DNA from: a virus
Direction: 5' to 3' (one strand)
Virus record (IMG/VR): IMGVR_UViG_3300035005_000004
Span: 1-56,357 of that record
DNA length: 56,357 nt
Shown here: positions 1 through 56,357 of the stretch, in pieces
Layout: every line of letters starts with the position of its first letter
How positions within the stretch are numbered: the first letter of the stretch is position 1
Made by a program: the position numbers and the translations under genes
Notes under the pieces: generated by a model
What the model was told of the DNA's origin: nothing
Seen by the model: the letters and a program-made list of their open reading frames with translations, nothing else
Database searches by the model: none

Positions 1-117
1 GAGCAGCCCGAGCAGCCCGAGCAGCGCGAGCAGTCCGAGCAGCCCGAGCAGCCCGAGCAGTCCGAGCAGTCCGAGCAGCCCGAGCAGCGCGAGCAGTCCG
101 AGCAGTCCGAGCAGTTG
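1..117. repeat. 9-bp tandem repeat (GAGCAGNNC)
   Basis: Thirteen head-to-tail copies of a 9-base unit start at the first base of the window. The unit is GAGCAG followed by CCC, CGC or TCC; the last copy degenerates. Read on the minus strand it encodes Cys-Ser-X triplets with X = Gly, Asp or Arg, so it is the 3' part of the Cys-rich gene entered separately. The window edge inside the array suggests an assembly or linearisation break, so the true copy number is unknown. Confidence 0.95.
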
Positions 118-230
118 GTGCAATTGTCACAGTTCTTGAGGCTGTCGAGCGCCTTCTGCGCTTCTTCCTCGCTGCCCCAGTATTCAACGGAACAGCGGTT
201 GCCTCGTGCATCGGTAAGCCAAGTGGTCAT
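1..230 (-). CDS. Cys-rich triplet-repeat protein, cut by the window edge
   Basis: Starts with ATG at 230, preceded by GAGG about nine bases upstream. The first ~33 residues form a normal globular-looking head (start MTTWLTDARGNRCSVEYWG, then an acidic helix). From there a cysteine falls at every third residue (CDNC, TNC, SDC, SRC, SGC) to the window edge, at least 14 cysteines. Such strict C-x-x periodicity suggests a narrow solenoid or a metal- or disulfide-rich rod; I know of no assigned function. It is the last visible gene of the leftward accessory operon. If the molecule is circular, the frame would end within two codons (TCC TAG) using the last bases of the window. Confidence 0.75.
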   Translation of the reverse strand, partial: MTTWLTDARGNRCSVEYWGSEEEAQKALDSLKNCDNCTNCSDCSDCSRCSGCSDCSDCSGCSGCSDCSRCSGCSGC

Positions 231-254
231 GGTGGTGTCCTCGTTGTCAGACGG

Positions 255-368
255 TCAGGGAAGTCGCAGGTCGAGTTGCCCCGCCAGCAGGATCGCGGCG
301 CAAAGCAGCGCGCAGGTCCAACGTGGATGAAGGGCTAGGTGGTTCGTGATGTGGTCGAGGGAGGACAT
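255..368 (-). CDS. Small putative membrane peptide, 37 aa
   Basis: Short frame with ATG at 368 and TGA at 255-257, preceded by a clear AGGAG eight bases upstream that lies right behind the stop of the gene before it. Residues 17-30 (WTCALLCAAILLAG) are hydrophobic enough for one short membrane helix; the N-terminal half is polar. It sits in the leftward operon between a 144-aa hypothetical and the Cys-rich repeat gene. Function unknown. The ribosome site and tight spacing are the main reasons to accept it. Confidence 0.6.
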   Translation of the reverse strand: MSSLDHITNHLALHPRWTCALLCAAILLAGQLDLRLP

Positions 369-377
369 CAGGCGCTC

Positions 378-809
378 CTAGTCCGTGTAGGCGATGTATT
401 GGAAATGCCCGCCCCCGAAGGTGTCGAACCGGCCACCGAAGGTGCCTTTGACACGCGCATCGACCTCGGCGCGCGAGGTTCCCTCTGGGTAGACCCCGAT
501 GCACTTCTGTGAAGAGTTGGAGTGGCTTTGAACGATCCAGTCGATCTTGGTCGGATCGAGGACACGCTTACGGGTCTCGCCCCAGAAGCCTCCGTTTATG
601 GCGAGGTGATAGGTGTGCACCTCCTCGACCACTAGAGGATCGTCTTTTTCCTGCCAGTCGCAGGCCGCGCAGAAATTGCGAGGCGACGTGCAGGCCGAGC
701 ATGGCGGGTTGATGTGGCAGCTGCAGTTTTCTGCCGGGTGCGTGGCGATGGTGCCGGTACAACCGCTTCGGTTGCAGATCTCGCCCTCAGTATAGCCAAG
801 CGCTTCCAT
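378..809 (-). CDS. Hypothetical Cys-rich protein, 143 aa
   Basis: The ATG at 809 overlaps the TGA of the preceding gene (TGATG); a GTG one codon upstream is less likely. The N-terminal half (about residues 10-55) holds eight cysteines in CxxC-like spacings and may bind a metal; the C-terminal half is Gly/Phe rich and ends FQYIAYTD. Middle member of a chain of overlapping leftward genes. No family recognised. Confidence 0.75.
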   Translation of the reverse strand: MEALGYTEGEICNRSGCTGTIATHPAENCSCHINPPCSACTSPRNFCAACDWQEKDDPLVVEEVHTYHLAINGGFWGETRKRVLDPTKIDWIVQSHSNSSQKCIGVYPEGTSRAEVDARVKGTFGGRFDTFGGGHFQYIAYTD

Positions 810-1162
810 CACGCCGCCTCCTCGACAGGAGCAGGCTCGACGGCCGGTTCGGGCGCGGGGTCGACGCGCATTGTATGGCCGACCCAGACCGTTGAGAACG
901 AGCCGTCGTCCAGATTGACCCAGAGGTGATCATTGGAAATCGACAGGACGCGACCGGTCCACGAATCCGCGCCATCGTGCGTTGACCAAGTGACTTGATC
1001 GTCGACCTCGAAAGCTGGCCGGACCATGGTGAGGTCGACCTTTTTCACGAAAATCTCGTGATACGGCGAGACGGTAATTTTGATCGTGCCGCCGTCGAGA
1101 ACGTAGTTGGAGGCGACGACGCCTTCGATCGACACGCGATCACCTTTGCGGAACTTGGTCAT
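809..1162 (-). CDS. Hypothetical protein with SH3-like repeats, 117 aa
   Basis: The open frame extends upstream to 1444, but ATG at 1162 is chosen because it carries a GAGGG ribosome site and overlaps the previous stop as ATGA. The protein starts MTKFRKGDRVSIEGVVASN. Two stretches look like small SH3-type barrels (KGDRVSIEG and DDQVTWSTHDG...WTGRVLSI), followed by a Pro/Glu/Ala-rich tail. Such proteins are common small accessory genes of rhizobial phages; function unknown. Confidence 0.75.
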   Translation of the reverse strand: MTKFRKGDRVSIEGVVASNYVLDGGTIKITVSPYHEIFVKKVDLTMVRPAFEVDDQVTWSTHDGADSWTGRVLSISNDHLWVNLDDGSFSTVWVGHTMRVDPAPEPAVEPAPVEEAA

Positions 1163-1473
1163 AAAAGTACCCTCGCTCTTGGCCGGCGGCGTTCGCCGAA
1201 ATTGCGGATGAAGTCGCTGATGCGCTGGGTGTCCCAACCCTTGGCCAAAGCCTGGAATGTGAGATCGGTGACGAATTTCCAGTCCCGGCAGCCGTGCTGC
1301 ATCAGTTCGAAATGGCCGGGTTGGCCGCGCGGAATGTCGAGGCGACGAACGCCGGTTTCTGGCTGTTCGCTGCGGCCGATCATCGAAACCGGGCACCACA
1401 GAGCGTGCGTCAAGCAGATGTTGCCGCGTGTCTCCTGTCCGCACGGGACCGACTTGGGCGCGTCGTCATCCAT
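1159..1473 (-). CDS. Hypothetical protein, 104 aa
   Basis: The ATG at 1473 overlaps the upstream TGA (TGATG) and the stop overlaps the next start (ATGA), so translation is probably coupled in both directions. Starts MDDDAPKSVPCGQETRG. It contains four cysteines, an early CLTHALWC motif and a basic C-terminus. No family recognised. Confidence 0.65.
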   Translation of the reverse strand: MDDDAPKSVPCGQETRGNICLTHALWCPVSMIGRSEQPETGVRRLDIPRGQPGHFELMQHGCRDWKFVTDLTFQALAKGWDTQRISDFIRNFGERRRPRARVLL

Positions 1474-1922
1474 CACGCCGCCCTCCGGTTCCCAATCGCC
1501 ATCGCCGCATCGAGATCAGCCTCGGCATCCGCGAGGGCGCGCTCCGCATTGGCGAGGTCGTACGCATTGATGACGATGCGATGGCGTTCGACCTCGACCA
1601 TCACGACGGCCTTGTCGCGATTGCGGCGGGCGGTACGAGCCGGCTCCGGCAGGGCCATGACCTCGGCCACATAGGCGGCGTCGGCGGCTTCATTGGCGCG
1701 GTGCTGGAGTACGGCGGCTTCGATTTCAGCAAGGGCTTCGGCTTCCGTGGCCGAGAAGCCCTGATAGTCGAAGGCGCTCCATTCGATCTCGCCGAAGCAA
1801 AGACGCATCCAGCCGACACGCTCGCCGGTATCTTCGTCGATCACCCGCTTCACAGCTGCACGCTGGAAGGTGGCTGAGTTGATCGCGGTGGACGGATCAG
1901 GCTTGGTTTGGGAGAGGCGCAT
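1473..1922 (-). CDS. Hypothetical coiled-coil protein, 149 aa
   Basis: ATG at 1922, three bases after the stop of the upstream gene. Residues 30-55 form a compact beta-rich part (GERVGWMRLCFGEIEWSAF). From about residue 58 to the end the protein is Ala/Glu-rich and predicted helical or coiled coil, ending AMAIGNRRAA. Part of the leftward accessory operon. Function unknown. Confidence 0.75.
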   Translation of the reverse strand: MRLSQTKPDPSTAINSATFQRAAVKRVIDEDTGERVGWMRLCFGEIEWSAFDYQGFSATEAEALAEIEAAVLQHRANEAADAAYVAEVMALPEPARTARRNRDKAVVMVEVERHRIVINAYDLANAERALADAEADLDAAMAIGNRRAA

Positions 1923-1925
1923 GGC

Positions 1926-2153
1926 TCAGGCCTCCGCCTTGGCGAGGGCAACGCGAGCGATTTCGTAGATGTCTCCGATGACGGTCTGAACAGGCTCCGA
2001 GGAGAGCTCGATCCGATTGACTGCGACGTGGAAAACGTCCGGCATCAGGATTTGCTCAAGGGCCGCCTTCAAATCGGCAATAACCACGTCGCGCTGGTCG
2101 ACGTACTTCGCGACAACGGTCTTCACGGTCGCGGTTTGCAATGCGGTGTTCAT
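1926..2153 (-). CDS. Hypothetical protein, 75 aa, first gene of the leftward operon
   Basis: The ATG at 2153 is preferred because AGGA lies a few bases upstream; an in-frame ATG at 2165 would add four residues. Starts MNTALQTATVKTVVAKYVD and is largely helical with an acidic C-terminal half. As first gene after the control region it is probably transcribed from a leftward promoter overlapping the ATGCAT operators at 2226-2274 (CTTGCG, about 17 bases, TGCATA on the minus strand). Function unknown. Confidence 0.65.
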   Translation of the reverse strand: MNTALQTATVKTVVAKYVDQRDVVIADLKAALEQILMPDVFHVAVNRIELSSEPVQTVIGDIYEIARVALAKAEA

Positions 2154-2225
2154 CGTCGTCCTCATCGTTTCCGGCAGATCGGCGCCCCGTTGGGTGCTTC
2201 TTCGCGCTGGGTTGATGAGGCGACT

Positions 2226-2274
2226 ATGCATCGAATGCATATCAAAGCGCAAGAGGAAAATGCATATGATGCAT
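2226..2274. promoter_or_regulatory. Paired ATGCAT operators over the leftward promoter
   Basis: Two near-identical elements, each ATGCAT-N3-ATGCAT, lie at 2226-2240 (spacer CGA) and 2260-2274 (spacer ATG). The same element recurs at 4489-4509 before the Cro-like gene, which suggests binding of the same repressor(s). On the minus strand CTTGCG, about 17 bases and TGCATA overlap the first element and could be the leftward promoter. The site is seen directly; the regulator is inferred. The stretch 2154-2614 holds no confident gene apart from this site and the hairpin at 2315-2341. Confidence 0.65.
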
Positions 2275-2314
2275 AAATTTCTTGCGAAGCATTTTTGGAG
2301 CGCATAAAAGAAAA

Positions 2315-2341
2315 GCCTCGGCGGGATGATCCGACCGAGGC
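2315..2341 (-). terminator. Rho-independent terminator (leftward)
   Basis: GCCTCGG and CCGAGGC form a 7-bp stem, with an inner GGAT/ATCC pairing. On the minus strand the hairpin is followed directly by TTTTCTTTT. It would stop leftward transcription from the ribbon-helix-helix gene region before it enters the operator region. Confidence 0.65.
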
Positions 2342-2614
2342 GCGACGCCCAAAAAGGCAAGGAATAAGTCACCGCTTATGTATCAGGTCGATACTAAACG
2401 AGCAATCGAAAAAGCGGCGTCGCGACGCAGAAAATCGCAATATCTTGGGTCTGCTCGGAGGTTCCCGCCAAGAGTTTGTGATTGGAGCGGCAAAGCGACG
2501 GTCTTTTCGGGCGATTGCCCCGCCGCGCCGATCATCCGGTGCATCAATCCCCATGCGGTGACCGGTTCCCAGGCTGAACCGGATAGTCACGGCGGGTCTT
2601 TCCTCGAAAGAGGT

Positions 2615-2797
2615 TCAACCGCTCGAAAGCTGATGCGAGCTGAGAGGTAACTGGAGCAAACAAACCCGGCAGACTGCTTCGGCAACCATACCGTGCAAAT
2701 TGCCACTTTCGAAAGAAGGGTCTACGCCAGGCTGAGCCGCTCGATCTTCGGCGGTTTTTGGCTCAGTAGAGGGGCAGGGACCGGCCATCTTCCTCAT
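2615..2797 (-). CDS. Possible small protein coupled to the RHH gene, 60 aa
   Basis: The ATG at 2797 overlaps the stop of the upstream RHH gene as ATGA, the arrangement used throughout this genome. The product (start MRKMAGPCPSTEPKTAED) shows no recognisable motif and has unremarkable composition, and there is no strong ribosome site. The leftward terminator follows about 270 bases downstream. This could equally be a chance frame. Confidence 0.35.
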   Translation of the reverse strand: MRKMAGPCPSTEPKTAEDRAAQPGVDPSFESGNLHGMVAEAVCRVCLLQLPLSSHQLSSG

Positions 2798-3195
2798 GTA
2801 GAGGTAAACGGCACTCCAGCTATACCGTGATTGAAAGCGTCCTGCCCGGTTCGCGGCCCGCCTTGTGGTGGGGGCAGTAAGCGAAGGGGAAAGCTATGCC
2901 TGATCCACAGGACAGGCTTCACGCGCCGCTTTCTCACCTTCGGCTTCGGTGCGGATAGAGCCTTAATCGCGCCCATCGCATGATCGACGAAGGCGGATCG
3001 GTCGGTTTCGCTCATGGTCTTCAGGATCGGCCGCAAGGCAGCAGCCAGTTTGTCGGCGTCGTCTGGATCGGCCATTGCCCATAACCAATCATTGATTTGA
3101 CGGTTCAGGCTCTTTTTACCACGAATCTGCTCGATAACGTCCCAGAGCTGCGGCGAGACGCGCAGTTTGAATTCGTGGGGCTTCGGCTTAGGCAT
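2794..3195 (-). CDS. Arc-like ribbon-helix-helix DNA-binding protein, 133 aa
   Basis: Starts at the ATG at 3195 (MPKPKPHEFKLRVSPQLWD); an ATG at 3240 would add 15 residues, and neither has a good ribosome site. Residues 7-40 fit a ribbon-helix-helix fold: a basic beta strand (EFKLRVSP) followed by two helices (QLWDVIEQIRG, SLNRQINDWLWAM), as in Arc and Mnt. A helical middle may serve oligomerisation, and the tail is basic and Pro/Gly rich. It lies in the control region transcribed leftward, so a regulator of early or lysogeny genes is the likely role. The family call is by motif; the target is unknown. Confidence 0.7.
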   Translation of the reverse strand: MPKPKPHEFKLRVSPQLWDVIEQIRGKKSLNRQINDWLWAMADPDDADKLAAALRPILKTMSETDRSAFVDHAMGAIKALSAPKPKVRKRRVKPVLWIRHSFPLRLLPPPQGGPRTGQDAFNHGIAGVPFTST

Positions 3196-3331
3196 GCCTC
3201 GACTTATCGCCGAATCCTTAAGCCCTTGAAATGGTCCCATATTCGGCGGAAAATGTGCCTTGTGTGCCGGAATCTGGGACTATTGGAATTCGTTTTGAAG
3301 TAGGTGGGGGCGCTTAGAGGTATCGCCCTAA

Positions 3332-3727
3332 TTGCCGGACGCAACAGAACAGCAGAAGCAAATCCGAGGCATTCTCGTTCGGATGATGCTGGATCTTCAT
3401 TCGCTGGTCACGTCCCAGGGCAGACCGACGGAGGAAATGGTTGTGTCATTTGCTGTTCGGCTGGGCCAGTACGAGGGGAAGGCATTGGATGCCAGCCAAA
3501 TTGCAGCAGTGACGACATTGCCCCGGACATCGGTACTCCGGCATCTGTCGGCAATGCAAGTAAGAGGCAAGGTTGCCCAGACGCGTGTCGGTCGGCGCAT
3601 CGTATATTACTTCAAATCGTCATCAAATGAGACAGATTCCTTCTTCGCAGACGCGGAAAGAGTTCTTCGCACTGCGGTTGGTGAACTGTCCAAAATGGAC
3701 ACTTCGCCCCCTAGACACAAAACCTAA
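3332..3727 (+). CDS. Winged-helix transcriptional regulator, 131 aa
   Basis: The frame opens at a TTG at 3332 with GAGG about eleven bases upstream; an ATG at 3383 is the alternative. Residues 45-95 read as a winged helix: helix LDASQIAAVTTL, recognition helix PRTSVLRHLSAMQVRGKV, then the wing TRVGRRIVYYF. This resembles MarR/ArsR-type regulators. It is a single gene between divergent regions, with a promoter-like region downstream. Probably a phage regulator; effector and targets unknown. Confidence 0.7.
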   Translation: MPDATEQQKQIRGILVRMMLDLHSLVTSQGRPTEEMVVSFAVRLGQYEGKALDASQIAAVTTLPRTSVLRHLSAMQVRGKVAQTRVGRRIVYYFKSSSNETDSFFADAERVLRTAVGELSKMDTSPPRHKT

Positions 3728-3813
3728 CGGTCTGTAGCACTTTCGTTATCTATGAATTTTCGTGATTGCAGGGGGAAAATCCACCATAGAAACAGCGCTG
3801 GGTTTGTCAGCGG

Positions 3814-3845
3814 TTGACATGCTTTAAGGATTTTGTTCCTATTAT
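3814..3845 (+). promoter_or_regulatory. Candidate rightward promoter
   Basis: TTGACA at 3814-3819 is followed by an AT-rich stretch with TATTAT at 3840-3845. The spacer of 20 is longer than ideal; a degenerate -10 nearer 3837 is possible. It lies about 30 bases before the small gene starting at 3876. Confidence 0.4.
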
Positions 3846-3875
3846 GTTCTATTTTTGGTTAAGGAGTGAGGGGAA

Positions 3876-4106
3876 TTGGCCGAGAACGCGCTGCGTCAGA
3901 GGACGCGGAATGAGGGGATAGTCGCAGACCTGAGAAATGCTGCCGGTGCGGGGGCTCCGCTCGATCCAAGGATGATCATCAAGCGCAAGGCCGCAGAGAT
4001 ATCTACCGCGATGGCACTTTTACACGGCGGCCACTGGCGCGTTCGTGTTGATCATCAGGAAGGTCTTGTGATGGTTGCTCGTCGAGGTCGTCGACAAACA
4101 CTTTGA
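3876..4106 (+). CDS. Hypothetical small protein, 76 aa
   Basis: A TTG start at 3876 follows AAGGAG and GGGG runs within 15 bases. The C-terminal half (IIKRKAAEISTAMALLHGG, then WRVRVDHQEGLVMVARR) has the strand-turn-strand look of a small conserved protein; the N-terminal half is basic. The 3' end overlaps the 3' end of the leftward repressor gene by about 100 bases, so the two are convergent. A candidate promoter lies just upstream. Function unknown. Confidence 0.55.
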   Translation: MAENALRQRTRNEGIVADLRNAAGAGAPLDPRMIIKRKAAEISTAMALLHGGHWRVRVDHQEGLVMVARRGRRQTL

Positions 4107-4425
4107 CAGACGAAACGGCGCGGCCGAGATCTTCAGCATCAACACCAAACGCCAGTAGGGCCGATCGGAGTTGGATTTCTGGCGTTCGATCAGCATCACC
4201 AGGCGGCCGCGTTATCAAGTCTGCCGGCGAGCAGCCGAACACCTCTGCGGCAAATTCCAAGTCGTCTTGATTGTACGGGGTATCGCCGTTTTCGAGACGA
4301 CTGATCTTGGACTGTGACCAGCCCAGAGCTTCCATGGCGTCCATCTGATTTGGGAACACGTTCTCCCGCCATGCACGGAAGAAATGCCGGCCTCTATCGC
4401 GCTTTGGTTTGGGTCTGGGTGCCAT
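4003..4425 (-). CDS. XRE-family repressor, CI-like, 140 aa
   Basis: ATG at 4425 with no ribosome site, consistent with a leaderless repressor mRNA. Residues 15-65 contain a helix-turn-helix (MEALGWSQSKISRLENGD, then LEFAAEVFGCSPADLI). The C-terminal 70 residues are acidic and lack the Ser-Lys protease domain of lambda CI, so control would not be by LexA-like self-cleavage. It is divergent from the Cro-like gene at 4520, with ATGCAT operators between: a classic immunity switch. The lysogeny role is inferred from the layout. Confidence 0.75.
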   Translation of the reverse strand: MAPRPKPKRDRGRHFFRAWRENVFPNQMDAMEALGWSQSKISRLENGDTPYNQDDLEFAAEVFGCSPADLITRPPGDADRTPEIQLRSALLAFGVDAEDLGRAVSSVKVFVDDLDEQPSQDLPDDQHERASGRRVKVPSR

Positions 4426-4469
4426 GTTCTAAGGGTACTGCGCCCCGTTTGAATGCTTAATGTCATGGC

Positions 4470-4509
4470 ATGCATAATCATGCTTGACATGCATATGCAT
4501 CCAATGCAT
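4470..4509. promoter_or_regulatory. CI/Cro operator cluster and early rightward promoter
   Basis: ATGCAT occurs at 4470-4475, 4489-4494, 4495-4500 and 4504-4509; the last two are separated by CCA, giving the ATGCAT-N3-ATGCAT element also seen twice at 2226-2274. CTTGAC at 4483-4488 with a 17-base spacer to GCATTT at 4506-4511 gives a rightward promoter whose spacer is filled by the operators. Transcription would start about two bases before the Cro-like ATG at 4520, that is a leaderless message. Confidence 0.65.
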
Positions 4510-4519
4510 TTTGTGCAGC

Positions 4520-4735
4520 ATGAAGCTCTCCGAATATCTCTCAGTGAACAACCTGACCGACGAAGCCTTTGGCGTGTTGGTTGGAATGTCCCAATCCCAG
4601 ATCAGCAGGATCAAGCGTGGGATTTCGAAGCCATCGTGGGAGAGCTTGGCAACTATCGATCATGTCACCAAAGGCTCGGTCACCGCAAATGACTTCGTGC
4701 CGGCAGTCGCCCCTGCTTCGGGAGAAGCAGCATGA
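4520..4735 (+). CDS. Cro/YdaS-like repressor, 71 aa
   Basis: The start at ATG 4520 gives MKLSEYLSVNNLTDEAFG, typical of short Cro-type proteins; the longer open frame upstream only translates the operator repeats. The helix-turn-helix lies at about residues 14-40 (FGVLVGMSQSQISRIKRG). No ribosome site is seen, and the promoter at 4483 predicts a leaderless transcript. First gene of the rightward early operon, divergent from the XRE repressor; the next gene overlaps it as ATGA. Likely represses the lysogeny gene during lytic growth. Confidence 0.75.
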   Translation: MKLSEYLSVNNLTDEAFGVLVGMSQSQISRIKRGISKPSWESLATIDHVTKGSVTANDFVPAVAPASGEAA

Positions 4736-5049
4736 GCGCCGGCGCCCGTATCAAGGAAGCGCGTAGAGGTCTGAGCATTACGCAAAGCGACCTCGCCTTG
4801 GTTCTGAACATCACGCCATCTGCAATATCGCAGTGGGAAGGCGATCTGACACTCCCAGACGTCAACAAGCTCGTGGCGTTGTCCATCATCCTCCGGTGTT
4901 CCGTCGACTGGATATTGAAAGGCGACGAACGCGAAAGCGATCCTGCCAACGAAACGCTCGCTCGCATTCGCCGGCTTGAAGCATGGGCATGGAACGGCAG
5001 GCCTCCGCGTTTTCTGCCGAGCCTTGACGCGTTTCGGAGGCCCGCATGA
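4732..5049 (+). CDS. XRE-family helix-turn-helix protein, 105 aa
   Basis: Overlaps the Cro-like gene by ATGA at 4732. Residues 6-62 form a full XRE domain (RIKEARRGLSITQSDLALVL, SAISQWEGDLTLP, LSIILRCSVDWILKG). The C-terminal 40 residues are basic with aromatic residues. It may act with Cro, or as a CII-like activator of the early operon; the target is not visible in the sequence. Confidence 0.75.
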   Translation: MSAGARIKEARRGLSITQSDLALVLNITPSAISQWEGDLTLPDVNKLVALSIILRCSVDWILKGDERESDPANETLARIRRLEAWAWNGRPPRFLPSLDAFRRPA

Positions 5050-6560
5050 TCCGCCTCCAGTCTCCCGAGGATCATGGTCTCGCGCTCGACGCCATCCAGA
5101 TCGACGGCGGAACGCAGTCGCGCGCAACGCTCAACGAGCACGTCGTCAGCGAGTATGCCGAGGCCATCAAGGCCGGCGCGACGTTCCCGCCAATCGTTGT
5201 TTTCTACGACGGCAAGAAGCACTGGCTGGCCGACGGGTTCCACCGGTTCCATGCCTATCAGAAGCTCGGCCGGGAGAATGTTGCCGCCGATGTTCGCCAG
5301 GGAACGCGCCGCGATGCAATTCTGCATAGCGTCGGCGCCAATGAGATGCATGGTCTGAGGCGGACCCGCGACGACAAGCGCCGGGCGGTCGAAACGCTTC
5401 TGAATGACCCGGAATGGTCGGCGTGGTCGGACAACGACATTCGCCAGAAGTGCCACGTCAGCTTGGCATTCGTGCAGAAGCAGCGACAGGAAGTCACTTA
5501 CCGCGCGGTAAGTGAGAAACCCAGGCCAGCACCGCCTCCTCCAGTGCCAGCCGCTGTTCAGGATCGATTCGAAAAGATCGAAGCGGCAGGCGGAACGCCT
5601 CGTTTCTACAAAAACAAGCACGGCAAAGTCGGCGTCATGAACGTCGCCGGTATCAACGCCGGTCGCAAGAATGCACGAGAGGCCCTCGTAAACGATGAGC
5701 CATCCCCGGAGGCAGGTCCGCAAGCCGAAGCCTTCCAAAGCCAGGGTACAGGTGCCGGGACGCTTGCGGATCGTGAGGGCCGCCACGAAGGGGAGGCAGC
5801 TTCGGTCGACCTCCCCACCATTTCCCCGCGCAACATCTTCGACGAGCTTGTCAGACTCTGGAAAGAAGCCGACGCCGGCGTCCGCCAAGACTTCAAGGCC
5901 TACATCACGGGCAGCGAGGCCGTCGCCAAACTCAATCTCAGGCAAGAGAGCAATCCAGCCCCTGGCACGGGAGGCGACGATGTAGACCGCAGCGCAGAGC
6001 GCGCCAGCAGCGCCGTGGAAGTCGGCGCAACCAATTCGCCCGATGGGGCACAAGCATCCTTGGCAAATGGGCCATGTGAGGCGGTATCCGAAAGGACCGC
6101 AAATCTGGTCGGCCCGGCAACGGGTTCGGCTGAGGCTGGAGTATCGGGGCAACCTGAGGTGATCCCAGCTCTGACCGGGCAGTTCCCCGGCACAAACGTC
6201 AGTGGCCCCGAAAGGGCAGGCGTGACAGCCGGAGAGACGGCACTCACTTCCCAATCGACTGCCCCCGCAGTCGAGGCCGTGGCTGGTAACCCCCAAGCCC
6301 CCCGTGATCCAGCCACGGCCGAAGTTTCCAATCCGCAAGAGCCAAACTCCTCCCCGGTGATCGCGGATAGCCCGGTGCTGACCTTCTCCCCAGCATCGGG
6401 CACCACTTTCGAAAATCCACGCTGCTTGCAGCCATACACCTGTCATCTGTCTCATAGCCGGGATGCCTGCCACGACTGTCTGATGGCTTGGTCGCGGCGT
6501 CCGAAAACCGAGCAAATCCGTCTGTGGGCGGAAGCGAATGAAGCTGCGAGGGCGGCATGA
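5046..6560 (+). CDS. ParB/sulfiredoxin-fold nuclease-domain protein, 504 aa
   Basis: ATGA overlap at 5046. The first ~130 residues are a ParB-N/Srx-type domain: DAIQIDGGTQSRATL, a strand-helix with FPPIVVFYDG, the signature LADGFHRFHAYQKLG, then an HTH-like segment with ANEMHGLRRTRDDKRRAV. The middle 300 residues are low-complexity, Ala/Pro/Glu-rich and probably disordered. The C-terminus (CHLSHSRDACHDCLMAW) holds paired cysteines and histidines that may bind zinc. Phage ParB-like proteins act in DNA binding, nicking or replication control. Its place at the head of the replication operon fits, but no ParA is seen. Confidence 0.7.
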   Translation: MIRLQSPEDHGLALDAIQIDGGTQSRATLNEHVVSEYAEAIKAGATFPPIVVFYDGKKHWLADGFHRFHAYQKLGRENVAADVRQGTRRDAILHSVGANEMHGLRRTRDDKRRAVETLLNDPEWSAWSDNDIRQKCHVSLAFVQKQRQEVTYRAVSEKPRPAPPPPVPAAVQDRFEKIEAAGGTPRFYKNKHGKVGVMNVAGINAGRKNAREALVNDEPSPEAGPQAEAFQSQGTGAGTLADREGRHEGEAASVDLPTISPRNIFDELVRLWKEADAGVRQDFKAYITGSEAVAKLNLRQESNPAPGTGGDDVDRSAERASSAVEVGATNSPDGAQASLANGPCEAVSERTANLVGPATGSAEAGVSGQPEVIPALTGQFPGTNVSGPERAGVTAGETALTSQSTAPAVEAVAGNPQAPRDPATAEVSNPQEPNSSPVIADSPVLTFSPASGTTFENPRCLQPYTCHLSHSRDACHDCLMAWSRRPKTEQIRLWAEANEAARAA

Positions 6561-6952
6561 AACCCAATCACGTCACCGAAGCCATGCGGGCCGAAATGAA
6601 GCGGCTCCGTAATGAGGGCGCCTCCTTCACTGGAATAGGCAAGAAGTTCGGCTTCACGGGCAGCACGGTCCGTTGCGCCATCGATCCGGTCTATGCGGAG
6701 CATCGACGCGAACGCGTCAACTTCAACCGCGACCGCGCCCGCGGCTACATCATTGTGCCGCCGGTGAGGGAAAAGCCCGAGGAGCGCATTCAGGAACGCG
6801 ATCCTATCGCGCTCACCGAGACCTATTCGATCAGGCCCTACGCAATGCGCGTTCCGAACCGGACGGCGCTCGGCACCAATTTCCTGACTGAAAAGGCCGA
6901 GTGTCATTGGGTCTCGCTGCCTCGCTTGAGCATCCAGGGGAGGGCGGCATAG
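6557..6952 (+). CDS. Small HTH protein, 131 aa
   Basis: ATGA overlap at 6557. Residues 5-45 resemble a Hin-type helix-turn-helix (EMKRLRNEGASFTGIGKKF, then TGSTVRCAIDPVY), as in proteins that read a DNA site without an enzyme domain. The remainder is basic in the middle and of unknown fold. Probably an early DNA-binding accessory protein. Confidence 0.65.
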   Translation: MKPNHVTEAMRAEMKRLRNEGASFTGIGKKFGFTGSTVRCAIDPVYAEHRRERVNFNRDRARGYIIVPPVREKPEERIQERDPIALTETYSIRPYAMRVPNRTALGTNFLTEKAECHWVSLPRLSIQGRAA

Positions 6953-7318
6953 ATGCGCTGGTTCCTTCGGAGATTGTTTCCACCGCACCTGCCAAAGCCA
7001 AAGCAGAAGTATGTCGGCTTCGTTCATGGGATTTCTCACGTCACTGATGAGGACGGTGTCGAGCGCTATCGCCATGATGGCTACTGGATTTTGACCGAGT
7101 TAGCCGGACAACGTTCGGCATCAAAGATCGGCACCGCTGGCAATTCCCCATACGCCCTCCATCGCTTTGCAATGGTTGAGGTTTGGCTTGCTGGCGGTCC
7201 GGTTCCTCCACTCGGCTATTCCGATGGACCAACCAGCCCAAAACCGAAGCCTCGCAAGCCTCTCCCCACACCGAAGGTCGAAGGGAATGTGGTTCATTTG
7301 CCCAGGAAGTCCGCATGA
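6953..7318 (+). CDS. Hypothetical protein, 121 aa
   Basis: ATG at 6953 directly follows the TAG of the preceding gene. The start MRWFLRRLFPPHLPKPKQK is strongly basic and amphipathic; the middle (EDGVERYRHDGYWILTELA) looks like a small beta domain, and the C-terminal third is Pro/Lys-rich. Its stop overlaps the next start. No family recognised. Confidence 0.65.
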   Translation: MRWFLRRLFPPHLPKPKQKYVGFVHGISHVTDEDGVERYRHDGYWILTELAGQRSASKIGTAGNSPYALHRFAMVEVWLAGGPVPPLGYSDGPTSPKPKPRKPLPTPKVEGNVVHLPRKSA

Positions 7319-7620
7319 CCCTCTCCAAAACCGCAGCCGAACTGATCCGCACCGATCCTGCACTGGCGAATGAAGTTGTCAGGCAGCTGGCGCCAAGCAC
7401 CGGTGGGATGACGGATCGTCAGGTCGACGCGTTGGAGTTCATCAAGCGGTACGTGCGCGGCCACGACGGAAGGACGCCGACCTTCGACGAGATCAAGGAC
7501 GGCATCGGTCTCAACTCAAAGGCTGGCGTTCATCGGCTCGTCGTGGCTCTCGCCGAGCGCGGTTTTATCGATCGCGTCCCAGGCAAAGCACGCTCCATCG
7601 TTCTGAAGGTGTCGATATGA
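7315..7620 (+). CDS. LexA-type winged-helix DNA-binding protein, 101 aa
   Basis: The ATGA overlap at 7315 fixes the start (MTLSKTAAELIRTDPALAN); the longer open frame upstream is in-frame read-through of the previous gene region. Residues 32-98 match the LexA N-terminal DNA-binding domain: MTDRQVDALEFIKRYV, GRTPTFDEIKDGIGLNSKAG, HRLVVALAERGFI, then a wing. The LexA protease domain is absent. It could compete at SOS-like boxes or regulate phage genes; that is inference. Confidence 0.75.
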   Translation: MTLSKTAAELIRTDPALANEVVRQLAPSTGGMTDRQVDALEFIKRYVRGHDGRTPTFDEIKDGIGLNSKAGVHRLVVALAERGFIDRVPGKARSIVLKVSI

Positions 7621-7784
7621 TCTCGACCTTTGCCGATCTCATCTTCGCTCTTCTACCGTTCGCAACGGGCATGGTCGGCTATGCCTTGGGCCGGGCCGCT
7701 TCTGGCAATTGCATCCGCGATGCTGAGGTCTCTTCGACCGCTCCCCAGTCCATTGAAGACGCGGCGCGTCGGGTGGGGGGCTGA
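7617..7784 (+). CDS. Small single-pass membrane protein, 55 aa
   Basis: ATGA overlap at 7617 with the LexA-like gene; TGA at 7782-7784. The N-terminus MISTFADLIFALLPFATGMV continues into GYALGRAA and makes one membrane helix with a GxxxG-like face; the tail is polar. Many phage early operons carry such small membrane proteins; function unknown. Confidence 0.6.
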   Translation: MISTFADLIFALLPFATGMVGYALGRAASGNCIRDAEVSSTAPQSIEDAARRVGG

Positions 7785-7786
7785 GA

Positions 7787-8062
7787 ATGGGCAATTTTCA
7801 TTCGCCGGCCGAAGCCGGCTCCGTTTCCCAAACAACTCAAGCTGGGTCGAACGCTGTTCTTGGCGGTTCCGTGTTCGATCCATTTGACATTCCCTTCCTT
7901 CCACTGTGGCCGGCTTTGCCGACCGTCTACCCGAATTTCTCCGGCCCAGGTTTCGCGTACCGGGGAAACTCTTTCGATGCTCACGACAGTATCGAAGGAG
8001 TTGTCCATGAACGTGGAAAAATCAGCCAAGGACTTGGAAAGATCAGCTATGCAGGACGGTGA
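7787..8062 (+). CDS. Doubtful ORF, 91 aa
   Basis: The ATG at 7787 has a GGGGGG run about six bases upstream, but the product (FDPFDIPFLPLWPALP and similar) matches no family and overlaps the well-supported gene at 8007. A GCCGGC-CGAA-GCCGGC hairpin lies near its start (7805-7820). The stretch 7785-8006 may instead be a spacer with a hairpin and a promoter. Kept as a possibility only. Confidence 0.25.
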   Translation: MGNFHSPAEAGSVSQTTQAGSNAVLGGSVFDPFDIPFLPLWPALPTVYPNFSGPGFAYRGNSFDAHDSIEGVVHERGKISQGLGKISYAGR

Positions 8063-8372
8063 ACTTGCGGCAAGTCTTATGGATGAAGTGATCGGTATTC
8101 GCGGTATTCGCGAGCCCGTCAAATCCATGTTGGAGCGTGCCTTTAGCGATTTGCGCAAGCGTAACAATGCGTGGACGAGGCGGCGTGTGCGCGCCGTCTT
8201 CAACCAGGAAGCAAACAGGATTGACCACCGTGAAATCGAAGAAATGCGCGCGGTCGTCCAGGCAAGGAAAGAACATGCGGCTTTCAAGCAGGAAACCACC
8301 CGTCTTGTTGCGATGGCTCTCCGTCGAGACCCGGATCGCACTGGCGAAGTGGCTGCGGGATCGGGGCGCTGA
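8007..8372 (+). CDS. Hypothetical charged helical protein, 121 aa
   Basis: ATG at 8007 follows AAGGAG with a six-base spacer, much better than the far-upstream ATG of the open frame. The protein starts MNVEKSAKDLERSAMQDGEL and is almost entirely helical and highly charged, with a basic centre (SDLRKRNNAWTRRRVRAVF) suggesting nucleic acid contact. The last ~100 bases overlap the next small gene in another frame. Function unknown. Confidence 0.7.
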   Translation: MNVEKSAKDLERSAMQDGELAASLMDEVIGIRGIREPVKSMLERAFSDLRKRNNAWTRRRVRAVFNQEANRIDHREIEEMRAVVQARKEHAAFKQETTRLVAMALRRDPDRTGEVAAGSGR

Positions 8373-8421
8373 TCTAGCCGAGTGGGTCGTGCCCGAGATG
8401 ATCGAACATGAAGGAGAGTGA
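8275..8421 (+). CDS. Small overlapping gene, 48 aa
   Basis: ATG at 8275 follows AAGGA by six bases and lies inside the previous gene, in a different frame, overlapping by ~98 bases. The product starts MRLSSRKPPVLLRWLSVET and has an amphipathic middle (LAKWLRDRGADLAEWVV). It ends one base before the next ATG. The ribosome site, the ordered sequence and the tight packing support it. Confidence 0.55.
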   Translation: MRLSSRKPPVLLRWLSVETRIALAKWLRDRGADLAEWVVPEMIEHEGE

Positions 8422-8422
8422 C

Positions 8423-8980
8423 ATGGCAAAGCATGCAGAAATGGCGGCCGGAGAAGGCCACAACAGCGGTGTGAGCGACGACAGCAAGCGTGTTCTGTTC
8501 TTCATGAACAGGTCCGACTACCACGAGGCGCTTGCGGCGAAGAAGGCCGCTGACGCCAAGATGAAACTGGTCGGCAAGACCATCAAGGCCGATCTCGGCG
8601 AATTTGGTCTCAGCCAGATCAAGGACTACGACACGGCACAGACGCCGGAAGGTCAAGCCAGGCTCAAGGCTGAGATCGACGCCAAGATGCAGGCGATGAG
8701 TTTCGCGGGCATGCCTGTCGGCACTCAGCTTGATCTGCTCGAAGATCGTGCCCCTGTGGTCGAGCGAGCGGCTCGCGACGGCGAAGAAGCCGGCATGCGC
8801 GGCGACACGCTGTCCAATCCCTTCAACGAAGCATCGCCGGAGGGGCAGGCCTATGCCGAGGCATGGCATCGCGGGCAGGGTGCCATTTTCTCGATCCGCC
8901 AGATGCGGATCAAGGCGGAGGCAGACGAGTTGATCGCCGGTGCCGATCCATTCGCAGATCAGAGCGACGAGACGGAGTAA
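8423..8980 (+). CDS. GHNSG-type protein with RMF-like segment, 185 aa
   Basis: ATG at 8423 follows AAGGAG by six bases. Early residues carry the EGHNSG motif that recurs in alphaproteobacterial phage proteins. The first two thirds are helical; residues ~120-160 (GMRGDTLSNPFNEASPEGQ, then AYAEAWHRGQGAIF) resemble the short ribosome modulation factor (RMF) pattern of A/G-rich helix, NP(F/Y), then W-x-x-G. In phages such proteins are of unknown role; ribosome binding is a testable inference. Confidence 0.65.
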   Translation: MAKHAEMAAGEGHNSGVSDDSKRVLFFMNRSDYHEALAAKKAADAKMKLVGKTIKADLGEFGLSQIKDYDTAQTPEGQARLKAEIDAKMQAMSFAGMPVGTQLDLLEDRAPVVERAARDGEEAGMRGDTLSNPFNEASPEGQAYAEAWHRGQGAIFSIRQMRIKAEADELIAGADPFADQSDETE

Positions 8981-8985
8981 CGGCG

Positions 8986-9243
8986 ATGAAGGTCTATATC
9001 AGCAAGTATGCGCTGAGCACTGGGATCACTGAGATCGAGGGCGAAATCAGTTCGTCGTATCCCGAATATGTCTATGCCAGCGCCCCATATCGGCAGCACT
9101 TCAAGCTTGGCATTGATGCCCATCACTCGCGAGAAGATGCTGTCTTCGCCGCAAACACGATGCGGTCGAGGAGAATTTTCTCCCTCAAAAAGCAGCTCGC
9201 GCGTCTCGAAAAATTGTCGTTTGCGGGAGGCGAGCATGGCTGA
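8986..9243 (+). CDS. Hypothetical small protein, 85 aa
   Basis: ATG at 8986, five bases after the previous stop. Starts MKVYISKYALSTGITEIEG, a beta-rich N-terminus, then a helix with RREDAV-like charges and a Lys/Arg-rich segment (RSRRIFSLKKQLARLEKL). Small proteins with this opening are common in alphaproteobacterial phages. Function unknown. Confidence 0.65.
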   Translation: MKVYISKYALSTGITEIEGEISSSYPEYVYASAPYRQHFKLGIDAHHSREDAVFAANTMRSRRIFSLKKQLARLEKLSFAGGEHG

Positions 9244-9481
9244 ACTGGGCAACTGCGTTTTCTGCCTGAAAACCATCAACGAGGGCGACCTCTATCACCA
9301 GGGCGCGGAAGAGATCGCTTGTGAGGATTGCGCGCCGACGTACGCCGACATGCTGGCAGAGCCGGAATCGTTCCGCGACCTCAAAACGGATGAACCGCTG
9401 ACTGCGGCACAGGCGAGCGCAGCAGTCGATGCTCATCTCGCGGACGGCGGGCAACTCACCGACAAGATGGTTTCGGAGTAA
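9236..9481 (+). CDS. Small zinc-finger-like protein, 81 aa
   Basis: Overlaps the previous gene by eight bases at ATG 9236. Two CxxC pairs (CVFC near residue 8 and CEDC near residue 30) with an intervening HQG loop form a likely four-Cys zinc site. The rest is acidic and helical. Probably a small DNA- or protein-binding factor. Confidence 0.65.
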   Translation: MAELGNCVFCLKTINEGDLYHQGAEEIACEDCAPTYADMLAEPESFRDLKTDEPLTAAQASAAVDAHLADGGQLTDKMVSE

Positions 9482-9486
9482 ACGCC

Positions 9487-9879
9487 ATGAGCATCCTCCT
9501 CAACCTCTTCACCCGCAACTACCCCGATGATGACACTGCCCTCGACGCTGAGTTCGAAGCGGCGGCTGAAAGGCATCTCGCCGGGTTCGATCCGAAATGC
9601 CAGCCGACGATCTTGGATCGGTCGGCATCGGTTGTGTCCGATTTCCTATCCCATGCCAGGACCGAAAAGGCTCGGCTGGAAGGCGAGATCGCAGACCGGC
9701 AGGAACGGCTGCGGCAGACCAATGTTGCGATCGATGCCTTTGCGCCTGTGCTGATCAGGTTGGAGGAAGGCTATGACGCGGCCGACGACGCCAAGAAATC
9801 CTACGAGGCGGCGGTCGAAGCGAAACGCAAACGAGGCGATCGGCACTTCCGCAAGCCCGCACTCCAGGCGGCGGAGTAG
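9487..9879 (+). CDS. Hypothetical coiled-coil protein, 130 aa
   Basis: ATG at 9487, five bases after the previous stop. Residues 50-115 are a continuous charged helix (SHARTEKARLEGEIADRQER) typical of a coiled coil; the N-terminal third is acidic and the C-terminus basic. No family recognised. Confidence 0.65.
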   Translation: MSILLNLFTRNYPDDDTALDAEFEAAAERHLAGFDPKCQPTILDRSASVVSDFLSHARTEKARLEGEIADRQERLRQTNVAIDAFAPVLIRLEEGYDAADDAKKSYEAAVEAKRKRGDRHFRKPALQAAE

Positions 9880-9882
9880 GGC

Positions 9883-11025
9883 GTGTCCATCCATCCCGAC
9901 TATCAGCAATTCTTGGACGGGCGGGTGACGCTCTGGACGGCAGATTGCTTCGCCGCTCTCGAAGCCATTGAGGCCGACAGCGTGGATTGTGTGGTTTGCA
10001 GTCCTCCTTACTACGGGCTCCGCGATTACGGCGTGGACGGTCAGATCGGACTCGAGCCGACGCTCGGAGAACACCTCGACGTTATGGTCCGCGTGTTCGA
10101 AGCGGTGAAGCGGGTTCTGAAGCCGACCGGCACCTGCTGGATCAACTACGGCGACTGCTACGCTACCACGCCCAACGGTCGCTCTGCGGCCGACACGAAA
10201 GCGACCGGCAACGATGATCGCACATTCCGCGACAAGCCATTTTCGACCATCGGCGGTGTGCTGAAGGCCAAAGACCTTTGCATGATGCCGAACCGCCTCG
10301 CCATTGCGCTGCAGGAAGCTGGATGGTGGGTTCGATCAGAGATCGTTTGGGGCAAGACCAACCCCATGCCGGACAGTGCGAAAGATCGCCCTGGAACTTC
10401 ACACGAGAAAATCTTCCTGCTCTCCAAGTCAGCCCGCTATTGGTACGACGCAGAGGCCGTTCGCTTTGGACTACGGCCTAAGACCCTGACGACCTACGGC
10501 ACGGTCCGCAACGACGTCGAGGATGATGGTAGCGGCAAAGTAAAGAAGGCGAACATGGCCGCCACAATGCCGGTTCGCCAGTCTCGCAAGGTCAAAGTGC
10601 CGGCTGGGTGGGACACAGGCGAAGGAGGGCATGGATCAATCCATCGCGAGGGACGCGGAGACCCTGAATATCTTGAAGTGGCGATTGAAGGACGCAATCT
10701 CCGCAACTACGAGCCGGCACCGCTCACCGTGTGGCCAATGGCGACGCAGCCGTTCTCTGACGCTCACTTCGCGACATTCCCGCCGGAACTAGCCGAGCGC
10801 TGCATCCTCGCCGGGTGCCCGAAAGGCGGCTTGGTACTCGACCCATTCGGCGGCGCTGGCACAACGGCCCTGGTTGCCCTTCGCCACGGTCGGCACGCTA
10901 CATTGATCGAACTCAACCCAGAATATGCCGAGATGGCCCGCCGTCGGATCGAAACCGAATGGCGTGTGCCGCAGAAGCCAAAGACAGTCGAATACGGGCC
11001 GCTCTTCGGCGGGGAGGCCGCATGA
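9883..11025 (+). CDS. Site-specific DNA amino-methyltransferase, 380 aa
   Basis: GTG start at 9883 with a GGAG-like site. SPPYYGLRDYG at residues 40-50 is the catalytic (S/D)PP(Y/W) motif; a Ser first residue is typical of N4-cytosine enzymes but occurs in N6-adenine ones too. The AdoMet-binding motif DPFGGAGTT lies at 320-328, after the catalytic motif, as in the beta class. The 200-310 region is the likely target-recognition part. No restriction gene is nearby, so it is probably an orphan enzyme that masks phage sites from host restriction. Confidence 0.85.
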   Translation: MSIHPDYQQFLDGRVTLWTADCFAALEAIEADSVDCVVCSPPYYGLRDYGVDGQIGLEPTLGEHLDVMVRVFEAVKRVLKPTGTCWINYGDCYATTPNGRSAADTKATGNDDRTFRDKPFSTIGGVLKAKDLCMMPNRLAIALQEAGWWVRSEIVWGKTNPMPDSAKDRPGTSHEKIFLLSKSARYWYDAEAVRFGLRPKTLTTYGTVRNDVEDDGSGKVKKANMAATMPVRQSRKVKVPAGWDTGEGGHGSIHREGRGDPEYLEVAIEGRNLRNYEPAPLTVWPMATQPFSDAHFATFPPELAERCILAGCPKGGLVLDPFGGAGTTALVALRHGRHATLIELNPEYAEMARRRIETEWRVPQKPKTVEYGPLFGGEAA

Positions 11026-12389
11026 CCTCGCACACTCTCACCCGGCAAAGCACTGTCCTCGACATCATCGCCGAATACAACCGCAAGGCTGCCAATGTCG
11101 ACGAGGCTATCAAAGCGTACAACGACGCGTGCACTGCCGTGGAAATGGCGGGCACGATCATGGGCACCTACGTCAACCCGGTGCTGCGCGGTCGCGCCCA
11201 TGTGCATGCCTCCGAGATGCGCAAGAACCTGTTGTCTTCGGGATGGAAGGCGATCTACGGCCGCCTGAATATCGACCGGATCGCCAGCGCCAAAGACAAG
11301 AAGCTTTTTGAACGCACGTTGGCCGACCCGCCGGAACTGACCTTCGACAACGCCAAGGCGACGTTCGGCCCATATCTTGAGAACCCGCGCGCGCACATTC
11401 TTCGCGGTCTCGCCGAAACCTTTGCTGACCTCGACCCGGCCTATAAGTCGCACTCCAAGGTCAAGATCGGTGTCAAGGGGCTGCCTAAGCGGGTCATCAT
11501 CGGTTCTTGGGGCAGCTATTCCGACACTTATGGAAAGAACAAGTTCCGCGACATCGTGAACGCGCTCGCGGCCTATCGCGGGCAGCCGTTGATGGAACGG
11601 GAAGAGTTCAACGCCCTTGCCATCATGCACAGCGCCGGAGCCGATGGGATACTTGATGGACGAGAGGCTTCAGAAACCGACCGCTACGGCAAGGTGACGG
11701 TCGCCAAAACGCTCGATCGCGGCATGACGGTTCGCACCTTCGCCAACGGCAACGCCCACGTTTTCTTCGCACCCAATACCTTGCTCGACATCAACCGTGC
11801 GCTCGCCGAATTCTACGGCGAGGTTTTGCCGGACGCCGAAGAAGACGACGCCAAGCCGCGCACTGGCACAGCCGTCTCGAAAGACCTGCAATTCTATTGG
11901 TCGCCGGCCGATGTGATCGAACGGGCTTTGGAATTTGCCGGCCTATCCAATTTACGGGAGTGGCGGAACAATCCTCCCGAGCCTTCTCGCGTCCTGGAAC
12001 CATCCTGTGGTGATGGCCTGATCATGGACGCGATCCGCGTTCGCGGCCATCGGGCGTTTGGTGTCGAATATCACGCCGTCCGCGCCGCCGAGGCACGTTC
12101 CAAGGGACACAACGTCCTAACGGCTAACTTCCTCGAATGCCCGGCCAGCCCGGTCTACGACATGGTCGTGATGAACCCGCCCTTCAGCGGTCGCCATTAT
12201 CTCAAGCACGTCCGCCATGCACTCGAGTTCCTGAAGCCAGGCGGGCAGCTCGTTTCGATCCTCCCGGCAACCGCCCACTACGACCACGGCGAGCTCGAAG
12301 GCGAATGGCGTGACTTGCCCGTAGGCAGTTTCGCTGAGGCTGGCACGAACGTACCTACCGGAATGCTGAAGATCAGGAGGGCAGCATGA
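11022..12389 (+). CDS. DUF4942-type adenine methyltransferase, 455 aa
   Basis: ATGA overlap at 11022 fixes the start within a longer frame. The N-terminal ~270 residues look like the DUF4942 region found before phage methylase domains. The C-terminal domain has an AdoMet motif (VLEPSCGDGLIMDAI) and the catalytic NPPFSGRHYLKHV, as in N6-adenine enzymes. Together with its upstream neighbour it gives the phage two amino-methyltransferases. Likely counter-restriction, possibly with regulatory methylation. Confidence 0.85.
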   Translation: MTSHTLTRQSTVLDIIAEYNRKAANVDEAIKAYNDACTAVEMAGTIMGTYVNPVLRGRAHVHASEMRKNLLSSGWKAIYGRLNIDRIASAKDKKLFERTLADPPELTFDNAKATFGPYLENPRAHILRGLAETFADLDPAYKSHSKVKIGVKGLPKRVIIGSWGSYSDTYGKNKFRDIVNALAAYRGQPLMEREEFNALAIMHSAGADGILDGREASETDRYGKVTVAKTLDRGMTVRTFANGNAHVFFAPNTLLDINRALAEFYGEVLPDAEEDDAKPRTGTAVSKDLQFYWSPADVIERALEFAGLSNLREWRNNPPEPSRVLEPSCGDGLIMDAIRVRGHRAFGVEYHAVRAAEARSKGHNVLTANFLECPASPVYDMVVMNPPFSGRHYLKHVRHALEFLKPGGQLVSILPATAHYDHGELEGEWRDLPVGSFAEAGTNVPTGMLKIRRAA

Positions 12390-12658
12390 CGCAAGTCCAA
12401 TGGGCTGGCCCGCTCTTCTATCCGCCTACCGGCATGATAGCGGTCATGGACAGCGGCTCGCGTATTGAGGTTTGGGCAGACGAGTCCGAGTCGAAAGACT
12501 GCTTTACAGGCGTGATGTTGCTCCAAGGCCGGACAGATGATCAGCGCGCCATTTTCGATACATCATGCATGTGGGGCCGCTGTTTCATCGACCATATCGA
12601 AGAGCCGACGGAAGCCGACTTGCGGCTCGGCGGCTTGTCGCGAGAGGAGGCCGCCTGA
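12386..12658 (+). CDS. Hypothetical protein, 90 aa
   Basis: ATGA overlap at 12386 and TGATG coupling to the next gene. Starts MTQVQWAGPLFYPPTGMIA and ends with an acidic helix (EEPTEADLRLGGLSREEAA). Compact mixed alpha/beta appearance, three cysteines. No family recognised. Confidence 0.65.
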   Translation: MTQVQWAGPLFYPPTGMIAVMDSGSRIEVWADESESKDCFTGVMLLQGRTDDQRAIFDTSCMWGRCFIDHIEEPTEADLRLGGLSREEAA

Positions 12659-13332
12659 TGCACAAGCTCACCCTCGATCCTTCGACGCAATTCGGTTGGG
12701 CCTTGATGCTGGACGATAGCCATTTGCCGGCAGACCAGCAGCGCACGCCAGGTCAGCGTCTTTCCTATGGCACATGGGATTTGACCAAGGATACCGACGG
12801 CACGCGCTACAAAGACCGCGCCAGCTACGGCCGGCACTTCATCCGATGCCTCAATGATCTGCTTCGCAAACACGATATCGCTGACGACGAAATCGAGATC
12901 GCGCTTGAGGGGGAATCTTACGGTTCACAGCGGAGCGAAGCCGGGCGGCTTATGGCTGCGATGTGGCGAATTGCCCTGGAATTGTGGTGCTCAGGCAAAG
13001 GCCGTCCCTATCCGATCATTTGCCCGCCCGATACGTGGCGATCGTCATTCATCCACACGACCAAGGCGCCCAAGGAAGTGGGGGCCGGGCTTGAAGATAA
13101 CGATCGCTATGCTGCCCGGCGCAAGTGGCTGAAAGATCGGGTCTTGGCCGAATGTCATGCGCCTGGCCGCAACCTCAAGCCGAAAAACGATAACGAGGCT
13201 GACGCGCTCGGCATGATGTACTGGCTTGTCCACGACGGGCCAGAAGCTTTGGAGCAAAAGCGGGCCGAGAAGAAGGCCAAGGCATCGGCCAAGCGTGCTC
13301 AAAAGAAACTCGATCTGCAGGTGGCAGCGTGA
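12658..13332 (+). CDS. RuvC-like Holliday junction resolvase, 224 aa
   Basis: The ATG at 12658 overlaps the preceding TGA. The RNase-H-fold acids are in place: D7 (LTLDPSTQFGWAL), E84/E86 (IALEGESYG) and D182 within NDNEADALGMMYWL. A Lys-rich tail follows. Phage RuvC-type enzymes resolve branched replication or packaging intermediates. Position between methyltransferases and helicase fits a replication/recombination role. Confidence 0.8.
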   Translation: MHKLTLDPSTQFGWALMLDDSHLPADQQRTPGQRLSYGTWDLTKDTDGTRYKDRASYGRHFIRCLNDLLRKHDIADDEIEIALEGESYGSQRSEAGRLMAAMWRIALELWCSGKGRPYPIICPPDTWRSSFIHTTKAPKEVGAGLEDNDRYAARRKWLKDRVLAECHAPGRNLKPKNDNEADALGMMYWLVHDGPEALEQKRAEKKAKASAKRAQKKLDLQVAA

Positions 13333-14546
13333 ATGTGGCTGTTCGTCCCCATCACCTCGACATCCTCTCCATCTGCACAGGCGGAGCCGGACTTGATCTC
13401 GGCGTCGAGCTGGCAATTCCAGGCGCTCGCTCAGTCTGCATGGTCGAGAGGGAAGCCTTCGCCGTCGCGCACCTGGTTTCAGCGATGGAACAAGGTCTCC
13501 TTCATCCGGCTCCTGTGTGGAGCGATGCCCGATCCTTCGACGGCAGACGCTGGCGTGGATGCGTGGACGGCCTCATTGGCGGCATCCCGTGCCAGCCTCA
13601 TAGCCTTGCCGGAAAGCGCGAAGGCTCCGACGACGAACGCGACCTCTGGTCAACAGCCCGCCGCATCATCGTCCAATCGGGCGTTTGGTTTGTCCTCATC
13701 GAAAATGTCTCGGGAATGCTCTCGGCGAAGCCCGGCCTCGATGCGGGCGCGCTACGGGTCAGGCGTGACCTACAGCGATTGGGTTTCGACGTTGAGGGAG
13801 GATTGTTCACGGCGGCAGAGGTCGGCGCGAGCCACGAGCGCGAACGCCTCTTCATCCTCGGCGTGGATAACGCCGCGGGCGAACGAGAACGACGAATCGC
13901 CAGAGAGTTGGCAGGTGCGGCGAATGCGCATGGCGCCAGCGGATCGACCCGGGGAGACAGGGACACTCACATTGCAGGCGAAGGCGTTTCAGGCGTCGGC
14001 CTGGCCGACGCCTACTGCGAACGACTGGAAGGGCAGCGGCCCAACGCTGGAGCGCAAGGACGGCCAGATGCGAGGCGACCGGCTGGACTATGCGACGGAA
14101 CAGCTTTGGTCGACACCGCGGGCATCGGACGGGGAGAAGGGCGGGCCGAACCAAGCCTTTGGAGCGGGCGGGGTGCCGTTACCAGCGCAGACGGTGCAAT
14201 GGCCGACGCCGACATCGTTGAGTTTCGGAGACAGCCATCAGCCGGGGAACTCGCGCTCATACAACGAGACGATGCGGTTGGCCTCTTTCCTCCCGGGCCA
14301 AGCGACCTCTCCAGTTGGCGACGTACCCTTGAAAGAGCGCCGGAGCTTGAACCCGCTGTTCGTCGAGTGGCTGATGGGCTGGCCTCCCGGTTGGACGTTG
14401 GGCGTGTGGATCGACTTCGCATGCTCGGCAACGGAGTTGTCCCGCTTCAAGCAGCGTATGCGATCCGCACTCTCGCAGCTCGCCTTGCCGGCAGAGGCTC
14501 CGCCGGCGCAGCTCGCCTTGTTCGGATGATGGAGGTGGCAGAGTGA
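13329..14546 (+). CDS. C5-cytosine DNA methyltransferase, 405 aa
   Basis: GTGA overlap at 13329. Motif I is SICTGGAGLDLG, the catalytic motif IV is GGIPCQPHSLAGKR (Cys88), motif VI is ENVSGM (~125-130), and the C-terminal motif is RLRMLGNGVVPLQAAYAI. So the enzyme is complete. Residues ~180-300 form a variable region with LADAYCERLEGQR and MADADIVEFRRQP. A second long frame overlaps it almost entirely. Function: methylates cytosine C5 at an unknown site, probably for protection. Confidence 0.85.
   Translation: MNVAVRPHHLDILSICTGGAGLDLGVELAIPGARSVCMVEREAFAVAHLVSAMEQGLLHPAPVWSDARSFDGRRWRGCVDGLIGGIPCQPHSLAGKREGSDDERDLWSTARRIIVQSGVWFVLIENVSGMLSAKPGLDAGALRVRRDLQRLGFDVEGGLFTAAEVGASHERERLFILGVDNAAGERERRIARELAGAANAHGASGSTRGDRDTHIAGEGVSGVGLADAYCERLEGQRPNAGAQGRPDARRPAGLCDGTALVDTAGIGRGEGRAEPSLWSGRGAVTSADGAMADADIVEFRRQPSAGELALIQRDDAVGLFPPGPSDLSSWRRTLERAPELEPAVRRVADGLASRLDVGRVDRLRMLGNGVVPLQAAYAIRTLAARLAGRGSAGAARLVRMMEVAE
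13333..14529 (+). CDS. Overlapping +1-frame ORF with WPTP motifs, 398 aa
   Basis: This frame is open from ATG 13333, four bases after the methyltransferase start, to 14529. Its first ~120 residues are Ser/Ala-rich and look like a shadow. From about residue 150 on it has ordered repeats: WITPRANENDESP, WPTPTANDWKGSG, WSTPRASDGEKGGPNQ, WPTPTSL, then LNPLFVEWLMGWPPGWT near the end. I recognise this pattern from proteins found with or annotated as phage cytosine methyltransferases. Both frames therefore seem constrained: a dual-coding locus. Whether it is made as a separate protein is unknown. Confidence 0.5.
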   Translation: MWLFVPITSTSSPSAQAEPDLISASSWQFQALAQSAWSRGKPSPSRTWFQRWNKVSFIRLLCGAMPDPSTADAGVDAWTASLAASRASLIALPESAKAPTTNATSGQQPAASSSNRAFGLSSSKMSRECSRRSPASMRARYGSGVTYSDWVSTLREDCSRRQRSARATSANASSSSAWITPRANENDESPESWQVRRMRMAPADRPGETGTLTLQAKAFQASAWPTPTANDWKGSGPTLERKDGQMRGDRLDYATEQLWSTPRASDGEKGGPNQAFGAGGVPLPAQTVQWPTPTSLSFGDSHQPGNSRSYNETMRLASFLPGQATSPVGDVPLKERRSLNPLFVEWLMGWPPGWTLGVWIDFACSATELSRFKQRMRSALSQLALPAEAPPAQLALFG

Positions 14547-16036
14547 ACGCTCACAGCTACGATTTCGCCCTTCCTCGTGAATCCCCGAACAACATCGAGG
14601 CCGAACAGGCTCTGTTGGGTGCGCTGTTTGCCAACAATGATCTCGTGGGATCGTTGGAGTTTCTGCGCCCATCCCATTTTTTCGAACCTCTACACCGCAG
14701 AATCTATGACACCTGCATCGAATTGATCAAATTGGGAAAGACTGCGAACCCGGTCACGGTGAAGTCGTTCCTGCCTGCTGATGAAAAAGTTGGCGGCATG
14801 ACGGTGGCGCAATATCTAGCTCGGCTGGCAGCTGAGGCGGTGACCGTCATCAATGCTGTGGACTATGCGCGCGCTATCGAAGACATGTCCCGACGCCGAC
14901 GGCTGATCGTGGCTGCAGACCACCTGCGTGAAGCCGCATTTGACGCCCCTGCGGAAGCGGACCCGCAATCGCTCGGCGACATGGCAATCGACGAAATATC
15001 TGCTGCTTGTGAGACAGATGCGGAAACGCTTGGTGCGATCAGCATGGGCGATGCCATCACGTCCGCCATCGACATGGCAAACGCCGCCTTCATGAAGGAC
15101 GGCAAACGGGCGGCCGGTATCGGGTATCGAGTTGGGCCGCTTGAGCGCCTAATCGGGCCGTTGTTCGGTGGGCAGTTGATCATCATTGGCGGCGCGACCA
15201 AGCAGGGCAAGAGCGGATTGGTCGGTCAGATGTCAATCGGCGCGGCGCTGGAAGGATACCCAGTCGATTTCTATTCCGGCGAGATGACGGCCCAGGAATT
15301 GGCCATGCGCGAAATATCGCGGCGCATCGGTGTTCCGGTCCGCAGGCAAAAGCGCGGCGAACTCACCGAGGCGCAGTTCGCGCAGATGGTGGAAGTCCAC
15401 CAAGCACTTAAAGACACACCGATCCTCATTCAAAATCGCCGTCTGACACTGCCGCAGTTGAAGGATCGCTGGAGACGCATCGTGCGCAAACGCGGCAAGT
15501 CCCTGTTGATCCTGGATCATGCCGGGTTGCTCGATCGGGATAGGGCCACGGCCAAAATGAGCAACTGGGAGTTTGGCGAGGAAGTCACCCGCGAACTGAA
15601 GGCGACGGCACGCGATCTCGATTGCCCGATTGTCGTCTGCGTCCAGTTGAAGAAAAACACCTTCGCGGAAAACAAAGGGCCGCTCAACGAGAAGTTCCTT
15701 AACGACATTATCCGCCGCAAGCCTCGGTATTCCGACCTCATAGGGGCAGTCGAACGGGATGCCGATCACGTCATCATGCCGTTCCGGCCCGAGGTTTTCC
15801 TGATGGAAAACGAGCCTACGCCTGGCTCTGAACTCTACGGAGTATGGGAATGCAAGGTCGCCGAATGGCGCGGCCGGGCACAGTTCGTTCTTGCCCTGTC
15901 GCGTGAGTTGCCATGGCCCGCAAACGTTACCGTTGGATGGGACGGCGGCACCACTTCATTCTTCGAAATTGGCGAGAACGGGTTTCCCGAAAGATTCGAC
16001 ACGCCCGTTTCCTCTGATCCTATGAGGCTGTTCTGA
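14543..16036 (+). CDS. Replicative DNA helicase, DnaB family, 497 aa
   Basis: GTGA overlap at 14543. N-terminal DnaB domain opens NNIEAEQALLGALFANNDLV; a linker follows; the RecA-like C-terminal domain has Walker A GGATKQGKSGL (~216-226) and Walker B-type LLILDHAGLLDRD. The Lys-Ser Walker A ending differs from the usual GKT/S only mildly. The length is normal for DnaB. It should unwind the phage replication fork; no separate primase was recognised in the window. Confidence 0.85.
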   Translation: MNAHSYDFALPRESPNNIEAEQALLGALFANNDLVGSLEFLRPSHFFEPLHRRIYDTCIELIKLGKTANPVTVKSFLPADEKVGGMTVAQYLARLAAEAVTVINAVDYARAIEDMSRRRRLIVAADHLREAAFDAPAEADPQSLGDMAIDEISAACETDAETLGAISMGDAITSAIDMANAAFMKDGKRAAGIGYRVGPLERLIGPLFGGQLIIIGGATKQGKSGLVGQMSIGAALEGYPVDFYSGEMTAQELAMREISRRIGVPVRRQKRGELTEAQFAQMVEVHQALKDTPILIQNRRLTLPQLKDRWRRIVRKRGKSLLILDHAGLLDRDRATAKMSNWEFGEEVTRELKATARDLDCPIVVCVQLKKNTFAENKGPLNEKFLNDIIRRKPRYSDLIGAVERDADHVIMPFRPEVFLMENEPTPGSELYGVWECKVAEWRGRAQFVLALSRELPWPANVTVGWDGGTTSFFEIGENGFPERFDTPVSSDPMRLF

Positions 16037-16404
16037 TGCCCAACGCACCCGATTTCCTTCCAGAATACTGGTATCTGCCGGTCGGTGGCGGCTACGTTCC
16101 GGCCTATCGATTGTTTACTGGCAAGCAGCTTCATATTGTTCCGGGCAATCAGCCAATGGCGACTGCTGGACAAGCCATGGCTGTGGCCAGGGAATATGTC
16201 AGGCAGCGTCTCAACTCGCCTGTACAGGCCTGCACGGTCGAGCCGGAGGCAGAACTCGATGAAATCGAACGATGGCGCCGCAAGAAGGCCGATGAAGCCG
16301 CCGCGGAAAAGGCCAAGGTGTTCGGCTCTGCACCAATGACGCCGCGCAATGCCAGCGGATCGACTGTAGCCGTCGAATACAGGAACCGGAGGGCACGGGC
16401 ATGA
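16036..16404 (+). CDS. Hypothetical protein, 122 aa
   Basis: TGATG coupling to the helicase gene at 16036. N-terminal beta-rich part (PEYWYLPVGGGYVPAYRLF), central helix, then a charged helix ERWRRKKADEAAAEKAKVF and a basic tail. No family recognised. Confidence 0.65.
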   Translation: MPNAPDFLPEYWYLPVGGGYVPAYRLFTGKQLHIVPGNQPMATAGQAMAVAREYVRQRLNSPVQACTVEPEAELDEIERWRRKKADEAAAEKAKVFGSAPMTPRNASGSTVAVEYRNRRARA

Positions 16405-16802
16405 CGATCCACCCACGTATTCCCCCTATCGACCTCGACACCGCAAGCCGTGACCGCCTCATAGGCCACATCGATGCGTTGGAGGATATTCTCCAAACCC
16501 TTCTCCCCGCCGAAAGCGATAGCGAGCTCTCCAAATTGAGAGCACTCGGGCTGACACGGACACAAGCGCGGATGCTCGCCTGTCTGACCAATGGCAGAAC
16601 CCAGTCCCGCCAGCAGCTCAGGACTGCCAGCCGGCAATGGGGTGACGAGTACGAGACTAAATCGGTCGATGTCATCATCCATCACATTCGCAAGAAGCTA
16701 CACCACCACGGCATCGAAATAAGGAACGATTGGGGAAGCGGGTTCTATATGGACCCGGCGAGCATCGCCAAACTGCAGGCTGTCCTGGCGGAGGAAAAAT
16801 GA
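16401..16802 (+). CDS. CtrA/OmpR-type winged-helix DNA-binding protein, 133 aa
   Basis: ATGA overlap at 16401. After a short coiled helix the C-terminal ~85 residues match a response-regulator effector domain: LTRTQARMLACLTNGRTQSR, then SVDVIIHHIRKKLHHHGIEI and the wing WGSGFYMDP. There is no receiver domain. CtrA-like binding proteins in alphaproteobacterial phages may read host cell-cycle sites; here the target is unknown. Confidence 0.75.
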   Translation: MTIHPRIPPIDLDTASRDRLIGHIDALEDILQTLLPAESDSELSKLRALGLTRTQARMLACLTNGRTQSRQQLRTASRQWGDEYETKSVDVIIHHIRKKLHHHGIEIRNDWGSGFYMDPASIAKLQAVLAEEK

Positions 16803-17245
16803 TCGATCCGCACGTGCAAAGCTTATGCGATGAATTCGGCGTTCCGATCGTTCCGAAGCATCGCTATCCAGCCATAGGCGAGACGCGAGCCGTCGCAGCC
16901 ATCCGCAAGGTCATTGAACGTGGCGGAATGGATGACGCCCGCGTCGTCATGCGCACTTTGACCGAGACAGCCAACAACAAGGCCAGCCTCGAAGCGGAGT
17001 GCATCGGTGCGGCCTTCGACCTCTACAGGCACGGCAGGGATCGCTTCGAGCATGACCCTTCCAAATGGATGGAAGTCTGGGACATTTGCCCTGTGGCTGA
17101 ATTGCAGGCCATCGCGCATGATTTACGCGGCTTCGTTCCTTTGCGACCCGCATTGGCCGGCATGATCTACGAACGCATCTGGCGCGCCTATGGGCCTAGA
17201 TCCATTCAACCCGATCTTCTCGATGACAGGAACTTCCAGCCATGA
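16799..17245 (+). CDS. Hypothetical protein of the replication operon, 148 aa
   Basis: ATGA overlap at 16799 (MIDPHVQSLCDEFGVPIVP). Mostly helical, with RAVAAIRKVIERGGMDDAR and a C-terminal DLRGFVPLRPALAGMIYE. It resembles short proteins found between helicase and late-switch genes in rhizobial phages, but I cannot name a family. Confidence 0.65.
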   Translation: MIDPHVQSLCDEFGVPIVPKHRYPAIGETRAVAAIRKVIERGGMDDARVVMRTLTETANNKASLEAECIGAAFDLYRHGRDRFEHDPSKWMEVWDICPVAELQAIAHDLRGFVPLRPALAGMIYERIWRAYGPRSIQPDLLDDRNFQP

Positions 17246-17940
17246 CCGAAGGCGATATCGCAGAACTGTTCATCCGCGCTGCGGAGACCGAGGCCAAGTT
17301 GCCCGAGGTCAATGGGCTTCGGGAAAACTTCGGCAGGTACACATTGCCGTGGGTGCATGATCTCGGCGATATCAATGGGCGCAGGCGTGAGTTTGGGGAC
17401 CAACTCCTACCAGGGGACGACCCCTTGGGTGATTGGTCGAAGTCCGCCAGCCGCGTGTTGGCGGAGTGGGGCAAACGACCGACGACACGGCAGATTGAGA
17501 ATTGGGAGCGGTGCATGGACATCATGCGATCCTTTCTTACCGACGAAGGTCAGAGGCGTTCATTGTGGGCATGGGCGAGGGCACAAGCGGGCACCTTGAC
17601 CAGGCCGGGACGGCGCAGCAGGATCAGCTTTGCGCGCTGGTGTCGCGATGTCGAGAAGATTGCGGAAATCACTGGTCACAGGCGAAAAAACCGCGCCATT
17701 GCATCACTTTTTGCAGGAATGCACGGCAAACCTGATTTGCATTGCAAAAATCATGCGGAAGGGGTGTTGCCTGATACCCAAGAAATCAGTCATATTTTCG
17801 CTACGGTCGAAGGTGATCGCGCAGTATACGACGCCAAGCGAGTATACTCATGGCGTGATGACCCAAGCTTCAGCAAATCAACTGGCATGAGCCTTCGTGA
17901 GTGGCGCAACGCCAAGCGGCGCCAGAAGCAGGCGGCTTAG
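17242..17940 (+). CDS. DUF6362-like protein, 232 aa
   Basis: ATGA overlap at 17242. Residues 75-165 (WGKRPTTRQIENWERCMDI, WAWARAQAGTLTRPGRRS, FARWCRDVEKIAEITGHRR) look like the DUF6362 pattern seen at this spot in alphaproteobacterial phages. The C-terminal third is basic (SLREWRNAKRRQKQAA). Last gene of the rightward early operon, directly before the structured RNA region. Function unknown; its Arg-rich helices suggest nucleic acid binding. Confidence 0.65.
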   Translation: MTEGDIAELFIRAAETEAKLPEVNGLRENFGRYTLPWVHDLGDINGRRREFGDQLLPGDDPLGDWSKSASRVLAEWGKRPTTRQIENWERCMDIMRSFLTDEGQRRSLWAWARAQAGTLTRPGRRSRISFARWCRDVEKIAEITGHRRKNRAIASLFAGMHGKPDLHCKNHAEGVLPDTQEISHIFATVEGDRAVYDAKRVYSWRDDPSFSKSTGMSLREWRNAKRRQKQAA

Positions 17941-18650
17941 ATCGTTCGCAAGCGTATCTTGCGAGTAGGCGACGGCCGCCGAAGATAGCCGTAGTCGGTT
18001 GAACGCGACAGGAAGGCCTCGTGAACAACGCACCTGCTTCGGCAGGCCGACTAAGGCAGCAATAGAGTTTCCGCGAGAGCGGACAGGGTTGGGCGCACCG
18101 GGACCGCGCACAAGTAGCTCAACAGGATAGAGCGACCGACTTCTAATCGGTAGGTTTCTGGTTCGAGTCCAGACATGTGCGCCATTCATCGCCGTCCATG
18201 ACGGCAACGACAGTCCGGCACCGGTAGCAGGATAATGGCCCGGTCGCGTTAAGGTCACCATGGGGGCGGTGGCGTCGGCAGAAATGCGAGATGAACCGGC
18301 AGATGCTTGCGGGGCCTGCCCGTCTCGTAGCGAGGCTCAGGAGCTATCCTGGCAGCCGGTGAAAGGCCGGCCCTCGCTGTATCATTCGAATTGCCCGCGC
18401 CAGCGCTCCATGACCTCAAGAGCCATGTGCCAGCGGATGCCAGTGTGGGTAAGCAAATCAGGAACGGCGGACGGACGAGGCTAAGGCCCGTGAGGTGCTT
18501 GGGAAAGTGTGGGAGGCGAAAGCCGATGTACCACTCCCCTGATCGCCAAGGCGGGGTGGGAAGCGAGCGGTCCAGTCCGTTCCTGATACCAATGCGGGGT
18601 CATCATGCCAGTAACGATCCCCCTGCAATGCTCAGAGCGGCGGTGGCGTT
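17941..18650 (+). ncRNA. Large structured RNA region, GOLLD/ROOL-like or new, with embedded tRNA
   Basis: About 710 bases between the early operon and a convergent gene contain no credible coding frame, yet many stems. Seen directly: 17947-17952/17958-17963; 17972-17976/17988-17992; a UUCG hairpin 18033-18046; a GAGA hairpin 18070-18083; tRNA 18108-18184; 18191-18196/18200-18205; 18220-18224/18240-18244; 18324-18334; 18338-18351; 18355-18371; a GAAA hairpin 18515-18524 inside GTGG/CCAC (18509-18512/18531-18534); and an 11-bp long-range stem 18457-18467/18577-18587. GNRA and UUCG loops, size, phage location and a tRNA inside match what is known of GOLLD and ROOL RNAs. Class membership is inference and the ends are approximate. 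Confidence 0.6.
18108..18184 (+). tRNA. tRNA-Arg (anticodon UCU)
   Basis: A complete cloverleaf: acceptor GCACAAG paired with CATGTGC (one A-A mismatch), D stem GCTC/GAGC, anticodon stem ACCGA/TCGGT with loop CTTCTAA (anticodon TCT), five-base variable loop, T arm TCTGG-TTCGAGT-CCAGA, discriminator G and an encoded CCA. It reads AGA, usually a rare codon in high-GC hosts. It sits inside the structured RNA region. Confidence 0.9.
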
Positions 18651-19016
18651 CTACTTCTTCGTTTGATGGGCTGCTGCATCAGATACTTCTCGTCCTCTTC
18701 GGTCGATGAAATCGCGAAGCGCGGTGTGGTTATCAGAAATCCGCTGCATCGCTTCTGGTGTCAGTTTGCCCTTCGATGCCTCTTCGAGAAGTTCAAGGTG
18801 GTAGGCGAAGTGAAGTGAAATCGGATAGAGGCTGCCACCTATCTTAGAGATCACATCAGATCGGTACTTGTAGTCGGAAAGGGCGAGCTCAACCGCCTTT
18901 TCGCGGAGGTGTCGCCTTTCATCTCTCCTGCCTTGAATCCATATCGTGATGATGGAAGTTGCGGAACCGATCAGCGCGCCGGCCAAAGCTGATACCAGCG
19001 GAACCCAAAACTCCAT
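18651..19016 (-). CDS. Membrane-anchored hypothetical protein, 121 aa
   Basis: ATG at 19016 is chosen because GGGGAG lies eight bases upstream. Residues 3-24 form one membrane helix (VPLVSALAGALIGSATSII); after a basic stop-transfer (QGRRDERRHLREK) the rest is helical and probably cytoplasmic. It is convergent with the structured RNA and divergent from the late operon, typical of a moron expressed in the lysogen. Function unknown. Confidence 0.7.
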   Translation of the reverse strand: MEFWVPLVSALAGALIGSATSIITIWIQGRRDERRHLREKAVELALSDYKYRSDVISKIGGSLYPISLHFAYHLELLEEASKGKLTPEAMQRISDNHTALRDFIDRRGREVSDAAAHQTKK

Positions 19017-19094
19017 GCCCATTCTCCCCAAGGCCCGTCATGAGAGCTTCGCCCAGGCACTGGCAAAGGGCAAGACGGCGTCACCTAGGGGCAT

Positions 19095-19637
19095 CTAGTA
19101 ATCGAGAAAGCCGGGGTTCATGCATGTGCGCTCGGCAATACTCCCGAAGGCCTCAATCAGGAATGGCGGCCTTGGTGCACGAGTTTCCTTCTGGATGATA
19201 TAGCGCAGGGCAAATGAACTGGAGCGGCCGTGCAGGTGGGAGAGAACACCTAATGCTCCAACTAGAACGTCGCGAGGATTCTCCGAAAAGTCGTCGTTAG
19301 GCCATTTCCCGCCGTCTCTTGCCGCCGACCAAACCAATTCAGCGGCTTGGAGCGATTCCCGTCTAAGAATTTCATTGGCGTCAGCCGACCACAGCTTCAA
19401 CAAATCGTGCCCGTAGGTGGACCGCACTTCATCTTGGTTCGCGCCATGGCGTATGAGTGGGTATTTGAAAAGTAACTCGGCTCCGTGCGCTAGCAGATGT
19501 AACGCCGGCGTCTGCAGCAATCTGCCTCTCGTTCTCCATTCCGTTGAATCGCACAGCACTTGGGCGGCTGTAAGATAGCGCTGCGCACCTGCAACAAACT
19601 GTCCTTGGATCGTCATGAAAAAATCGTTCTCATCCAT
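19095..19637 (-). CDS. Hypothetical HEPN-like protein, 180 aa
   Basis: ATG at 19637, no good ribosome site. All-helical composition with the stretch LHLLAHGAELLFKYPLIRHG and TYGHDLLKLW, which recalls HEPN-type helical proteins, though the R-x4-6-H catalytic motif is not clear. It stands alone and leftward between early and late genes, a usual place for lysogenic-conversion or defence genes. Role is inference from position. Confidence 0.6.
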   Translation of the reverse strand: MDENDFFMTIQGQFVAGAQRYLTAAQVLCDSTEWRTRGRLLQTPALHLLAHGAELLFKYPLIRHGANQDEVRSTYGHDLLKLWSADANEILRRESLQAAELVWSAARDGGKWPNDDFSENPRDVLVGALGVLSHLHGRSSSFALRYIIQKETRAPRPPFLIEAFGSIAERTCMNPGFLDY

Positions 19638-19768
19638 CGACTTTGCGCACTTCAGCCCCCTCTAAAGTAGACAAAAGATAGATCAGGTTAGATGCAGACA
19701 GGCAAGAAGACTGGCGATGCTGAGGAACAGGATATGCCGCCCCAGCGTAAACTGAGGCGGCTCGCTCG

Positions 19769-19828
19769 TCATATCAGATGTAGAATGGCAATGATCGCGT
19801 AAGCGATTGCCAGCAGTGCGTCGCGCAT
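19769..19828 (-). CDS. Micropeptide, 19 aa, hydrophobic
   Basis: ATG at 19828 follows AAGGAGG with about nine bases spacing, among the strongest ribosome sites in the window. The product MRDALLAIAYAIIAILHLI is nearly all hydrophobic and could insert in the membrane like small regulatory or toxic peptides. The stretch 19638-19949 holds no other gene I trust; it also contains the AGGAACA/TGTTCCT hairpin at 19880-19904. It could be a leader peptide or a chance frame. Confidence 0.4.
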   Translation of the reverse strand: MRDALLAIAYAIIAILHLI

Positions 19829-19949
19829 TTCGAGTGCCCTCCTTTCCAAGGCTAATTAGTCGGGACATGGCTTTCTGTCAGGAACAGCCGCTCCTTTTGT
19901 TCCTATAGGCGGGAGATGGTTTCAGCATCCACTGGCCCGAGATTGTGAA

Positions 19950-20351
19950 ATGAATCTCACTGACAAGCAGCAGCGCTTCGTCGCGGAATACCTAGTGGAT
20001 CTGAATGCTACCCAGGCAGCGATACGCGCTGGGTACAGCGAGAAGACGGCGCGGAGTGTCGGGTCCGAAAACCTGACGAAACCTGACATCGCGGATTTGA
20101 TCCGAAAGAAGCAGGAAAGAGTCGCCGAGAAAGCCGAATGGACGGCCGTGGACAGGCTTGCGGCCCTCAAGCGTATCTCCGATGCCGCCGAGAAGAACGA
20201 CGCCCGAGTGGCCGTCTCTGCCATCGCTGAGGCCAACAAGATGCAGGGCAGTCATGCCCCGACGAAGACTGAGGTCTCAGGTCCAGAAGGTGGCCCGATC
20301 CAGACAGAAAGCCGGACATGGCGCGACGTGCTGCGCAGCGAGAAGAGTTAG
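19950..20351 (+). CDS. terS: Terminase small subunit, 133 aa
   Basis: ATG at 19950. The opening MNLTDKQQRFVAEYLVDLN followed by ATQAAIRAGYSEKTARS is the standard Terminase_2-type DNA-binding helix-turn-helix. A helical oligomerisation part and a polar tail follow. It overlaps the large subunit gene by 34 bases. The protein recognises the packaging site and loads the large subunit; the pac or cos site is probably in or just before this gene. Confidence 0.85.
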   Translation: MNLTDKQQRFVAEYLVDLNATQAAIRAGYSEKTARSVGSENLTKPDIADLIRKKQERVAEKAEWTAVDRLAALKRISDAAEKNDARVAVSAIAEANKMQGSHAPTKTEVSGPEGGPIQTESRTWRDVLRSEKS

Positions 20352-21781
20352 AGGACAGCACGCACCTCACCAACCCGGCGCTTTATGACTTTTGGGAAGA
20401 GGTGTTCCTCGGCAGCGTCGACATTGCTGTCCTGCACGGTGGTCGATCCAGTTCGAAGACGAGGGATACCGCCTGCCAGTTGGTGAGGCTGATCAATCAC
20501 CTGACTGTCAAGATGCGCGTTCTTTGCATCCGGCGCTTTCAGAATCGCATTCAGGAATCGGTCTACACTGAACTGAAGTGGGCCATAAATCATCTCGGGC
20601 TCAGTGCCGCGTTCGACGTCATGAAGACGACGATCGTCCACAAGGCGACCGGTTCCGAGTTCATCTTCTACGGGATCGAGCGAAACCTCGACGACATCAA
20701 AGGCACGTCGGACATCGACATCCTTTGGGTGGAGGAGGCGGAGAAACTTACGGAAGAGCAGTGGGTCGTTATCGCGCCGACGATCCGCAAAGAGGACAGC
20801 CTCACGATCCTGCTCTTCAATCCGAAATTCGTTACGGACTATGTGTGGAAGAATTTCGTTGTAAGCACCCCCGAGCACTGCCTAGTCCACAAGATCGACT
20901 ACTCGGAAAACCCGTTCCTCTCGGACAAGGCCAAGCGCGACATTGCGGCAATGCAAGAGCGCGAGCCTGAGAAGTTCGAGCACGTTTACGGTGGCGTACC
21001 ACTCGGCGATAGCGAGCTTTCGATCTTCAAGCGGCGTTGGCTGGATGCCTGCGTTGATGCGCATACCGTCCTGAATGTCACGTTGACCGGCCGGAATACG
21101 ATCGGCTTCGATCCTGCCGATGACGGCGAGGATAATTGCGCCACTGCCGACAAGATCGGAGGCATATTCTTCGACGCCGAAGACTGGGCATCTGGCAAGG
21201 ATGAACTTGTTCAGAACGCCAAGCGGGTTTGGGCCAAAGCCAAACTCATGGGAGCGACAGTCTCTTACGACACGATCGGTGTGGGTGCTTTCGTCGGTGG
21301 CTACATCGATGAGCAGAACCGTGAAAACCAAGCGAAGGTTCAGCACTACGCATTCCATGCCGGCGGCGCGGTGGAAGATCCTGATAAGCCGAGCGATCCC
21401 TACAATCGGCAAAGCCCGCTCAACAAGGACGAGTATCTGAACCGCAAGGCACAGGCGTGGGCCAACACGGCTCGCCGCGCGATGTTGACGTTCAATGCGG
21501 TGACGCGGGGCCACGCCATCAAGCCTGAGGACGTTCTATCGTTCTCTTCGGGGATGGGTGTTGCCAAACTCGACGCACTATTCACCGAGCTATGCGTGCC
21601 GTGGTGGGTTGAAACCGAGGGCAAAAAACGGGTCGTGCCGAAGGTGAAGCTCAAGAAGGACCTGGGCGTGAAGTCTCACAACCTGGCGGATGCTGTGATC
21701 GCTGCGGACAATTCGCATGCCAAGCGCCCGATGATCATCAGCCCGACGGCGGTGACACAGACGGCAATGCCTGGAATCTGA
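20318..21781 (+). CDS. terL: Terminase large subunit, PBSX type, 487 aa
   Basis: ATG at 20318 inside the end of the small subunit gene. Walker A-like GGRSSSKTRD at 41-50, Walker B DILWVEEAE near 138-146, and a C-terminal RNase-H nuclease domain with acids in GFDPADDGEDNC and SYDTIGVG, ending near HNLADAVIAAD. The pattern fits the PBSX/Terminase_3 family. It pumps DNA into proheads and cuts it. Confidence 0.9.
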   Translation: MARRAAQREELEDSTHLTNPALYDFWEEVFLGSVDIAVLHGGRSSSKTRDTACQLVRLINHLTVKMRVLCIRRFQNRIQESVYTELKWAINHLGLSAAFDVMKTTIVHKATGSEFIFYGIERNLDDIKGTSDIDILWVEEAEKLTEEQWVVIAPTIRKEDSLTILLFNPKFVTDYVWKNFVVSTPEHCLVHKIDYSENPFLSDKAKRDIAAMQEREPEKFEHVYGGVPLGDSELSIFKRRWLDACVDAHTVLNVTLTGRNTIGFDPADDGEDNCATADKIGGIFFDAEDWASGKDELVQNAKRVWAKAKLMGATVSYDTIGVGAFVGGYIDEQNRENQAKVQHYAFHAGGAVEDPDKPSDPYNRQSPLNKDEYLNRKAQAWANTARRAMLTFNAVTRGHAIKPEDVLSFSSGMGVAKLDALFTELCVPWWVETEGKKRVVPKVKLKKDLGVKSHNLADAVIAADNSHAKRPMIISPTAVTQTAMPGI

Positions 21782-21790
21782 GGAAGCTTC

Positions 21791-23356
21791 ATGTTGTCTT
21801 GGTTCTGGCGCCGGAAGGCCGAAATAGTAACGGCCGAGGTGGCGCAACCTGCTCAACAGGTCATGAAGGTATCGCAGGAGGCTGTTGCCGCGACGCGCGT
21901 CGTTCAGGCGGAAGTCCGGCCGTTCAAGGCTGCAGTCCATCCCCCGTTGGTTGGAACGCATGACAAAGCCATCGCCATGGATACGGCGATGGACAGCATC
22001 AACGGCTGGGCCGCCAATGCCTATGCCAGCGCTGCGGCAACGTTCGGCTACCAGGGTTCGGCCTTCATGGGCTACCCGGTCCTGGCCGAACTCGCGCAGC
22101 GTCCGGAATATCGGATGATGTCGGAGATCATCGCCGGGGAATGCACTCGCCGCTGGATCAGATTTACGGCCAAGAATAAGGCCCAAGAGAAGGACAAGGC
22201 TGAGCGGATCACTGAACTCGAGGCGGAGTTCAAGCGCCTCAATGTCAGGGCGGTGTTCAAAAAGGTCGCCGAGACCGACGGGTACTTCGGGCGAGCTCAT
22301 ATCAGCATCGATACCGGCGATTCCAAAAATCCCGAAGAGATGGCCAAGAGTATCGGCGATGGCTGGGACAAGGTTTCGGCAGCCAAAATTGGAAAGGGCA
22401 GCATCAAGAAGTTGAAGCTCATCGAGCCGGTCTGGATATACCCGACGGGCTACAATGCGGCCGATCCTTTTGAGGATGGCTGGTACGACCCACAATCCTG
22501 GAACGTGATGGGCAGGAGCGTCCACAAGACACGGTTGCTGACGTTTATCGGCCGCCCGGTGCCGGATCTGCTGAAACCGGCCTATTCGTTCGGGGGCATC
22601 TCGCTGTCACAGATGGCGTATCCCTATGTCGAGAACTGGTTGAAAACTCGGCAGGGCGTCAACGACATCATCACGTCGTTTACGCAGTTCGTTCTGAAGA
22701 CAGGAATGGATGCCGTTCTGAGCGGTGGTTCGGCTGACAGCATGCTGGCCCGCGCGGCGATGTTCAACAATACGCGATCCAATCGCGGTTTGCTGATGAT
22801 CGACAAAGAGGCGGAGGAGTTCGAGAATGTCTCGTCGCCACTCAGTGGCCTCGACGCGCTCCAGGCTCAATCACAGGAGCATATGGCATCCGTTAGCCAT
22901 ATCCCAACGGTGAAGCTGCTCGGCGTCCAGCCGGCGGGCCTGAACGCATCGTCGGAAGGTGAGTTGCGGTCGTTTTATGACTGGACACACAGCTTCCAGG
23001 AGGACCTTTATCGCCAGAACTTGCATGCCCTCTTAGGTTTGGTGATGCTTTCGCTGTGGGGTGAAACCGACGATGGCATCGATTTCGAATTCGAGCCGCT
23101 GTGGTCTCTCGACGAGAAGGGCCTGGCTGAAGTCGAGAAGACGAAGGCCGAAACCCGCCAGATTGATATCGATTCCGGTGTTGTCTCGCCAGAGGAAGCG
23201 CGCAGTAGCCTAGCAAGCGATCCAGACAGCATGTATCAAAACCTCGATCCGGACGAAGTGCCGGACCTCCTCATTGAGGAGGAAGAAGGCCTTGAGCCGA
23301 AGGGCGGCCATCCTATAAATGGGCTATTCGACGACGGGAAAAAGGCCGCGGCGTGA
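21791..23356 (+). CDS. Portal protein, DUF1073 type, 521 aa
   Basis: ATG at 21791 nine bases after terL. Residues 65-440 follow the DUF1073 (PF06381) portal pattern: MDSINGWAANAYASAAATFG, RPEYRMMSEIIAGECTRRW, ETDGYFGRAHISIDTG, and the late segment HIPTVKLLGVQPAGLNASSE. Acidic tail EEEEGLEPKGG. It forms the ring for DNA passage and head-tail joining. Relatives of this family are sometimes fused to Acb1; here the Acb1-like domain is in a separate head protein. Confidence 0.85.
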   Translation: MLSWFWRRKAEIVTAEVAQPAQQVMKVSQEAVAATRVVQAEVRPFKAAVHPPLVGTHDKAIAMDTAMDSINGWAANAYASAAATFGYQGSAFMGYPVLAELAQRPEYRMMSEIIAGECTRRWIRFTAKNKAQEKDKAERITELEAEFKRLNVRAVFKKVAETDGYFGRAHISIDTGDSKNPEEMAKSIGDGWDKVSAAKIGKGSIKKLKLIEPVWIYPTGYNAADPFEDGWYDPQSWNVMGRSVHKTRLLTFIGRPVPDLLKPAYSFGGISLSQMAYPYVENWLKTRQGVNDIITSFTQFVLKTGMDAVLSGGSADSMLARAAMFNNTRSNRGLLMIDKEAEEFENVSSPLSGLDALQAQSQEHMASVSHIPTVKLLGVQPAGLNASSEGELRSFYDWTHSFQEDLYRQNLHALLGLVMLSLWGETDDGIDFEFEPLWSLDEKGLAEVEKTKAETRQIDIDSGVVSPEEARSSLASDPDSMYQNLDPDEVPDLLIEEEEGLEPKGGHPINGLFDDGKKAAA

Positions 23357-23523
23357 TCAAGCTTGATCTCTGGGATGTCATCAACGCGAGAACGCCGAAA
23401 GATCGGCCAATCGCTGATACGCTGAAGGATCGCGATGTCGAGCCTGCAAAGCCGGAAGCGAGCGCCCCGGAGCAAGACGGAAAAGGTGCTTCGCCCGGTT
23501 CGACCAAACGTCGGGATCGCTGA
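23353..23523 (+). CDS. Small acidic/basic linker protein, 56 aa
   Basis: GTGA overlap with the portal stop at 23353; TGA at 23521-23523. Starts MIKLDLWDVINARTPKDRP, then a charged low-complexity tail. It overlaps the first ~90 bases of the minor head gene in another frame. The tight coupling favours a real gene; function unknown. Confidence 0.5.
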   Translation: MIKLDLWDVINARTPKDRPIADTLKDRDVEPAKPEASAPEQDGKGASPGSTKRRDR

Positions 23524-24262
23524 AGCATACCGGAAGAAGCTTGATCGTCTCGTCGAGGCCATGCACGTCAGTGTGATGTACTGGGTCAAGGCGTCGTATC
23601 GAGCGAACGAGCCACGTGTTGCAATGGACGAGACGCCGGCGGATGTGCTTCGGCGCACCATGAAACAACTTTCGGCGCAGTGGCTGAAGAAGTTCGATAC
23701 CGCAGCCGAGAACTTGGCAGCCTACTTCGCGCAATCGGTTGAGAAACGATCCACCGCGGCGCTGAAGAAGATTCTTCGCGACGGCGGCATGTCGGTCGAG
23801 TTCAAGATGACGCCGGTGATGCGGGATGTTGTCGACGCCACGGTTCACCAGAATGTTGCCCTGATCAAATCGATCCCCGCCCAGTATCTGGACCAGGTCG
23901 AGGGAATGGTGATGCGATCGGTGCAGACCGGCCGCGATCTCGGGCAACTGGCGTCCGATCTGGAGACAAGGCTGGGCGTCACCAAGCGCCGGGCCGCGTT
24001 TATATCCTTGGATCAGAACAACAAGGCTACGGCGGCTTTCAATCGGGTCAGGTTGCAGGAAGTCGGGATCGACGAGGCCATCTGGACGCACAGCGGTGCC
24101 GCCAGGGAGCCCCGCCATACACATCTGAAGGCCGGGCGCGAAAAGACACGCTATCAGGTTTCGAAAGGTTGGTACGATCCCGCTGTGAAGCAATTCATTC
24201 AGCCCGGCGAACTGATCAACTGCAGATGCGTCGGCAGGCCGGTGATCAAGGGATTTTCGTGA
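23435..24262 (+). CDS. Minor head protein (Mu gpF / SPP1 gp7 family), 275 aa
   Basis: ATG at 23435 after AAGGA. The C-terminal half carries the family pattern: SDLETRLGVTKRRAAFISLD, then EAIWTHSGAAREPRHTHLKA and ELINCRCVGRPVI. The N-terminus is basic. Such proteins bind the portal and enter the head with DNA or guide prohead assembly. Confidence 0.8.
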   Translation: MSSLQSRKRAPRSKTEKVLRPVRPNVGIAEAYRKKLDRLVEAMHVSVMYWVKASYRANEPRVAMDETPADVLRRTMKQLSAQWLKKFDTAAENLAAYFAQSVEKRSTAALKKILRDGGMSVEFKMTPVMRDVVDATVHQNVALIKSIPAQYLDQVEGMVMRSVQTGRDLGQLASDLETRLGVTKRRAAFISLDQNNKATAAFNRVRLQEVGIDEAIWTHSGAAREPRHTHLKAGREKTRYQVSKGWYDPAVKQFIQPGELINCRCVGRPVIKGFS

Positions 24263-24456
24263 TGGGATTGATTGCATCGCCCCCACCGGTTCTTCCAAAA
24301 GACCCGGCTGAAAGGGCCCGCGCCTTGAAGGTAATGCGCTCCATCGATCGTCGAACAAACTACGATCTGCCCGGTGGCTCGTTCCGCAGTCCTGGCATGA
24401 TCATGATCTTTGGCATTTGTTTCGCCATTTGGTCCGCTGTCGCGATGGGCTGGTAG
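24262..24456 (+). CDS. Small C-terminally anchored membrane protein, 64 aa
   Basis: TGATG coupling to the minor head gene at 24262. Starts MGLIASPPPVLPKDPAERA; residues 45-62 (MIMIFGICFAIWSAVAMGW) form one C-terminal membrane helix. Unusual inside a head operon; function unknown. Confidence 0.6.
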   Translation: MGLIASPPPVLPKDPAERARALKVMRSIDRRTNYDLPGGSFRSPGMIMIFGICFAIWSAVAMGW

Positions 24457-24487
24457 CCCAGACGCCGAGTGAAAAGAGGGTTTCGTG

Positions 24488-24658
24488 ATGATTGTCAGCG
24501 AAATCCGAATAGCCGTGCCATTGGCGCTCCGGGCGAAACTACGGGCCCGCATGGTCTTCTGGAAGCTTTGTGCTCTCTTCGGTTGGCAACCTTCAGAAGC
24601 CGACTACGACAGATTGGCGCGTTGGATACTCGACCGCTTGCGTCTCACGGTCGAATAG
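24488..24658 (+). CDS. Hypothetical small protein, 56 aa
   Basis: ATG at 24488 follows AGAGGG by seven bases; TAG at 24656-24658. Starts MIVSEIRIAVPLALRAKLR; amphipathic and Leu/Arg-rich. Not in the frames of its neighbours. The clear ribosome site supports it; function unknown. Confidence 0.5.
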   Translation: MIVSEIRIAVPLALRAKLRARMVFWKLCALFGWQPSEADYDRLARWILDRLRLTVE

Positions 24659-24686
24659 ACCGCACTCCTAACACTGCGAGAATTCT

Positions 24687-26432
24687 ATGCCGGCTGTCTC
24701 TGAGGCTCAGCGGAAGGCGATGTTTGCCGCCGCCGCTGGCAAATCTACGCTCGGCATCCCAAGGGCCGTTGGCGAAGAGTTCGTTGGAAAGGACGCGGCC
24801 GAAGCACGCCCGCTCTATGTTCGCCGCTCGTTGCTGAACACCCGTGAATTCCTGGCATGGGCGATCCTGCAGGGCTTCGACGAGACGCTGAAGGCCGACG
24901 ATCTCCATGTGACAGTGGCCTACAGCAACGAGCCGGTCGATTGGGACCGGTTCAAGCCGCGCGAGAACACTGCCGTCGCCATCCTCGGCCCCCGATCGGT
25001 CGAGGAGCTTGGTGACAAGGGAGCGGTCTGCCTTCTGTTTCAGAGTGACGAACTCGCGGAACGCCACCGCACCTTTGAGGACGGCGGCGCATCTTGGGAT
25101 TGGCCGCAATATAGGCCGCACGTCACGATTACCTATTTCGGAGCGGGCGTCGATCTGACCAAGGTCGCGCCATATGACGGCCCCTTGGAATTCGGACCCG
25201 AGGTCTTCGAGGAAATCGATGACAACTGGTTGGATCGCGTGAAGGGTGCGCAGGATTGCATCGCGTTGGACCGGGCCACGGTTCGCTCGATCGATGCCGA
25301 CGGCCACCTCCACGTCGAGCGGACCCCGATTAGCAAGGCGGTGGTCAACCCATACTATGGCCGTGAGGTTCCAGATTTCGAACGGCTTGGCCTCGATCCA
25401 GAGCACATCTACCGGCTGTATCGTGATCCCAAGGAACTGGCGCGTGCCGCGTCGAGCTTTGAGGGCAAGCCGCTCTTGATCCGCCACAAGCCGGTCAACG
25501 CCGATGATCATCCCAAGGAACTAACCGTCGGCACAATCGGAAGCCCGGTCAGCTTCGACGCGCCCTATCTCACCGCGCCGTTGACGGTGTGGGATGGCAA
25601 GGCAATCGAGTTGATCGAGACCGACGAACAACGAGAGCTTTCAGCCGGGTATCGATACCGCCCGGATATGACACCGGGCACTACGCCGGATGGGGAAGCT
25701 TTTGACGGCACGATGAGAGACATCGGGGGTAATCATTTAGCCCTCGTTGAGCAGGGCCGCGCAGGCCCGGACGTTCTTGTCCAAGATAGCGCACTCACCC
25801 CACGTCCCATGGAGAACATCACAATGGCGACTTCGCCGAAAGCAAAGGCGCGCGCGGCGAGGGTCGCGGCGTTCAAAACTGCCCTCGACGGTAAACTGGC
25901 GGCAGACGCCAATATCGACGAGGTGATCAAGACGCTCATCGCCCAGGACGAAATGGAGCCTCGCGGCGAAGACGAGGAGCATGAAGACAAGAAGGCCGAG
26001 GACGAAGAAGAAGACGAAAAGGCCAAGGGCGCCAAGGACGACGGCGAGGAAGTCGCCGAAGACGAGGATGATGAGGACGACAAGGAGGAGAAGGTCAGCA
26101 AGTCCGCCATGGATGAAGCGATCCGAACCTCTGCCGAAGCCGTCGAGAAGCGTGTTCGGAAACAGTTCAACGACATCCGCATCGCCGAGGACGAGGTTCG
26201 CCCCTACGTCGGCAAAATCGCCGTGGCCTGCGACAGCGCCGACAAGGTCTATCGTCACGCCCTGGATGCCATGAAGATCGATATCGCGGGTCTTCACCCC
26301 TCGGCATATCGCTCCCTGTTGAAGGCTCTCCCCGTGCCTTCGACTTCCGCCGCTCCCGTCACCACTGCCATGGATGCCGCCGCTCAGGACGCTTATTCGC
26401 AGCGTTTCCCGAACGCCGGCCGCCTCAAGTAA
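24687..26432 (+). CDS. Acb1-like 2H phosphodiesterase fused to DUF2213 head-maturation/scaffold protein, 581 aa
   Basis: ATG at 24687. Four parts: a short start (MPAVSEAQRKAMFAAAAGKS); residues ~45-185 with two HxT motifs, HVTVAY (H74, T76) and HVTITY (H145, T147), spaced as in T4 Acb1, a 2H phosphodiesterase that degrades CBASS cyclic nucleotides; residues ~205-375 a DUF2213 part (FEGKPLLIRHKPV, RELSAGYRYRPDMTPG, DIGGNHLALVEQGRAGPDV), known as a prohead protease/scaffold; then an acidic low-complexity stretch (~420-480) and a helical scaffold-like C-terminus. Lies between portal and capsid genes. Maturation cleavage might free the enzyme; that is inference. Confidence 0.8.
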   Translation: MPAVSEAQRKAMFAAAAGKSTLGIPRAVGEEFVGKDAAEARPLYVRRSLLNTREFLAWAILQGFDETLKADDLHVTVAYSNEPVDWDRFKPRENTAVAILGPRSVEELGDKGAVCLLFQSDELAERHRTFEDGGASWDWPQYRPHVTITYFGAGVDLTKVAPYDGPLEFGPEVFEEIDDNWLDRVKGAQDCIALDRATVRSIDADGHLHVERTPISKAVVNPYYGREVPDFERLGLDPEHIYRLYRDPKELARAASSFEGKPLLIRHKPVNADDHPKELTVGTIGSPVSFDAPYLTAPLTVWDGKAIELIETDEQRELSAGYRYRPDMTPGTTPDGEAFDGTMRDIGGNHLALVEQGRAGPDVLVQDSALTPRPMENITMATSPKAKARAARVAAFKTALDGKLAADANIDEVIKTLIAQDEMEPRGEDEEHEDKKAEDEEEDEKAKGAKDDGEEVAEDEDDEDDKEEKVSKSAMDEAIRTSAEAVEKRVRKQFNDIRIAEDEVRPYVGKIAVACDSADKVYRHALDAMKIDIAGLHPSAYRSLLKALPVPSTSAAPVTTAMDAAAQDAYSQRFPNAGRLK

Positions 26433-26444
26433 GGAGATCCAGCA

Positions 26445-26945
26445 ATGTTCCAGAGGCAGGTCAATCTCACCCAGGCGCCGGCCGTTGCCGGTCAGGTCGC
26501 CTCCGTCAATCCGCGCCATTCGGCTCTTACCGTGGAAGGCGGCTTTTGCGCCGGTGCCAATGGCGTCACCGTCGGTCTGTTCGCATGGACGGCCAATGAC
26601 ACCAATGGCGTTCCGCGGCTCCTGAACAACACCGGTTCGGGTTTGCCCACTGGTATCGTGATCCGGACCGAACAGGCCATCATCACGACGTATCTGACCG
26701 AGTTCGGCAACACGATCCCATCCGGCTTCCCGGCCGGCGATATCATCAACGGCGGTGATGTCTGGGTGAACAATGCCGGCGCCGGTGCGGCCACGGTCGG
26801 CATGAAGGCGTTCGCCAATCTCACGACTGGTGTGATCTCCTTCGCAGCCGCTGGCGCCACTGTCGCCGGCAGCATCGAGACCAAGTTCTATGCGGCCACC
26901 GCTGGTGCTGCGTCGGAACTCATCAAAATGACCGACACGATCTAA
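26445..26945 (+). CDS. Head decoration / cement protein, 166 aa
   Basis: ATG at 26445 after AAGGAG. Small, Ala/Gly/Thr-rich beta protein (VASVNPRHSALTVEGGFCAG, GDVWVNNAGAGAATVG, KAFANLTTGVISFAAAG) directly before the major capsid gene, as for structural cement proteins of DUF2184-type phages. It likely coats and stabilises the head. Confidence 0.7.
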   Translation: MFQRQVNLTQAPAVAGQVASVNPRHSALTVEGGFCAGANGVTVGLFAWTANDTNGVPRLLNNTGSGLPTGIVIRTEQAIITTYLTEFGNTIPSGFPAGDIINGGDVWVNNAGAGAATVGMKAFANLTTGVISFAAAGATVAGSIETKFYAATAGAASELIKMTDTI

Positions 26946-26956
26946 GCGAGGCAGCC

Positions 26957-28003
26957 ATGATCAAGCACGTTGATTTCACCCGCCTTGAGCAGGACTGGGG
27001 TATTGTCGTCCTCGCTCAGGACTACCTTCCGCTCGATTACAAGCGAAACTATCAGGTCGCACTGGATGCCCAGCCGACGCTCGCCGTTGGTCCCGGCTCC
27101 AGCGGTGTCCCGGCGCTGTTCACGACCTATGTCGATCCGGAAGTGATCCGGGTTCTTCAGTCTCCCAACAAGGGCGCTGACATCCTCGGCGAACGCAAGG
27201 AAGGCGACTGGACGACCCAGACAGCCATGTTCCTCGTCGTGGAAAACACCGGTGAGGTGTCCAGCTACGGCGACCAGAACAATGTCGGCATGTCGGACGC
27301 GAATGCCACGTTCCCGCAGCGCCAGTCCTATCTGTTCCAGACCATCATCGAATATGGCGATCTTGAACAGGCTCGCATGGCGACGGCAAAGCTGAACTGG
27401 GTTGCTGAAAAGCAGATGTCGGCCGCACTAACGCTGAGCAAGTTCCAGGATTACACCTATCACAACGGTGTTGCTGGTCTGCAGAACTATGGCCTGCTCA
27501 ATGATCCGGCCCTGTCGGCTCCGCTGACCCCGGCCACGAAGGCAGCGGGTGGCGTGACCTGGATCACGGGCGCCGGCGTCATCAATGCCACGGCCAATGA
27601 AGTGTTCGCGGACATCCAGGCCATCTTCAACAAGTTGGTGGCACAGACCGCCGGCCGTGTTGAGGCGACTGATGACATGACCCTGGCGCTGCCTCCGGGC
27701 TCTGCCGTGGCCATGACCTCGACCAACTCGTTCGGCGTCAATGTCACCGATCTTCTGGCCAAGAACTTCCCCAAGCTGAAGGTGAAGACCTCGCCGCGCT
27801 ATGCCACCGGTGCCGGCAATGTCGTCCAGCTCATCGCCGATCGTTTCGACGGTCAGGACACCGGCTTCTGCTCCTTCAATGAAAAATCCCGGGATCATGC
27901 CATCGTTCGCGAGCTCTCGGCCTGGAAGCAGAAGAAGACGGCGGGTAGTTGGGGTGCGGTCATTAGATACCCAGCGGCAGTAGCGCAGCTATTGGGCGTT
28001 TGA
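26957..28003 (+). CDS. Major capsid protein, DUF2184 type, 348 aa
   Basis: ATG at 26957. Length and pattern match DUF2184 capsid proteins: VVENTGEVSSYGDQNNVGMS, SYLFQTIIEYGDLEQARMA, NGVAGLQNYGLLNDP, and the end SWGAVIRYPAAVAQLLGV. HK97 fold expected. Followed by an inserted HNH gene instead of the next head gene. Confidence 0.85.
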   Translation: MIKHVDFTRLEQDWGIVVLAQDYLPLDYKRNYQVALDAQPTLAVGPGSSGVPALFTTYVDPEVIRVLQSPNKGADILGERKEGDWTTQTAMFLVVENTGEVSSYGDQNNVGMSDANATFPQRQSYLFQTIIEYGDLEQARMATAKLNWVAEKQMSAALTLSKFQDYTYHNGVAGLQNYGLLNDPALSAPLTPATKAAGGVTWITGAGVINATANEVFADIQAIFNKLVAQTAGRVEATDDMTLALPPGSAVAMTSTNSFGVNVTDLLAKNFPKLKVKTSPRYATGAGNVVQLIADRFDGQDTGFCSFNEKSRDHAIVRELSAWKQKKTAGSWGAVIRYPAAVAQLLGV

Positions 28004-28021
28004 ACGGGAAAACGAATATGG

Positions 28022-28056
28022 TATACTCGGAGTTCAAAGATTGATTTCCGAGTATA
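28022..28056 (+). promoter_or_regulatory. 10-bp hairpin before the HNH gene
   Basis: TATACTCGGA (28022-28031) pairs perfectly with TCCGAGTATA (28047-28056), loop 15 bases, and the HNH ATG follows four bases later with no ribosome site. Such a hairpin could limit translation of the HNH gene from long late transcripts, or act as a weak terminator after the capsid gene. Hairpin seen; role inferred. Confidence 0.5.
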
Positions 28057-28059
28057 TCA

Positions 28060-28872
28060 ATGTCAAAGAAGTCTGGAACAGATAAATCATGTCAGAACTG
28101 CTCTAATTCGTACTATGTCCCGGCATGGCGAGAGCCTAGCAATTTCTGTTCAATGGCTTGCTTATACGAATGGCGCCGTATTCAACCTCGTCGCACAACC
28201 ACTGTTTCGTTGGTTTGTGCGGAATGTGGATCGCCATACGATGTGCCGACATGCCGAGAAAAGAAGTCCAGATTTTGTTCTCTCGAATGCACTGGAGCCA
28301 ACACGCTCCGGTATCATGGGAATAAGATCAGGGCAGCCTCCATTGAAAATCGTCGGGAGTTCGCTTTCTCCGAAAGTGAGAAAATCGAGAGAAAAAAGCT
28401 CTCTCAACGGCAAGGTTATGCCAAACACCGACCGAGAATTCGGGAAAAGCAAAGATCTGCCTACCAAGAAACTGCTGCCGATCGAAAAATCAGGGCCAAA
28501 GCGGATCGCGTGAGCAATCCTGAAAAATTCAAGCAGTGGCGAAAGAATTCACGGGCTCGCAACGGCGACATAATCCGTGAAAGACGGCGTAATGACTACC
28601 GAAAAAATCGAGCTTGTTACATTGCCAACGCTAGGCAACGTGAATTTGACCTAAAGGCAAGAACACCCTCTTGGGCTGATATGAATGCGATCGCAGAGAT
28701 CTATGCGGAAGCTGATCGCCTTACTCGCGAAACCGGCATCTCGCATCATGTGGATCATATCTATCCTCTTCGAGGAAAGACTTGCAGCGGTCTGCACGTT
28801 CACACGAATTTGAGAGTAGTCCCCGCGTCTATCAACCTTGCGAAGTCCAATTCGATGCCGGAAGGCATCTAG
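28060..28872 (+). CDS. HNH homing endonuclease with zinc motifs, 270 aa
   Basis: ATG at 28060. Two N-terminal zinc-type units (CQNCSNSYYVP...FCSMAC and CAECGSPYDVP...FCSLEC), a long basic helical middle, and a C-terminal HNH core HHVDHIYPLRG...HTNLRVVP...N-x-x-K. It uses more AT-rich codons (aag, aat, tct) than its neighbours and splits the capsid operon, signs of a selfish insertion. No intron or intein is seen, so it is free-standing. Confidence 0.85.
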   Translation: MSKKSGTDKSCQNCSNSYYVPAWREPSNFCSMACLYEWRRIQPRRTTTVSLVCAECGSPYDVPTCREKKSRFCSLECTGANTLRYHGNKIRAASIENRREFAFSESEKIERKKLSQRQGYAKHRPRIREKQRSAYQETAADRKIRAKADRVSNPEKFKQWRKNSRARNGDIIRERRRNDYRKNRACYIANARQREFDLKARTPSWADMNAIAEIYAEADRLTRETGISHHVDHIYPLRGKTCSGLHVHTNLRVVPASINLAKSNSMPEGI

Positions 28873-28894
28873 TATCGTAAAAAGGAAACTCACC

Positions 28895-29320
28895 ATGGCG
28901 AAAACGGTAACCGTGGCTTGCCGCCTCCCGCATGGGCTGGTTCTCCAACTCCAGCGTCAAACGAGCCGTCCGGAGCCCGTCATGGGCGGCGGCTCGCGAG
29001 ACGTGCCGGTGTGGGAGAAGGTGGGTGATACCATCACCCTGAACGGATGGTCTCACGCTGTCGACCGCGCCGCGCCGAACCTGATCATGAACGGCTACGC
29101 GCTGACCTACAACGTCGATGCCGACTTCATGGACAAATGGATGGAGCAGAACGCCGATCATCCGGCCGTGAAGTCGGGCAACATCATGGTCATGACCCGG
29201 GCAGGCGACATCAAGGCCCGCACCCAGGATCATGTCGGCGAACGTGTCGGTTTCGAGCCGCACGATCCGAAGAACCCGATCCCCGAGTTCAAGCGCCGCG
29301 TCGAAACCGCTGCGGCCTGA
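28895..29320 (+). CDS. Hypothetical head/neck protein, 141 aa
   Basis: ATG at 28895 with AAAGGA upstream. Starts MAKTVTVACRLPHGLVLQL; the middle NLIMNGYALTYNVDADFMD suggests a small structural protein. It follows the capsid gene (apart from the HNH insert) and precedes the DUF4054 gene, so a head-completion or decoration role is likely. Confidence 0.7.
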   Translation: MAKTVTVACRLPHGLVLQLQRQTSRPEPVMGGGSRDVPVWEKVGDTITLNGWSHAVDRAAPNLIMNGYALTYNVDADFMDKWMEQNADHPAVKSGNIMVMTRAGDIKARTQDHVGERVGFEPHDPKNPIPEFKRRVETAAA

Positions 29321-29328
29321 GGTCTGAC

Positions 29329-29742
29329 ATGGCTATCACGTTCGATTATGCAGCATGGGCTGCGGCCTATCCTGAGTTCTCGAACGTGACAGAACCTCAG
29401 ATCACGGCGAGAATTCTGCCGAGTGCCCAGCAAGCCATTGCCGGCTTCATCGGAAATGTGATCGATCCTCAGCAACAGACCAACTTCCTGTGGCTGATGG
29501 TTGCGCATCTCTGCAAACTCAACTTTGGCGTAGTCGGTAGCCCGGCAACGGGTCTGGTCGGCCGCATCTCCAGTGCGACCGAGGGCAGTGTCTCGGTGGA
29601 CGTCGAGTTCACCACGAGCCTGGCCCAGGCCTGGTACGCCCAAACCACATACGGCGCGCTGTTCTGGCAGCTTGCCCGTCCGTACTGGCTTGGCGGGTTC
29701 AGCTATCCAGCGCCGCCGCCAACGCCGTTCCCCTATCGGTAA
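29329..29742 (+). CDS. Head-tail adaptor, DUF4054 type, 137 aa
   Basis: ATG at 29329. The opening MAITFDYAAWAAAYPEFSNV, then NFLWLMVAHLCKL and GRISSATEGSVSVDVEF...QTTYGALFWQLARPY, is the typical DUF4054 pattern. These proteins attach to the portal as head-completion (neck) adaptors. Pro-rich end. Confidence 0.8.
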   Translation: MAITFDYAAWAAAYPEFSNVTEPQITARILPSAQQAIAGFIGNVIDPQQQTNFLWLMVAHLCKLNFGVVGSPATGLVGRISSATEGSVSVDVEFTTSLAQAWYAQTTYGALFWQLARPYWLGGFSYPAPPPTPFPYR

Positions 29743-29757
29743 ATCAGGATGAAGATC

Positions 29758-30177
29758 ATGGACGAACAGATGTTCAATGCGCTTCGCAAGGAAGTGCGCG
29801 ATTTCAAGATCGAGACTGAGGATCGGCTTTCCATCGTCGAGGCTCGCCTCGATCGTATCGATGAAGCTCTCGCTGGCGGTGCCCAGGTGATGAACATCGC
29901 AAATGTGACCGTTGCGGCCCCAGTTGAACCGGCGGCAGTGACAGAGCCCGATCATCAGCCCGTCGCAGATGACGGGGGCGCAACTGATCCAGCGGGTCAT
30001 GCCGGCGATGAGCCTGCGGCTGCCGCAGCATCTGTGGCGCCGGCCTCCGAGGAGCCCGCTTCTGATGACGCTCTCGCCACTGCCGATCTATTGAAGGCCG
30101 AAGCGAAATCCGAAGAACCGGCTAAGCCCGAAGAACTACAGGTGCTGCCGCTGAAGGGCTCCAAGGCCAAGAGCTGA
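29758..30177 (+). CDS. Coiled-coil protein with Ala/Pro/Glu-rich tail, 139 aa
   Basis: ATG at 29758 follows AGGA by eight bases; an ATG at 29749 is the alternative. Residues 1-40 form a charged helix (LRKEVRDFKIETEDRLSIVE); residues 50-130 are low-complexity, Ala/Glu/Pro/Asp-rich and probably disordered. Between neck genes, so perhaps a virion or assembly factor. No family recognised. Confidence 0.65.
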   Translation: MDEQMFNALRKEVRDFKIETEDRLSIVEARLDRIDEALAGGAQVMNIANVTVAAPVEPAAVTEPDHQPVADDGGATDPAGHAGDEPAAAAASVAPASEEPASDDALATADLLKAEAKSEEPAKPEELQVLPLKGSKAKS

Positions 30178-30614
30178 TGGTCGCGTTCAGCGGCGGCAAC
30201 AAACTCGCCGCCAAGCTGGCCGAAATCGCGCAGAGCGTCAGCAATGCGTCGAGCGTCGAGATCGGCTTCCTCGCCGGAGCGACTTATCCGGATGGCACCT
30301 CCGTTCCCTTCGTGGCGGCGATGAACGAATTCGGCAATGAGAAGTCACCGCCGCGCCCGTTCTTCCGAGGCATGATCGAGGCGAAGTCTGAGGAATGGCC
30401 GGACGCCATCGGCGGGTTGCTCGTCGAAAACGGCTATAACGCCGACAAGACCCTCGGGCAGACCGGTGCAGCGATCAAGGGCCAGCTTCAAGGCGCGATT
30501 GTCGAATATGTCGGGCCTCCGCTCAGCGAGGCGACCATCGCCCGCAAAGGCAACGACAAGCAGCTCATCGAAACCAGCCACATGCTGAACAGCGTCGACT
30601 GGCGCGTGAAGTAG
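30177..30614 (+). CDS. Neck protein, HK97 gp10-like, 145 aa
   Basis: TGATG overlap at 30177. The segment VEIGFLAGATYPDGTSVPFV, then NEFGNEKSPPRPFFRGMIE and the end LIETSHMLNSVDWRVK, fits gp10-like head-tail joining proteins. Acts at the neck with the DUF4054 protein. Confidence 0.75.
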   Translation: MVAFSGGNKLAAKLAEIAQSVSNASSVEIGFLAGATYPDGTSVPFVAAMNEFGNEKSPPRPFFRGMIEAKSEEWPDAIGGLLVENGYNADKTLGQTGAAIKGQLQGAIVEYVGPPLSEATIARKGNDKQLIETSHMLNSVDWRVK

Positions 30615-30622
30615 GCCAAGCA

Positions 30623-31009
30623 ATGAACCTTCATGGGATTGTAGCGCCGGCAATTGGTGCGGTGAACCCGTTTGTCCCCGCGACGTTGCGACGTTCAACG
30701 GGATACACCACGGCGCCCGACGGATCGCAGATTCCGGCTTACTCCGATTTCGCCATCTCTGTTCAGGTCCAAGCTCTAACGTCCTCGGATCTTCGTTTGC
30801 TCGACGGTCTCAACATCCAGGGCGTTGACCGTGCCGTTTATCTCAACGGTGTGGCTATGGGTGTCGTTCGCAATGTCGGGGCTGGCGGCGATCTCTTCGT
30901 ATTCCCAAACGGAACGTTACCCGAGGGCAATGTGTGGCTCGCTGCGCACGTCCTCGAACGCTGGCCCGATTGGTCAAAAGTGGCTCTGACGCTCCAGGTC
31001 TCACCATAG
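30623..31009 (+). CDS. Head-tail joining / tail completion protein, 128 aa
   Basis: ATG at 30623. Small beta-rich protein (FAISVQVQALTSSDLRLLDGL, VDRAVYLNGVAMGVV, WLAAHVLERWPDWSKV) in the place of neck stoppers in sheath-bearing phages. The exact family is not certain. Confidence 0.65.
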   Translation: MNLHGIVAPAIGAVNPFVPATLRRSTGYTTAPDGSQIPAYSDFAISVQVQALTSSDLRLLDGLNIQGVDRAVYLNGVAMGVVRNVGAGGDLFVFPNGTLPEGNVWLAAHVLERWPDWSKVALTLQVSP

Positions 31010-31018
31010 GAACGGCAC

Positions 31019-31314
31019 ATGTTCTCTCAATCCTACGCGCCGCTCGGATATCAGCAGATCACGAGCCTTGCCGCGTCTACAGCACTTACCGTGCCTCCAG
31101 GCGCGAATGTTGCGCTCATCGACTGCGAAGCTCAGGCGGTCCGTTGGCGGTCCGTTGGCGGGACGATGGCACGGCTCCCACGGCGGCAATCGGCATGACC
31201 ATGGCGGTGGCTGATGCGCCACTTCTGTTCTCGGCCAATCTGGGCGCACTGCGCTTCATCGAGCAGACGGCCGGCGCAAAACTGAACGTCGCCTTCTACA
31301 GGCTGGCCGGGTGA
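31019..31314 (+). pseudogene. Small neck/head gene broken by an 11-bp duplication
   Basis: ATG at 31019 with AGGAAC upstream opens MFSQSYAPLGYQQITSLAAS, but the frame ends early at 31198 (59 aa). The block 31137-31158 is two exact copies of CGGTCCGTTGG. Taking one copy out restores a 94-aa frame running on through GTAPTAAIGMTMAVADAPLL to the stop at 31312-31314, which overlaps the next GTG start. So the gene is recently broken, or the sequence has an error, or length change is regulated. Intact product: small beta-rich virion-type protein of unknown role. Confidence 0.75.
31137..31158. repeat. 11-bp tandem duplication
   Basis: Two perfect copies of CGGTCCGTTGG head to tail, followed by the first three bases of a third. 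The extra copy shifts the reading frame of the gene around it. Confidence 0.9.
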
Positions 31315-32039
31315 GCATCGCGCCAGCGCTGACCGAGACGGCGGTACTGACCGCGCTACGGTCGTTCCTGATCTCGATCCTGCCTTCTGGCGTTGAAGTC
31401 GTGCGGGCACAGGTGAACCGAGTGCCGCCGCCGAAGGCACCCGATTACGTAGTGATGAACCCAATCGGACGTCGCCGGCTCTCGACCAACGTCGATACCT
31501 ATACCGATGTCAGTTTCACCGGATTGATTGCCGGCCAAGTCATGACCGTGACGGCCGTTCAATTCGGCACGATAGCCGTAGGGCAGACCGTCTTTGGCGT
31601 CGGTGTTGCCGCCGGCACTACAGTCGCGGCAATCGTTTCAGGGACAGGTGGCATCGGAACCTACCAAGTCAGCCCGGCGCAAACGGTTGGCTCTGGCAAA
31701 CTCGCATCGGGCTTTGAGACTTTTCTACAACCAACTGAAATCACTATTCAACTGGACGTCCACGGCGACAACTCCGCCGACAACGCTCAGACCATCACGA
31801 CGCTATTTAGAGACCAATATGCAGTCGCGGCTTTTGCTGCATTGAACACCGGCGTCGCCCCGATCCATGCGGACGATCCGAAGCAAATCCCGTTCTGGAC
31901 CGGCGAGCAGCAAGTCGATGACCGCTGGGTCATCGATGCGCGGCTACAAGCCAACATCACACTGCAAACGCCGCAGGACTTCGCGGATCAGTTGCAGCCC
32001 ACACTCATCAACGTCGAAGCGGCCTATCCGGCCACCTGA
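31311..32039 (+). CDS. Neck/tail terminator protein with inserted beta module, 242 aa
   Basis: GTGA overlap at 31311. The flanks ([40 protein letters not shown] and later [19 protein letters not shown]) read as a neck terminator of sheath-bearing phages. Residues ~67-131 (31509-31703) are an inserted module with [19 protein letters not shown] and [16 protein letters not shown], also found in the sheath and baseplate J proteins. Removing it leaves a normal-length terminator. Confidence 0.75.
31509..31703 (+). repeat. Virion beta module, copy in neck protein
   Basis: About 65 codons with the pattern T(V)TAV-x-x-GT-x-AVGQ, G-x-GV-x-AGT, then GTGG-x-GTY-x-VS-x-x-QTV. Homologous to the three modules listed in the sheath and baseplate J genes. 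Confidence 0.75.
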
Positions 32040-32053
32040 GAAGGAACAAACCC

Positions 32054-34006
32054 TTGTCGTCGATACCTGCAAGCCTTCTTGTGAACGTGATTCCGAACGT
32101 TCTCAACGCCGGCGGCAACTCGCTCGTGATGAACGGGCTGGTGCTGACCCTGAACACCCGCGTACCCGTCGGCCAAGTGCTGTCGTTCCCGAATGATGGC
32201 ACTTCCGTATCAAAGTATTTCGGCCCGTCGTCGGACGAAGTCGGGATCGCGAACGTCTATTTCCAGGGCTTCGATAACTCGACCCAGAAGCCTGCGGCCA
32301 TCCTGTTCACCCGGTTCCCCGCCGCTGGTGCCTCGGCCTATTTGCGCGGTGGTCCGGTCAACACATTGACCATTCCTAAGCTTCAGGCGCTCACTGGCGC
32401 TCTTTCGGTGGTCGTGGATGGTTATACCTATTCGAATGCATCGGTGAGTCTGGCTGCCGCGACGAGCTATTCGTCGGCTGCCGCCATCATCGCAACCGCG
32501 CTGAACAACACTCTGCCTTCGGCGGCGAGCGTGACCGGCGCCATTGCTGCCGGCACCGCTACCGTGACCGGCAACATCGCTGGCAACGTGCTGACAGTGA
32601 CCGCTATCGGGTCGGGCAATCTGGTGCCCGGCGCGGCGATCAGTGGCACCGGCGTGACGGTTGGCACGGTGATCGTGTCTCAGCTTTCGGGCACCACCGG
32701 TGGGCTCGGCACCTATGCAGTGTCGAAGGCCCAGTCAGTTCCCGATGGCACCGTTGTCACGGCAGCCTATGGCACGTTGACCGTCTCGGCCGTCTCGTCT
32801 GGTACTCTGTCCGTCGGGCAGGCGATTAGTGGCACCGGTGTGACCGCCAACACGCAGATCACGGGTCTTGGCACTGGCACAGGCCTTGTCGGTACCTACT
32901 ACGTCAACCTGACCCAGACCGCCGCAAGCACCACGATCACGGCCACAGGCGCACCGCTGAGCGTTTCCTATGACACGATCTCCGGTGGCTTCATCATCAC
33001 CTCCGGGTCAGTCGGCATCGGCTCTACTGTGGCTTTCGCAACTGGCTCGCTAGCCCCGCAGGTTTTCCTGACTGTCGACACCGGTGCCATCCTTTCGCAG
33101 GGTAGCGCTCCGCAGGCACCTGCCGCCTTCATGACGAACACCATCAATCTCACCCAGAACTGGGCGAACTTCATGACGATCTTCGATCCTGATGGTGGTA
33201 ACGGCTGCCAGCAGAAATTGGCTTTCGCCCAGTGGACCAACGCACAGAACAAGCGCTGGGGTTATGTCTCTCTCGATACCGATGTGACGCCGACGCTTTC
33301 CGCTCAGGCCACCACGAGCTTCGGGTACTTACTGGCTCAGGCTGGCTACAACGGCACGTGCCCGATCTATGTCTTGGCAACCGATGTGCAGCGCATCGAC
33401 GCCTTCGTGTGCGGTGCCGCGGCATCGATCGATTTCCAGGCTACCAATGGCCGGATCACCTTCGCCTTCAAGGGGCAGGGCGGTCTTGTCGCCGGTGTCA
33501 CCACAGCGACGGTCGCCAGCAATCTGATCGCGAACTCGTACAATTTTTACGGCGCTTACGCGACGGCGAACCAGCAATTCCGCCAGTTCCAGAACGGTAC
33601 TGTCTCAGGCATCTTCCAGTGGCTGGACAGCTATGAGAATCAGATCTGGCTGAACAATGCGCTCCAGCTAGCCCTGATGAACCTGCTCGCGAATGCGAAA
33701 TCTGTCCCATACAACCCTGATGGGTACGCACTGATCCGGCAGGCCTGCATGGACCCGATCAACGCCGGACTGAACTTCGGCGCGATACGGCCCAATGTCA
33801 CTCTGTCGGCCCAGCAGGCCTCGCTTGTGAACACTGCCGCCGGCCTTCCTGTCAGCGACACGCTGCAAATCCAGGGCTGGTATCTGCAGGTCAAGGACGC
33901 CGCTCCGATCGTCAGGCAGGCCCGCCAATCGCCGCCGATTTCCTTCTGGTATATGGACGGCGGCTCGGTCCAGCACATCGACCTTGCATCTATCCTCGTC
34001 CAGTAA
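32054..34006 (+). CDS. Contractile tail sheath protein, DUF3383 type, 650 aa
   Basis: TTG start at 32054 after AAGGAACAAACCC. N-terminal part ([39 protein letters not shown]) and C-terminal part ([42 protein letters not shown]) fit DUF3383 sheath proteins. Residues 170-236 and 239-299 are two tandem copies of the beta module also present in two other virion proteins; they should form an extra outer domain on each sheath subunit. Makes the phage a myovirus. Confidence 0.85.
32561..32761 (+). repeat. Virion beta module, sheath copy 1
   Basis: Residues ~170-236 of the sheath: [46 protein letters not shown]. Same pattern as the modules in the neck and baseplate J genes. Confidence 0.75.
32768..32950 (+). 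repeat. Virion beta module, sheath copy 2
   Basis: Residues ~239-299 of the sheath: [54 protein letters not shown]. Directly follows copy 1. Confidence 0.75.
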
Positions 34007-34034
34007 CCAACCGCCCTAGATCGGGAGATTTCGC

Positions 34035-34466
34035 ATGTCCTCCATTACGGCGGCCAACGCCATCATCATGCTTACCATTCCGGGGTTGTTCCCGGTACCG
34101 CAGCGCATCCAAGGCTTCTCGGCCGACAACATCTATGACGCTGCCGAGCAGGAAGTCGTCGAAACTGCAATGGGTGTAGACGGCCTTCTCTCTGGCGGTT
34201 TTGTCTTCACCCCGGTTGAGCAGAATTTCTCGCTGCAAGCTGATTCCGTTTCGAACTTCATCTTCGAGCAATGGGCGGCGGCAATGATCAACAACCGGGA
34301 TGTGTTCACTGCCAATGGTCAGACTACTCTGACATCGGTCAATCGTACCTATGTCTCGACCAAAGGGTATCTGGTCAACAAATCGCCACTCCCGACAGCG
34401 GCGCGGATTTTGCAGCCCCGGCGCTACATGATCCGCTGGGAGCGGGTCACGGCAAACCCGATCTGA
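34035..34466 (+). CDS. Tail tube protein, 143 aa
   Basis: ATG at 34035. Follows the sheath; size and beta-rich make-up (ANAIIMLTIPGLFPVPQRIQ, GFSADNIYDAAEQEVVET, AMGVDGLLSGGFVF, RRYMIRWERVTANPI) fit the tube protein of DUF3277-like myophages. It polymerises inside the sheath. Confidence 0.75.
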   Translation: MSSITAANAIIMLTIPGLFPVPQRIQGFSADNIYDAAEQEVVETAMGVDGLLSGGFVFTPVEQNFSLQADSVSNFIFEQWAAAMINNRDVFTANGQTTLTSVNRTYVSTKGYLVNKSPLPTAARILQPRRYMIRWERVTANPI

Positions 34467-34476
34467 GGCTTGATCC

Positions 34477-34956
34477 ATGGCGCGTAAGGTCAAAGCAGTT
34501 ACGATCTCAGATGATCGCCAGATTGATGCCGACGGGAAACCAATCGGCGAGATCAGCCGTGATGCTGGCAAGGTGTTCGTCATTCGGGAGATGCCGGCCA
34601 GCCAGGCCGAGAAGTGGGCCATGCGTGCGCTTCTCAGCGTGGCCCGTTCTGGTATCGACATTGGGCAGGCAGCCGGGCAGGGCATGCAGGGCATCGCCGT
34701 CATGGGCGTCAGCGCTTTGCTGTCATCCAACTGGGATGATGCCGAACCCCTGCTCGACGAAATGATGTCTTGCATCCAGATCAGGCCTGATCCAGCCAAC
34801 GTCAATGTCGTGCGCAACCTCATAGAAGACGACATCGAGGAAGTGATGACCCGCATCAATCTGCGCCGGGAGGTGCTTGAATTGCATGTGGGTTTTTCGC
34901 TTGGCGGCGCCGCATCGAAGCCGACCTCGGACGCGACGCCTACGACGAAGGCCTGA
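34477..34956 (+). CDS. Tail assembly chaperone, short form (G), 159 aa
   Basis: ATG at 34477. Helical protein (FVIREMPASQAEKWAMRALL, DEMMSCIQIRPDP, LIEDDIEEVMTRINLRREV) between tube and tape measure, the fixed place of the lambda G/T-type chaperone. Codons 138-140 (GTG GGT TTT) contain a slippery heptamer that leads to the long form. Binds the tape measure before tube assembly; not in the virion. Confidence 0.75.
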   Translation: MARKVKAVTISDDRQIDADGKPIGEISRDAGKVFVIREMPASQAEKWAMRALLSVARSGIDIGQAAGQGMQGIAVMGVSALLSSNWDDAEPLLDEMMSCIQIRPDPANVNVVRNLIEDDIEEVMTRINLRREVLELHVGFSLGGAASKPTSDATPTTKA

Positions 34957-35132
34957 TTGAGTACGCCAACGTTTCACGAGTGATAGGCGCGGTTCTTTCC
35001 CAGAAGCTGGCCACGCTGCGCGACCTTGATGAGTGGCTTGGCGTCGAGGACGTCTACGACTTGCTCGAGGTCGCGACGGTAGACGGCCATAACCGACGCA
35101 TCATCAATTCTCACAAGAAAACGGAAACCTGA
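34477..35132 (+). CDS. Tail assembly chaperone, -1 frameshift long form (GT), 218 aa
   Basis: If ribosomes slip -1 on G GGT TTT (34890-34896), reading goes on at 34896 in the -1 frame for 78 codons to TGA at 35130-35132: FAWRRRIEADLGRDAYDEGL, then VLSQKLATLRDLDEWLG and the basic end. The stop overlaps the tape-measure ATG as TGATG. A second frame of just this length at this place is the hallmark of the G/GT chaperone pair. Motif and frame are seen; slippage is inferred. Confidence 0.75.
34890..34896 (+). other. Programmed -1 frameshift site GGGTTTT
   Basis: X-XXY-YYZ heptamer in the correct register (G GGT TTT) near the end of the chaperone short form; it joins to an open -1 frame that reaches the tape-measure start. 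Two more bases, TC, follow in the T-rich run. Confidence 0.75.
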
Positions 35133-37393
35133 TGGGCGTTTTGATCGACGAACTCATCGTGGCCTTGCGGCTCGATCCGAAGGACTTCAAAAAGGGCGAA
35201 AAGGAAGCTGCTTCCGCATTTCTCAAGACACGGGATCAGGCCGTCAAATCGGGCAAGGATGTCGAAGCGGCTTCGAACAAAGTTGCCGCCAGCATCCAGA
35301 AGATGGCCCGCGAAGTCATCACGCTCTTTGCCGTCATTGCGGGCTCTCGTTCGCTTGCCGATCTCATCAGCGGCCTTACCCTGGCCAATTCTGAGTTGGG
35401 CCGGTTCTCCGCCAACATGGCGGAATCGCCGCAGCAAGTCGCGGCGTGGCAGGCTGCGGCGCAGCGTTTCGGCGGTACTGGGCAGGTCACGGCCGAAACC
35501 ATCCAGCGCATGGGCAAGGCGCTGTATGACTTGCGGTTTCAAGGCAAAGCACTGCCGCAGGCGTTCTACCAGCTTGAAGCAGCTACCGGCCGGCTGATCT
35601 CGACCGATAAGGGCCCGATCGCTTTTCTAGAGCAGACTTCGGCCGCGCTGAAGAATTTGGCGGCAACCGATCCAGCCCGCGCATTCAACATCGCGCAAGA
35701 ACTTGGCATCGACCCCGGCACATTTGCCCTGATGAAGGATCAAGGTGCAGCCGTTGGGGCTTACGTCGCCGAAATCGAAAAATCGATTTCGCCGTCCGGC
35801 CGGGCGATCAAGGCAGCGCAAGACCTTCAGAATGCCTGGTTCACGCTGACCCAACAGGTCGGTTCGCTGATCAACAAGCTCTATGAGTTGGCCGGACCAC
35901 CGATCACCGATCTCATCAACAAGATGACGGCCTGGTTGGGTGCCAACAAGGATTGGCTCGCCAGCGAAATTTCCGACAAGGTTGCCAAGTTCGCTGACTA
36001 TCTGGCGAAGATCGACTGGAACGCCGTCGGCGCTGGTTTGAAGAGTTTCGGTGACGGCGCCAAGTCTGCCGCCGATGCCGTTGGTGGTCTCACCAACGCG
36101 CTCGAAATCATGTTCGGCCTATGGGCTGGTGGCAAGGCGGCAAAGTTCCTGTTCGGCGGGGCCATTGCGAGTGGTGCCGGTGCTGCCGCAGCGGGTGGAG
36201 GGGCTGCCGCGGCCGGTGGTGCAGGTATTGGTGGCTTAGCGCGCGGCCTTCTTGGCCGTGTTTCCCCATGGATAGCTATGCTCAGCCTATCGGGTGACAG
36301 TGCAAAGAATGCGGGTAGCTGGCGTGATGATCCGCGCGCCGACGAATGGGTCGCCCAATGGGCGAAGATGCGCGGCATTCCGGAGGGACCAGGTTCTGGT
36401 CCCCATGGGCGTGGTCCCGGCCGCGATCGTGGTGATCGAGAGCGACAAAACTCACTCGACGGCTTCTTGAACGGTCCAGTCGACGGTCGCCCGGTTTCGA
36501 AGTCAAACCCGCTTCCGGTCATGCCGGTCTCCAACGAAGTTGGCGGCGGTGGTTTCTGGTCAAATCTCTGGAAGGGGATCACCGGAGCCATGTCTGGCGC
36601 GTCCGCTGGCCCCATGGGTTCTGGTGGCAGTCTGATTTCGGCTGGGGCGAGCGGCGGAGGCCTCGCCGGTGGCAGCGATTTTGCCGTCAGCGGTCGAAGT
36701 GCCGGTGAACGAGGTTGGTGGACGAAGGACCGGCAGCGTCAAGCCTACCAGATGCTGACAGAGGGCGGCGTGTCGCCTCATGGTGCAAAAGGACTTATCT
36801 CGCGGTGGATGAATGTCGAGGCCTCTGGTGGTCCGTCGTCGGTTAATTCTATCGGCGCAACTGGGATTGCCCAATGGCTCGGCTCTCGGAAAGCCGGAAT
36901 GCTTCAGCACGCTCGCGAACTCGGCAAGGATTGGCGCGATTTCGAGACGCAAGTCAAATATGTGCTGAAGGAGATCAACTCTGGCAAGGCTGGCGGTGGG
37001 TCTGAATCAGCACTTCGCACGGCTCGCAATGATCGCGAGGGCGCTATTGCCGCCTCCCGGTTTGAACGAGCTGAGGGTTACAATCCGCGAACTGGCGTAG
37101 ACAATTTCACCGGCAGGACGGCCGGCGGTATGCGCGGAATGGATTCATATCTGTTGAGACCGGAACAGCCGGGGATTGCCACGGGCGCCAAAGGCTCGGC
37201 GGCAATCTCTTCAGCGAACAACGACAACCGTCGTTACGCCAACAGCGTGTCTTCGAACACATCGATCGGCAACATGAACATCCATACCCAAGCCTCTGAT
37301 CCGCACGGCATTGCCGATGCCATTTGGGGCGATATCGACAAGCGCATGAAACATTCCGCCAATGCCACGGCGGCGAACTTTGGTCCGACCTGA
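35132..37393 (+). CDS. Tape measure protein with tail lysozyme domain, 753 aa
   Basis: ATG at 35132 overlapping the GT stop. Helical N-terminal two thirds, a hydrophobic Ala/Gly stretch near 345-375 (GAGAAAAGGGAAAAGGAGIGG), then a Gly/Pro/Arg-rich linker. Residues ~535-615 match a Phage_lysozyme2 domain: AYQMLTEGGVSPHGAKGLIS, EASGGPSSVNSIGATGIAQW, FETQVKYVLKEI. It sets tail length and probably opens peptidoglycan during injection. Confidence 0.8.
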   Translation: MGVLIDELIVALRLDPKDFKKGEKEAASAFLKTRDQAVKSGKDVEAASNKVAASIQKMAREVITLFAVIAGSRSLADLISGLTLANSELGRFSANMAESPQQVAAWQAAAQRFGGTGQVTAETIQRMGKALYDLRFQGKALPQAFYQLEAATGRLISTDKGPIAFLEQTSAALKNLAATDPARAFNIAQELGIDPGTFALMKDQGAAVGAYVAEIEKSISPSGRAIKAAQDLQNAWFTLTQQVGSLINKLYELAGPPITDLINKMTAWLGANKDWLASEISDKVAKFADYLAKIDWNAVGAGLKSFGDGAKSAADAVGGLTNALEIMFGLWAGGKAAKFLFGGAIASGAGAAAAGGGAAAAGGAGIGGLARGLLGRVSPWIAMLSLSGDSAKNAGSWRDDPRADEWVAQWAKMRGIPEGPGSGPHGRGPGRDRGDRERQNSLDGFLNGPVDGRPVSKSNPLPVMPVSNEVGGGGFWSNLWKGITGAMSGASAGPMGSGGSLISAGASGGGLAGGSDFAVSGRSAGERGWWTKDRQRQAYQMLTEGGVSPHGAKGLISRWMNVEASGGPSSVNSIGATGIAQWLGSRKAGMLQHARELGKDWRDFETQVKYVLKEINSGKAGGGSESALRTARNDREGAIAASRFERAEGYNPRTGVDNFTGRTAGGMRGMDSYLLRPEQPGIATGAKGSAAISSANNDNRRYANSVSSNTSIGNMNIHTQASDPHGIADAIWGDIDKRMKHSANATAANFGPT

Positions 37394-37947
37394 TGGCTCT
37401 TGAACTCCTCCTCGCCGACGCGCTTTCCCTGATATTTCGAGGCAGGGCATCGGCATGGGGCATCTATCGCGGTGGCATTCCGGTCGTGATTGCCGACAGC
37501 ATCACCGCGTTCGACTTCCGGAAGCAGTGGGCGATCTCTGACTATCCCGTCGAGCGCGGTTCATTCGAGAGCTACGACAAGGTCGAAGTGCCCTATGGCA
37601 CGAGGCTCCGGTTCGCCGCCGGCGGCAATGAAGCTCGGCAGCAGGCATTGCTATCTTCGATATCGGCGATAGCAGGCGATCTGCAGCTCTATAACATCGT
37701 GACCCCGGCAAGGGTCTATCTGAACGCAAATATCGAACGCTACGACTATGCGCAGACCGCAACGAACGGTGTTGGTCTGATGCAGGTCGATGTGACCGTG
37801 ATCGAAATCAGAGAAGCCGGTGGTGGCATGTTCTCCGCAACGAAAAGCCCGACAGTTGCGGGGCTGGTCAATGGAGGGCCGGTTCAGCCCGTTGCGCCAA
37901 CCGCAGCACAATTCGGTGCTAGCGGACTTCCAGCAGGGCCATTCTGA
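37393..37947 (+). CDS. Baseplate-proximal tail protein, 184 aa
   Basis: TGATG overlap at 37393. Beta-rich (WGIYRGGIPVVIADSITAFD, YPVERGSFESYDKVEVPYG, GVGLMQVDVTVIEIREAGG), Pro/Ala-rich tail. Follows the tape measure and precedes the baseplate plug, so likely the protein that joins tube to baseplate hub. Family not certain. Confidence 0.65.
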   Translation: MALELLLADALSLIFRGRASAWGIYRGGIPVVIADSITAFDFRKQWAISDYPVERGSFESYDKVEVPYGTRLRFAAGGNEARQQALLSSISAIAGDLQLYNIVTPARVYLNANIERYDYAQTATNGVGLMQVDVTVIEIREAGGGMFSATKSPTVAGLVNGGPVQPVAPTAAQFGASGLPAGPF

Positions 37948-38252
37948 TGCTGATTGTTCCGCTTCAAGCCGTGCCTAACCAGGCGGTCCGGGTGCAACTC
38001 AACAACCAGCAATGCCAGTTCAACATTTATCAAAAGGATCAAGGCTTGTTCCTCGACCTTCTGGTTGACAACTCACCGATGGTGATGGGCGTGATTTGCC
38101 AACGTGCCAACCGGATCGTGCGAGATGCGTATCTCGGCTTCCTGGGTGATCTGATGTGGATCGATACCCAGGGAACGAACGATCCGGAATACTCAGGCAT
38201 CGGATCGAGGTATGTGCTGGCGTACCTCTTTCCCGATGAAATCGGGCCCTGA
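37947..38252 (+). CDS. Baseplate plug-like protein (Pam3 gp18 type), 101 aa
   Basis: TGATG overlap at 37947. Short beta protein (PLQAVPNQAVRVQLNNQQ, FNIYQKDQGLFLDLLVD, GFLGDLMWIDTQG, SRYVLAYLFPDEIGP) closely resembling the small plug of simple myophage baseplates such as cyanophage Pam3. It would close the tube lumen at the baseplate. Confidence 0.7.
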   Translation: MLIVPLQAVPNQAVRVQLNNQQCQFNIYQKDQGLFLDLLVDNSPMVMGVICQRANRIVRDAYLGFLGDLMWIDTQGTNDPEYSGIGSRYVLAYLFPDEIGP

Positions 38253-38256
38253 TTGA

Positions 38257-38676
38257 TCAGTCACAGCGGGACCAGTTAAGCATCGATCGCTGGTTTGGGG
38301 CATGTCCTTCACACCAGTGCATGCTTTGGAGCTTTTCAGAATAGACCTGCCGTTCGTCACATGCGTCGGAAGTCGCCGGTTCTTCAGTTCCACCTCGGCA
38401 GCGCTCATTTGCGCCTTCCCAGAACACGGCATAGGCCATTGCAGTCGCGTCTTGAGTGCAAGCGAACTGGGTGTGGCCCTTGCTCTGGCATATGGAAACA
38501 TAAGGGCTGAAGGTGCCATTGCAGTTGACTATGGCTGCCTCGGGTGTGGCGCCGCCAAGCATTCGAAGGCAGTATTCATAGTTTCCCACCTTGCCAGGCG
38601 GGATTTCGGTTGCAGCGGCGGACAGTACGCCTGCTACGATCGCGAGAAGAGTAGTCAGAATCCGAGCAAAAACCAT
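38257..38676 (-). CDS. Secreted Cys-rich protein, 139 aa
   Basis: ATG at 38676 with GGGGG upstream; an ATG at 38706 would add ten residues. Signal peptide MVFARILTTLLAIVAGVLSA then ATE. The mature part has eight cysteines (CLRM, NCNG, SICQ, FACTQ, RCRG, ACDE, WCEG, RCD) suited to four disulfides. It lies leftward inside the tail operon: a moron probably active in the lysogen periplasm. Function unknown. Confidence 0.65.
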   Translation of the reverse strand: MVFARILTTLLAIVAGVLSAAATEIPPGKVGNYEYCLRMLGGATPEAAIVNCNGTFSPYVSICQSKGHTQFACTQDATAMAYAVFWEGANERCRGGTEEPATSDACDERQVYSEKLQSMHWCEGHAPNQRSMLNWSRCD

Positions 38677-38739
38677 GGTTGCCCCCGTTGAGATGGGGAC
38701 AACCATATCCGTTGGATTGGAGATTCTGAAGTAGTCGGG

Positions 38740-39048
38740 CTAGGCGACCTTAAGAGTCGGAATTGCCGAGACATCAACCTCGCGTTCGGCCCGTTCCAGA
38801 TCATATGCCTGCTGGAGATTCAGCCAGAAGAACGGGCTGTTTCCGAGCAATTTTCCGAACCGGAGGGCCATCGTGACGGTCACGGGCTGCTTCTCGTCGA
38901 TAATGTCGTAGAGCGTCTGTCTGCTGATGCCGAGCATCTTTGCGATCTCAGTCTTGGACTTATCCAGCGCAGGAATGATGTCTTCGCGCAGAAGTTCCCC
39001 CGGATGCATCGGGGGAAGCCCGCGCTTGATAGGAGATGATGTAGTCAT
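38740..39048 (-). CDS. higA: HigA-type antitoxin, 102 aa
   Basis: Overlaps the toxin stop by TGATG. PPMHPGELLREDIIPALDKS with the helix-turn-helix EIAKMLGISRQTLYDIID and NSPFFWLNLQQAYDLERAE is the standard HigA pattern. It should neutralise HigB and repress the pair's promoter. Confidence 0.9.
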   Translation of the reverse strand: MTTSSPIKRGLPPMHPGELLREDIIPALDKSKTEIAKMLGISRQTLYDIIDEKQPVTVTMALRFGKLLGNSPFFWLNLQQAYDLERAEREVDVSAIPTLKVA

Positions 39049-39326
39049 CAGTGGTAATCCTCTAATTCAACGTTGGTGACGTGTTCGCCGTCCCAGCCGA
39101 ATGTGATGCGCCAATTGCCGGTAACGCGGACCGAATAGCGGCCCTTGTCCTGACCTGAGAGGCCGTGAAAACGATAGCCAGGAAGGTCCATGTCTTCCGG
39201 TGCAGACGCAGCTTCAAGCGCGCGCAGGATGCGGGACACTCGCTTGTCATCCTGAACACTCAGACCGCGTGGGTTTCCGGTCTCGAAGAACCGTTGCAGG
39301 GCTTTGTTTCGGAACGACACGATCAT
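39048..39326 (-). CDS. higB: HigB/RelE-family toxin, 92 aa
   Basis: ATG at 39326, almost leaderless behind a CTTGACA promoter. Opening MIVSFRNKALQRFFETGNPR, ends WRITFGWDGEHVTNVELEDY, typical of HigB mRNA interferases, toxin first and antitoxin second. Inserted leftward in the tail operon. Likely stabilises the prophage or excludes other phages. Confidence 0.9.
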   Translation of the reverse strand: MIVSFRNKALQRFFETGNPRGLSVQDDKRVSRILRALEAASAPEDMDLPGYRFHGLSGQDKGRYSVRVTGNWRITFGWDGEHVTNVELEDYH

Positions 39327-39330
39327 TTCT

Positions 39331-39372
39331 GTAAGGTACCAGCTTACGGAAATATGTCAAGCACTACCTTAC
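39331..39372 (-). promoter_or_regulatory. higBA promoter and operator
   Basis: On the minus strand TTGACA (39360-39355, in CTTGACA) with about 17 bases to TACCTT gives a promoter ending close to the higB ATG. GTAAGGTA (39331-39338) and TACCTTAC (39365-39372) are inverted copies flanking it, with a third half site CTTAC at 39343-39347: likely HigA operators. Confidence 0.65.
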
Positions 39373-39404
39373 AAAATAGCCACGCTCATTGATCGGAACT
39401 CCAT

Positions 39405-40271
39405 ATGTCCTTCACGAAAAAGCGCATCGTGACGGACATCTCGCTGGCGAGCGGACAATTCAGCATCGGCGGCGGTAACACTGCAGCGCTGAAAGGCCTG
39501 CGCACGTCGTGCATCATCGAAGTCAACGGCGGCTTCAGCCAGTCCAATATGCAGATGGCAATCTACGGGCTTCCCCTTAGCCTGATGAACCAACTGAGCA
39601 ACGTCGGCAGGGATCTGAATAAGTCGCTACTGAACACAATTACTGTGCAGGCTGGCGATGATGAGATGGGAATGCATCTTGTCTTCCAAGGCCAGATTTT
39701 TCGAGCATTCGTCGATGCGCGAGCAATGCCGGAAGTGGCGTTTCGTATCCAGGCCGTACCTGGTGGATTTGACAAGGTCAAACCGGCGACGCCGATGTCG
39801 ATCAACGGCAGTGGCGATGTCGCTCAGATGATGAGCCAGATCGCCGGCCAGATGAACCTCACCTTCGAGAGCAACGGCGTCAGTGTGAAACTGGCCAACC
39901 CGTATTATGCGGGAACGCCATTCCAACAAGCCGCCAATATCGCCCGAGATGCTGGCATCGAATGGATCATTGATCGCGGAACACTCGCAATCTCCCCGCC
40001 CGGAAAACCGAGACAGGGCGAGGCGGTACTGATTTCTCCGACCACCGGTCTCGTCGGATATCCGATGTTTAATGAGGCCCAGGTCATTTGTCAGTGTCTC
40101 TTCAACCCGGCGTACAAGATGGGCGGGCAGGTCGAAATCCAGTCTGATCTCACATCGGCACGCGGGAAGTGGAAGGTCGGTCAGCTATTCCACTACCTCG
40201 ACGCCGAGGTGCCGAAAGGCAAATGGTTCACGATCGTGAGCTGCTATCAAATGTCGGAGACGGTCGGATGA
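39405..40271 (+). CDS. Baseplate hub protein, 288 aa
   Basis: ATG at 39405. Barrel-type protein (IVTDISLASGQFSIGGG, FQGQIFRAFVDARAMPEVAF, PYYAGTPFQQAANIARDAG, WKVGQLFHYLDAEVPKGKW) before the spike gene, as for gp27-like hubs. Resumes the tail operon after the HigBA insertion. It joins tube, spike and wedges. Confidence 0.7.
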   Translation: MSFTKKRIVTDISLASGQFSIGGGNTAALKGLRTSCIIEVNGGFSQSNMQMAIYGLPLSLMNQLSNVGRDLNKSLLNTITVQAGDDEMGMHLVFQGQIFRAFVDARAMPEVAFRIQAVPGGFDKVKPATPMSINGSGDVAQMMSQIAGQMNLTFESNGVSVKLANPYYAGTPFQQAANIARDAGIEWIIDRGTLAISPPGKPRQGEAVLISPTTGLVGYPMFNEAQVICQCLFNPAYKMGGQVEIQSDLTSARGKWKVGQLFHYLDAEVPKGKWFTIVSCYQMSETVG

Positions 40272-40927
40272 GTGAGAGCTTTTTCGGTCAACAGGGCGTT
40301 TCCGACGCTGCCGGCGACAGCAACACTGTCGAGTTTCAAATTCGACAGGCACTGGCACAAGTCCGGACAAACATTCCCGTCAAGGTCATTGCCAAACATG
40401 GTGGTGGCGTCGGCAAGCCCCCGACAGTCGACGTGCAAATCATGGTCAATCAGACCGATGGTGTTGGCAAGAAGACCGATCACGGCATCATCTATGGCGT
40501 CGCCGTCTCCAGAAACCAGGGTGGCGGCAACGCCATCATCAATGATCCGGTCGTCGGCGATGTCGGTCTGGTATCGGTCGCTGATCGTGACATCTCCGCA
40601 CTGAAATCGAACGATGGTGCTCAGTCGAATCCGGGCAGCAAGCGGCGCCACAATCTAGCCGACAGCGTCTACCAGCGCGGGATGCTCAATCCGAACAATC
40701 CGGATCAATTCGTTCACTTCCGCGCCGATGGCGTGACTGTGGCCGACAAGAACGGGAACGTGATCGAGATGAACTCTGGCGGCATCATCAAGATCACCGG
40801 CACGCTACACGTGACCGGCGACGTTGTCGCGGGCTTCGGTGGCGGCTACGTTTCCTTGCTTAATCATCTCCACTCCGGTGTCGTTCCGGGTGGTGGCAAT
40901 ACGGCACAGCCTGTTCCGGGAACCTGA
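40268..40927 (+). CDS. Baseplate spike protein (gpV-like), 219 aa
   Basis: ATGA overlap at 40268. OB-type N-terminal part, then a beta-helix-like region (DGVTVADKNGNVIEMNSGGI, IKITGTLHVTGDVVAG) and the tip NHLHSG, an H-x-H motif of the kind that holds iron at the P2 gpV spike apex. It pierces the outer membrane. Confidence 0.8.
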   Translation: MSESFFGQQGVSDAAGDSNTVEFQIRQALAQVRTNIPVKVIAKHGGGVGKPPTVDVQIMVNQTDGVGKKTDHGIIYGVAVSRNQGGGNAIINDPVVGDVGLVSVADRDISALKSNDGAQSNPGSKRRHNLADSVYQRGMLNPNNPDQFVHFRADGVTVADKNGNVIEMNSGGIIKITGTLHVTGDVVAGFGGGYVSLLNHLHSGVVPGGGNTAQPVPGT

Positions 40928-40928
40928 G

Positions 40929-41279
40929 ATGAAGACGCTGATGCTTGAGCCCAGCGCATGGGATTTGAAGATTGATGCGTCGGGCAATATCGCACTGGCC
41001 GCTGAACCCTACGCTTTGGCCCAAGATGCGGCGAGCGCAATCCGCCTGTTTCAGGGTGAACTCTACTTCGATACCCGACCGGGCATTCCGTATTTCGATC
41101 AGATTTTGGGGCAGGCTCCGCCGATCTCTTTGATGAAGGCGTGGTTCGTCCGGTCGGCAATGACCGTGCCGGGCGTCGTCTCGGCAGTCGCCTACATCTC
41201 GGAATGGACTGACCGAACCGTCCGGGGCCAGGTTCAGGTCAAAGACAGCAACGGCAACGTCACGGCAGCTTCGTTCTGA
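40929..41279 (+). CDS. Baseplate wedge protein (gp25/GPW-like), 116 aa
   Basis: ATG at 40929. Pattern [50 protein letters not shown] matches gp25-like wedge proteins before gpJ. Overlaps the J gene start by one base. Confidence 0.75.
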
Positions 41280-42715
41280 TGGCAACAACGTCCAATGTGC
41301 CGCGCCCGACGTTCGGGCCGCGGGGTTTTGTCATTCCGTCCTCGCAGCAAGTGTTGGACGGCGTGCAGGCGGATATCAACTCTGCCTTTGGCGGCGGCCT
41401 CAATCCGTCCCTGGAGACGCCTCAAGGGCAGCTTGCATCGAGCGAAGCGGCTGTTGTTCTTAACACCGATGCCGATTTTCTCTTTCTGACCCAGATGTTC
41501 GATCCGGCCTTCGCCTTTGGCCGCTATCAGGACGCGCTGGCGCGCATCTACTTCATCTCGCGCAATCCGGCGCAGCCAACAACGGTTCAATGTCTCTGCA
41601 CCGGCCTACAGGGCGTGCTGATCCCGCAGGGGGCCTTGGCAGTTGCGGCGGACGGCAATCGCTATGTCTGCACCCAAGACGGGGTCATCCCGGTTTCGGG
41701 ACAGATCACGTTGCCGTTCGATTGCGTTCTTCCGGGTCCGATCCCATGCCCCGCCGATACGCTCAATCAGGTCTATCAATCTATTCCTGGTTGGGATTCG
41801 ATCAACAATCCAAGTGCCGGCGTGCTTGGCAACAATGTGGAATCACGAGCCGCGTTCGAAGCAAGGCGCGCCGCATCTGTCGCTCACAATTCCATCGGAA
41901 CTCTTCCATCGGTTCTGGGTGCTGTTCTGACGGTTCCTGGCGTTATTGACGCCTACGTTACCGAGAACACCAGCAACGCCCCGCAGGTGATTGGCGGAGT
42001 GTCGTTGCTACCGAACTCGCTCTATGTCGCGGCAGCGGGCGGAGCGCCCAATGACATTGTTCGTGCCATCTGGTCGAAGAAGTCGCCGGGATGCGCTTAT
42101 AACGGCAATACTTCGGTCGTCGTCCTCGATCAGAGCCCCGGATATGTGCCGCCCTATCCGGCATACTCCGTCTCATATCAAATTCCGAACCCGCTTCGGA
42201 TCATCTTCAACGTCAACATCAACAACTCGACGCTGGTACCGGCCGATGCCGCGACACAAATTCGAAATGCCATTGTTGGTGCTTTCGCCGGGCTCGACGG
42301 CGGTCTGCGAGCAAAGATCGGTGCTCCAGTCTTTGCGAGCCGGTTCTACGCTCCGATCTCACTTCTTGGACCGTGGGCACAGATTGTCTCGATCAGGATC
42401 GGATCCACAAATGCGGCGGCAGCCACGTTCACGGGATCGATCAATGGCAACACGTTGACGGTCTCGGCTATCTCATCGGGAACCTTGGCCGTTGGGCAAA
42501 ACGTGCTTGATGCTTCGGGTGCCGTGGTGGCTGGCACATCCATCATCGCCTTGGGCACGGGCACAGGAGGCACAGGCACTTACACGCTGAGCAACAGCCT
42601 GACCGTTGCGACCGAAACCATGCAGACCGTAGCAGCGAACCTGTTTGAGATCGGTATCAACATCAACCAAATCCCAACGGTGACGGCTGCCGATGTTGCG
42701 GTCACGCTGAGCTGA
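41279..42715 (+). CDS. Baseplate J-like protein with beta module, 478 aa
   Basis: ATG at 41279. gpJ pattern: [65 protein letters not shown]-like joint, and [12 protein letters not shown]. Residues 382-450 are the same beta module found in neck and sheath, placed in the C-terminal region. J proteins bridge hub and wedges and trigger sheath contraction. Confidence 0.8.
42422..42628 (+). repeat. Virion beta module, baseplate J copy
   Basis: Residues ~382-450: [53 protein letters not shown]. Homologous to the copies in the neck and sheath genes. Confidence 0.75.
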
Positions 42716-42719
42716 TCTC

Positions 42720-43469
42720 ATGGCAGATACAGGACCGGATTACCCGCCTGGGCCGCTTCCCGGGTCGAATGGCGTTGGGCTCTTCAAGATTGGCGTTAGC
42801 CAGATCGGGGGCATTTCGAGCTTCGATGTCTGGCAGACAATCATCAGCCAGTACGCAAATTCACCAGTGCTTACGACGCTGATCGAAAACATCTTCGAAT
42901 ACGTCGATCAGACCCAAAACATCGAAGCCTTCTTCGATCTGGTGATGAACCTCGATACCGCCCAAGGATACGGCTTAGATTGCTGGGGGCGAATTGTTGG
43001 TGTCAATCGCGTCCTGAAGGTCGTCAATGGCGACTGGTTCGGATACGACGAGGCGCTGCCAGGCTCATTCACCTTCGGACAGTCAGCGCTCTACTCAGGT
43101 CAGACGCTCACCGATAACTTCGCGCTATCCGATGCGTCCTATCGAACGCTGATCATTGCCAAGGCCGCAGCCAACATCACAAGCGGATCAATCCCGGCGA
43201 TCAACCGCATTCTGATGGATCTGTTTCCTCATCGTGGCAACACATACGTCACCGAAGGCAAGCAGCAAGGTACGTGGTTCGGGTTTGCGGAATCCGTCAA
43301 TGCCCAAGGTTTCAATCAAGCGGCATTCTACTCGGGTTCGCCGATTACAACCATGACGATGACATACACGTTCGAGTTCCCGCTTAGCCCTGTCGAACTC
43401 GCCATCGTCCAGAATTCAGGCGTTTTGCCGAAGCCTACCGGCGTCGCGGCCGCCATCGTCATTCTCTGA
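42720..43469 (+). CDS. Baseplate protein, DUF2612 type, 249 aa
   Basis: ATG at 42720. Pattern LIENIFEYVDQTQNIEAFFD, LDTAQGYGLDCWGRIVGVNR, SDASYRTLIIAKAAANITSG, SIPAINRILMDLF is the DUF2612 / tail protein I-like family. It links the wedge to tail fibres. Confidence 0.85.
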   Translation: MADTGPDYPPGPLPGSNGVGLFKIGVSQIGGISSFDVWQTIISQYANSPVLTTLIENIFEYVDQTQNIEAFFDLVMNLDTAQGYGLDCWGRIVGVNRVLKVVNGDWFGYDEALPGSFTFGQSALYSGQTLTDNFALSDASYRTLIIAKAAANITSGSIPAINRILMDLFPHRGNTYVTEGKQQGTWFGFAESVNAQGFNQAAFYSGSPITTMTMTYTFEFPLSPVELAIVQNSGVLPKPTGVAAAIVIL

Positions 43470-43485
43470 ACTCCTCGAGGCAGTC

Positions 43486-44610
43486 ATGAAACTTTCCAAC
43501 CTTCCCGCAAGGTTCAACATCCCTTTTGCGAACGGCGCTGGCGGCGGCTACGTGCGGCCAGTACCGGAGGCATCCCAGATCGGTGTTCAGGACGGTGCCG
43601 CCTCGCTTACGACGGGGTTCCCGCCGATGAATTTCCTTCCCGTTGGCGCGGGCGGCGTGCCCCCCTTCGGTCAGGATATGAACGGCATTCTGAAGCAGAT
43701 CACGCTTTGGAGTCAGTGGCAGGGTGCTGGTGGTCTTGCGACCTACGACGGGACATTCTCGACAACCGTTGGCGGGTATCCAAAATCAGCCCTGCTTGCC
43801 AGTGCTTCGACGGCAGGTGTGGTGTGGCTCAATCTAGTCGACGACAACATCACGAACCCGGATTCCGGGGGGGTGAACTGGGTTCAGATCGCGATATCCA
43901 CTGATGTGCAGTCCGGAAAGTGGAATTATGCCGTCGCGGGCGGGACAGCCAATGCCCTGACGGTGGCATTGGCGCCAGCGCTTCCTGCCTACACGGCCGG
44001 TACGGTGATCTACTTCAAGGCGACGGCTGACAGCACCGGCGCACTTACCCTCAACGCCAATGGGCTCGGTAACAAAAACCTTTTGCCGCTCATCCGGCTC
44101 AAAACCGGCAAGATTTACGGCGCGGTCTATGATGGCACGAACTTCCTGCTCCAAGGGGTCGACGCGGGAAACATCTCACTAACATCCGTCACTCGTTTCG
44201 CATCCGCGTATAGCTTTGGTTCGCCCTTCAGCATGGCGGACAATACCATCACGACGTTGCCAATCACGTCGTTTTCCGACGACGGCCAAGGCGATTTTGT
44301 TCAGACTGGGAACACCGTGGTTTGCCAGCGGGCTGGGCGCTACAACATCTTCGCCACCCTTGGGGGCACTATGGTTTCAGCCCAAGCTACGGCTCTTACC
44401 TTTGGGCTCCATTACAATGGCAACGAACTATCTTCGAGCTCTCTCCGCTTGAGCACGACGGTTATTAGCCAGCTCTTCGGCGGTGCCGCTGAAATCAAGG
44501 ATGTTTTGGTCGGAGATGTTTTCGACCTGTGGGGCTTCCAAGTTTCAGGGGCAACACAACCCATGACGCTCGTCAATCGTGTTGCATTCCAACGTCTCAC
44601 GACTGTCTGA
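43486..44610 (+). CDS. Tail fibre protein, 374 aa
   Basis: ATG at 43486. Starts MKLSNLPARFNIPFANGAGG; residues 20-120 resemble the attachment part of tail fibres (NFLPVGAGGVPPFGQDMNG), and the C-terminal 140 residues look like a C1q/TNF-type beta domain (RYNIFATLGGTMV, LTFGLHYNGNELS). Likely a baseplate-attached receptor-binding or adaptor fibre. Confidence 0.75.
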   Translation: MKLSNLPARFNIPFANGAGGGYVRPVPEASQIGVQDGAASLTTGFPPMNFLPVGAGGVPPFGQDMNGILKQITLWSQWQGAGGLATYDGTFSTTVGGYPKSALLASASTAGVVWLNLVDDNITNPDSGGVNWVQIAISTDVQSGKWNYAVAGGTANALTVALAPALPAYTAGTVIYFKATADSTGALTLNANGLGNKNLLPLIRLKTGKIYGAVYDGTNFLLQGVDAGNISLTSVTRFASAYSFGSPFSMADNTITTLPITSFSDDGQGDFVQTGNTVVCQRAGRYNIFATLGGTMVSAQATALTFGLHYNGNELSSSSLRLSTTVISQLFGGAAEIKDVLVGDVFDLWGFQVSGATQPMTLVNRVAFQRLTTV

Positions 44611-44621
44611 GGTTGATCTGA

Positions 44622-46223
44622 ATGAGCTGGAATCCAAACTGGTCTTACGGCTTTGTTCCGACGACTGCCCAATGGAACAACGCCTTCGGCAACAAGCAGG
44701 ACAATCTCGACTACACGCCCCTCAATCAGGCGGGCGGCACGATGGTCGGGAAGCTGTCTATCGCTGCGTCAACGGCACAGAGTTCCGGCTTTCGCCTCTA
44801 CCAAGGTGTCGCGCCAGCCAATCCCAATAACGGCGATATGTGGTTGGCATCCACCGGATTGTTCATCCAGGTGAACAATGTCAGCGTTGGACCGCTGGTT
44901 GCCGGCAACAGCATCACCAACATCAATCCGGTGAGTCCCGGCACGATCGACAATATGGTCATCGGAGGGACTACGGCGAGGGCTGGAACCTTTACAAGCC
45001 TTTCCGCGTCGGGAGGGATCACGCCAGTCTCTAACAATGGTGGATCGCTCGGGTCAACGACCCTGCAATGGTCGGGCCTATTCTTGGCCAGTGGGGCAGC
45101 CATCAACTTCGCCAACGGCAACGTCACCGTAACCCACTCAAACAACCTGCTGACGATCTCAAAAGCGTTCACGGTAACGGGGGCCCTTACAGCCAGCGGC
45201 GCAACAACCCTTTCTCCAGCCAACGCCAACGTTGCGCTGTCGCCGACAGGCTCCGGTGTGGTCACCATCAATCCGGCAACAGCCGGTGCCATGGATAACA
45301 TGAGTGTCGGGGCGACTGTCGCTGGAAGCGGTGCTTTTACTACACTGACCGCAAGCAGTGCTATTACACTCTCGCCGGCCAACTACAATGTGATTGTGTC
45401 ACCGACTGGCTCGGGCCTCGTGTCCGTGTACCCGGCGACCGTTGGCACCATAGACAACATGGTTATCGGCGCCAGTACGCCCAAGGCATTAACTGCAACC
45501 ACGCTGGCGTTGTCCACTGGAACAATAGCCTCGGCCTCGACGACGAATCTTTCAATCGTAGCTGCATCCGAGGTTACGATTACCGGCACGACAACAATCG
45601 CGTCCTTTGGTACGCTCCCTGCCGGTGCCCTGCGGTTCCTGACGTTTTCGGCCGCGTTGACGCTAACCTACAATGCCACTTCCATGATCTTGCCCGGGCG
45701 CGCCAATATCACGACCGCCGCCGGTGATAGTGCAGTCGTTCAATCACTCGGCTCGGGCAATTGGAAGGTGATCTCGTATCAGGTCGCCGTCGCGTTACCC
45801 ACGGTTTCATTCATGACCCCGTGGGTGGCTTACACGCCAACGTTTAATGGGATCGGCACCGCTACCGGCATTCAATGTCGATCAAGACGTGTCGGCGCCA
45901 ATCTGGAAGTGGAAGTGGCATTTATGACCGGTACCGTTACTGCGACGACGTTCGATATGACGATGGGGTTTAACGGGCTCAGTGGCGGTGTCGTCTGCGA
46001 TACATACTGGAATACGTTTAGGCCTGTTGTTGGTGTGGGAGTATCCCAGGTTGCCGGCACGCAGAGCATCTATGTTCTGGCGCTTGGTGGTTCGAACGTC
46101 GTGAATCTCAGCTATGCCTCGGCCGGCCGCGATAGCGTGACCCCTGTGCCTGGGACGGTTATTGGCTCCGCCGTCCCGGTGGAACTTCGCTTCTCAGTAC
46201 CAATTGATGGATGGAATGCATGA
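44622..46223 (+). CDS. Repeat-containing tail fibre protein, 533 aa
   Basis: ATG at 44622. N-terminal WNPNWSYGFVPTTAQWNNAF, then three degenerate repeats of the type PGTIDNMVIGGTTARAGTFT (near residues 108, 224 and 282), a Ser/Thr/Ala-rich beta shaft, and a C-terminal globular domain (YWNTFRPVVGVGVSQVAGTQ). Host-recognition fibre. Confidence 0.75.
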   Translation: MSWNPNWSYGFVPTTAQWNNAFGNKQDNLDYTPLNQAGGTMVGKLSIAASTAQSSGFRLYQGVAPANPNNGDMWLASTGLFIQVNNVSVGPLVAGNSITNINPVSPGTIDNMVIGGTTARAGTFTSLSASGGITPVSNNGGSLGSTTLQWSGLFLASGAAINFANGNVTVTHSNNLLTISKAFTVTGALTASGATTLSPANANVALSPTGSGVVTINPATAGAMDNMSVGATVAGSGAFTTLTASSAITLSPANYNVIVSPTGSGLVSVYPATVGTIDNMVIGASTPKALTATTLALSTGTIASASTTNLSIVAASEVTITGTTTIASFGTLPAGALRFLTFSAALTLTYNATSMILPGRANITTAAGDSAVVQSLGSGNWKVISYQVAVALPTVSFMTPWVAYTPTFNGIGTATGIQCRSRRVGANLEVEVAFMTGTVTATTFDMTMGFNGLSGGVVCDTYWNTFRPVVGVGVSQVAGTQSIYVLALGGSNVVNLSYASAGRDSVTPVPGTVIGSAVPVELRFSVPIDGWNA

Positions 46224-47008
46224 CCTCCCTTGGAGATACCTTCCGCTCGATCGCTACTGCTTTCGATAATATTCCCGGCGGCGGCCTGTCGACCTACACC
46301 ATGCCAACCGGGGTTGATTGTCTCGGCGGTGTGTGGCCTACGGCGCTCCTCCCTTATCCGCTCGGATATACGTCAAATGACACCGTCCCCACGGCGGTGG
46401 ATCTGGGCTATTATGATCGGAAGATGGCGCATTGCCTCAATGGCACGATCATGGTCTTGGGCGATTCCATCGTGCAGGACATGGTGACGTGGAAGATTGG
46501 GCCATTTGTCGAGGGCTTCGGCGTTGGTGGTGAGAGCCTTCGCAGATGCCTGAACCGGCTTTCCAGGGGCGGCCTGATCCACAGGGCCGGGGCTGTCGTG
46601 CTGGCATCAGGCGTGAATGAACTGGCGAATTTCGCTTATTACAACGCCTACCCGCTTGAAGCGAAGCTGAACAACATCGCCGTCATGCATCAGTGCGTTG
46701 CGGCTCAGGCCACTGGCAAATGGGTGATCCGCGAAATCTTGCCGGTCAATGAGCCGGTGTTGGTTGCCAATGTCAGCTCCAATTACGCCGGGTTCAATGC
46801 CCAGGTCGATGCTGTGAACGCGCGCATCCGCTTAGCTTGGGCAAGCAGCACGGCCCGCGTGGAGTTCGCGCGTCCGAAGGCTCAACTGGTGGATAATTCG
46901 GGGAACTTAGCCGATGCCAATCATATCGACGGTATGCATCTGAGCATGGCGGGGGACGACATTCAGTGCGCTTCGATCAAGGCTGCTCTGCAGCTTGTTC
47001 TTGCGTAG
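46220..47008 (+). CDS. SGNH/GDSL esterase, tail-associated, 262 aa
   Basis: ATGA overlap with the fibre gene at 46220. Block I GDSIVQDM (Ser83), block II Gly near 101-104 (GVGGES), block III GVNE (Asn133), block V DGMHLS (Asp237, His240): all catalytic positions of the SGNH family are present. Likely removes acetyl groups from surface polysaccharide during adsorption. The catalytic His region lies in one arm of the 36-bp inverted repeat. Confidence 0.8.
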   Translation: MTSLGDTFRSIATAFDNIPGGGLSTYTMPTGVDCLGGVWPTALLPYPLGYTSNDTVPTAVDLGYYDRKMAHCLNGTIMVLGDSIVQDMVTWKIGPFVEGFGVGGESLRRCLNRLSRGGLIHRAGAVVLASGVNELANFAYYNAYPLEAKLNNIAVMHQCVAAQATGKWVIREILPVNEPVLVANVSSNYAGFNAQVDAVNARIRLAWASSTARVEFARPKAQLVDNSGNLADANHIDGMHLSMAGDDIQCASIKAALQLVLA

Positions 47009-47076
47009 TAGCGGCCGAGAACAACGGGAACGATTGGCAACCCCCGCCATGCTCAGATGCATACCGTCGATATGAT
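46920..47076. repeat. Perfect 36-bp inverted repeat around the esterase stop
   Basis: 46920-46955 is the exact reverse complement of 47041-47076. The 85 bases between them hold the last 17 codons and the stop of the esterase gene. The left arm encodes HIDGMHLSMAG with the catalytic Asp and His; the right arm is noncoding. The pair could form a huge RNA hairpin, a DNA cruciform, or recombine. Confidence 0.95.
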
Positions 47077-47084
47077 GGGATGGT

Positions 47085-47112
47085 GCGACCTACTGGGACG
47101 CCCGTAGGTCGC
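47085..47112. terminator. Terminator-like hairpin at the end of the tail operon
   Basis: GCGACCTAC (47085-47093) pairs perfectly with GTAGGTCGC (47104-47112). The following rightward bases CTCTTGTC are only partly T-rich. Lies between convergent genes, so it may serve both directions. Confidence 0.6.
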
Positions 47113-47121
47113 CTCTTGTCA

Positions 47122-47643
47122 TCAATCAATTACTTCTATGGAAAACCACGTTCCGTGATTTCCGTAAATCTTAGTTGGCGCACCTGTTGGTTTTTGGCGT
47201 ATATGCCACGCCTGCAACTGAAACGTGTCTCCTGCTTTTACCGGAATGACGGCTGTCGCTACGTTTTGATCGGGAGTGGTACCAAAAGTTGCTCGCCCGT
47301 TCTGGGCGGCATAACCGTCGAAAAGGGCATTGTTTTTGGTAATGAGTGTCTGCCGCGAGCCCTTAGCGTCGTGGTCCCATACTATTTGTCCTGAGAGACG
47401 AACAAAATGTACGCCGTCAGGAATTACGAATTGATGGTTTGCCGCGTCCCATAAGCCGCTCGTGTCGTATTCGACCTCAGGAAATTCAACCTGCACCCAC
47501 TGTGCGTGCGAATAGCTATTCGGAACGATCTGCTCGGCATCGGTATTCTTGTGAACCAGAGCACCGCGAAACTCATCTGCCGCCACAGGCGACAACAAGA
47601 ATGTGAGCGTTATGGCGACGACGCATGCAATGGTTTTTTTCAT
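47122..47643 (-). CDS. Secreted C1q-like protein, 173 aa
   Basis: ATG at 47643 gives a clean signal peptide (KKTIACVVAITLTFLLSPVA, cut near ADEF); the upstream in-frame ATG would bury it. The mature part resembles a C1q/TNF jelly roll (FVIPDGVHFVRLSGQIVWD, RQTLITKNNALF, VIPVKAGDTFQLQAWHI, GTWFSIEVID). Leftward and separate from the late operon: a possible lysogenic-conversion protein. Function unknown. Confidence 0.65.
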   Translation of the reverse strand: MKKTIACVVAITLTFLLSPVAADEFRGALVHKNTDAEQIVPNSYSHAQWVQVEFPEVEYDTSGLWDAANHQFVIPDGVHFVRLSGQIVWDHDAKGSRQTLITKNNALFDGYAAQNGRATFGTTPDQNVATAVIPVKAGDTFQLQAWHIRQKPTGAPTKIYGNHGTWFSIEVID

Positions 47644-47805
47644 TCCCCAGTCCCATTGTTTTTTTGCCCTAGCGACAAAGTAGATGGGAACATCGCCATT
47701 GGGCAATTCCAGCGGAGATGTACTTTCGTTGACCCGGCTTAATATCTGGAACTCATAACCACCCGCTTCGGCGCGATCTGCATAGCAGGGGGAGACGATC
47801 CGGCG

Positions 47806-48066
47806 TCAGCGGACCCCGTGCCACATGTCGTCGTCAGCTGATTCTTTTTCGGTAAACGGCCGGTAGGTCCAAGAGCCATCACGAAACCGCCTCATGCAGT
47901 TGCCTTCGATCAGGTTGCCAGCTTCATCGCGGATTTTTCGTCCGAACGGCATATAGGGCGACCACTCGAAAGGGTCGGTCCGCCACCACGTCCACCAGTG
48001 CTTCGGATGCGTTAGCTGCCAATGGTCCAGCCACTGGCAGGAAAGTTCATAGAGGTTTTCGAACAT
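47806..48066 (-). CDS. Trp-rich hypothetical protein, 86 aa
   Basis: ATG at 48066 follows GGGGAG by six bases; an ATG at 48072 is the alternative. Residues 10-40 are Trp-rich (WLDHWQLTHPKHWWTWWR), then PFEWSPYMPFGRKIRDEAG. No family recognised. The stretch 48067-48309 before the holin has only small hairpins such as CACC-N7-GGTG and a palindromic ATACGCGTAT. Confidence 0.6.
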   Translation of the reverse strand: MFENLYELSCQWLDHWQLTHPKHWWTWWRTDPFEWSPYMPFGRKIRDEAGNLIEGNCMRRFRDGSWTYRPFTEKESADDDMWHGVR

Positions 48067-48309
48067 ACCCATCTCCCCAAATCTGGATCGGGGAGTTGAG
48101 AAGCCGCCAAGCGACGACCGCATACGCCTTTAGACTTTCGCCCTGGACATACGCGTATGCCTCCCCGACCCGAACGGTAATCGGGAGGGTATGAAACGCT
48201 CCCCAGCCTGTGCCGGAGAGCGTCGCTTGGAGGGGTTCTCACGCCCCATCCCACCTCATTTCGGTGAGATGCCGGGAAACTAATCGAATAACGCCGGAAA
48301 GGAAAGACC

Positions 48310-48540
48310 GTGCCTCGTCTCGTTACGAACTGGCGAGCGGTCCTGCGCTATGCATGGACCGTCCGTCTGGCGCTTTTGGCCGCTATACTCAACGGCGCTG
48401 CCGTGACCGTCTCCATCATCACCGGATCATTGCCAGTCGCCCCGATGTGGCTCGCTGCACTCAACGGCGTTCTAGCTGTTGCCGTTCCGGTGGTCCGCAT
48501 CATCGACCAATCCAACCTGAAGGATGACGACAATGAGTAA
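48310..48540 (+). CDS. Holin, two membrane segments, 76 aa
   Basis: GTG at 48310 with AAGGAAAG upstream. Two hydrophobic segments (RLALLAAILNGAAVTVSIIT and WLAALNGVLAVAVPVVRII) and a charged end QSNLKDDDNE fit small class II-type holins. It overlaps the endolysin gene by a few bases. Makes holes or collapses the membrane potential to time lysis. Confidence 0.8.
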   Translation: MPRLVTNWRAVLRYAWTVRLALLAAILNGAAVTVSIITGSLPVAPMWLAALNGVLAVAVPVVRIIDQSNLKDDDNE

Positions 48541-49036
48541 GCGCGCAAAAGCGGCGCTCGCCTCCGGTCTTGGCCTTGTCGCGATGACTGCGACCTATTT
48601 GACGCAGCCTTGGGAGGGGACGGTAAACCGCGCCTATTGGGATAGGCTGGGTAAGGTGTGGACGATCTGCACGGGCGAAACCAAGGGCGTGAAGCCCGAC
48701 ATGGTGATGTCCGACCAGCAGTGCAGCGCCATGCTGTATCGCCGCCTCGAGGTCGATTTTCACCAGCCGCTCACCCGCTGCATCAAAGGGTTCGACGGCA
48801 AACCACTGAGTTGGCAGGCCGCTACGCTCGACCTTTCCTACAACGTGGGCGTCGGGGCAGTTTGCAATTCGACCGCGGCGAAGCGCGCCCGTGTCGGTGA
48901 TTACACCGGCTCCTGCTACGCGATGACCTGGTTCGATAAAGCGAATGGCAAAGAGATACAGGGGTTGAAGAACCGTCGGCAGTTTGGCGACGCAAGTCGC
49001 CTTGGCGAACTCGAACTGTGCCTGGCGGGGCTGTGA
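48533..49036 (+). CDS. SAR endolysin, GH24 lysozyme, 167 aa
   Basis: ATG at 48533. N-terminal weakly hydrophobic signal-anchor (ALASGLGLVAMTATYL) rich in Ala and Gly as in SAR endolysins. Catalytic E28 in PWEGTVNRAYWD, D37 and T44 (D-x6-T, one residue longer than usual). Several cysteines may regulate folding. Cleaves peptidoglycan once released. Confidence 0.85.
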   Translation: MSKRAKAALASGLGLVAMTATYLTQPWEGTVNRAYWDRLGKVWTICTGETKGVKPDMVMSDQQCSAMLYRRLEVDFHQPLTRCIKGFDGKPLSWQAATLDLSYNVGVGAVCNSTAAKRARVGDYTGSCYAMTWFDKANGKEIQGLKNRRQFGDASRLGELELCLAGL

Positions 49037-49404
49037 TGTTCACCCAAGCCAAGCTCTATGCAGCGCTGGTAATCGCTGTCTTGCTCGCCGGACTTATCGC
49101 GACGGCGCTCTGGTATCGCGGGCAGGCCATAAGCGCCTCCGCCGAGGCCAGGGACGCGCAGAAACAGCTGTCCGTGGCCGTCGATGCCAACAAGGCCGCA
49201 AACAGCACTATCGACGCTCTGCAGGAACAGGCGCGGCTAGATAGCCGCCTTGTCTCCTCGCTGGTCCAAGAAATGCGCAACATCGGTGCGTCGGTCGAAG
49301 ATCAATCCCAAAAACTCTCCGAACTGGAAAAGTCAAATGAAGTGGTGCGCGATTTTCTCAATCGTCCTGTGCCCAGTGACCTTGGCAAGTTGTATCAGCA
49401 CTGA
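49036..49404 (+). CDS. Inner-membrane spanin (Rz-like), 122 aa
   Basis: TGATG overlap at 49036. One N-terminal membrane helix (LYAALVIAVLLAGLIATALW) then a long coiled coil (ASAEARDAQKQLSVAVDANK). With the embedded Rz1-like gene in another frame it forms the spanin pair that fuses the membranes in the last step of lysis. Confidence 0.8.
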   Translation: MFTQAKLYAALVIAVLLAGLIATALWYRGQAISASAEARDAQKQLSVAVDANKAANSTIDALQEQARLDSRLVSSLVQEMRNIGASVEDQSQKLSELEKSNEVVRDFLNRPVPSDLGKLYQH

Positions 49405-49606
49405 GACCGTGGTTGCGCCGAAGGTCGAGCAGTTGCGGGTACCAGAGGCGTTCACGGTCCCATGCCCGAAGGCTGATCGCCGCAAATGGTCAACGGTGAA
49501 GGACATCGTGGGCACAGCAACGGCCAATGAGGCATCGCTGAGGGTCTGTGCAGCGCAGGTCGACGGGGTTCGGCGCTGGAATGCCGGTACGGGAGCCGCC
49601 AAATGA
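49337..49606 (+). CDS. Outer-membrane spanin lipoprotein (Rz1-like), 89 aa
   Basis: ATG at 49337 inside the Rz-like gene, other frame. Signal MKWCAIFSIVLCPVTLASC with a lipobox (LASC). The mature part continues beyond the Rz stop (PKVEQLRVPEAFTVPCP). Embedded start and lipobox are the usual Rz/Rz1 design. Confidence 0.75.
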   Translation: MKWCAIFSIVLCPVTLASCISTETVVAPKVEQLRVPEAFTVPCPKADRRKWSTVKDIVGTATANEASLRVCAAQVDGVRRWNAGTGAAK

Positions 49607-49887
49607 GCGAAGAACTCATGCGCGCCATCCTGTTCATCGCGACGGTCGTTGGCGCTGTTGGCGCGGCCTATTGGCGATTTTCTCAGGCGATCGCCAAGGT
49701 CGACAAGGAACTCTCGGAATACAAAACGCACGTTGCCGAGACGTATTCGACGAAGGCCGGCATGCAGGAACAGACCACCGCGATCATGCGCGCCATTGAA
49801 GGCGTCGCCGGCCGGATGGATGGTCTCCACGAGCGCCTGGACCGGCTCTACGACCAAGGCGGCCGACGCGGCCGCAATCCACCATAG
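49603..49887 (+). CDS. Membrane coiled-coil protein, XhlA/DUF2730-like, 94 aa
   Basis: ATGA overlap at 49603. One membrane helix (LFIATVVGAVGAAYWRF) then a coiled coil (EGVAGRMDGLHERLDRLYD). Similar proteins sit in lysis or tail regions. Possibly helps lysis timing. Confidence 0.65.
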   Translation: MSEELMRAILFIATVVGAVGAAYWRFSQAIAKVDKELSEYKTHVAETYSTKAGMQEQTTAIMRAIEGVAGRMDGLHERLDRLYDQGGRRGRNPP

Positions 49888-49952
49888 GGCGCTTCGCCTC
49901 TCTCATTCGCATCGAAATTTCGTTCCCTCGCACGCCGGAAAGGACTCTGGCC

Positions 49953-50303
49953 ATGGGTACCGCATTTCGTTTTCGCATCTGGTTCACATTGTTGTGGCTG
50001 GCCGGCATCGTTGCTGCGCTCATCGCGTTAAGCCTTTCGCAGGCACATGCTCAGTCGATGGCCTGTCTCGAGTTCCAGAAACTCGCCAAGGGTCTCGCTG
50101 ACAAATATCACGAAGTTCCCGCCGGTTCCGGCATCACGGGGCAGGGAAGTGCTGCACTGATTGTATTCGCGTCGCCAGCCGGAGCTACCTGGACCGTCGC
50201 GATCCTCGACCAGAAAGGGCAGGCCTGCGTCGTGGCGACAGGTCAGGATTGGCTTGATGTCATCCCGCCCAAGGAAGTCGTTCCGGGGACGGAAACGCCA
50301 TGA
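49953..50303 (+). CDS. Exported protein, 116 aa, first gene of TolQR-like cassette
   Basis: ATG at 49953. Signal peptide or anchor WFTLLWLAGIVAALIALSLS, cleavage near AHAQS; the mature part has two cysteines and a small beta domain (AALIVFASPAGATWTVAIL). Overlaps the next gene as ATGA. Function unknown. Confidence 0.65.
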   Translation: MGTAFRFRIWFTLLWLAGIVAALIALSLSQAHAQSMACLEFQKLAKGLADKYHEVPAGSGITGQGSAALIVFASPAGATWTVAILDQKGQACVVATGQDWLDVIPPKEVVPGTETP

Positions 50304-50698
50304 TCAGGCTCGCTGTTCTAAACTTCGCGGCCCTGTGTTTTCTCGCATGGACGTGGTGGATGGGATATCTCGGTTTCGTTTACAGCCATGATATTTCCCG
50401 TCTCAGCTATCTCATCACCGCCATCTTCCTTGCTGTGATGGTCGGCGTCTTTGCAGGACGAACCAATCATCTCGATCGCTATGAAGTGTGGCTCGTGACG
50501 CTGGGCCTCATCGGCAACGTCGTGGGTTTCGTGCTTGCCCTGCATCACATCGATATGAACTCTCTTGGAACTGCCGAGGGTGTGCAGAAGGTCGCTGCGT
50601 CTCTTTTGGCCGGCATGGGTGTCGCGTTTTGTTCGACCCTCGTCGGCGCGGTCTGTGCCCTTTGGCTGAACGTCAACGCCTGGATCGTTTCGAAATGA
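50300..50698 (+). CDS. MotA/TolQ/ExbB-like membrane protein, 132 aa
   Basis: ATGA overlap at 50300. Four hydrophobic segments; the last (LAGMGVAFCSTLVGAVCALW) is the conserved Thr-bearing helix seen in TolQ/ExbB proton channels. Shorter than TolQ (132 vs ~230 aa). Its neighbour looks TolR-like, so the pair may form an ion-driven complex in the inner membrane. Confidence 0.6.
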   Translation: MIRLAVLNFAALCFLAWTWWMGYLGFVYSHDISRLSYLITAIFLAVMVGVFAGRTNHLDRYEVWLVTLGLIGNVVGFVLALHHIDMNSLGTAEGVQKVAASLLAGMGVAFCSTLVGAVCALWLNVNAWIVSK

Positions 50699-51240
50699 TA
50701 CCGATCCTCACGCGCGACCTGCTCATGAATATGCTTCTTGGGCTCACTGCGCTGGTCGTGCTCGTGCTGGCGCAGATCAATCCAGCCGCCAAATCGAACG
50801 AAGAAACAAAGCCACCCGGCAACATCGCGGTCATGATCTCGTGGCCCGTTGGACCAATTGATGTCGATCTTTGGGTAACTGGTCCGGGCGAACCTGTCGC
50901 CGTCGGCTATAGCAACAAGCAGGGGAAGCTTTGGAGCCTTCTGCGTGACGATATGGGAACCACCGGTGACGTGTCTCCCATCAACATGGAAAACGCCTTC
51001 GCCCGCGCGACACCGGCCGGCGAGTATGTCGTCAACGTCCATGGGTATTCCCTGCCGACAGGTCCGGTTCCGGTCTATGTCGAGGCCTCTCTCAACGGCC
51101 GGCTTTTGGTGAAAACCAATATTGATCTCCAGCCCAAGCAGGAGAGGACCGTCATTCGGTTCCGGCTCGACGGCGAGGGGCGCCTGATCGAGGGCAGCGA
51201 GAACAGGGTGTTCAAACCTCTGCGCGAGGTTGGCAAATGA
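50695..51240 (+). CDS. TolR/ExbD-like anchored periplasmic protein, 181 aa
   Basis: ATGA overlap at 50695. N-terminal IPILTRDLLMNMLLGLTALV, with Asp8 at the place of the proton-carrying Asp in TolR/ExbD, then a periplasmic domain of a different kind (VDLWVTGPGEPVAVGYSNKQ, ARATPAGEYVVNVHGYSLP) resembling a DUF2135-type beta sandwich. Stator-like anchor with an unusual effector domain. Confidence 0.6.
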   Translation: MIPILTRDLLMNMLLGLTALVVLVLAQINPAAKSNEETKPPGNIAVMISWPVGPIDVDLWVTGPGEPVAVGYSNKQGKLWSLLRDDMGTTGDVSPINMENAFARATPAGEYVVNVHGYSLPTGPVPVYVEASLNGRLLVKTNIDLQPKQERTVIRFRLDGEGRLIEGSENRVFKPLREVGK

Positions 51241-51668
51241 TCATCGCAACAACATGGCTTTGCCTAGCATTCATCCTATGCGCAATGGGATGGTTCATTA
51301 ATCGCCGTCTGGTCCTACTCACGCTACCGATCTCTTGTCTTGTCGCCGCTGCTGCGTTGTGGGTTCCAACGGGTTCGCCTCGCTTCACAACCCCACCACA
51401 AGGTGATTATGCCGTCGTCGGGGCAAAGATTGTGGTCGACAAGGCCATCTATGTCCTGCTCGATGCTGGCGATGTTCCGACCTTCTACGTCCTTCCCTAT
51501 TCGACCGCTGCGGCCAACCAACTTCAAGATGCCCTCGACGCCGGTAACGGCGATGGGGTTTCAGCGCACATAAAGCGCGGCCGCAATGACGAAGGCGTGT
51601 CCTTTGACGGACCGCCTCCTGTTTCGAGGAACGTTGAAAAACGGCCCGAAACCCCAGCTTTCCAATAA
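51237..51668 (+). CDS. Membrane protein of TolQR-like cassette, 143 aa
   Basis: ATGA overlap at 51237. Two membrane helices (WLCLAFILCAMGWFI, LTLPISCLVAAAALWV) then a periplasmic or cytosolic part (GAKIVVDKAIYVLLDAGDVP). Last of the four coupled genes. Family unknown. Confidence 0.65.
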   Translation: MIIATTWLCLAFILCAMGWFINRRLVLLTLPISCLVAAAALWVPTGSPRFTTPPQGDYAVVGAKIVVDKAIYVLLDAGDVPTFYVLPYSTAAANQLQDALDAGNGDGVSAHIKRGRNDEGVSFDGPPPVSRNVEKRPETPAFQ

Positions 51669-51683
51669 TTCAGAGGCTCACAT

Positions 51684-52709
51684 ATGGTCGTATCAACCGA
51701 TGAGGCACAACTGCGAGCCGTGCTCTGTGCAGTACAGGAACACGGATCAAAGGCGGCCGCTGCAAAGGCTTTAGGGCTACCAGCATCAACATTAAAAAGT
51801 CAGTTTGCGGCTGCGGAACGCCGTAGCATCCACGTCGAAAAGGATGAAGCGGTGGAGTTCCCCGCTTTCGTCCACGGCGATGAAGAAGAACCGATTGACG
51901 ACATCCTCGATCGATTTCGCAAAGCCCACGACCGCAAGCAGAAGGCAATCGAGGCTCGATCTTGGTTCCCGATCAAGATCAAGGATGAGAAGCCCTACGG
52001 AATTCTCTGGTTCGGCGATCCTCATCTCGGCGTCCATTGTGACTGGAAGACGCTAGAAAGCCATATCGCCATCGCCAGACATCCCGGCGTCTATGGCGGG
52101 AACATAGGTGACACCTCAGACAATTGGCCATGGACCGGGAGGTTGGCGCGGCTATGGGCCGAGGCCGACATTTCATCCAAGACCGAGCGGCGTCTAGCGA
52201 CTTGGTTCATGATGGAAGCCGGGATCAAATGGCTTCTCTGGCTCGGCGGTAATCACGACGAATGGAACGGTGGCACCGAGTTCTACAAGCTTCTCGGCGC
52301 TTCGCAGATCCCCGTGATCGATTGGCGGGCACAGTTCACACTTTGCCACAAGAACGGGTCGGAAACGCGTGTCGATGCCGCCCACGGCCGTAAGGGCTCA
52401 TCGATCTACAATCCGACCCATGGCACGCTGAGAGATGCCAAGTTCGGCCAGGACGCGGCACTTTTCGTTACCGGCCATATCCATTCGTTCGGGCTATTCG
52501 ATATCGAGTTTCCTGAAAAGAAGTCGAACGCGTGGCTGGCTCAGATATCGGGCTACAAGATGGGCGATCGCCATGCCCTCGTGAATGGCTATGCCCAGTC
52601 CAATCGCGGCGCGGCGGTGTTGTCAGTCGTGTTTCCGCAGACAGGGAAGGTCCAATGCTTCGCCGATGTGGAGCAGGGCGCGGACTATCTGGCGTGGTTG
52701 CGTCGATGA
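51684..52709 (+). CDS. Calcineurin-like metallophosphoesterase with HTH, 341 aa
   Basis: ATG at 51684 after AGAGG. N-terminal helix-turn-helix (GSKAAAAKALGLPASTLKSQ). Metal motifs: GDPHLG (111), GD (142-143), GGNHDE (188-193), AAHG (232-235), GHIH (264-267). Complete dimetal site. Such phage enzymes act on nucleic acids or nucleotides; the DNA-binding start hints at a nuclease or repair role. Confidence 0.8.
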   Translation: MVVSTDEAQLRAVLCAVQEHGSKAAAAKALGLPASTLKSQFAAAERRSIHVEKDEAVEFPAFVHGDEEEPIDDILDRFRKAHDRKQKAIEARSWFPIKIKDEKPYGILWFGDPHLGVHCDWKTLESHIAIARHPGVYGGNIGDTSDNWPWTGRLARLWAEADISSKTERRLATWFMMEAGIKWLLWLGGNHDEWNGGTEFYKLLGASQIPVIDWRAQFTLCHKNGSETRVDAAHGRKGSSIYNPTHGTLRDAKFGQDAALFVTGHIHSFGLFDIEFPEKKSNAWLAQISGYKMGDRHALVNGYAQSNRGAAVLSVVFPQTGKVQCFADVEQGADYLAWLRR

Positions 52710-53014
52710 ACCCACAAGAAGGTCGCAAGGACGATTCCGGCAAAATCCGGATGGAGCTGCTGCCGCCGGAATTGCTCGAAGCAACCGCAACAATCCTGAC
52801 CTTCGGTGCTCAAAAATATGAGGATCGAAACTGGGAAAAAGGCATGAAGTGGGGCCGAGTGTTCGGAGCGCTCATGCGGCATTTGTGGGCATGGTGGCGC
52901 AAAGAGAGAGCCGACCCGGAAACCGGATGCTCCCATCTCTGGCACGCCGCGTGCTGCATCTCATTTCTCATTGCGTACGAAACACGTCAGATTGGCGAGG
53001 ATGATCGGCCATGA
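52706..53014 (+). CDS. dATP/dGTP diphosphohydrolase-like N-terminal protein (DUF5664), 102 aa
   Basis: ATGA overlap at 52706. RKDDSGKIRMELLPPELLEA, ILTFGAQKYEDRNWEKGMKW and HLWAWWRKERADPETGCSHL form the DUF5664 pattern (linked to dATP/dGTP diphosphohydrolases of some phages). Conserved His/Asp/Glu suit metal binding. May reshape the nucleotide pool; no purZ or modified-base polymerase is seen here. Confidence 0.7.
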   Translation: MNPQEGRKDDSGKIRMELLPPELLEATATILTFGAQKYEDRNWEKGMKWGRVFGALMRHLWAWWRKERADPETGCSHLWHAACCISFLIAYETRQIGEDDRP

Positions 53015-53370
53015 ACAGGATGCGTATCTATGTAGCCGGCCCGATGCGGGGGATACCGGAATTCAACTTTCCGGCCTTCAATGCGGCGACGGCCATTCTG
53101 CGGGGACAAGGGCACGAGGTTTTCAATCCCGCCGAACGCGACAACGAGCGCCATGGTAAGGATATTTCCAAGGGCAACCTAACCGGGTGTGAGGAAGCCG
53201 CCGCTCGCGAACATGGCTTTTCACTAAGGGAGGCATTGGCTGACGATACGGCGTGGATATGTCGTCAGGCCGATACGATCGCTCTGCTTCCGGGATGGGA
53301 ACGTAGCAAAGGCGCAAAAGCGGAGCTTGCTCTCTCCGAAGCCCTGGGGCATCGCGTGATGTATCTCTGA
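53011..53370 (+). CDS. DUF4406 / nucleoside deoxyribosyltransferase-like protein, 119 aa
   Basis: ATGA overlap at 53011. MRIYVAGPMRGIPEFNFPAF and ADTIALLPGWERSKGAKAEL are the signature of DUF4406. Coupled to the diphosphohydrolase-like gene, supporting nucleotide salvage or modification. Confidence 0.8.
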   Translation: MNRMRIYVAGPMRGIPEFNFPAFNAATAILRGQGHEVFNPAERDNERHGKDISKGNLTGCEEAAAREHGFSLREALADDTAWICRQADTIALLPGWERSKGAKAELALSEALGHRVMYL

Positions 53371-53464
53371 CAGAGTCATCGAATGTTCCGTATGCTTGCC
53401 TAGCCCATTCCCAGCAGCTAATCGGCTGCGCGCTTGTCCGTTGGCGAGCGCACTCAGGCAATAG

Positions 53465-53497
53465 GCCCGCTCCGGTTCGCCGGGGCGGGCTTTTTTT
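53465..53497 (+). terminator. Strong rho-independent terminator
   Basis: GCCCGC and GCGGGC with inner CCGG-TTCG-CCGG form a strong stem, followed by seven T. It ends the rightward transcript after the DUF4406 gene. The stretch just upstream (53371-53464) holds further hairpins such as GCAGC-TAATCG-GCTGC. Confidence 0.9.
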
Positions 53498-53535
53498 GCG
53501 TTTGGCGGCCACCCAAAAAGAGCTAGACCGCCGGC

Positions 53536-53754
53536 ATGACAACCAAGACGACAATTGATTCCGATGCCGGCACCTTCACGCTCTCCGAAGCCGGCGGCTG
53601 GATTGGCACGTATCCGATTTCAGACCATGCGAAATGGGTCGGTTTTTACCGGGAGCAGCAGCAACGCTATCCCGCATACGCCCATACTTACCAGCCGACG
53701 GTCGATGCGCTGGCTTCGCTCGCGCCCCAGATTCAGTCGATCAGCAAGAAGTAG
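53536..53754 (+). CDS. Hypothetical protein, 72 aa
   Basis: ATG at 53536, weak ribosome site. Starts MTTKTTIDSDAGTFTLSEAG; the Trp/Tyr-rich middle KWVGFYREQQQRYPAYAHTY then a helical end. Single gene after the terminator, convergent with the leftward group. Function unknown. Confidence 0.6.
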   Translation: MTTKTTIDSDAGTFTLSEAGGWIGTYPISDHAKWVGFYREQQQRYPAYAHTYQPTVDALASLAPQIQSISKK

Positions 53755-53794
53755 GCCGCTAAAGCGTTGATGGCGCCAGCAGCCCGGTATGTCA

Positions 53795-53941
53795 TCACGG
53801 CGCCGGCTCTCCGTCGTAGCCCTTCAACCAGCCCGTAGCATGGTCTTTCCACGCATCTGGCACCTCGCGCGGGCGGCCATCCTTGCGGGCCTGCTGGCCG
53901 TAGGCCCAGGCGAAATACTCGCGACTGTCTTTGCTGGCCAT
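53795..53941 (-). CDS. Small RMF-like protein, 48 aa
   Basis: ATG at 53941 after GGGGGA. MASKDSREYFAWAYGQQARK, then WKDHATGWLKGYDG. The A/G-x-x-A-G...W-x-x-G-W-x-x-G layout resembles ribosome modulation factor. Too short for most gene callers. Confidence 0.55.
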   Translation of the reverse strand: MASKDSREYFAWAYGQQARKDGRPREVPDAWKDHATGWLKGYDGEPAP

Positions 53942-53950
53942 GATCCCCCG

Positions 53951-54193
53951 CTATTTCGGCAACCTCATTTGAGCGCGCATGAAGGCAAGCTCTACTTCAA
54001 GCGCAGCATTCGATTCCTGAGCGAGATCGTGTGCCGACATCAGGCCGACGAACGCTTGCCGGATTTCGTCACAGCTCCAGCCAACGGCCATCATTTCTTC
54101 AACGAGGATTTGAAACCCCGGTTCAAGCGCCTCCTGGCAGTCTATCTGCCGGTCGGGGTAGGGGTCCTGTCGCTTTGGCGGGTTGAACCACAT
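53951..54193 (-). CDS. Hypothetical protein, 80 aa
   Basis: ATG at 54193. Starts MWFNPPKRQDPYPDRQID; helical rest with EEMMAVGWSCDEIRQAFVGL. Nine bases before the RMF-like gene. No family recognised. Confidence 0.6.
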   Translation of the reverse strand: MWFNPPKRQDPYPDRQIDCQEALEPGFQILVEEMMAVGWSCDEIRQAFVGLMSAHDLAQESNAALEVELAFMRAQMRLPK

Positions 54194-54234
54194 GGAGATA
54201 GTGTAGCTGCGATTGCAGCGCGGTCAATCATCGC

Positions 54235-54432
54235 TCAATGGTGGTTGCGATGCTCCTGGTCGAACAGCGAGCCGTCTCCCAACGTCTCAATGCGCTGCTG
54301 CAGTTCGCCGTTGAGTACGATCATCTGCTTCAGCGCCATCATCACGTCGCCCTTGTGGCTGGCCACAAATCGGTCAGCGACGCGCTGTAGCGCTGCTTCC
54401 TGCCGTGTATCGAGACGAACAATCCGGTCCAT
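54235..54432 (-). CDS. RHH-like small protein, 65 aa
   Basis: ATG at 54432 after AGGAGG with five-base spacing. Opening MDRIVRLDTRQEAALQRVAD, then RFVASHKGDVMMALKQMIVL, looks like a strand plus two helices of a ribbon-helix-helix regulator. Acidic C-terminal helix. Confidence 0.55.
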   Translation of the reverse strand: MDRIVRLDTRQEAALQRVADRFVASHKGDVMMALKQMIVLNGELQQRIETLGDGSLFDQEHRNHH

Positions 54433-54453
54433 TCGAACCTCCTAGAACAGCGC

Positions 54454-55185
54454 CTATTGAACGCTGATCGCGTCCTTCGGTGCATCAACCAAGGCTGTCA
54501 TGCTGTCAGGCAGAGAGCGCTGCAGCTTCTTCGCCTCATCCCACGGTGCGGTTAGCCAGGTCTCGGTTTCTTCCTGTGTGGTGAGAAGGACGGGCATGGC
54601 CTTGAAGTGGATAGGCTTGACGACGTTGTTCGGTTCGGTGGTCAGAAAGCCATACACATCGATCGTCACCGGTCCTTCGGTCTTTTTGCGGATGCTGGTG
54701 TGTTGCGGAACCCACAGCCCGGCGAAGAAGGCTAGCGGCCTTTCCTCCGTGACAGAAAACCACTGGTTCCGCCTGTTTTCCTTATCCCACTCAGCAAAGC
54801 TGGTGATCGGTACGACGCATCGGTTCTGAAGATCGTACCACTGCGCCCAATGTTCGCTCTTGAGCGTGCGCACATTGGTTGTGCCCGCGTCGGGCTCGAC
54901 CTTCATCAACTCCTTGAATTCTTCCTTGCTGACGGTCTTTCCCTTGGCCCGCATCTTCGTCACGCGGTCCTCTGTGGCCTGCAAGATTGCATAGGGGGAT
55001 GACGGCATGCCCCAGCGCACTTTTACCAATTCCCGTTTACCGTCGAGGCCATTGCGAACGATAGGGCCATGGCGATCCGGGCCGACCGTCATGCTCGGCA
55101 TCCAGTTGCCCGAGATGTCTCGAAGCGCGCGTGTCCATTCCAGTACTGCTTGCTGCGTCGTGGTCAGGTTGTAGAGGTTGCACAT
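54454..55185 (-). CDS. SRAP-domain protein (YedK/HMCES family), 243 aa
   Basis: ATG at 55185 after AAGG. The catalytic Cys2 (MCNLYNLT), Asn104/Arg106 in TTNVRTL, Glu132 in SFAEWDK and His193 in IHFKAMPV are all present. SRAP proteins crosslink to abasic sites in single-stranded DNA and shield them. Normal length for a phage copy, with an extra helical part at 70-100. Confidence 0.85.
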   Translation of the reverse strand: MCNLYNLTTTQQAVLEWTRALRDISGNWMPSMTVGPDRHGPIVRNGLDGKRELVKVRWGMPSSPYAILQATEDRVTKMRAKGKTVSKEEFKELMKVEPDAGTTNVRTLKSEHWAQWYDLQNRCVVPITSFAEWDKENRRNQWFSVTEERPLAFFAGLWVPQHTSIRKKTEGPVTIDVYGFLTTEPNNVVKPIHFKAMPVLLTTQEETETWLTAPWDEAKKLQRSLPDSMTALVDAPKDAISVQ

Positions 55186-55193
55186 GGGAAACC

Positions 55194-55622
55194 TTATTGC
55201 CGGGTCTGGTTCAGAATGGCCTGCAATTGCGTCGCGGCCTGGATGATGAACTCCGCTTGTCCTTCGTCGAGCAAGAGGCTGGCTTCGCGGCCATCCTCCG
55301 ATTGTATTTGAAGGACACCGACCTTTTGCCCCGCCACTTCAGCTTCGCCAACCGTGATGGATGCTGGCGAAATCGGAACGGTAAGCGTTTGGGCTTCCTG
55401 TTGTGGCCCGGGTTGGCCGGCTCCGGACACCGCGCTTCCGTAGTCTAGGAACTGGTCCATTGTGGTGCGGAACGCTCGGGCACTTTCTGCCGTGATCATG
55501 TATTCCACGATGCCCCGGTCGCTGTCGACGGTCAAAACGCCCAACGTTTCCTCTCCTGGTTCGGCCGGGATTACATCCAAGCCGACTGATTTTAGAAAAC
55601 GTGGCGGCCTTCTCGCTGGCAT
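55194..55622 (-). CDS. Hypothetical protein, 142 aa
   Basis: ATG at 55622 (MPARRPPRFLKSVGLDVIP) with GGAG nine bases upstream; the longer frame crosses the divergent promoter. A beta-rich middle (GEETLGVLTVDSDRGIVEY), Pro/Gln-rich linker and helical end (QAEFIIQAATQLQAILNQT). First gene of the leftward group with SRAP. Confidence 0.65.
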   Translation of the reverse strand: MPARRPPRFLKSVGLDVIPAEPGEETLGVLTVDSDRGIVEYMITAESARAFRTTMDQFLDYGSAVSGAGQPGPQQEAQTLTVPISPASITVGEAEVAGQKVGVLQIQSEDGREASLLLDEGQAEFIIQAATQLQAILNQTRQ

Positions 55623-55677
55623 GGCACCATTCTCCGTTTTGCCCGCAATCGATAGTGAACAAAAAAGGAACAAAAGA

Positions 55678-55695
55678 GTCAAGTGCCCTCTTGAC
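55678..55695. promoter_or_regulatory. Divergent promoter palindrome GTCAAG-N6-CTTGAC
   Basis: CTTGAC, the alphaproteobacterial -35 form, appears on both strands six bases apart, between the leftward gene at 55622 and the rightward gene at 55726. It may serve two promoters and form an operator. Confidence 0.45.
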
Positions 55696-55725
55696 GGCGT
55701 AGGAATTTGGTCCTTTTTGAAAGGC

Positions 55726-56052
55726 ATGCCCGAACCCTATTGGCCAAAACGCAAGAACGCGTACAAGCTGTCGCACGCCCGTCAGCATTTTGAGATCGCG
55801 CGGATTTGGTGCAGCTATTGCAAGACGCAAAGGCACTTCTGGATCGATGATCTCAAACAGCTATTTGGCGACATCGAGTGCGATGACGTTGTCTACCAGC
55901 CTGGATGGCGCTGCGAGAAATGCGGCCAGGGCAGTGTTCTGGAGATGGAAGTGGTCAAGCCATCAGCGGAAGACCGCCAGCGGATGACAGTCCGGCGCAT
56001 CGAGAGCATTGTCTATGTGCGAAAAGTGACGTGGCGGGATGAGAAAGCGTGA
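55726..56052 (+). CDS. Zinc-ribbon hypothetical protein, 108 aa
   Basis: ATG at 55726; the open frame upstream is non-genic. CSYC near 30 and CEKC near 67 form a likely zinc site; HFEIARIWCSYCKTQRHFWI. Overlaps the next gene as GTGA. Small Cys-pair proteins like this pair are frequent at phage genome ends. Confidence 0.65.
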   Translation: MPEPYWPKRKNAYKLSHARQHFEIARIWCSYCKTQRHFWIDDLKQLFGDIECDDVVYQPGWRCEKCGQGSVLEMEVVKPSAEDRQRMTVRRIESIVYVRKVTWRDEKA

Positions 56053-56357
56053 GTGCCAGGAAGGGATCAACAATCCAGTCTCTCATCGATAGTGGCGATA
56101 CGCTGACCGCCTACTGTCACAAGCCACTTTGCGGTCATAACCAAACCCTCGACCTGATCAAGCTACGAGACAAGTTCGGGCCGGACTACGGCTGCATGCA
56201 CGATGACATTGTTCCCAAGCTTCGCTGCTCAAAGTGCGGCGGCAAGAAGGTGGGGATCATTCGACATCCGAACTACGAGCGAATGGACGCAGAACGCCGG
56301 GAGCGCGAAGCGAAAGAGGCGCAGGAACGGATGAGCCGCTACGCCAAGGGCGGCTAG
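56049..56357 (+). CDS. Zinc-ribbon hypothetical protein, 102 aa
   Basis: GTG at 56049 (GTGA overlap). Cysteines at CHKPLCGHNQ, YGCMHD and CSKCGG suggest one or two zinc sites; charged coiled C-terminus (ERREREAKEAQERMSRYAKG). The stop is the last codon of the window. Confidence 0.7.
   Translation: MSARKGSTIQSLIDSGDTLTAYCHKPLCGHNQTLDLIKLRDKFGPDYGCMHDDIVPKLRCSKCGGKKVGIIRHPNYERMDAERREREAKEAQERMSRYAKGG

Follow-up and report, generated by a model that had tools for sequence, protein, structure and literature searches.

A rod-shaped RNA family linked to tRNA genes in phages of Alphaproteobacteria and Actinobacteria

What is encoded in ~710 nt of a phage genome that separate two gene blocks and hold no credible gene? 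The question is posed by positions 17941–18650 of the window, as we call the whole 56,357-nt viral sequence analysed here (IMG/VR record IMGVR_UViG_3300035005_000004). An initial annotation, made from the sequence alone, had read this stretch as one giant structured RNA with a tRNA-Arg built in, either of the GOLLD or ROOL type or of a new class. GOLLD and ROOL are non-coding RNAs of phages and prophages whose role is not known and which often lie close to tRNA islands (PMC12286853). Our analysis favors a different reading, to which we assign a probability of roughly 65%: several structured RNAs, independent of one another, would form an island that is transcribed together with a tRNA gene. 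One of them, referred to as element B, would represent a new family of phage RNAs, stable and free-standing, that act in trans and are cut from tRNA-type transcripts.

Layout and folding of the non-coding stretch

The stretch begins at the stop of a plus-strand ORF (17242–17940; PHROG 37864, function not known) and ends at an opposite-strand ORF (18651–19031, minus strand), with the small and large terminase genes just downstream. As none of the three ORFs crossing it (17878–18261 on the minus strand, 18260–18484 and 18391–18666 on the plus strand) had a Pfam match, its proposed non-coding character was upheld. A tail sheath gene identifies the phage as a myovirus, again as first suggested. 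The early region of this phage carries a cluster of DNA methyltransferase genes (9883–14546; N6_N4_Mtase, DUF4942 with a methyltransferase domain, and a PHROG methyltransferase).

ARAGORN and Rfam recognised a single known RNA in the stretch, namely the predicted tRNA-Arg(UCU), which forms an intact cloverleaf with a UCU anticodon on the plus strand (18108–18184; RF00005, 65 bits). Even at E ≤ 10, Rfam returned nothing besides this tRNA for 17850–18750, i.e. neither GOLLD (RF01998) nor ROOL (both also without a match at the gathering score) nor any other large RNA, and the assignment to these two families had to be abandoned.

Folded as a whole, the 700 nt reached a z-score of only −2.0 (20 shuffles only). 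Piecewise folding left 18457–18589 as the sole part to stand out (z = −3.4, none of 200 shuffles being equally stable), and its minimum free energy fold contains an 11-bp stem (18457–18467/18577–18587) that had been singled out beforehand. The segments 18185–18320, 18260–18400 and 18321–18456 folded like shuffles (z = 0.34, −0.58 and −0.53, respectively). Many of the ten-odd local stems originally counted are thus attributable to chance in G+C-rich sequence, as 18185–18456 illustrates, while two of them, with a UUCG and a GAGA loop, proved to belong to the conserved modules described below (motif A and the frame 5′ of the tRNA, respectively). Positions 18211–18456 (plus strand), for which no homologue was found and which fold no better than shuffles, represent a non-coding spacer. 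A weak terminator-like stem-loop lies 3′ of element B (18634–18652, plus strand); with one match vs. a shuffle mean of 0.6, it is no evidence by itself.

Element B is a covarying, unbranched rod

Beyond tRNAs, a blastn search of the region against phage genomes yielded one non-coding match, in Microcystis phage Mwe-JY13 (L001; 74.5% over 109 nt, E = 1e-8). The core common to this phage and the window was used as a pattern on viral and bacterial genome collections, and a covariance model (R1), built from 44 members in a sequence-only MAFFT alignment, was then run on the fetched loci. In the window, element B occupies 18457–18588 on the plus strand and scores 103.7 bits with R1 (E = 9e-27), this copy having been among the 44 sequences that built the model. 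Mwe-JY13 itself carries ~730 nt of non-coding sequence after its large terminase gene (L001:4487–5220), ending in a T-arm-like element (GGGTTCGAATCCC) with no recognisable tRNA. A GcrA-like gene suggests the true host of this phage to be an alphaproteobacterium.

The family consensus is a single unbranched rod, ~130 nt long in the window and 73–200 nt across the family. Its closing helix P1 counts ~13 pairs, with one A bulging out of the 3′ strand, and is followed by a bulged GGA, one C-G pair and one R-Y pair; adjoining the GGA bulge is an internal loop of almost invariant sequence (AGGCUNNGG / GUGGGAAGCGAG), and further inward come the helices P3 (CCCG/CGGG, in which U-A or G-C pairs are rare substitutes), P4 and P5 (GUGG/CCAC). 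Parts beyond P3 are dispensable, as evidenced by minimal forms of 73–76 nt (L027, L032, L077, L112). The window copy has every family feature, including the GGA bulge and the invariant loop, the latter at about 18478–18486 / 18556–18567. Its P1 consists of the 11-bp stem mentioned above, as the outer part, plus GGAC (18469–18472) paired with GUCC (18570–18573), with A18574 bulged; the R-Y pair is G18477–C18568, P3 is formed by 18487–18490/18552–18555, and P5 by 18509–18512/18531–18534.

Covariation in homologues, named in advance as a test, was found for element B. In the 44-member sequence-only alignment, 84.8% of cells were paired and 143 double-sided changes were counted, compared to 62 in shuffles (0 of 500 shuffles as high); sliding the partner strand by one column lowered pairing to ≤49%. 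In the full family of 97 sequences (91 effective), five helices covaried very strongly, and the highest mutual information coincided with the helix pairs of one rod. Pair counts in this larger alignment were GC33/CG31/AU20 for P1, AU54/GC37 for the R-Y pair and UA50/CG18/AU3 for P5, with P3 being 99–100% paired. Compensatory changes affected almost every pair of this conserved RNA, and G-U wobbles were accepted among the helix pairs, such as GC23/GU13 for P1 of the 44-member alignment. One phage contig harbors two copies (L010:400–527 and L039:7646–7785) with identical P1 arms (TTGCTGCGGCAGAC) and differing inserts.

Long ORFs cross element B in four G+C-rich loci (L005, L009, L024, L094), in the frame RTDEAKARE...QAGVGSER. 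A coding reading was rejected, as the frame on the 3′ side varies (QAGVGSER in L005 and L009 vs. ASRGGKR in L007), and read-through ORFs elsewhere overlie tRNAs as well (L092). Element B may at times sit inside a gene, given that the flanks in L009 and L094 resemble real phage proteins. A tblastn search with the ORF upstream of the L005 read-through frame gave no match, and insertion into genes gained no further support.

Element B is an accessory phage gene

About a hundred phages and prophages of Alphaproteobacteria and Actinobacteria carry element B. Host contigs with a copy in a one-genome-per-species collection belonged almost exclusively to Alphaproteobacteria (Methylobacterium, Azospirillum, Aureimonas, Bosea, Rhizobium, Roseomonas, Sphingomonas, Microvirga and others), with Terracoccus as an actinobacterial representative, and at least eight of these places correspond to DNA listed as viral in IMG/VR, as judged by identical scores. 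Whereas ~80 viral contigs have the element, sampling 384 other genomes of the alphaproteobacterial class brought no clear match (at most one doubtful, 29.7 bits); likewise, 296 sampled genomes of the actinobacterial class had none. As it is nearly absent from these two samples of host-class genomes, element B is a phage gene, not a host gene. Plasmids gave no match. Among isolated phages, it is present in Streptomyces phages of the Stanwilliamsviridae, where R1 scored Braelyn with 82.9, Limpid with 49.0 and NootNoot with 40.8 bits.

The closest phages to the window by terminase (L151, 89%) lack the element, as do all 72 scanned TerL relatives of the window phage. Together with ~3/4 of element B loci having no tRNA within 2 kb, this marks the element as accessory. 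No family of Rfam 15 matched element B on the tested loci, and we found no paper describing this RNA in a literature search of incomplete coverage, with most subscription papers outside it. Of the two branches of the original proposal, that of a new class was thus borne out insofar as the stretch contains one new RNA family with covariation, if not more.

Element B keeps company with tRNAs and tmRNA

At 11 of 92 distinct loci, a tRNA lay ≤12 nt from element B, compared to a mean of 0.49 and a maximum of 3 in 1000 trials of random placement on the same contigs. All 114 tRNAs within 3 kb were on the same strand as the element and none on the opposite one. In the window, the distance to the tRNA is 274 nt. 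The link between element B and tRNAs is strong, not obligatory.

In some phages, the element is wedged between tRNAs with gaps of 0–4 nt, as in the orders Ala-B-Gly (L131; 2 and 3 nt) and Phe-B-Gln (L015), or between a tRNA and tmRNA (Asn-B-tmRNA in L121, Val-B-tmRNA in L077). Braelyn, NootNoot and Limpid each have an annotated tRNA array with element B in its unannotated gap; in NootNoot, inspection by eye gave the order tRNA-Arg, small hairpin, element B and, 10–20 nt further on, a G+C stem and T run that together look like a terminator. Two phages of different collections (L032:202–230 and L245:2467–2492) share one small hairpin (TTGACATAGCC...GGCATGTCA) between tRNA-Arg and element B. A shared neighbor protein was not found: no PHROG or family recurred in more than 3 of the 41 upstream or 45 downstream neighbors.

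Motif A and the tRNA frame are separate modules

Directly 3′ of the upstream ORF lies motif A, a structured RNA of ~110–120 nt (17942–18060, plus strand) identified by homology to L040 (75% identity over 108 nt, E = 1e-14), with a further match in L218. A pattern scan found it in 13 contigs, of which 12 distinct sequences, i.e. the window and 11 other phage sequences, could be aligned. It comprises a 5′ hairpin (17947–17963), a second hairpin (17968–17971/17977–17980) whose loop ACGGC (17972–17976) pairs with GCCGU (17988–17992) to form a pseudoknot, and a closing helix (17993–17998/18047–18052). Compensatory changes were seen in the second hairpin (pair 8–18, GC6/CG6; pair 9–17, CG/UA), and the pseudoknot was 100% paired in 12 of 12 sequences, with one A-U replacement. 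Covariation is good, though not overwhelming, because the 12 sequences form a small and related sample. In several phages including the window, motif A appears by eye to sit directly 3′ of the end of the same type of gene. Most carriers have motif A without element B (L236; L230–L240); the two occur together in the window and in L040, where B is truncated. This 3′ remnant (L040:1021–1070), ~150 nt past motif A, was missed by R1.

The tRNA-Arg of the window is nested in a bipartite hairpin frame. Its 5′ half (18068–18093, plus strand), a CCGC-GAGA-GCGG hairpin followed by ACAGGGUUGG, is conserved in L250/L151, L251 and L252. The 3′ half (18181–18210, plus strand), GCCAUUCAU followed by a GCCGUC-CAU-GACGGC hairpin, is near-identical over 27–31 nt in L151/L250 and L251, while L252 keeps CCAUUCAU and continues with a different hairpin. 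The frame is hence known from four phages, the window and these three others, in which different inserts, some tRNA-like by eye, replace the tRNA. Two such inserts (L252:1725–1900 and L151:4970–5090) are tRNA-like with long insertions or an unusual order, possessing a D-arm and a T-arm and having the anticodon region replaced; ARAGORN did not call them. The notion of a built-in tRNA accordingly survives in part, for the frame, and fails for element B, of which the tRNA is no domain but a neighbor or insert. Other phages have the frame without motif A and without element B. The modules thus shuffle like genes, as independent units.

Proposed role of element B and alternative explanations

The reading of element B as a trans-acting RNA builds on its conserved RNA structure, its position and strand relative to tRNAs, the lack of a linked protein gene and its rarity outside phages and prophages. 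From these we infer that it would be transcribed as part of tRNA-type (array) transcripts and freed by cuts at the ends of the long closing helix P1, made by tRNA-maturing enzymes. The internal loop AGGCUNNGG / GUGGGAAGCGAG beside the GGA bulge might then be offered in trans to a protein or ribonucleoprotein partner, which is a guess, with the tip being free to vary from a few to >100 nt. As element B keeps company with tRNAs and tmRNA, our best guess, and a tentative one, is a partner from translation or from the metabolism of tRNAs; candidates would be a host factor occupied by the phage or a nuclease distracted by it.

Small ribozymes, too, can take the shape of a rod interrupted by an asymmetric internal loop that hardly varies, and given that element B often abuts tRNAs, it might itself serve to cut the transcripts of tRNA arrays, be it as a ribozyme or as a processing element. 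We consider this unlikely, since most copies have no tRNA nearby, no Rfam ribozyme matches, and the two flanks would stay joined through the outer helix, leaving no obvious cleavage product. A start codon and a plausible ribosome-binding site 15–20 nt after the element in L010 and L012 would be compatible with a cis-acting element of the next gene, i.e. a riboswitch, leader or attenuator. However, the downstream gene differs in almost every phage, and several copies run directly into a tRNA or tmRNA, and that of NootNoot into the terminator-like stem, which renders a cis-acting function quite improbable for the family at large, even if loci such as L010 and L012 might have one.

One giant ornate RNA over 17941–18650, cage-forming and with the tRNA in a linker, whether akin to GOLLD and ROOL or of a comparable new class, is very unlikely. 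Its size and place would fit, tRNA islands are found close to GOLLD and ROOL and tRNAs within some GOLLD linkers (PMC12286853), motifs A and B co-occur in two phages (albeit with a truncated B in L040), and long non-coding stretches precede B in L001 and L014 as well. Yet Rfam models found nothing even at E ≤ 10, the middle 250 nt fold like shuffles, and homology to L001 and L014 was not detectable outside B. Element B stands alone in ~95 other phages, among them L013 (with just 87 nt of upstream space), and motif A occurs without B in L236 and others. As B, A and the frame each occur apart, with L151 lacking B and L040 retaining A along with no more of B than its 3′ end, the single large RNA of the initial annotation gives way to separate modules. 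The least probable reading treats element B as a mobile palindrome or as a site that acts as DNA (in packaging, in recombination or as an origin hairpin): the long inverted repeat, the proximity to terminase genes in several phages and the phage with two copies sharing identical P1 arms (L010, L039) would suit it, but the strand is always that of the tRNAs (114:0), the helices tolerate G-U wobbles (e.g. GC23/GU13 in P1), the conserved internal loop is asymmetric, and the P1 sequence varies between lineages, unlike a recognised repeat.

Comparison with known RNAs

Bacterial SRP RNA and other rod-like RNAs also have an asymmetric internal loop that is close to invariant; element B resembles them in this respect, which gives no more than a lead, and has no Rfam match. 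Mimicry of ribosomal RNA was considered as well. When R1 was run against E. coli 16S, 23S and 5S rRNA, the one weak match (23S ~1415–1475, L249:1456–1516; 13 bits, E = 0.015) covered the 5′ strand only, sharing GGACGGAGAAGGCUAUG, and is probably due to chance; a likeness of P5 to 23S helix H76, noticed by eye, was judged the same.

In size and setting, the nearest parallel to element B is provided by rnaC and rnaD of phage T4, annotated as stable RNAs of 139 and 119 nt inside the phage tRNA cluster. Part of the element B family shares their setting, inside a phage tRNA array and on the same strand, and the parallel extends to setting only: run on the T4 cluster with filters off, R1 gave a best score of 4.6 bits and no match over rnaC or rnaD, and T4 RNA C ends T-arm-like, whereas element B does not. 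Another structured RNA of phage tRNA arrays is tmRNA, including its permuted alphaproteobacterial form, which adjoins element B in L077, L121 and L246; in contrast to tmRNA, element B has no tRNA-like domain, no tag reading frame and no Rfam tmRNA match. GOLLD and ROOL, like element B, are phage and prophage non-coding RNAs often found near tRNAs (PMC12286853), but they are branched, ~600–800+ nt long and form multimeric cages, as opposed to an unbranched rod of 73–200 nt with unrelated sequence and no model match at E ≤ 10. Nor do the homologues present a single ~700–900-nt RNA with a conserved 3′ domain as in GOLLD; they retain modules only, with element B being conserved and found alone. 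Hence, the fold and sequence of element B are new, while structured RNAs that accompany phage tRNAs are a kind already known from T4 RNA C/D, GOLLD and ROOL (PMC12286853), beside which element B represents a third independent case.

Implications

Phage tRNA arrays are much studied, yet the RNAs in their inter-tRNA gaps are seldom annotated, and model R1 makes routine annotation of element B possible. Element B may, as a tentative proposal, found a so far undescribed class of phage RNAs, which would act as ribonucleoproteins in the takeover of translation and be encoded and processed like tRNAs in phages from two phyla of bacteria. Two more new families might be represented on the same island by motif A and the tRNA frame. 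The element B family offers a concrete handle on phage effects on translation, and the Streptomyces phages that carry it allow immediate testing.

Follow-up and report, generated by a model that had tools for sequence, protein, structure and literature searches.

Acb1, the anti-CBASS nuclease defined by Hobbs et al. (2022), is typified by T4 gp57B and by the Acb1 of Erwinia phage FBB1 (PDB 7t26/7t27), free proteins of 152 aa with the 2H phosphoesterase fold. In T4 Acb1, the catalytic tetrad consists of H44/T46 and H113/T115 (PMC9117128). The T4 acb1 gene (57B; T4 73952-74410, L172) directly adjoins ipI, which encodes a head-packaged internal protein. The same domain is found within head-gene blocks as a C-terminal part of DUF1073 portals (Pam3, PDB 8hds; Pseudomonas psageB2; Rhizobium phages). 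Iyer et al. (2022) infer that phage 2H domains on MuF and portal proteins are probably packaged and injected to act against nucleotide-based immunity (PMC9503650). Their 2H-MuF and 2H-portal fusions, together with polyvalent proteins, embody the idea considered here, namely, a signal-degrading domain borne by a packaged structural protein. T4 Alt and IPI, and P1 Dar, are also head-packaged counter-defence or takeover proteins that are delivered along with the DNA, but they are separate cargo, not fused to the maturation protease.

The locus described here lies in a 56,357-nucleotide IMG/VR virus record (IMGVR_UViG_3300035005_000004), the whole of which we refer to as the window. Its head genes are ordered TerL-portal-MuF-fusion-cement-MCP (Table 1), and the single Acb1 copy of the window is located on the fusion gene at the position of the head-maturation protease. 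Given the presence of a probable DUF3383 sheath and Baseplate_J, this is a contractile-tailed phage; a megablast search of positions 17000-36000 against phages returned zero matches. E217, a relative of Pa193, has the matching arrangement portal-MuF-DUF2213-cement-MCP; the Pa193 (gp24) and E217 proteins belong to the same carrier family as the window protein but lack Acb1. The E217 portal (L205, 1125-3422, 765 aa) carries another enzyme on a DUF1073 portal, a C-terminal inorganic pyrophosphatase (PF18823, residues 635-753, E 3.1e-43) situated C-terminal to the region built from cryo-EM data (97-528). Just 3' of the major capsid gene of the window, at 28060-28872, there is a 270-aa ORF that resembles HNH endonucleases by eye (HHVDHIYPLRGK), without a Pfam match, and is perhaps an inserted homing endonuclease.

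Table 1. Features of the fusion gene and of the surrounding head and tail genes in the window.
Feature	Position	Strand	Basis
Terminase large subunit (Terminase_3)	20318-21781	+	Pfam
Portal, Phage_portal_3 (DUF1073), without the Acb1 domain found on many relatives	21791-23356	+	Pfam
MuF-like head morphogenesis protein	23435-24262	+	Pfam, PHROGs
Fusion gene, 581 aa: Acb1 nuclease, DUF2213 head-maturation protease, acidic scaffold tail	24687-26432	+	Pfam, PHROGs
N-terminal segment, residues 1-40, begins MPAVSEAQRKAMFAAAAG	24687-24806	+	Weak phrog_16759 match
Acb1 domain, residues 42-183, 2H phosphoesterase fold	24810-25235	+	Pfam PF23474, model
First catalytic motif H74-V-T76 (T4 H44/T46)	24906-24914	+	Alignment
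Second catalytic motif H145-V-T147 (T4 H113/T115)	25119-25127	+	Alignment
C-terminal lid region E175..W181 (T4 E141, W147)	25209-25229	+	Alignment with T4
DUF2213 protease domain, residues 200-368	25284-25790	+	Pfam; invariant H267, S319, H350
Scaffold-like tail, residues 371-581; acidic stretch ~420-471	25797-26429	+	Sequence
Capsid cement protein (XM1 gp53/E217 gp24/Pam3 gp6 family)	26445-26945	+	Pfam
Major capsid protein	26957-28003	+	PHROGs
Probable tail sheath (DUF3383)	32054-34006	+	
Baseplate_J	41279-42715		

The original prediction placed an Acb1-like enzyme ahead of a DUF2213 protease and an acidic tail, and this layout is borne out, both Pfam profiles being matched in that order and followed by the acidic stretch. 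The Acb1 profile (PF23474) is matched with E 1.4e-35 and 122.6 bits, against a curated cut-off of 27, and the same stretch also matches the C-terminus of the portal profile phrog_146 (PHROGs). By sequence, the nearest solved chains in the PDB are the Pam3 portal (8hds, residues 466-619) and FBB1 Acb1 (7t26). The Acb1 and DUF2213 domains were modelled separately. The AlphaFold2 model of the former, built from 46 homologs with pLDDT ~95 within the domain, superimposes on FBB1 Acb1 with the cGAMP product bound (7t27; Z 17.7, rmsd 1.8 A, 135 aligned residues). A model devoid of the 2H fold, which would have refuted the assignment, was therefore not obtained. The Pam3 portal matches this domain in sequence, yet is missing from the structural match lists; its Acb1 part may be unmodelled. 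The HVTVAY and HVTITY motifs that had led to the assignment are indeed present at residues 74-79 and 145-150, with their histidines 71 residues apart, a spacing close to the 69 residues between H44 and H113 of T4 Acb1 (PMC9117128).

The HxT/HxT tetrad is intact in the window (H74, T76, H145, T147). Among 168 sampled sequences, H74 and H145 are each conserved in 99.4%, T76 in at least 99%, and position 147 is T or S throughout. Alignment with T4 provides equivalents of the base-stacking residues Y12 (Y44), F107 (W139) and W147 (W181), and of the adenine-contacting E141 (E175). T4 W74, an aromatic stacking residue that is non-catalytic and variable (F in FBB1), pairs with E106 where the alignment is poor; an equivalent is probably absent. 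Assignment of the domain to the Acb1 type is thus supported by the profile, the predicted fold, the tetrad and most of the base-contacting residues, whereas hydrolysis of CBASS signals by it is inferred.

Because 2H enzymes vary in substrate, the domain might instead be an active packaged phosphoesterase directed at 2',3'-cyclic RNA ends (tRNA repair), cyclic ADP-ribose or some other defence messenger. The lack of a conserved W74 leaves room for such a substrate, LigT and CPDases are among the weaker structural matches, and Iyer et al. discuss RNA-repair roles of phage 2H domains (PMC9503650). Nevertheless, E. coli LigT is a clearly lower match (Z ~11) than Acb1, the equivalents of E141 and of the lid residue W147 are retained, and each of the 10 Acb1 homologs tested by Hobbs et al., T4 Acb1 and nine others, hydrolysed both 3'3'-cGAMP and cAAA, so we regard a different substrate as quite unlikely. 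Still harder to sustain is the notion that the domain is a non-catalytic structural module of the head. A 2H fold could persist without catalysis, and one fused copy (L118) carries Asn where the second catalytic His is expected; in the window, however, the tetrad is intact and comprises some of the most conserved positions of the family, so that a catalytically dead domain is not favoured. Furthermore, in E217, which shares the head gene order, the portal, MuF and DUF2213 proteins are all devoid of Acb1; this implies that a head of this kind can be assembled without the domain. We consider a purely structural role highly improbable.

In the carrier, DUF2213 (PF09979) is matched above the cut-off (E 3.9e-51, 173.8 bits; Pfam), and PHROGs names this second part of the protein a head maturation protease (E 8e-131). 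The best structural match of the DUF2213 model (pLDDT 91) is the T4 gp21 capsid protease (5jbl, Z 10.4), followed by herpesvirus assemblins; Foldseek alone gave only a weak match (E 0.012). H267, S319 and H350 are invariant in the 33-37 aligned DUF2213 homologs, consistent with a Ser-His-His triad, and on this basis proteolytic activity is inferred. The profile of this domain also matches Pa193 gp24 (9b40; E 7.5e-31). In mature Pa193 heads, residues 286-326 of gp24 are visible on the inside at the five-fold vertices, and the protein is detected in virions by LC-MS, although neither its cleavage nor the fate of its protease half has been determined (PMC11042391). Thus, this DUF2213 homolog stays, at least partly, in mature virions.

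The fusion is not confined to the window. It is present in four further loci, namely, two viral contigs (L016/L173 and L175) and the isolate genomes of Bosea vaviloviae SD260 (L113/L174) and Bosea sp. UNC402CLCol (L116), all of which have the portal-MuF-[fusion]-cement-MCP arrangement and an Acb1-free portal. Given that these loci are divergent, share the gene order and include two isolate genomes, an assembly artefact, that is, a chimeric contig or a sequencing error, can be excluded. The direct joining of Acb1 to a head-maturation protease is confirmed as a real fusion, far beyond chance. The fusion proteins have about half of their residues in common, and between the window and L016 the Acb1 part (55% identity) is as conserved as the protease part (56%). 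The dN/dS values for this pair, ~0.21 for Acb1 and ~0.30 for the protease, with dS near saturation, indicate that purifying selection acts on each of the two domains. Upstream of the ATG of the fusion gene, the frame is closed by a TAA at 24669, and residues 1-40 are common to the window and L016 from Met1 but are missing from L113 and L175. Possible internal starts include TTG194, with AGGA 10 nt upstream, and the GTG codon of V185; a separate protease initiated at TTG194 is not excluded by the sequence, but the start signal is not strong.

To place this arrangement among other Acb1 contexts, we used a sample of 80 viral and 73 genome loci obtained from an Acb1-alignment search, which is redundant and biased by the queries. 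Most of the Acb1 domains in this sample are C-terminal extensions of DUF1073 portals, and 12 are free. Others reside on Portal_Mu-type portals (one checked with Pfam) and, in L179, on a PF04860 portal; Acb1 is thus found on three portal families. Combinations with proteases involve Peptidase_S78 (L028/L097, Xanthobacter), Peptidase_S78_2 (L027; L241, along with ChaB; L118, along with Nudix) and probable proteases (L038, L178). Acb1 also co-occurs with Alt-like and ART-PolyVal ADP-ribosyltransferases (L022, L186, L188) and, in a 2698-aa polyvalent protein (L202, 1035-9131), with staphylococcal nuclease and LPD38 domains. The partners are mostly head-interior proteins or kinds thought to be injected. 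An exception is a Rubellimicrobium protein (L143, 4354-5388) that combines Acb1 with a Gp49/HigB-like toxin domain. In the Nudix-Acb1-protease fusion (L118, 3823-6978), the second catalytic His is replaced by Asn, and this Acb1 is possibly inactive.

In a quick tree, partner labels are scattered and many branches are weak. Given that L038 falls within a portal clade that does not include the remaining protease fusions, Acb1 was probably captured by proteases at least twice, a conclusion drawn from sequences alone. Several proteins labelled as prohead proteases (from DSS3P8, Edwardsiella ZHS and a Rhizobium plasmid) were considered as further fusions but proved to be free Acb1. The names 'prohead protease' or 'phage prohead protein' are wrongly attached to free Acb1 on Rhizobium/Agrobacterium plasmids (L168, L169, L171) and in phages (L004, L003), and were perhaps inherited from fusions; no phage head genes are found among the listed neighbors of free Acb1 on Rhizobium plasmids.

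The repeated joins in unrelated phages suggest that virus particles incorporate, and perhaps carry, the enzyme. Fusion could alternatively reflect no more than fixed-ratio late co-expression with head proteins, or mosaic recombination of neighboring head genes, with the location of the product being irrelevant. Stand-alone versions of Acb1 exist, and short-range transfer would be easy because Acb1 often forms the C-terminus of the portal encoded ahead of this block. Such explanations do not readily account for the acquisition of Acb1 by several unrelated carriers, mostly of head-interior or injected types, or for the retention of the DUF2213 fusion through ~50% divergence, and appear unlikely to us. 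Portal and MuF fusions of 2H domains, and the idea that they are packaged, have been published already, and therefore the concept is known. As far as could be found, the DUF2213 carrier and the spread of Acb1 over protease families are new. In contrast to the Pam3, psageB2 and Rhizobium proteins, where the carrier is a portal with a C-terminal Acb1, the carrier here is a head-maturation protease and Acb1 is N-terminal. The 2H partners named in the accessible sections of Iyer et al. (2022) are MuF and portal, with a capsid serine peptidase mentioned only for Nudix, and no Acb1-protease fusion was found there (PMC9503650); the available text of Hobbs et al. (2022) does not mention such fusions either. 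No published Acb1-protease fusion was found, in a literature search that left most subscription papers out.

We propose that the product of the fusion gene is a catalytically competent Acb1-type cyclic-oligonucleotide nuclease on the N-terminus of a head-maturation protease/scaffold. The protease part, with its predicted gp21/assemblin fold and putative Ser-His-His triad, and the scaffold tail would bring the nuclease into the procapsid; some of the fusion protein would stay, or be cut free, within the mature head; and the packaged nuclease would be on hand as soon as the next infection begins, when the Acb1 part would hydrolyse the 3'-5' linkages that follow adenosine in the cyclic di- and trinucleotides of CBASS, blunting the alarm. 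Behind this proposal stand the observed fusion, the two predicted folds, the conserved active sites and the repeated presence of Acb1 on numerous proteins of the head interior, whereas hydrolysis of CBASS signals, procapsid entry, cleavage and delivery with DNA are inferred; the proposal as a whole is, in our judgment, an even call. Presence in the virion and arrival before the CBASS signal are plausible inferences, strengthened by the convergent fusions and by analogy with Pa193 gp24. No cleavage site that would free the Acb1 domain was identified. Since portals are left behind in the virion once ejection is over, delivery of a portal-fused enzyme would depend on cleavage. Moreover, T4 Acb1 is encoded by a separate gene and is active ~15 min into infection (PMC9117128), which indicates that pre-loading is not required for function.

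The association with proteases in particular leaves room for another possibility, that the nuclease acts in the phage-producing cell, destroying the signal where and when the protease that triggers it appears, with the virion enzyme being incidental. According to a review (PMC12409349) that cites Richmond-Buccola 2024, the prohead protease of Bas13 interacts with a CBASS sensor and brings about growth arrest, and the title of a 2026 preprint (cited in PMC13424991) indicates that phage proteases activate CBASS. The joining of Acb1 to DUF2213, S78 and S78_2 proteases fits this scenario. It leaves unexplained, however, the Acb1 domains on ART, ART-PolyVal and LPD38 polyvalent proteins, which are thought to be injected; portal fusions far outnumber protease fusions in the sample; and CBASS sensing is known from the Bas13 report but has not been shown for a DUF2213-type protease. 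We regard action confined to the assembly site as possible rather than probable. Similarly tentative is the broader suggestion that Acb1 was repeatedly wired into different protease families because the protease is a CBASS trigger supplied with its own antidote, perhaps also loaded into the virion. Packaging for delivery is favoured by the ART and polyvalent partners, assembly-site action suits the protease partners, and the two may be compatible.

CBASS genes are present in some of the hosts. Bosea sp. UNC402CLCol (L208, with an E2 match) and Xanthobacter autotrophicus DSM 432 (L209), both of which carry prophages with protease-fused Acb1, have adjoining genes for a CD-NTase and a SAVED-HNH effector; no SMODS match was found in Bosea vaviloviae. 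In 150 genomes sampled from the order of B. vaviloviae, 14 had SMODS, which gives the background rate. With only three hosts to compare, the presence of CBASS genes in two of them has no statistical weight.

Work on Acb1 has so far dealt with a free cytoplasmic enzyme. In the window it forms part of a head-maturation protease, within a set of carriers that spans at least three portal families, several protease families and ART/polyvalent proteins. Were heads to contain it as a built-in component, phages would be able to blunt CBASS before any protein synthesis. If it acts at the assembly site, the antidote would be attached to the very protein that is reported to set off CBASS. These two readings make opposite predictions, and therefore when and where CBASS is countered becomes testable, using isolate prophages in hosts that carry CBASS genes.
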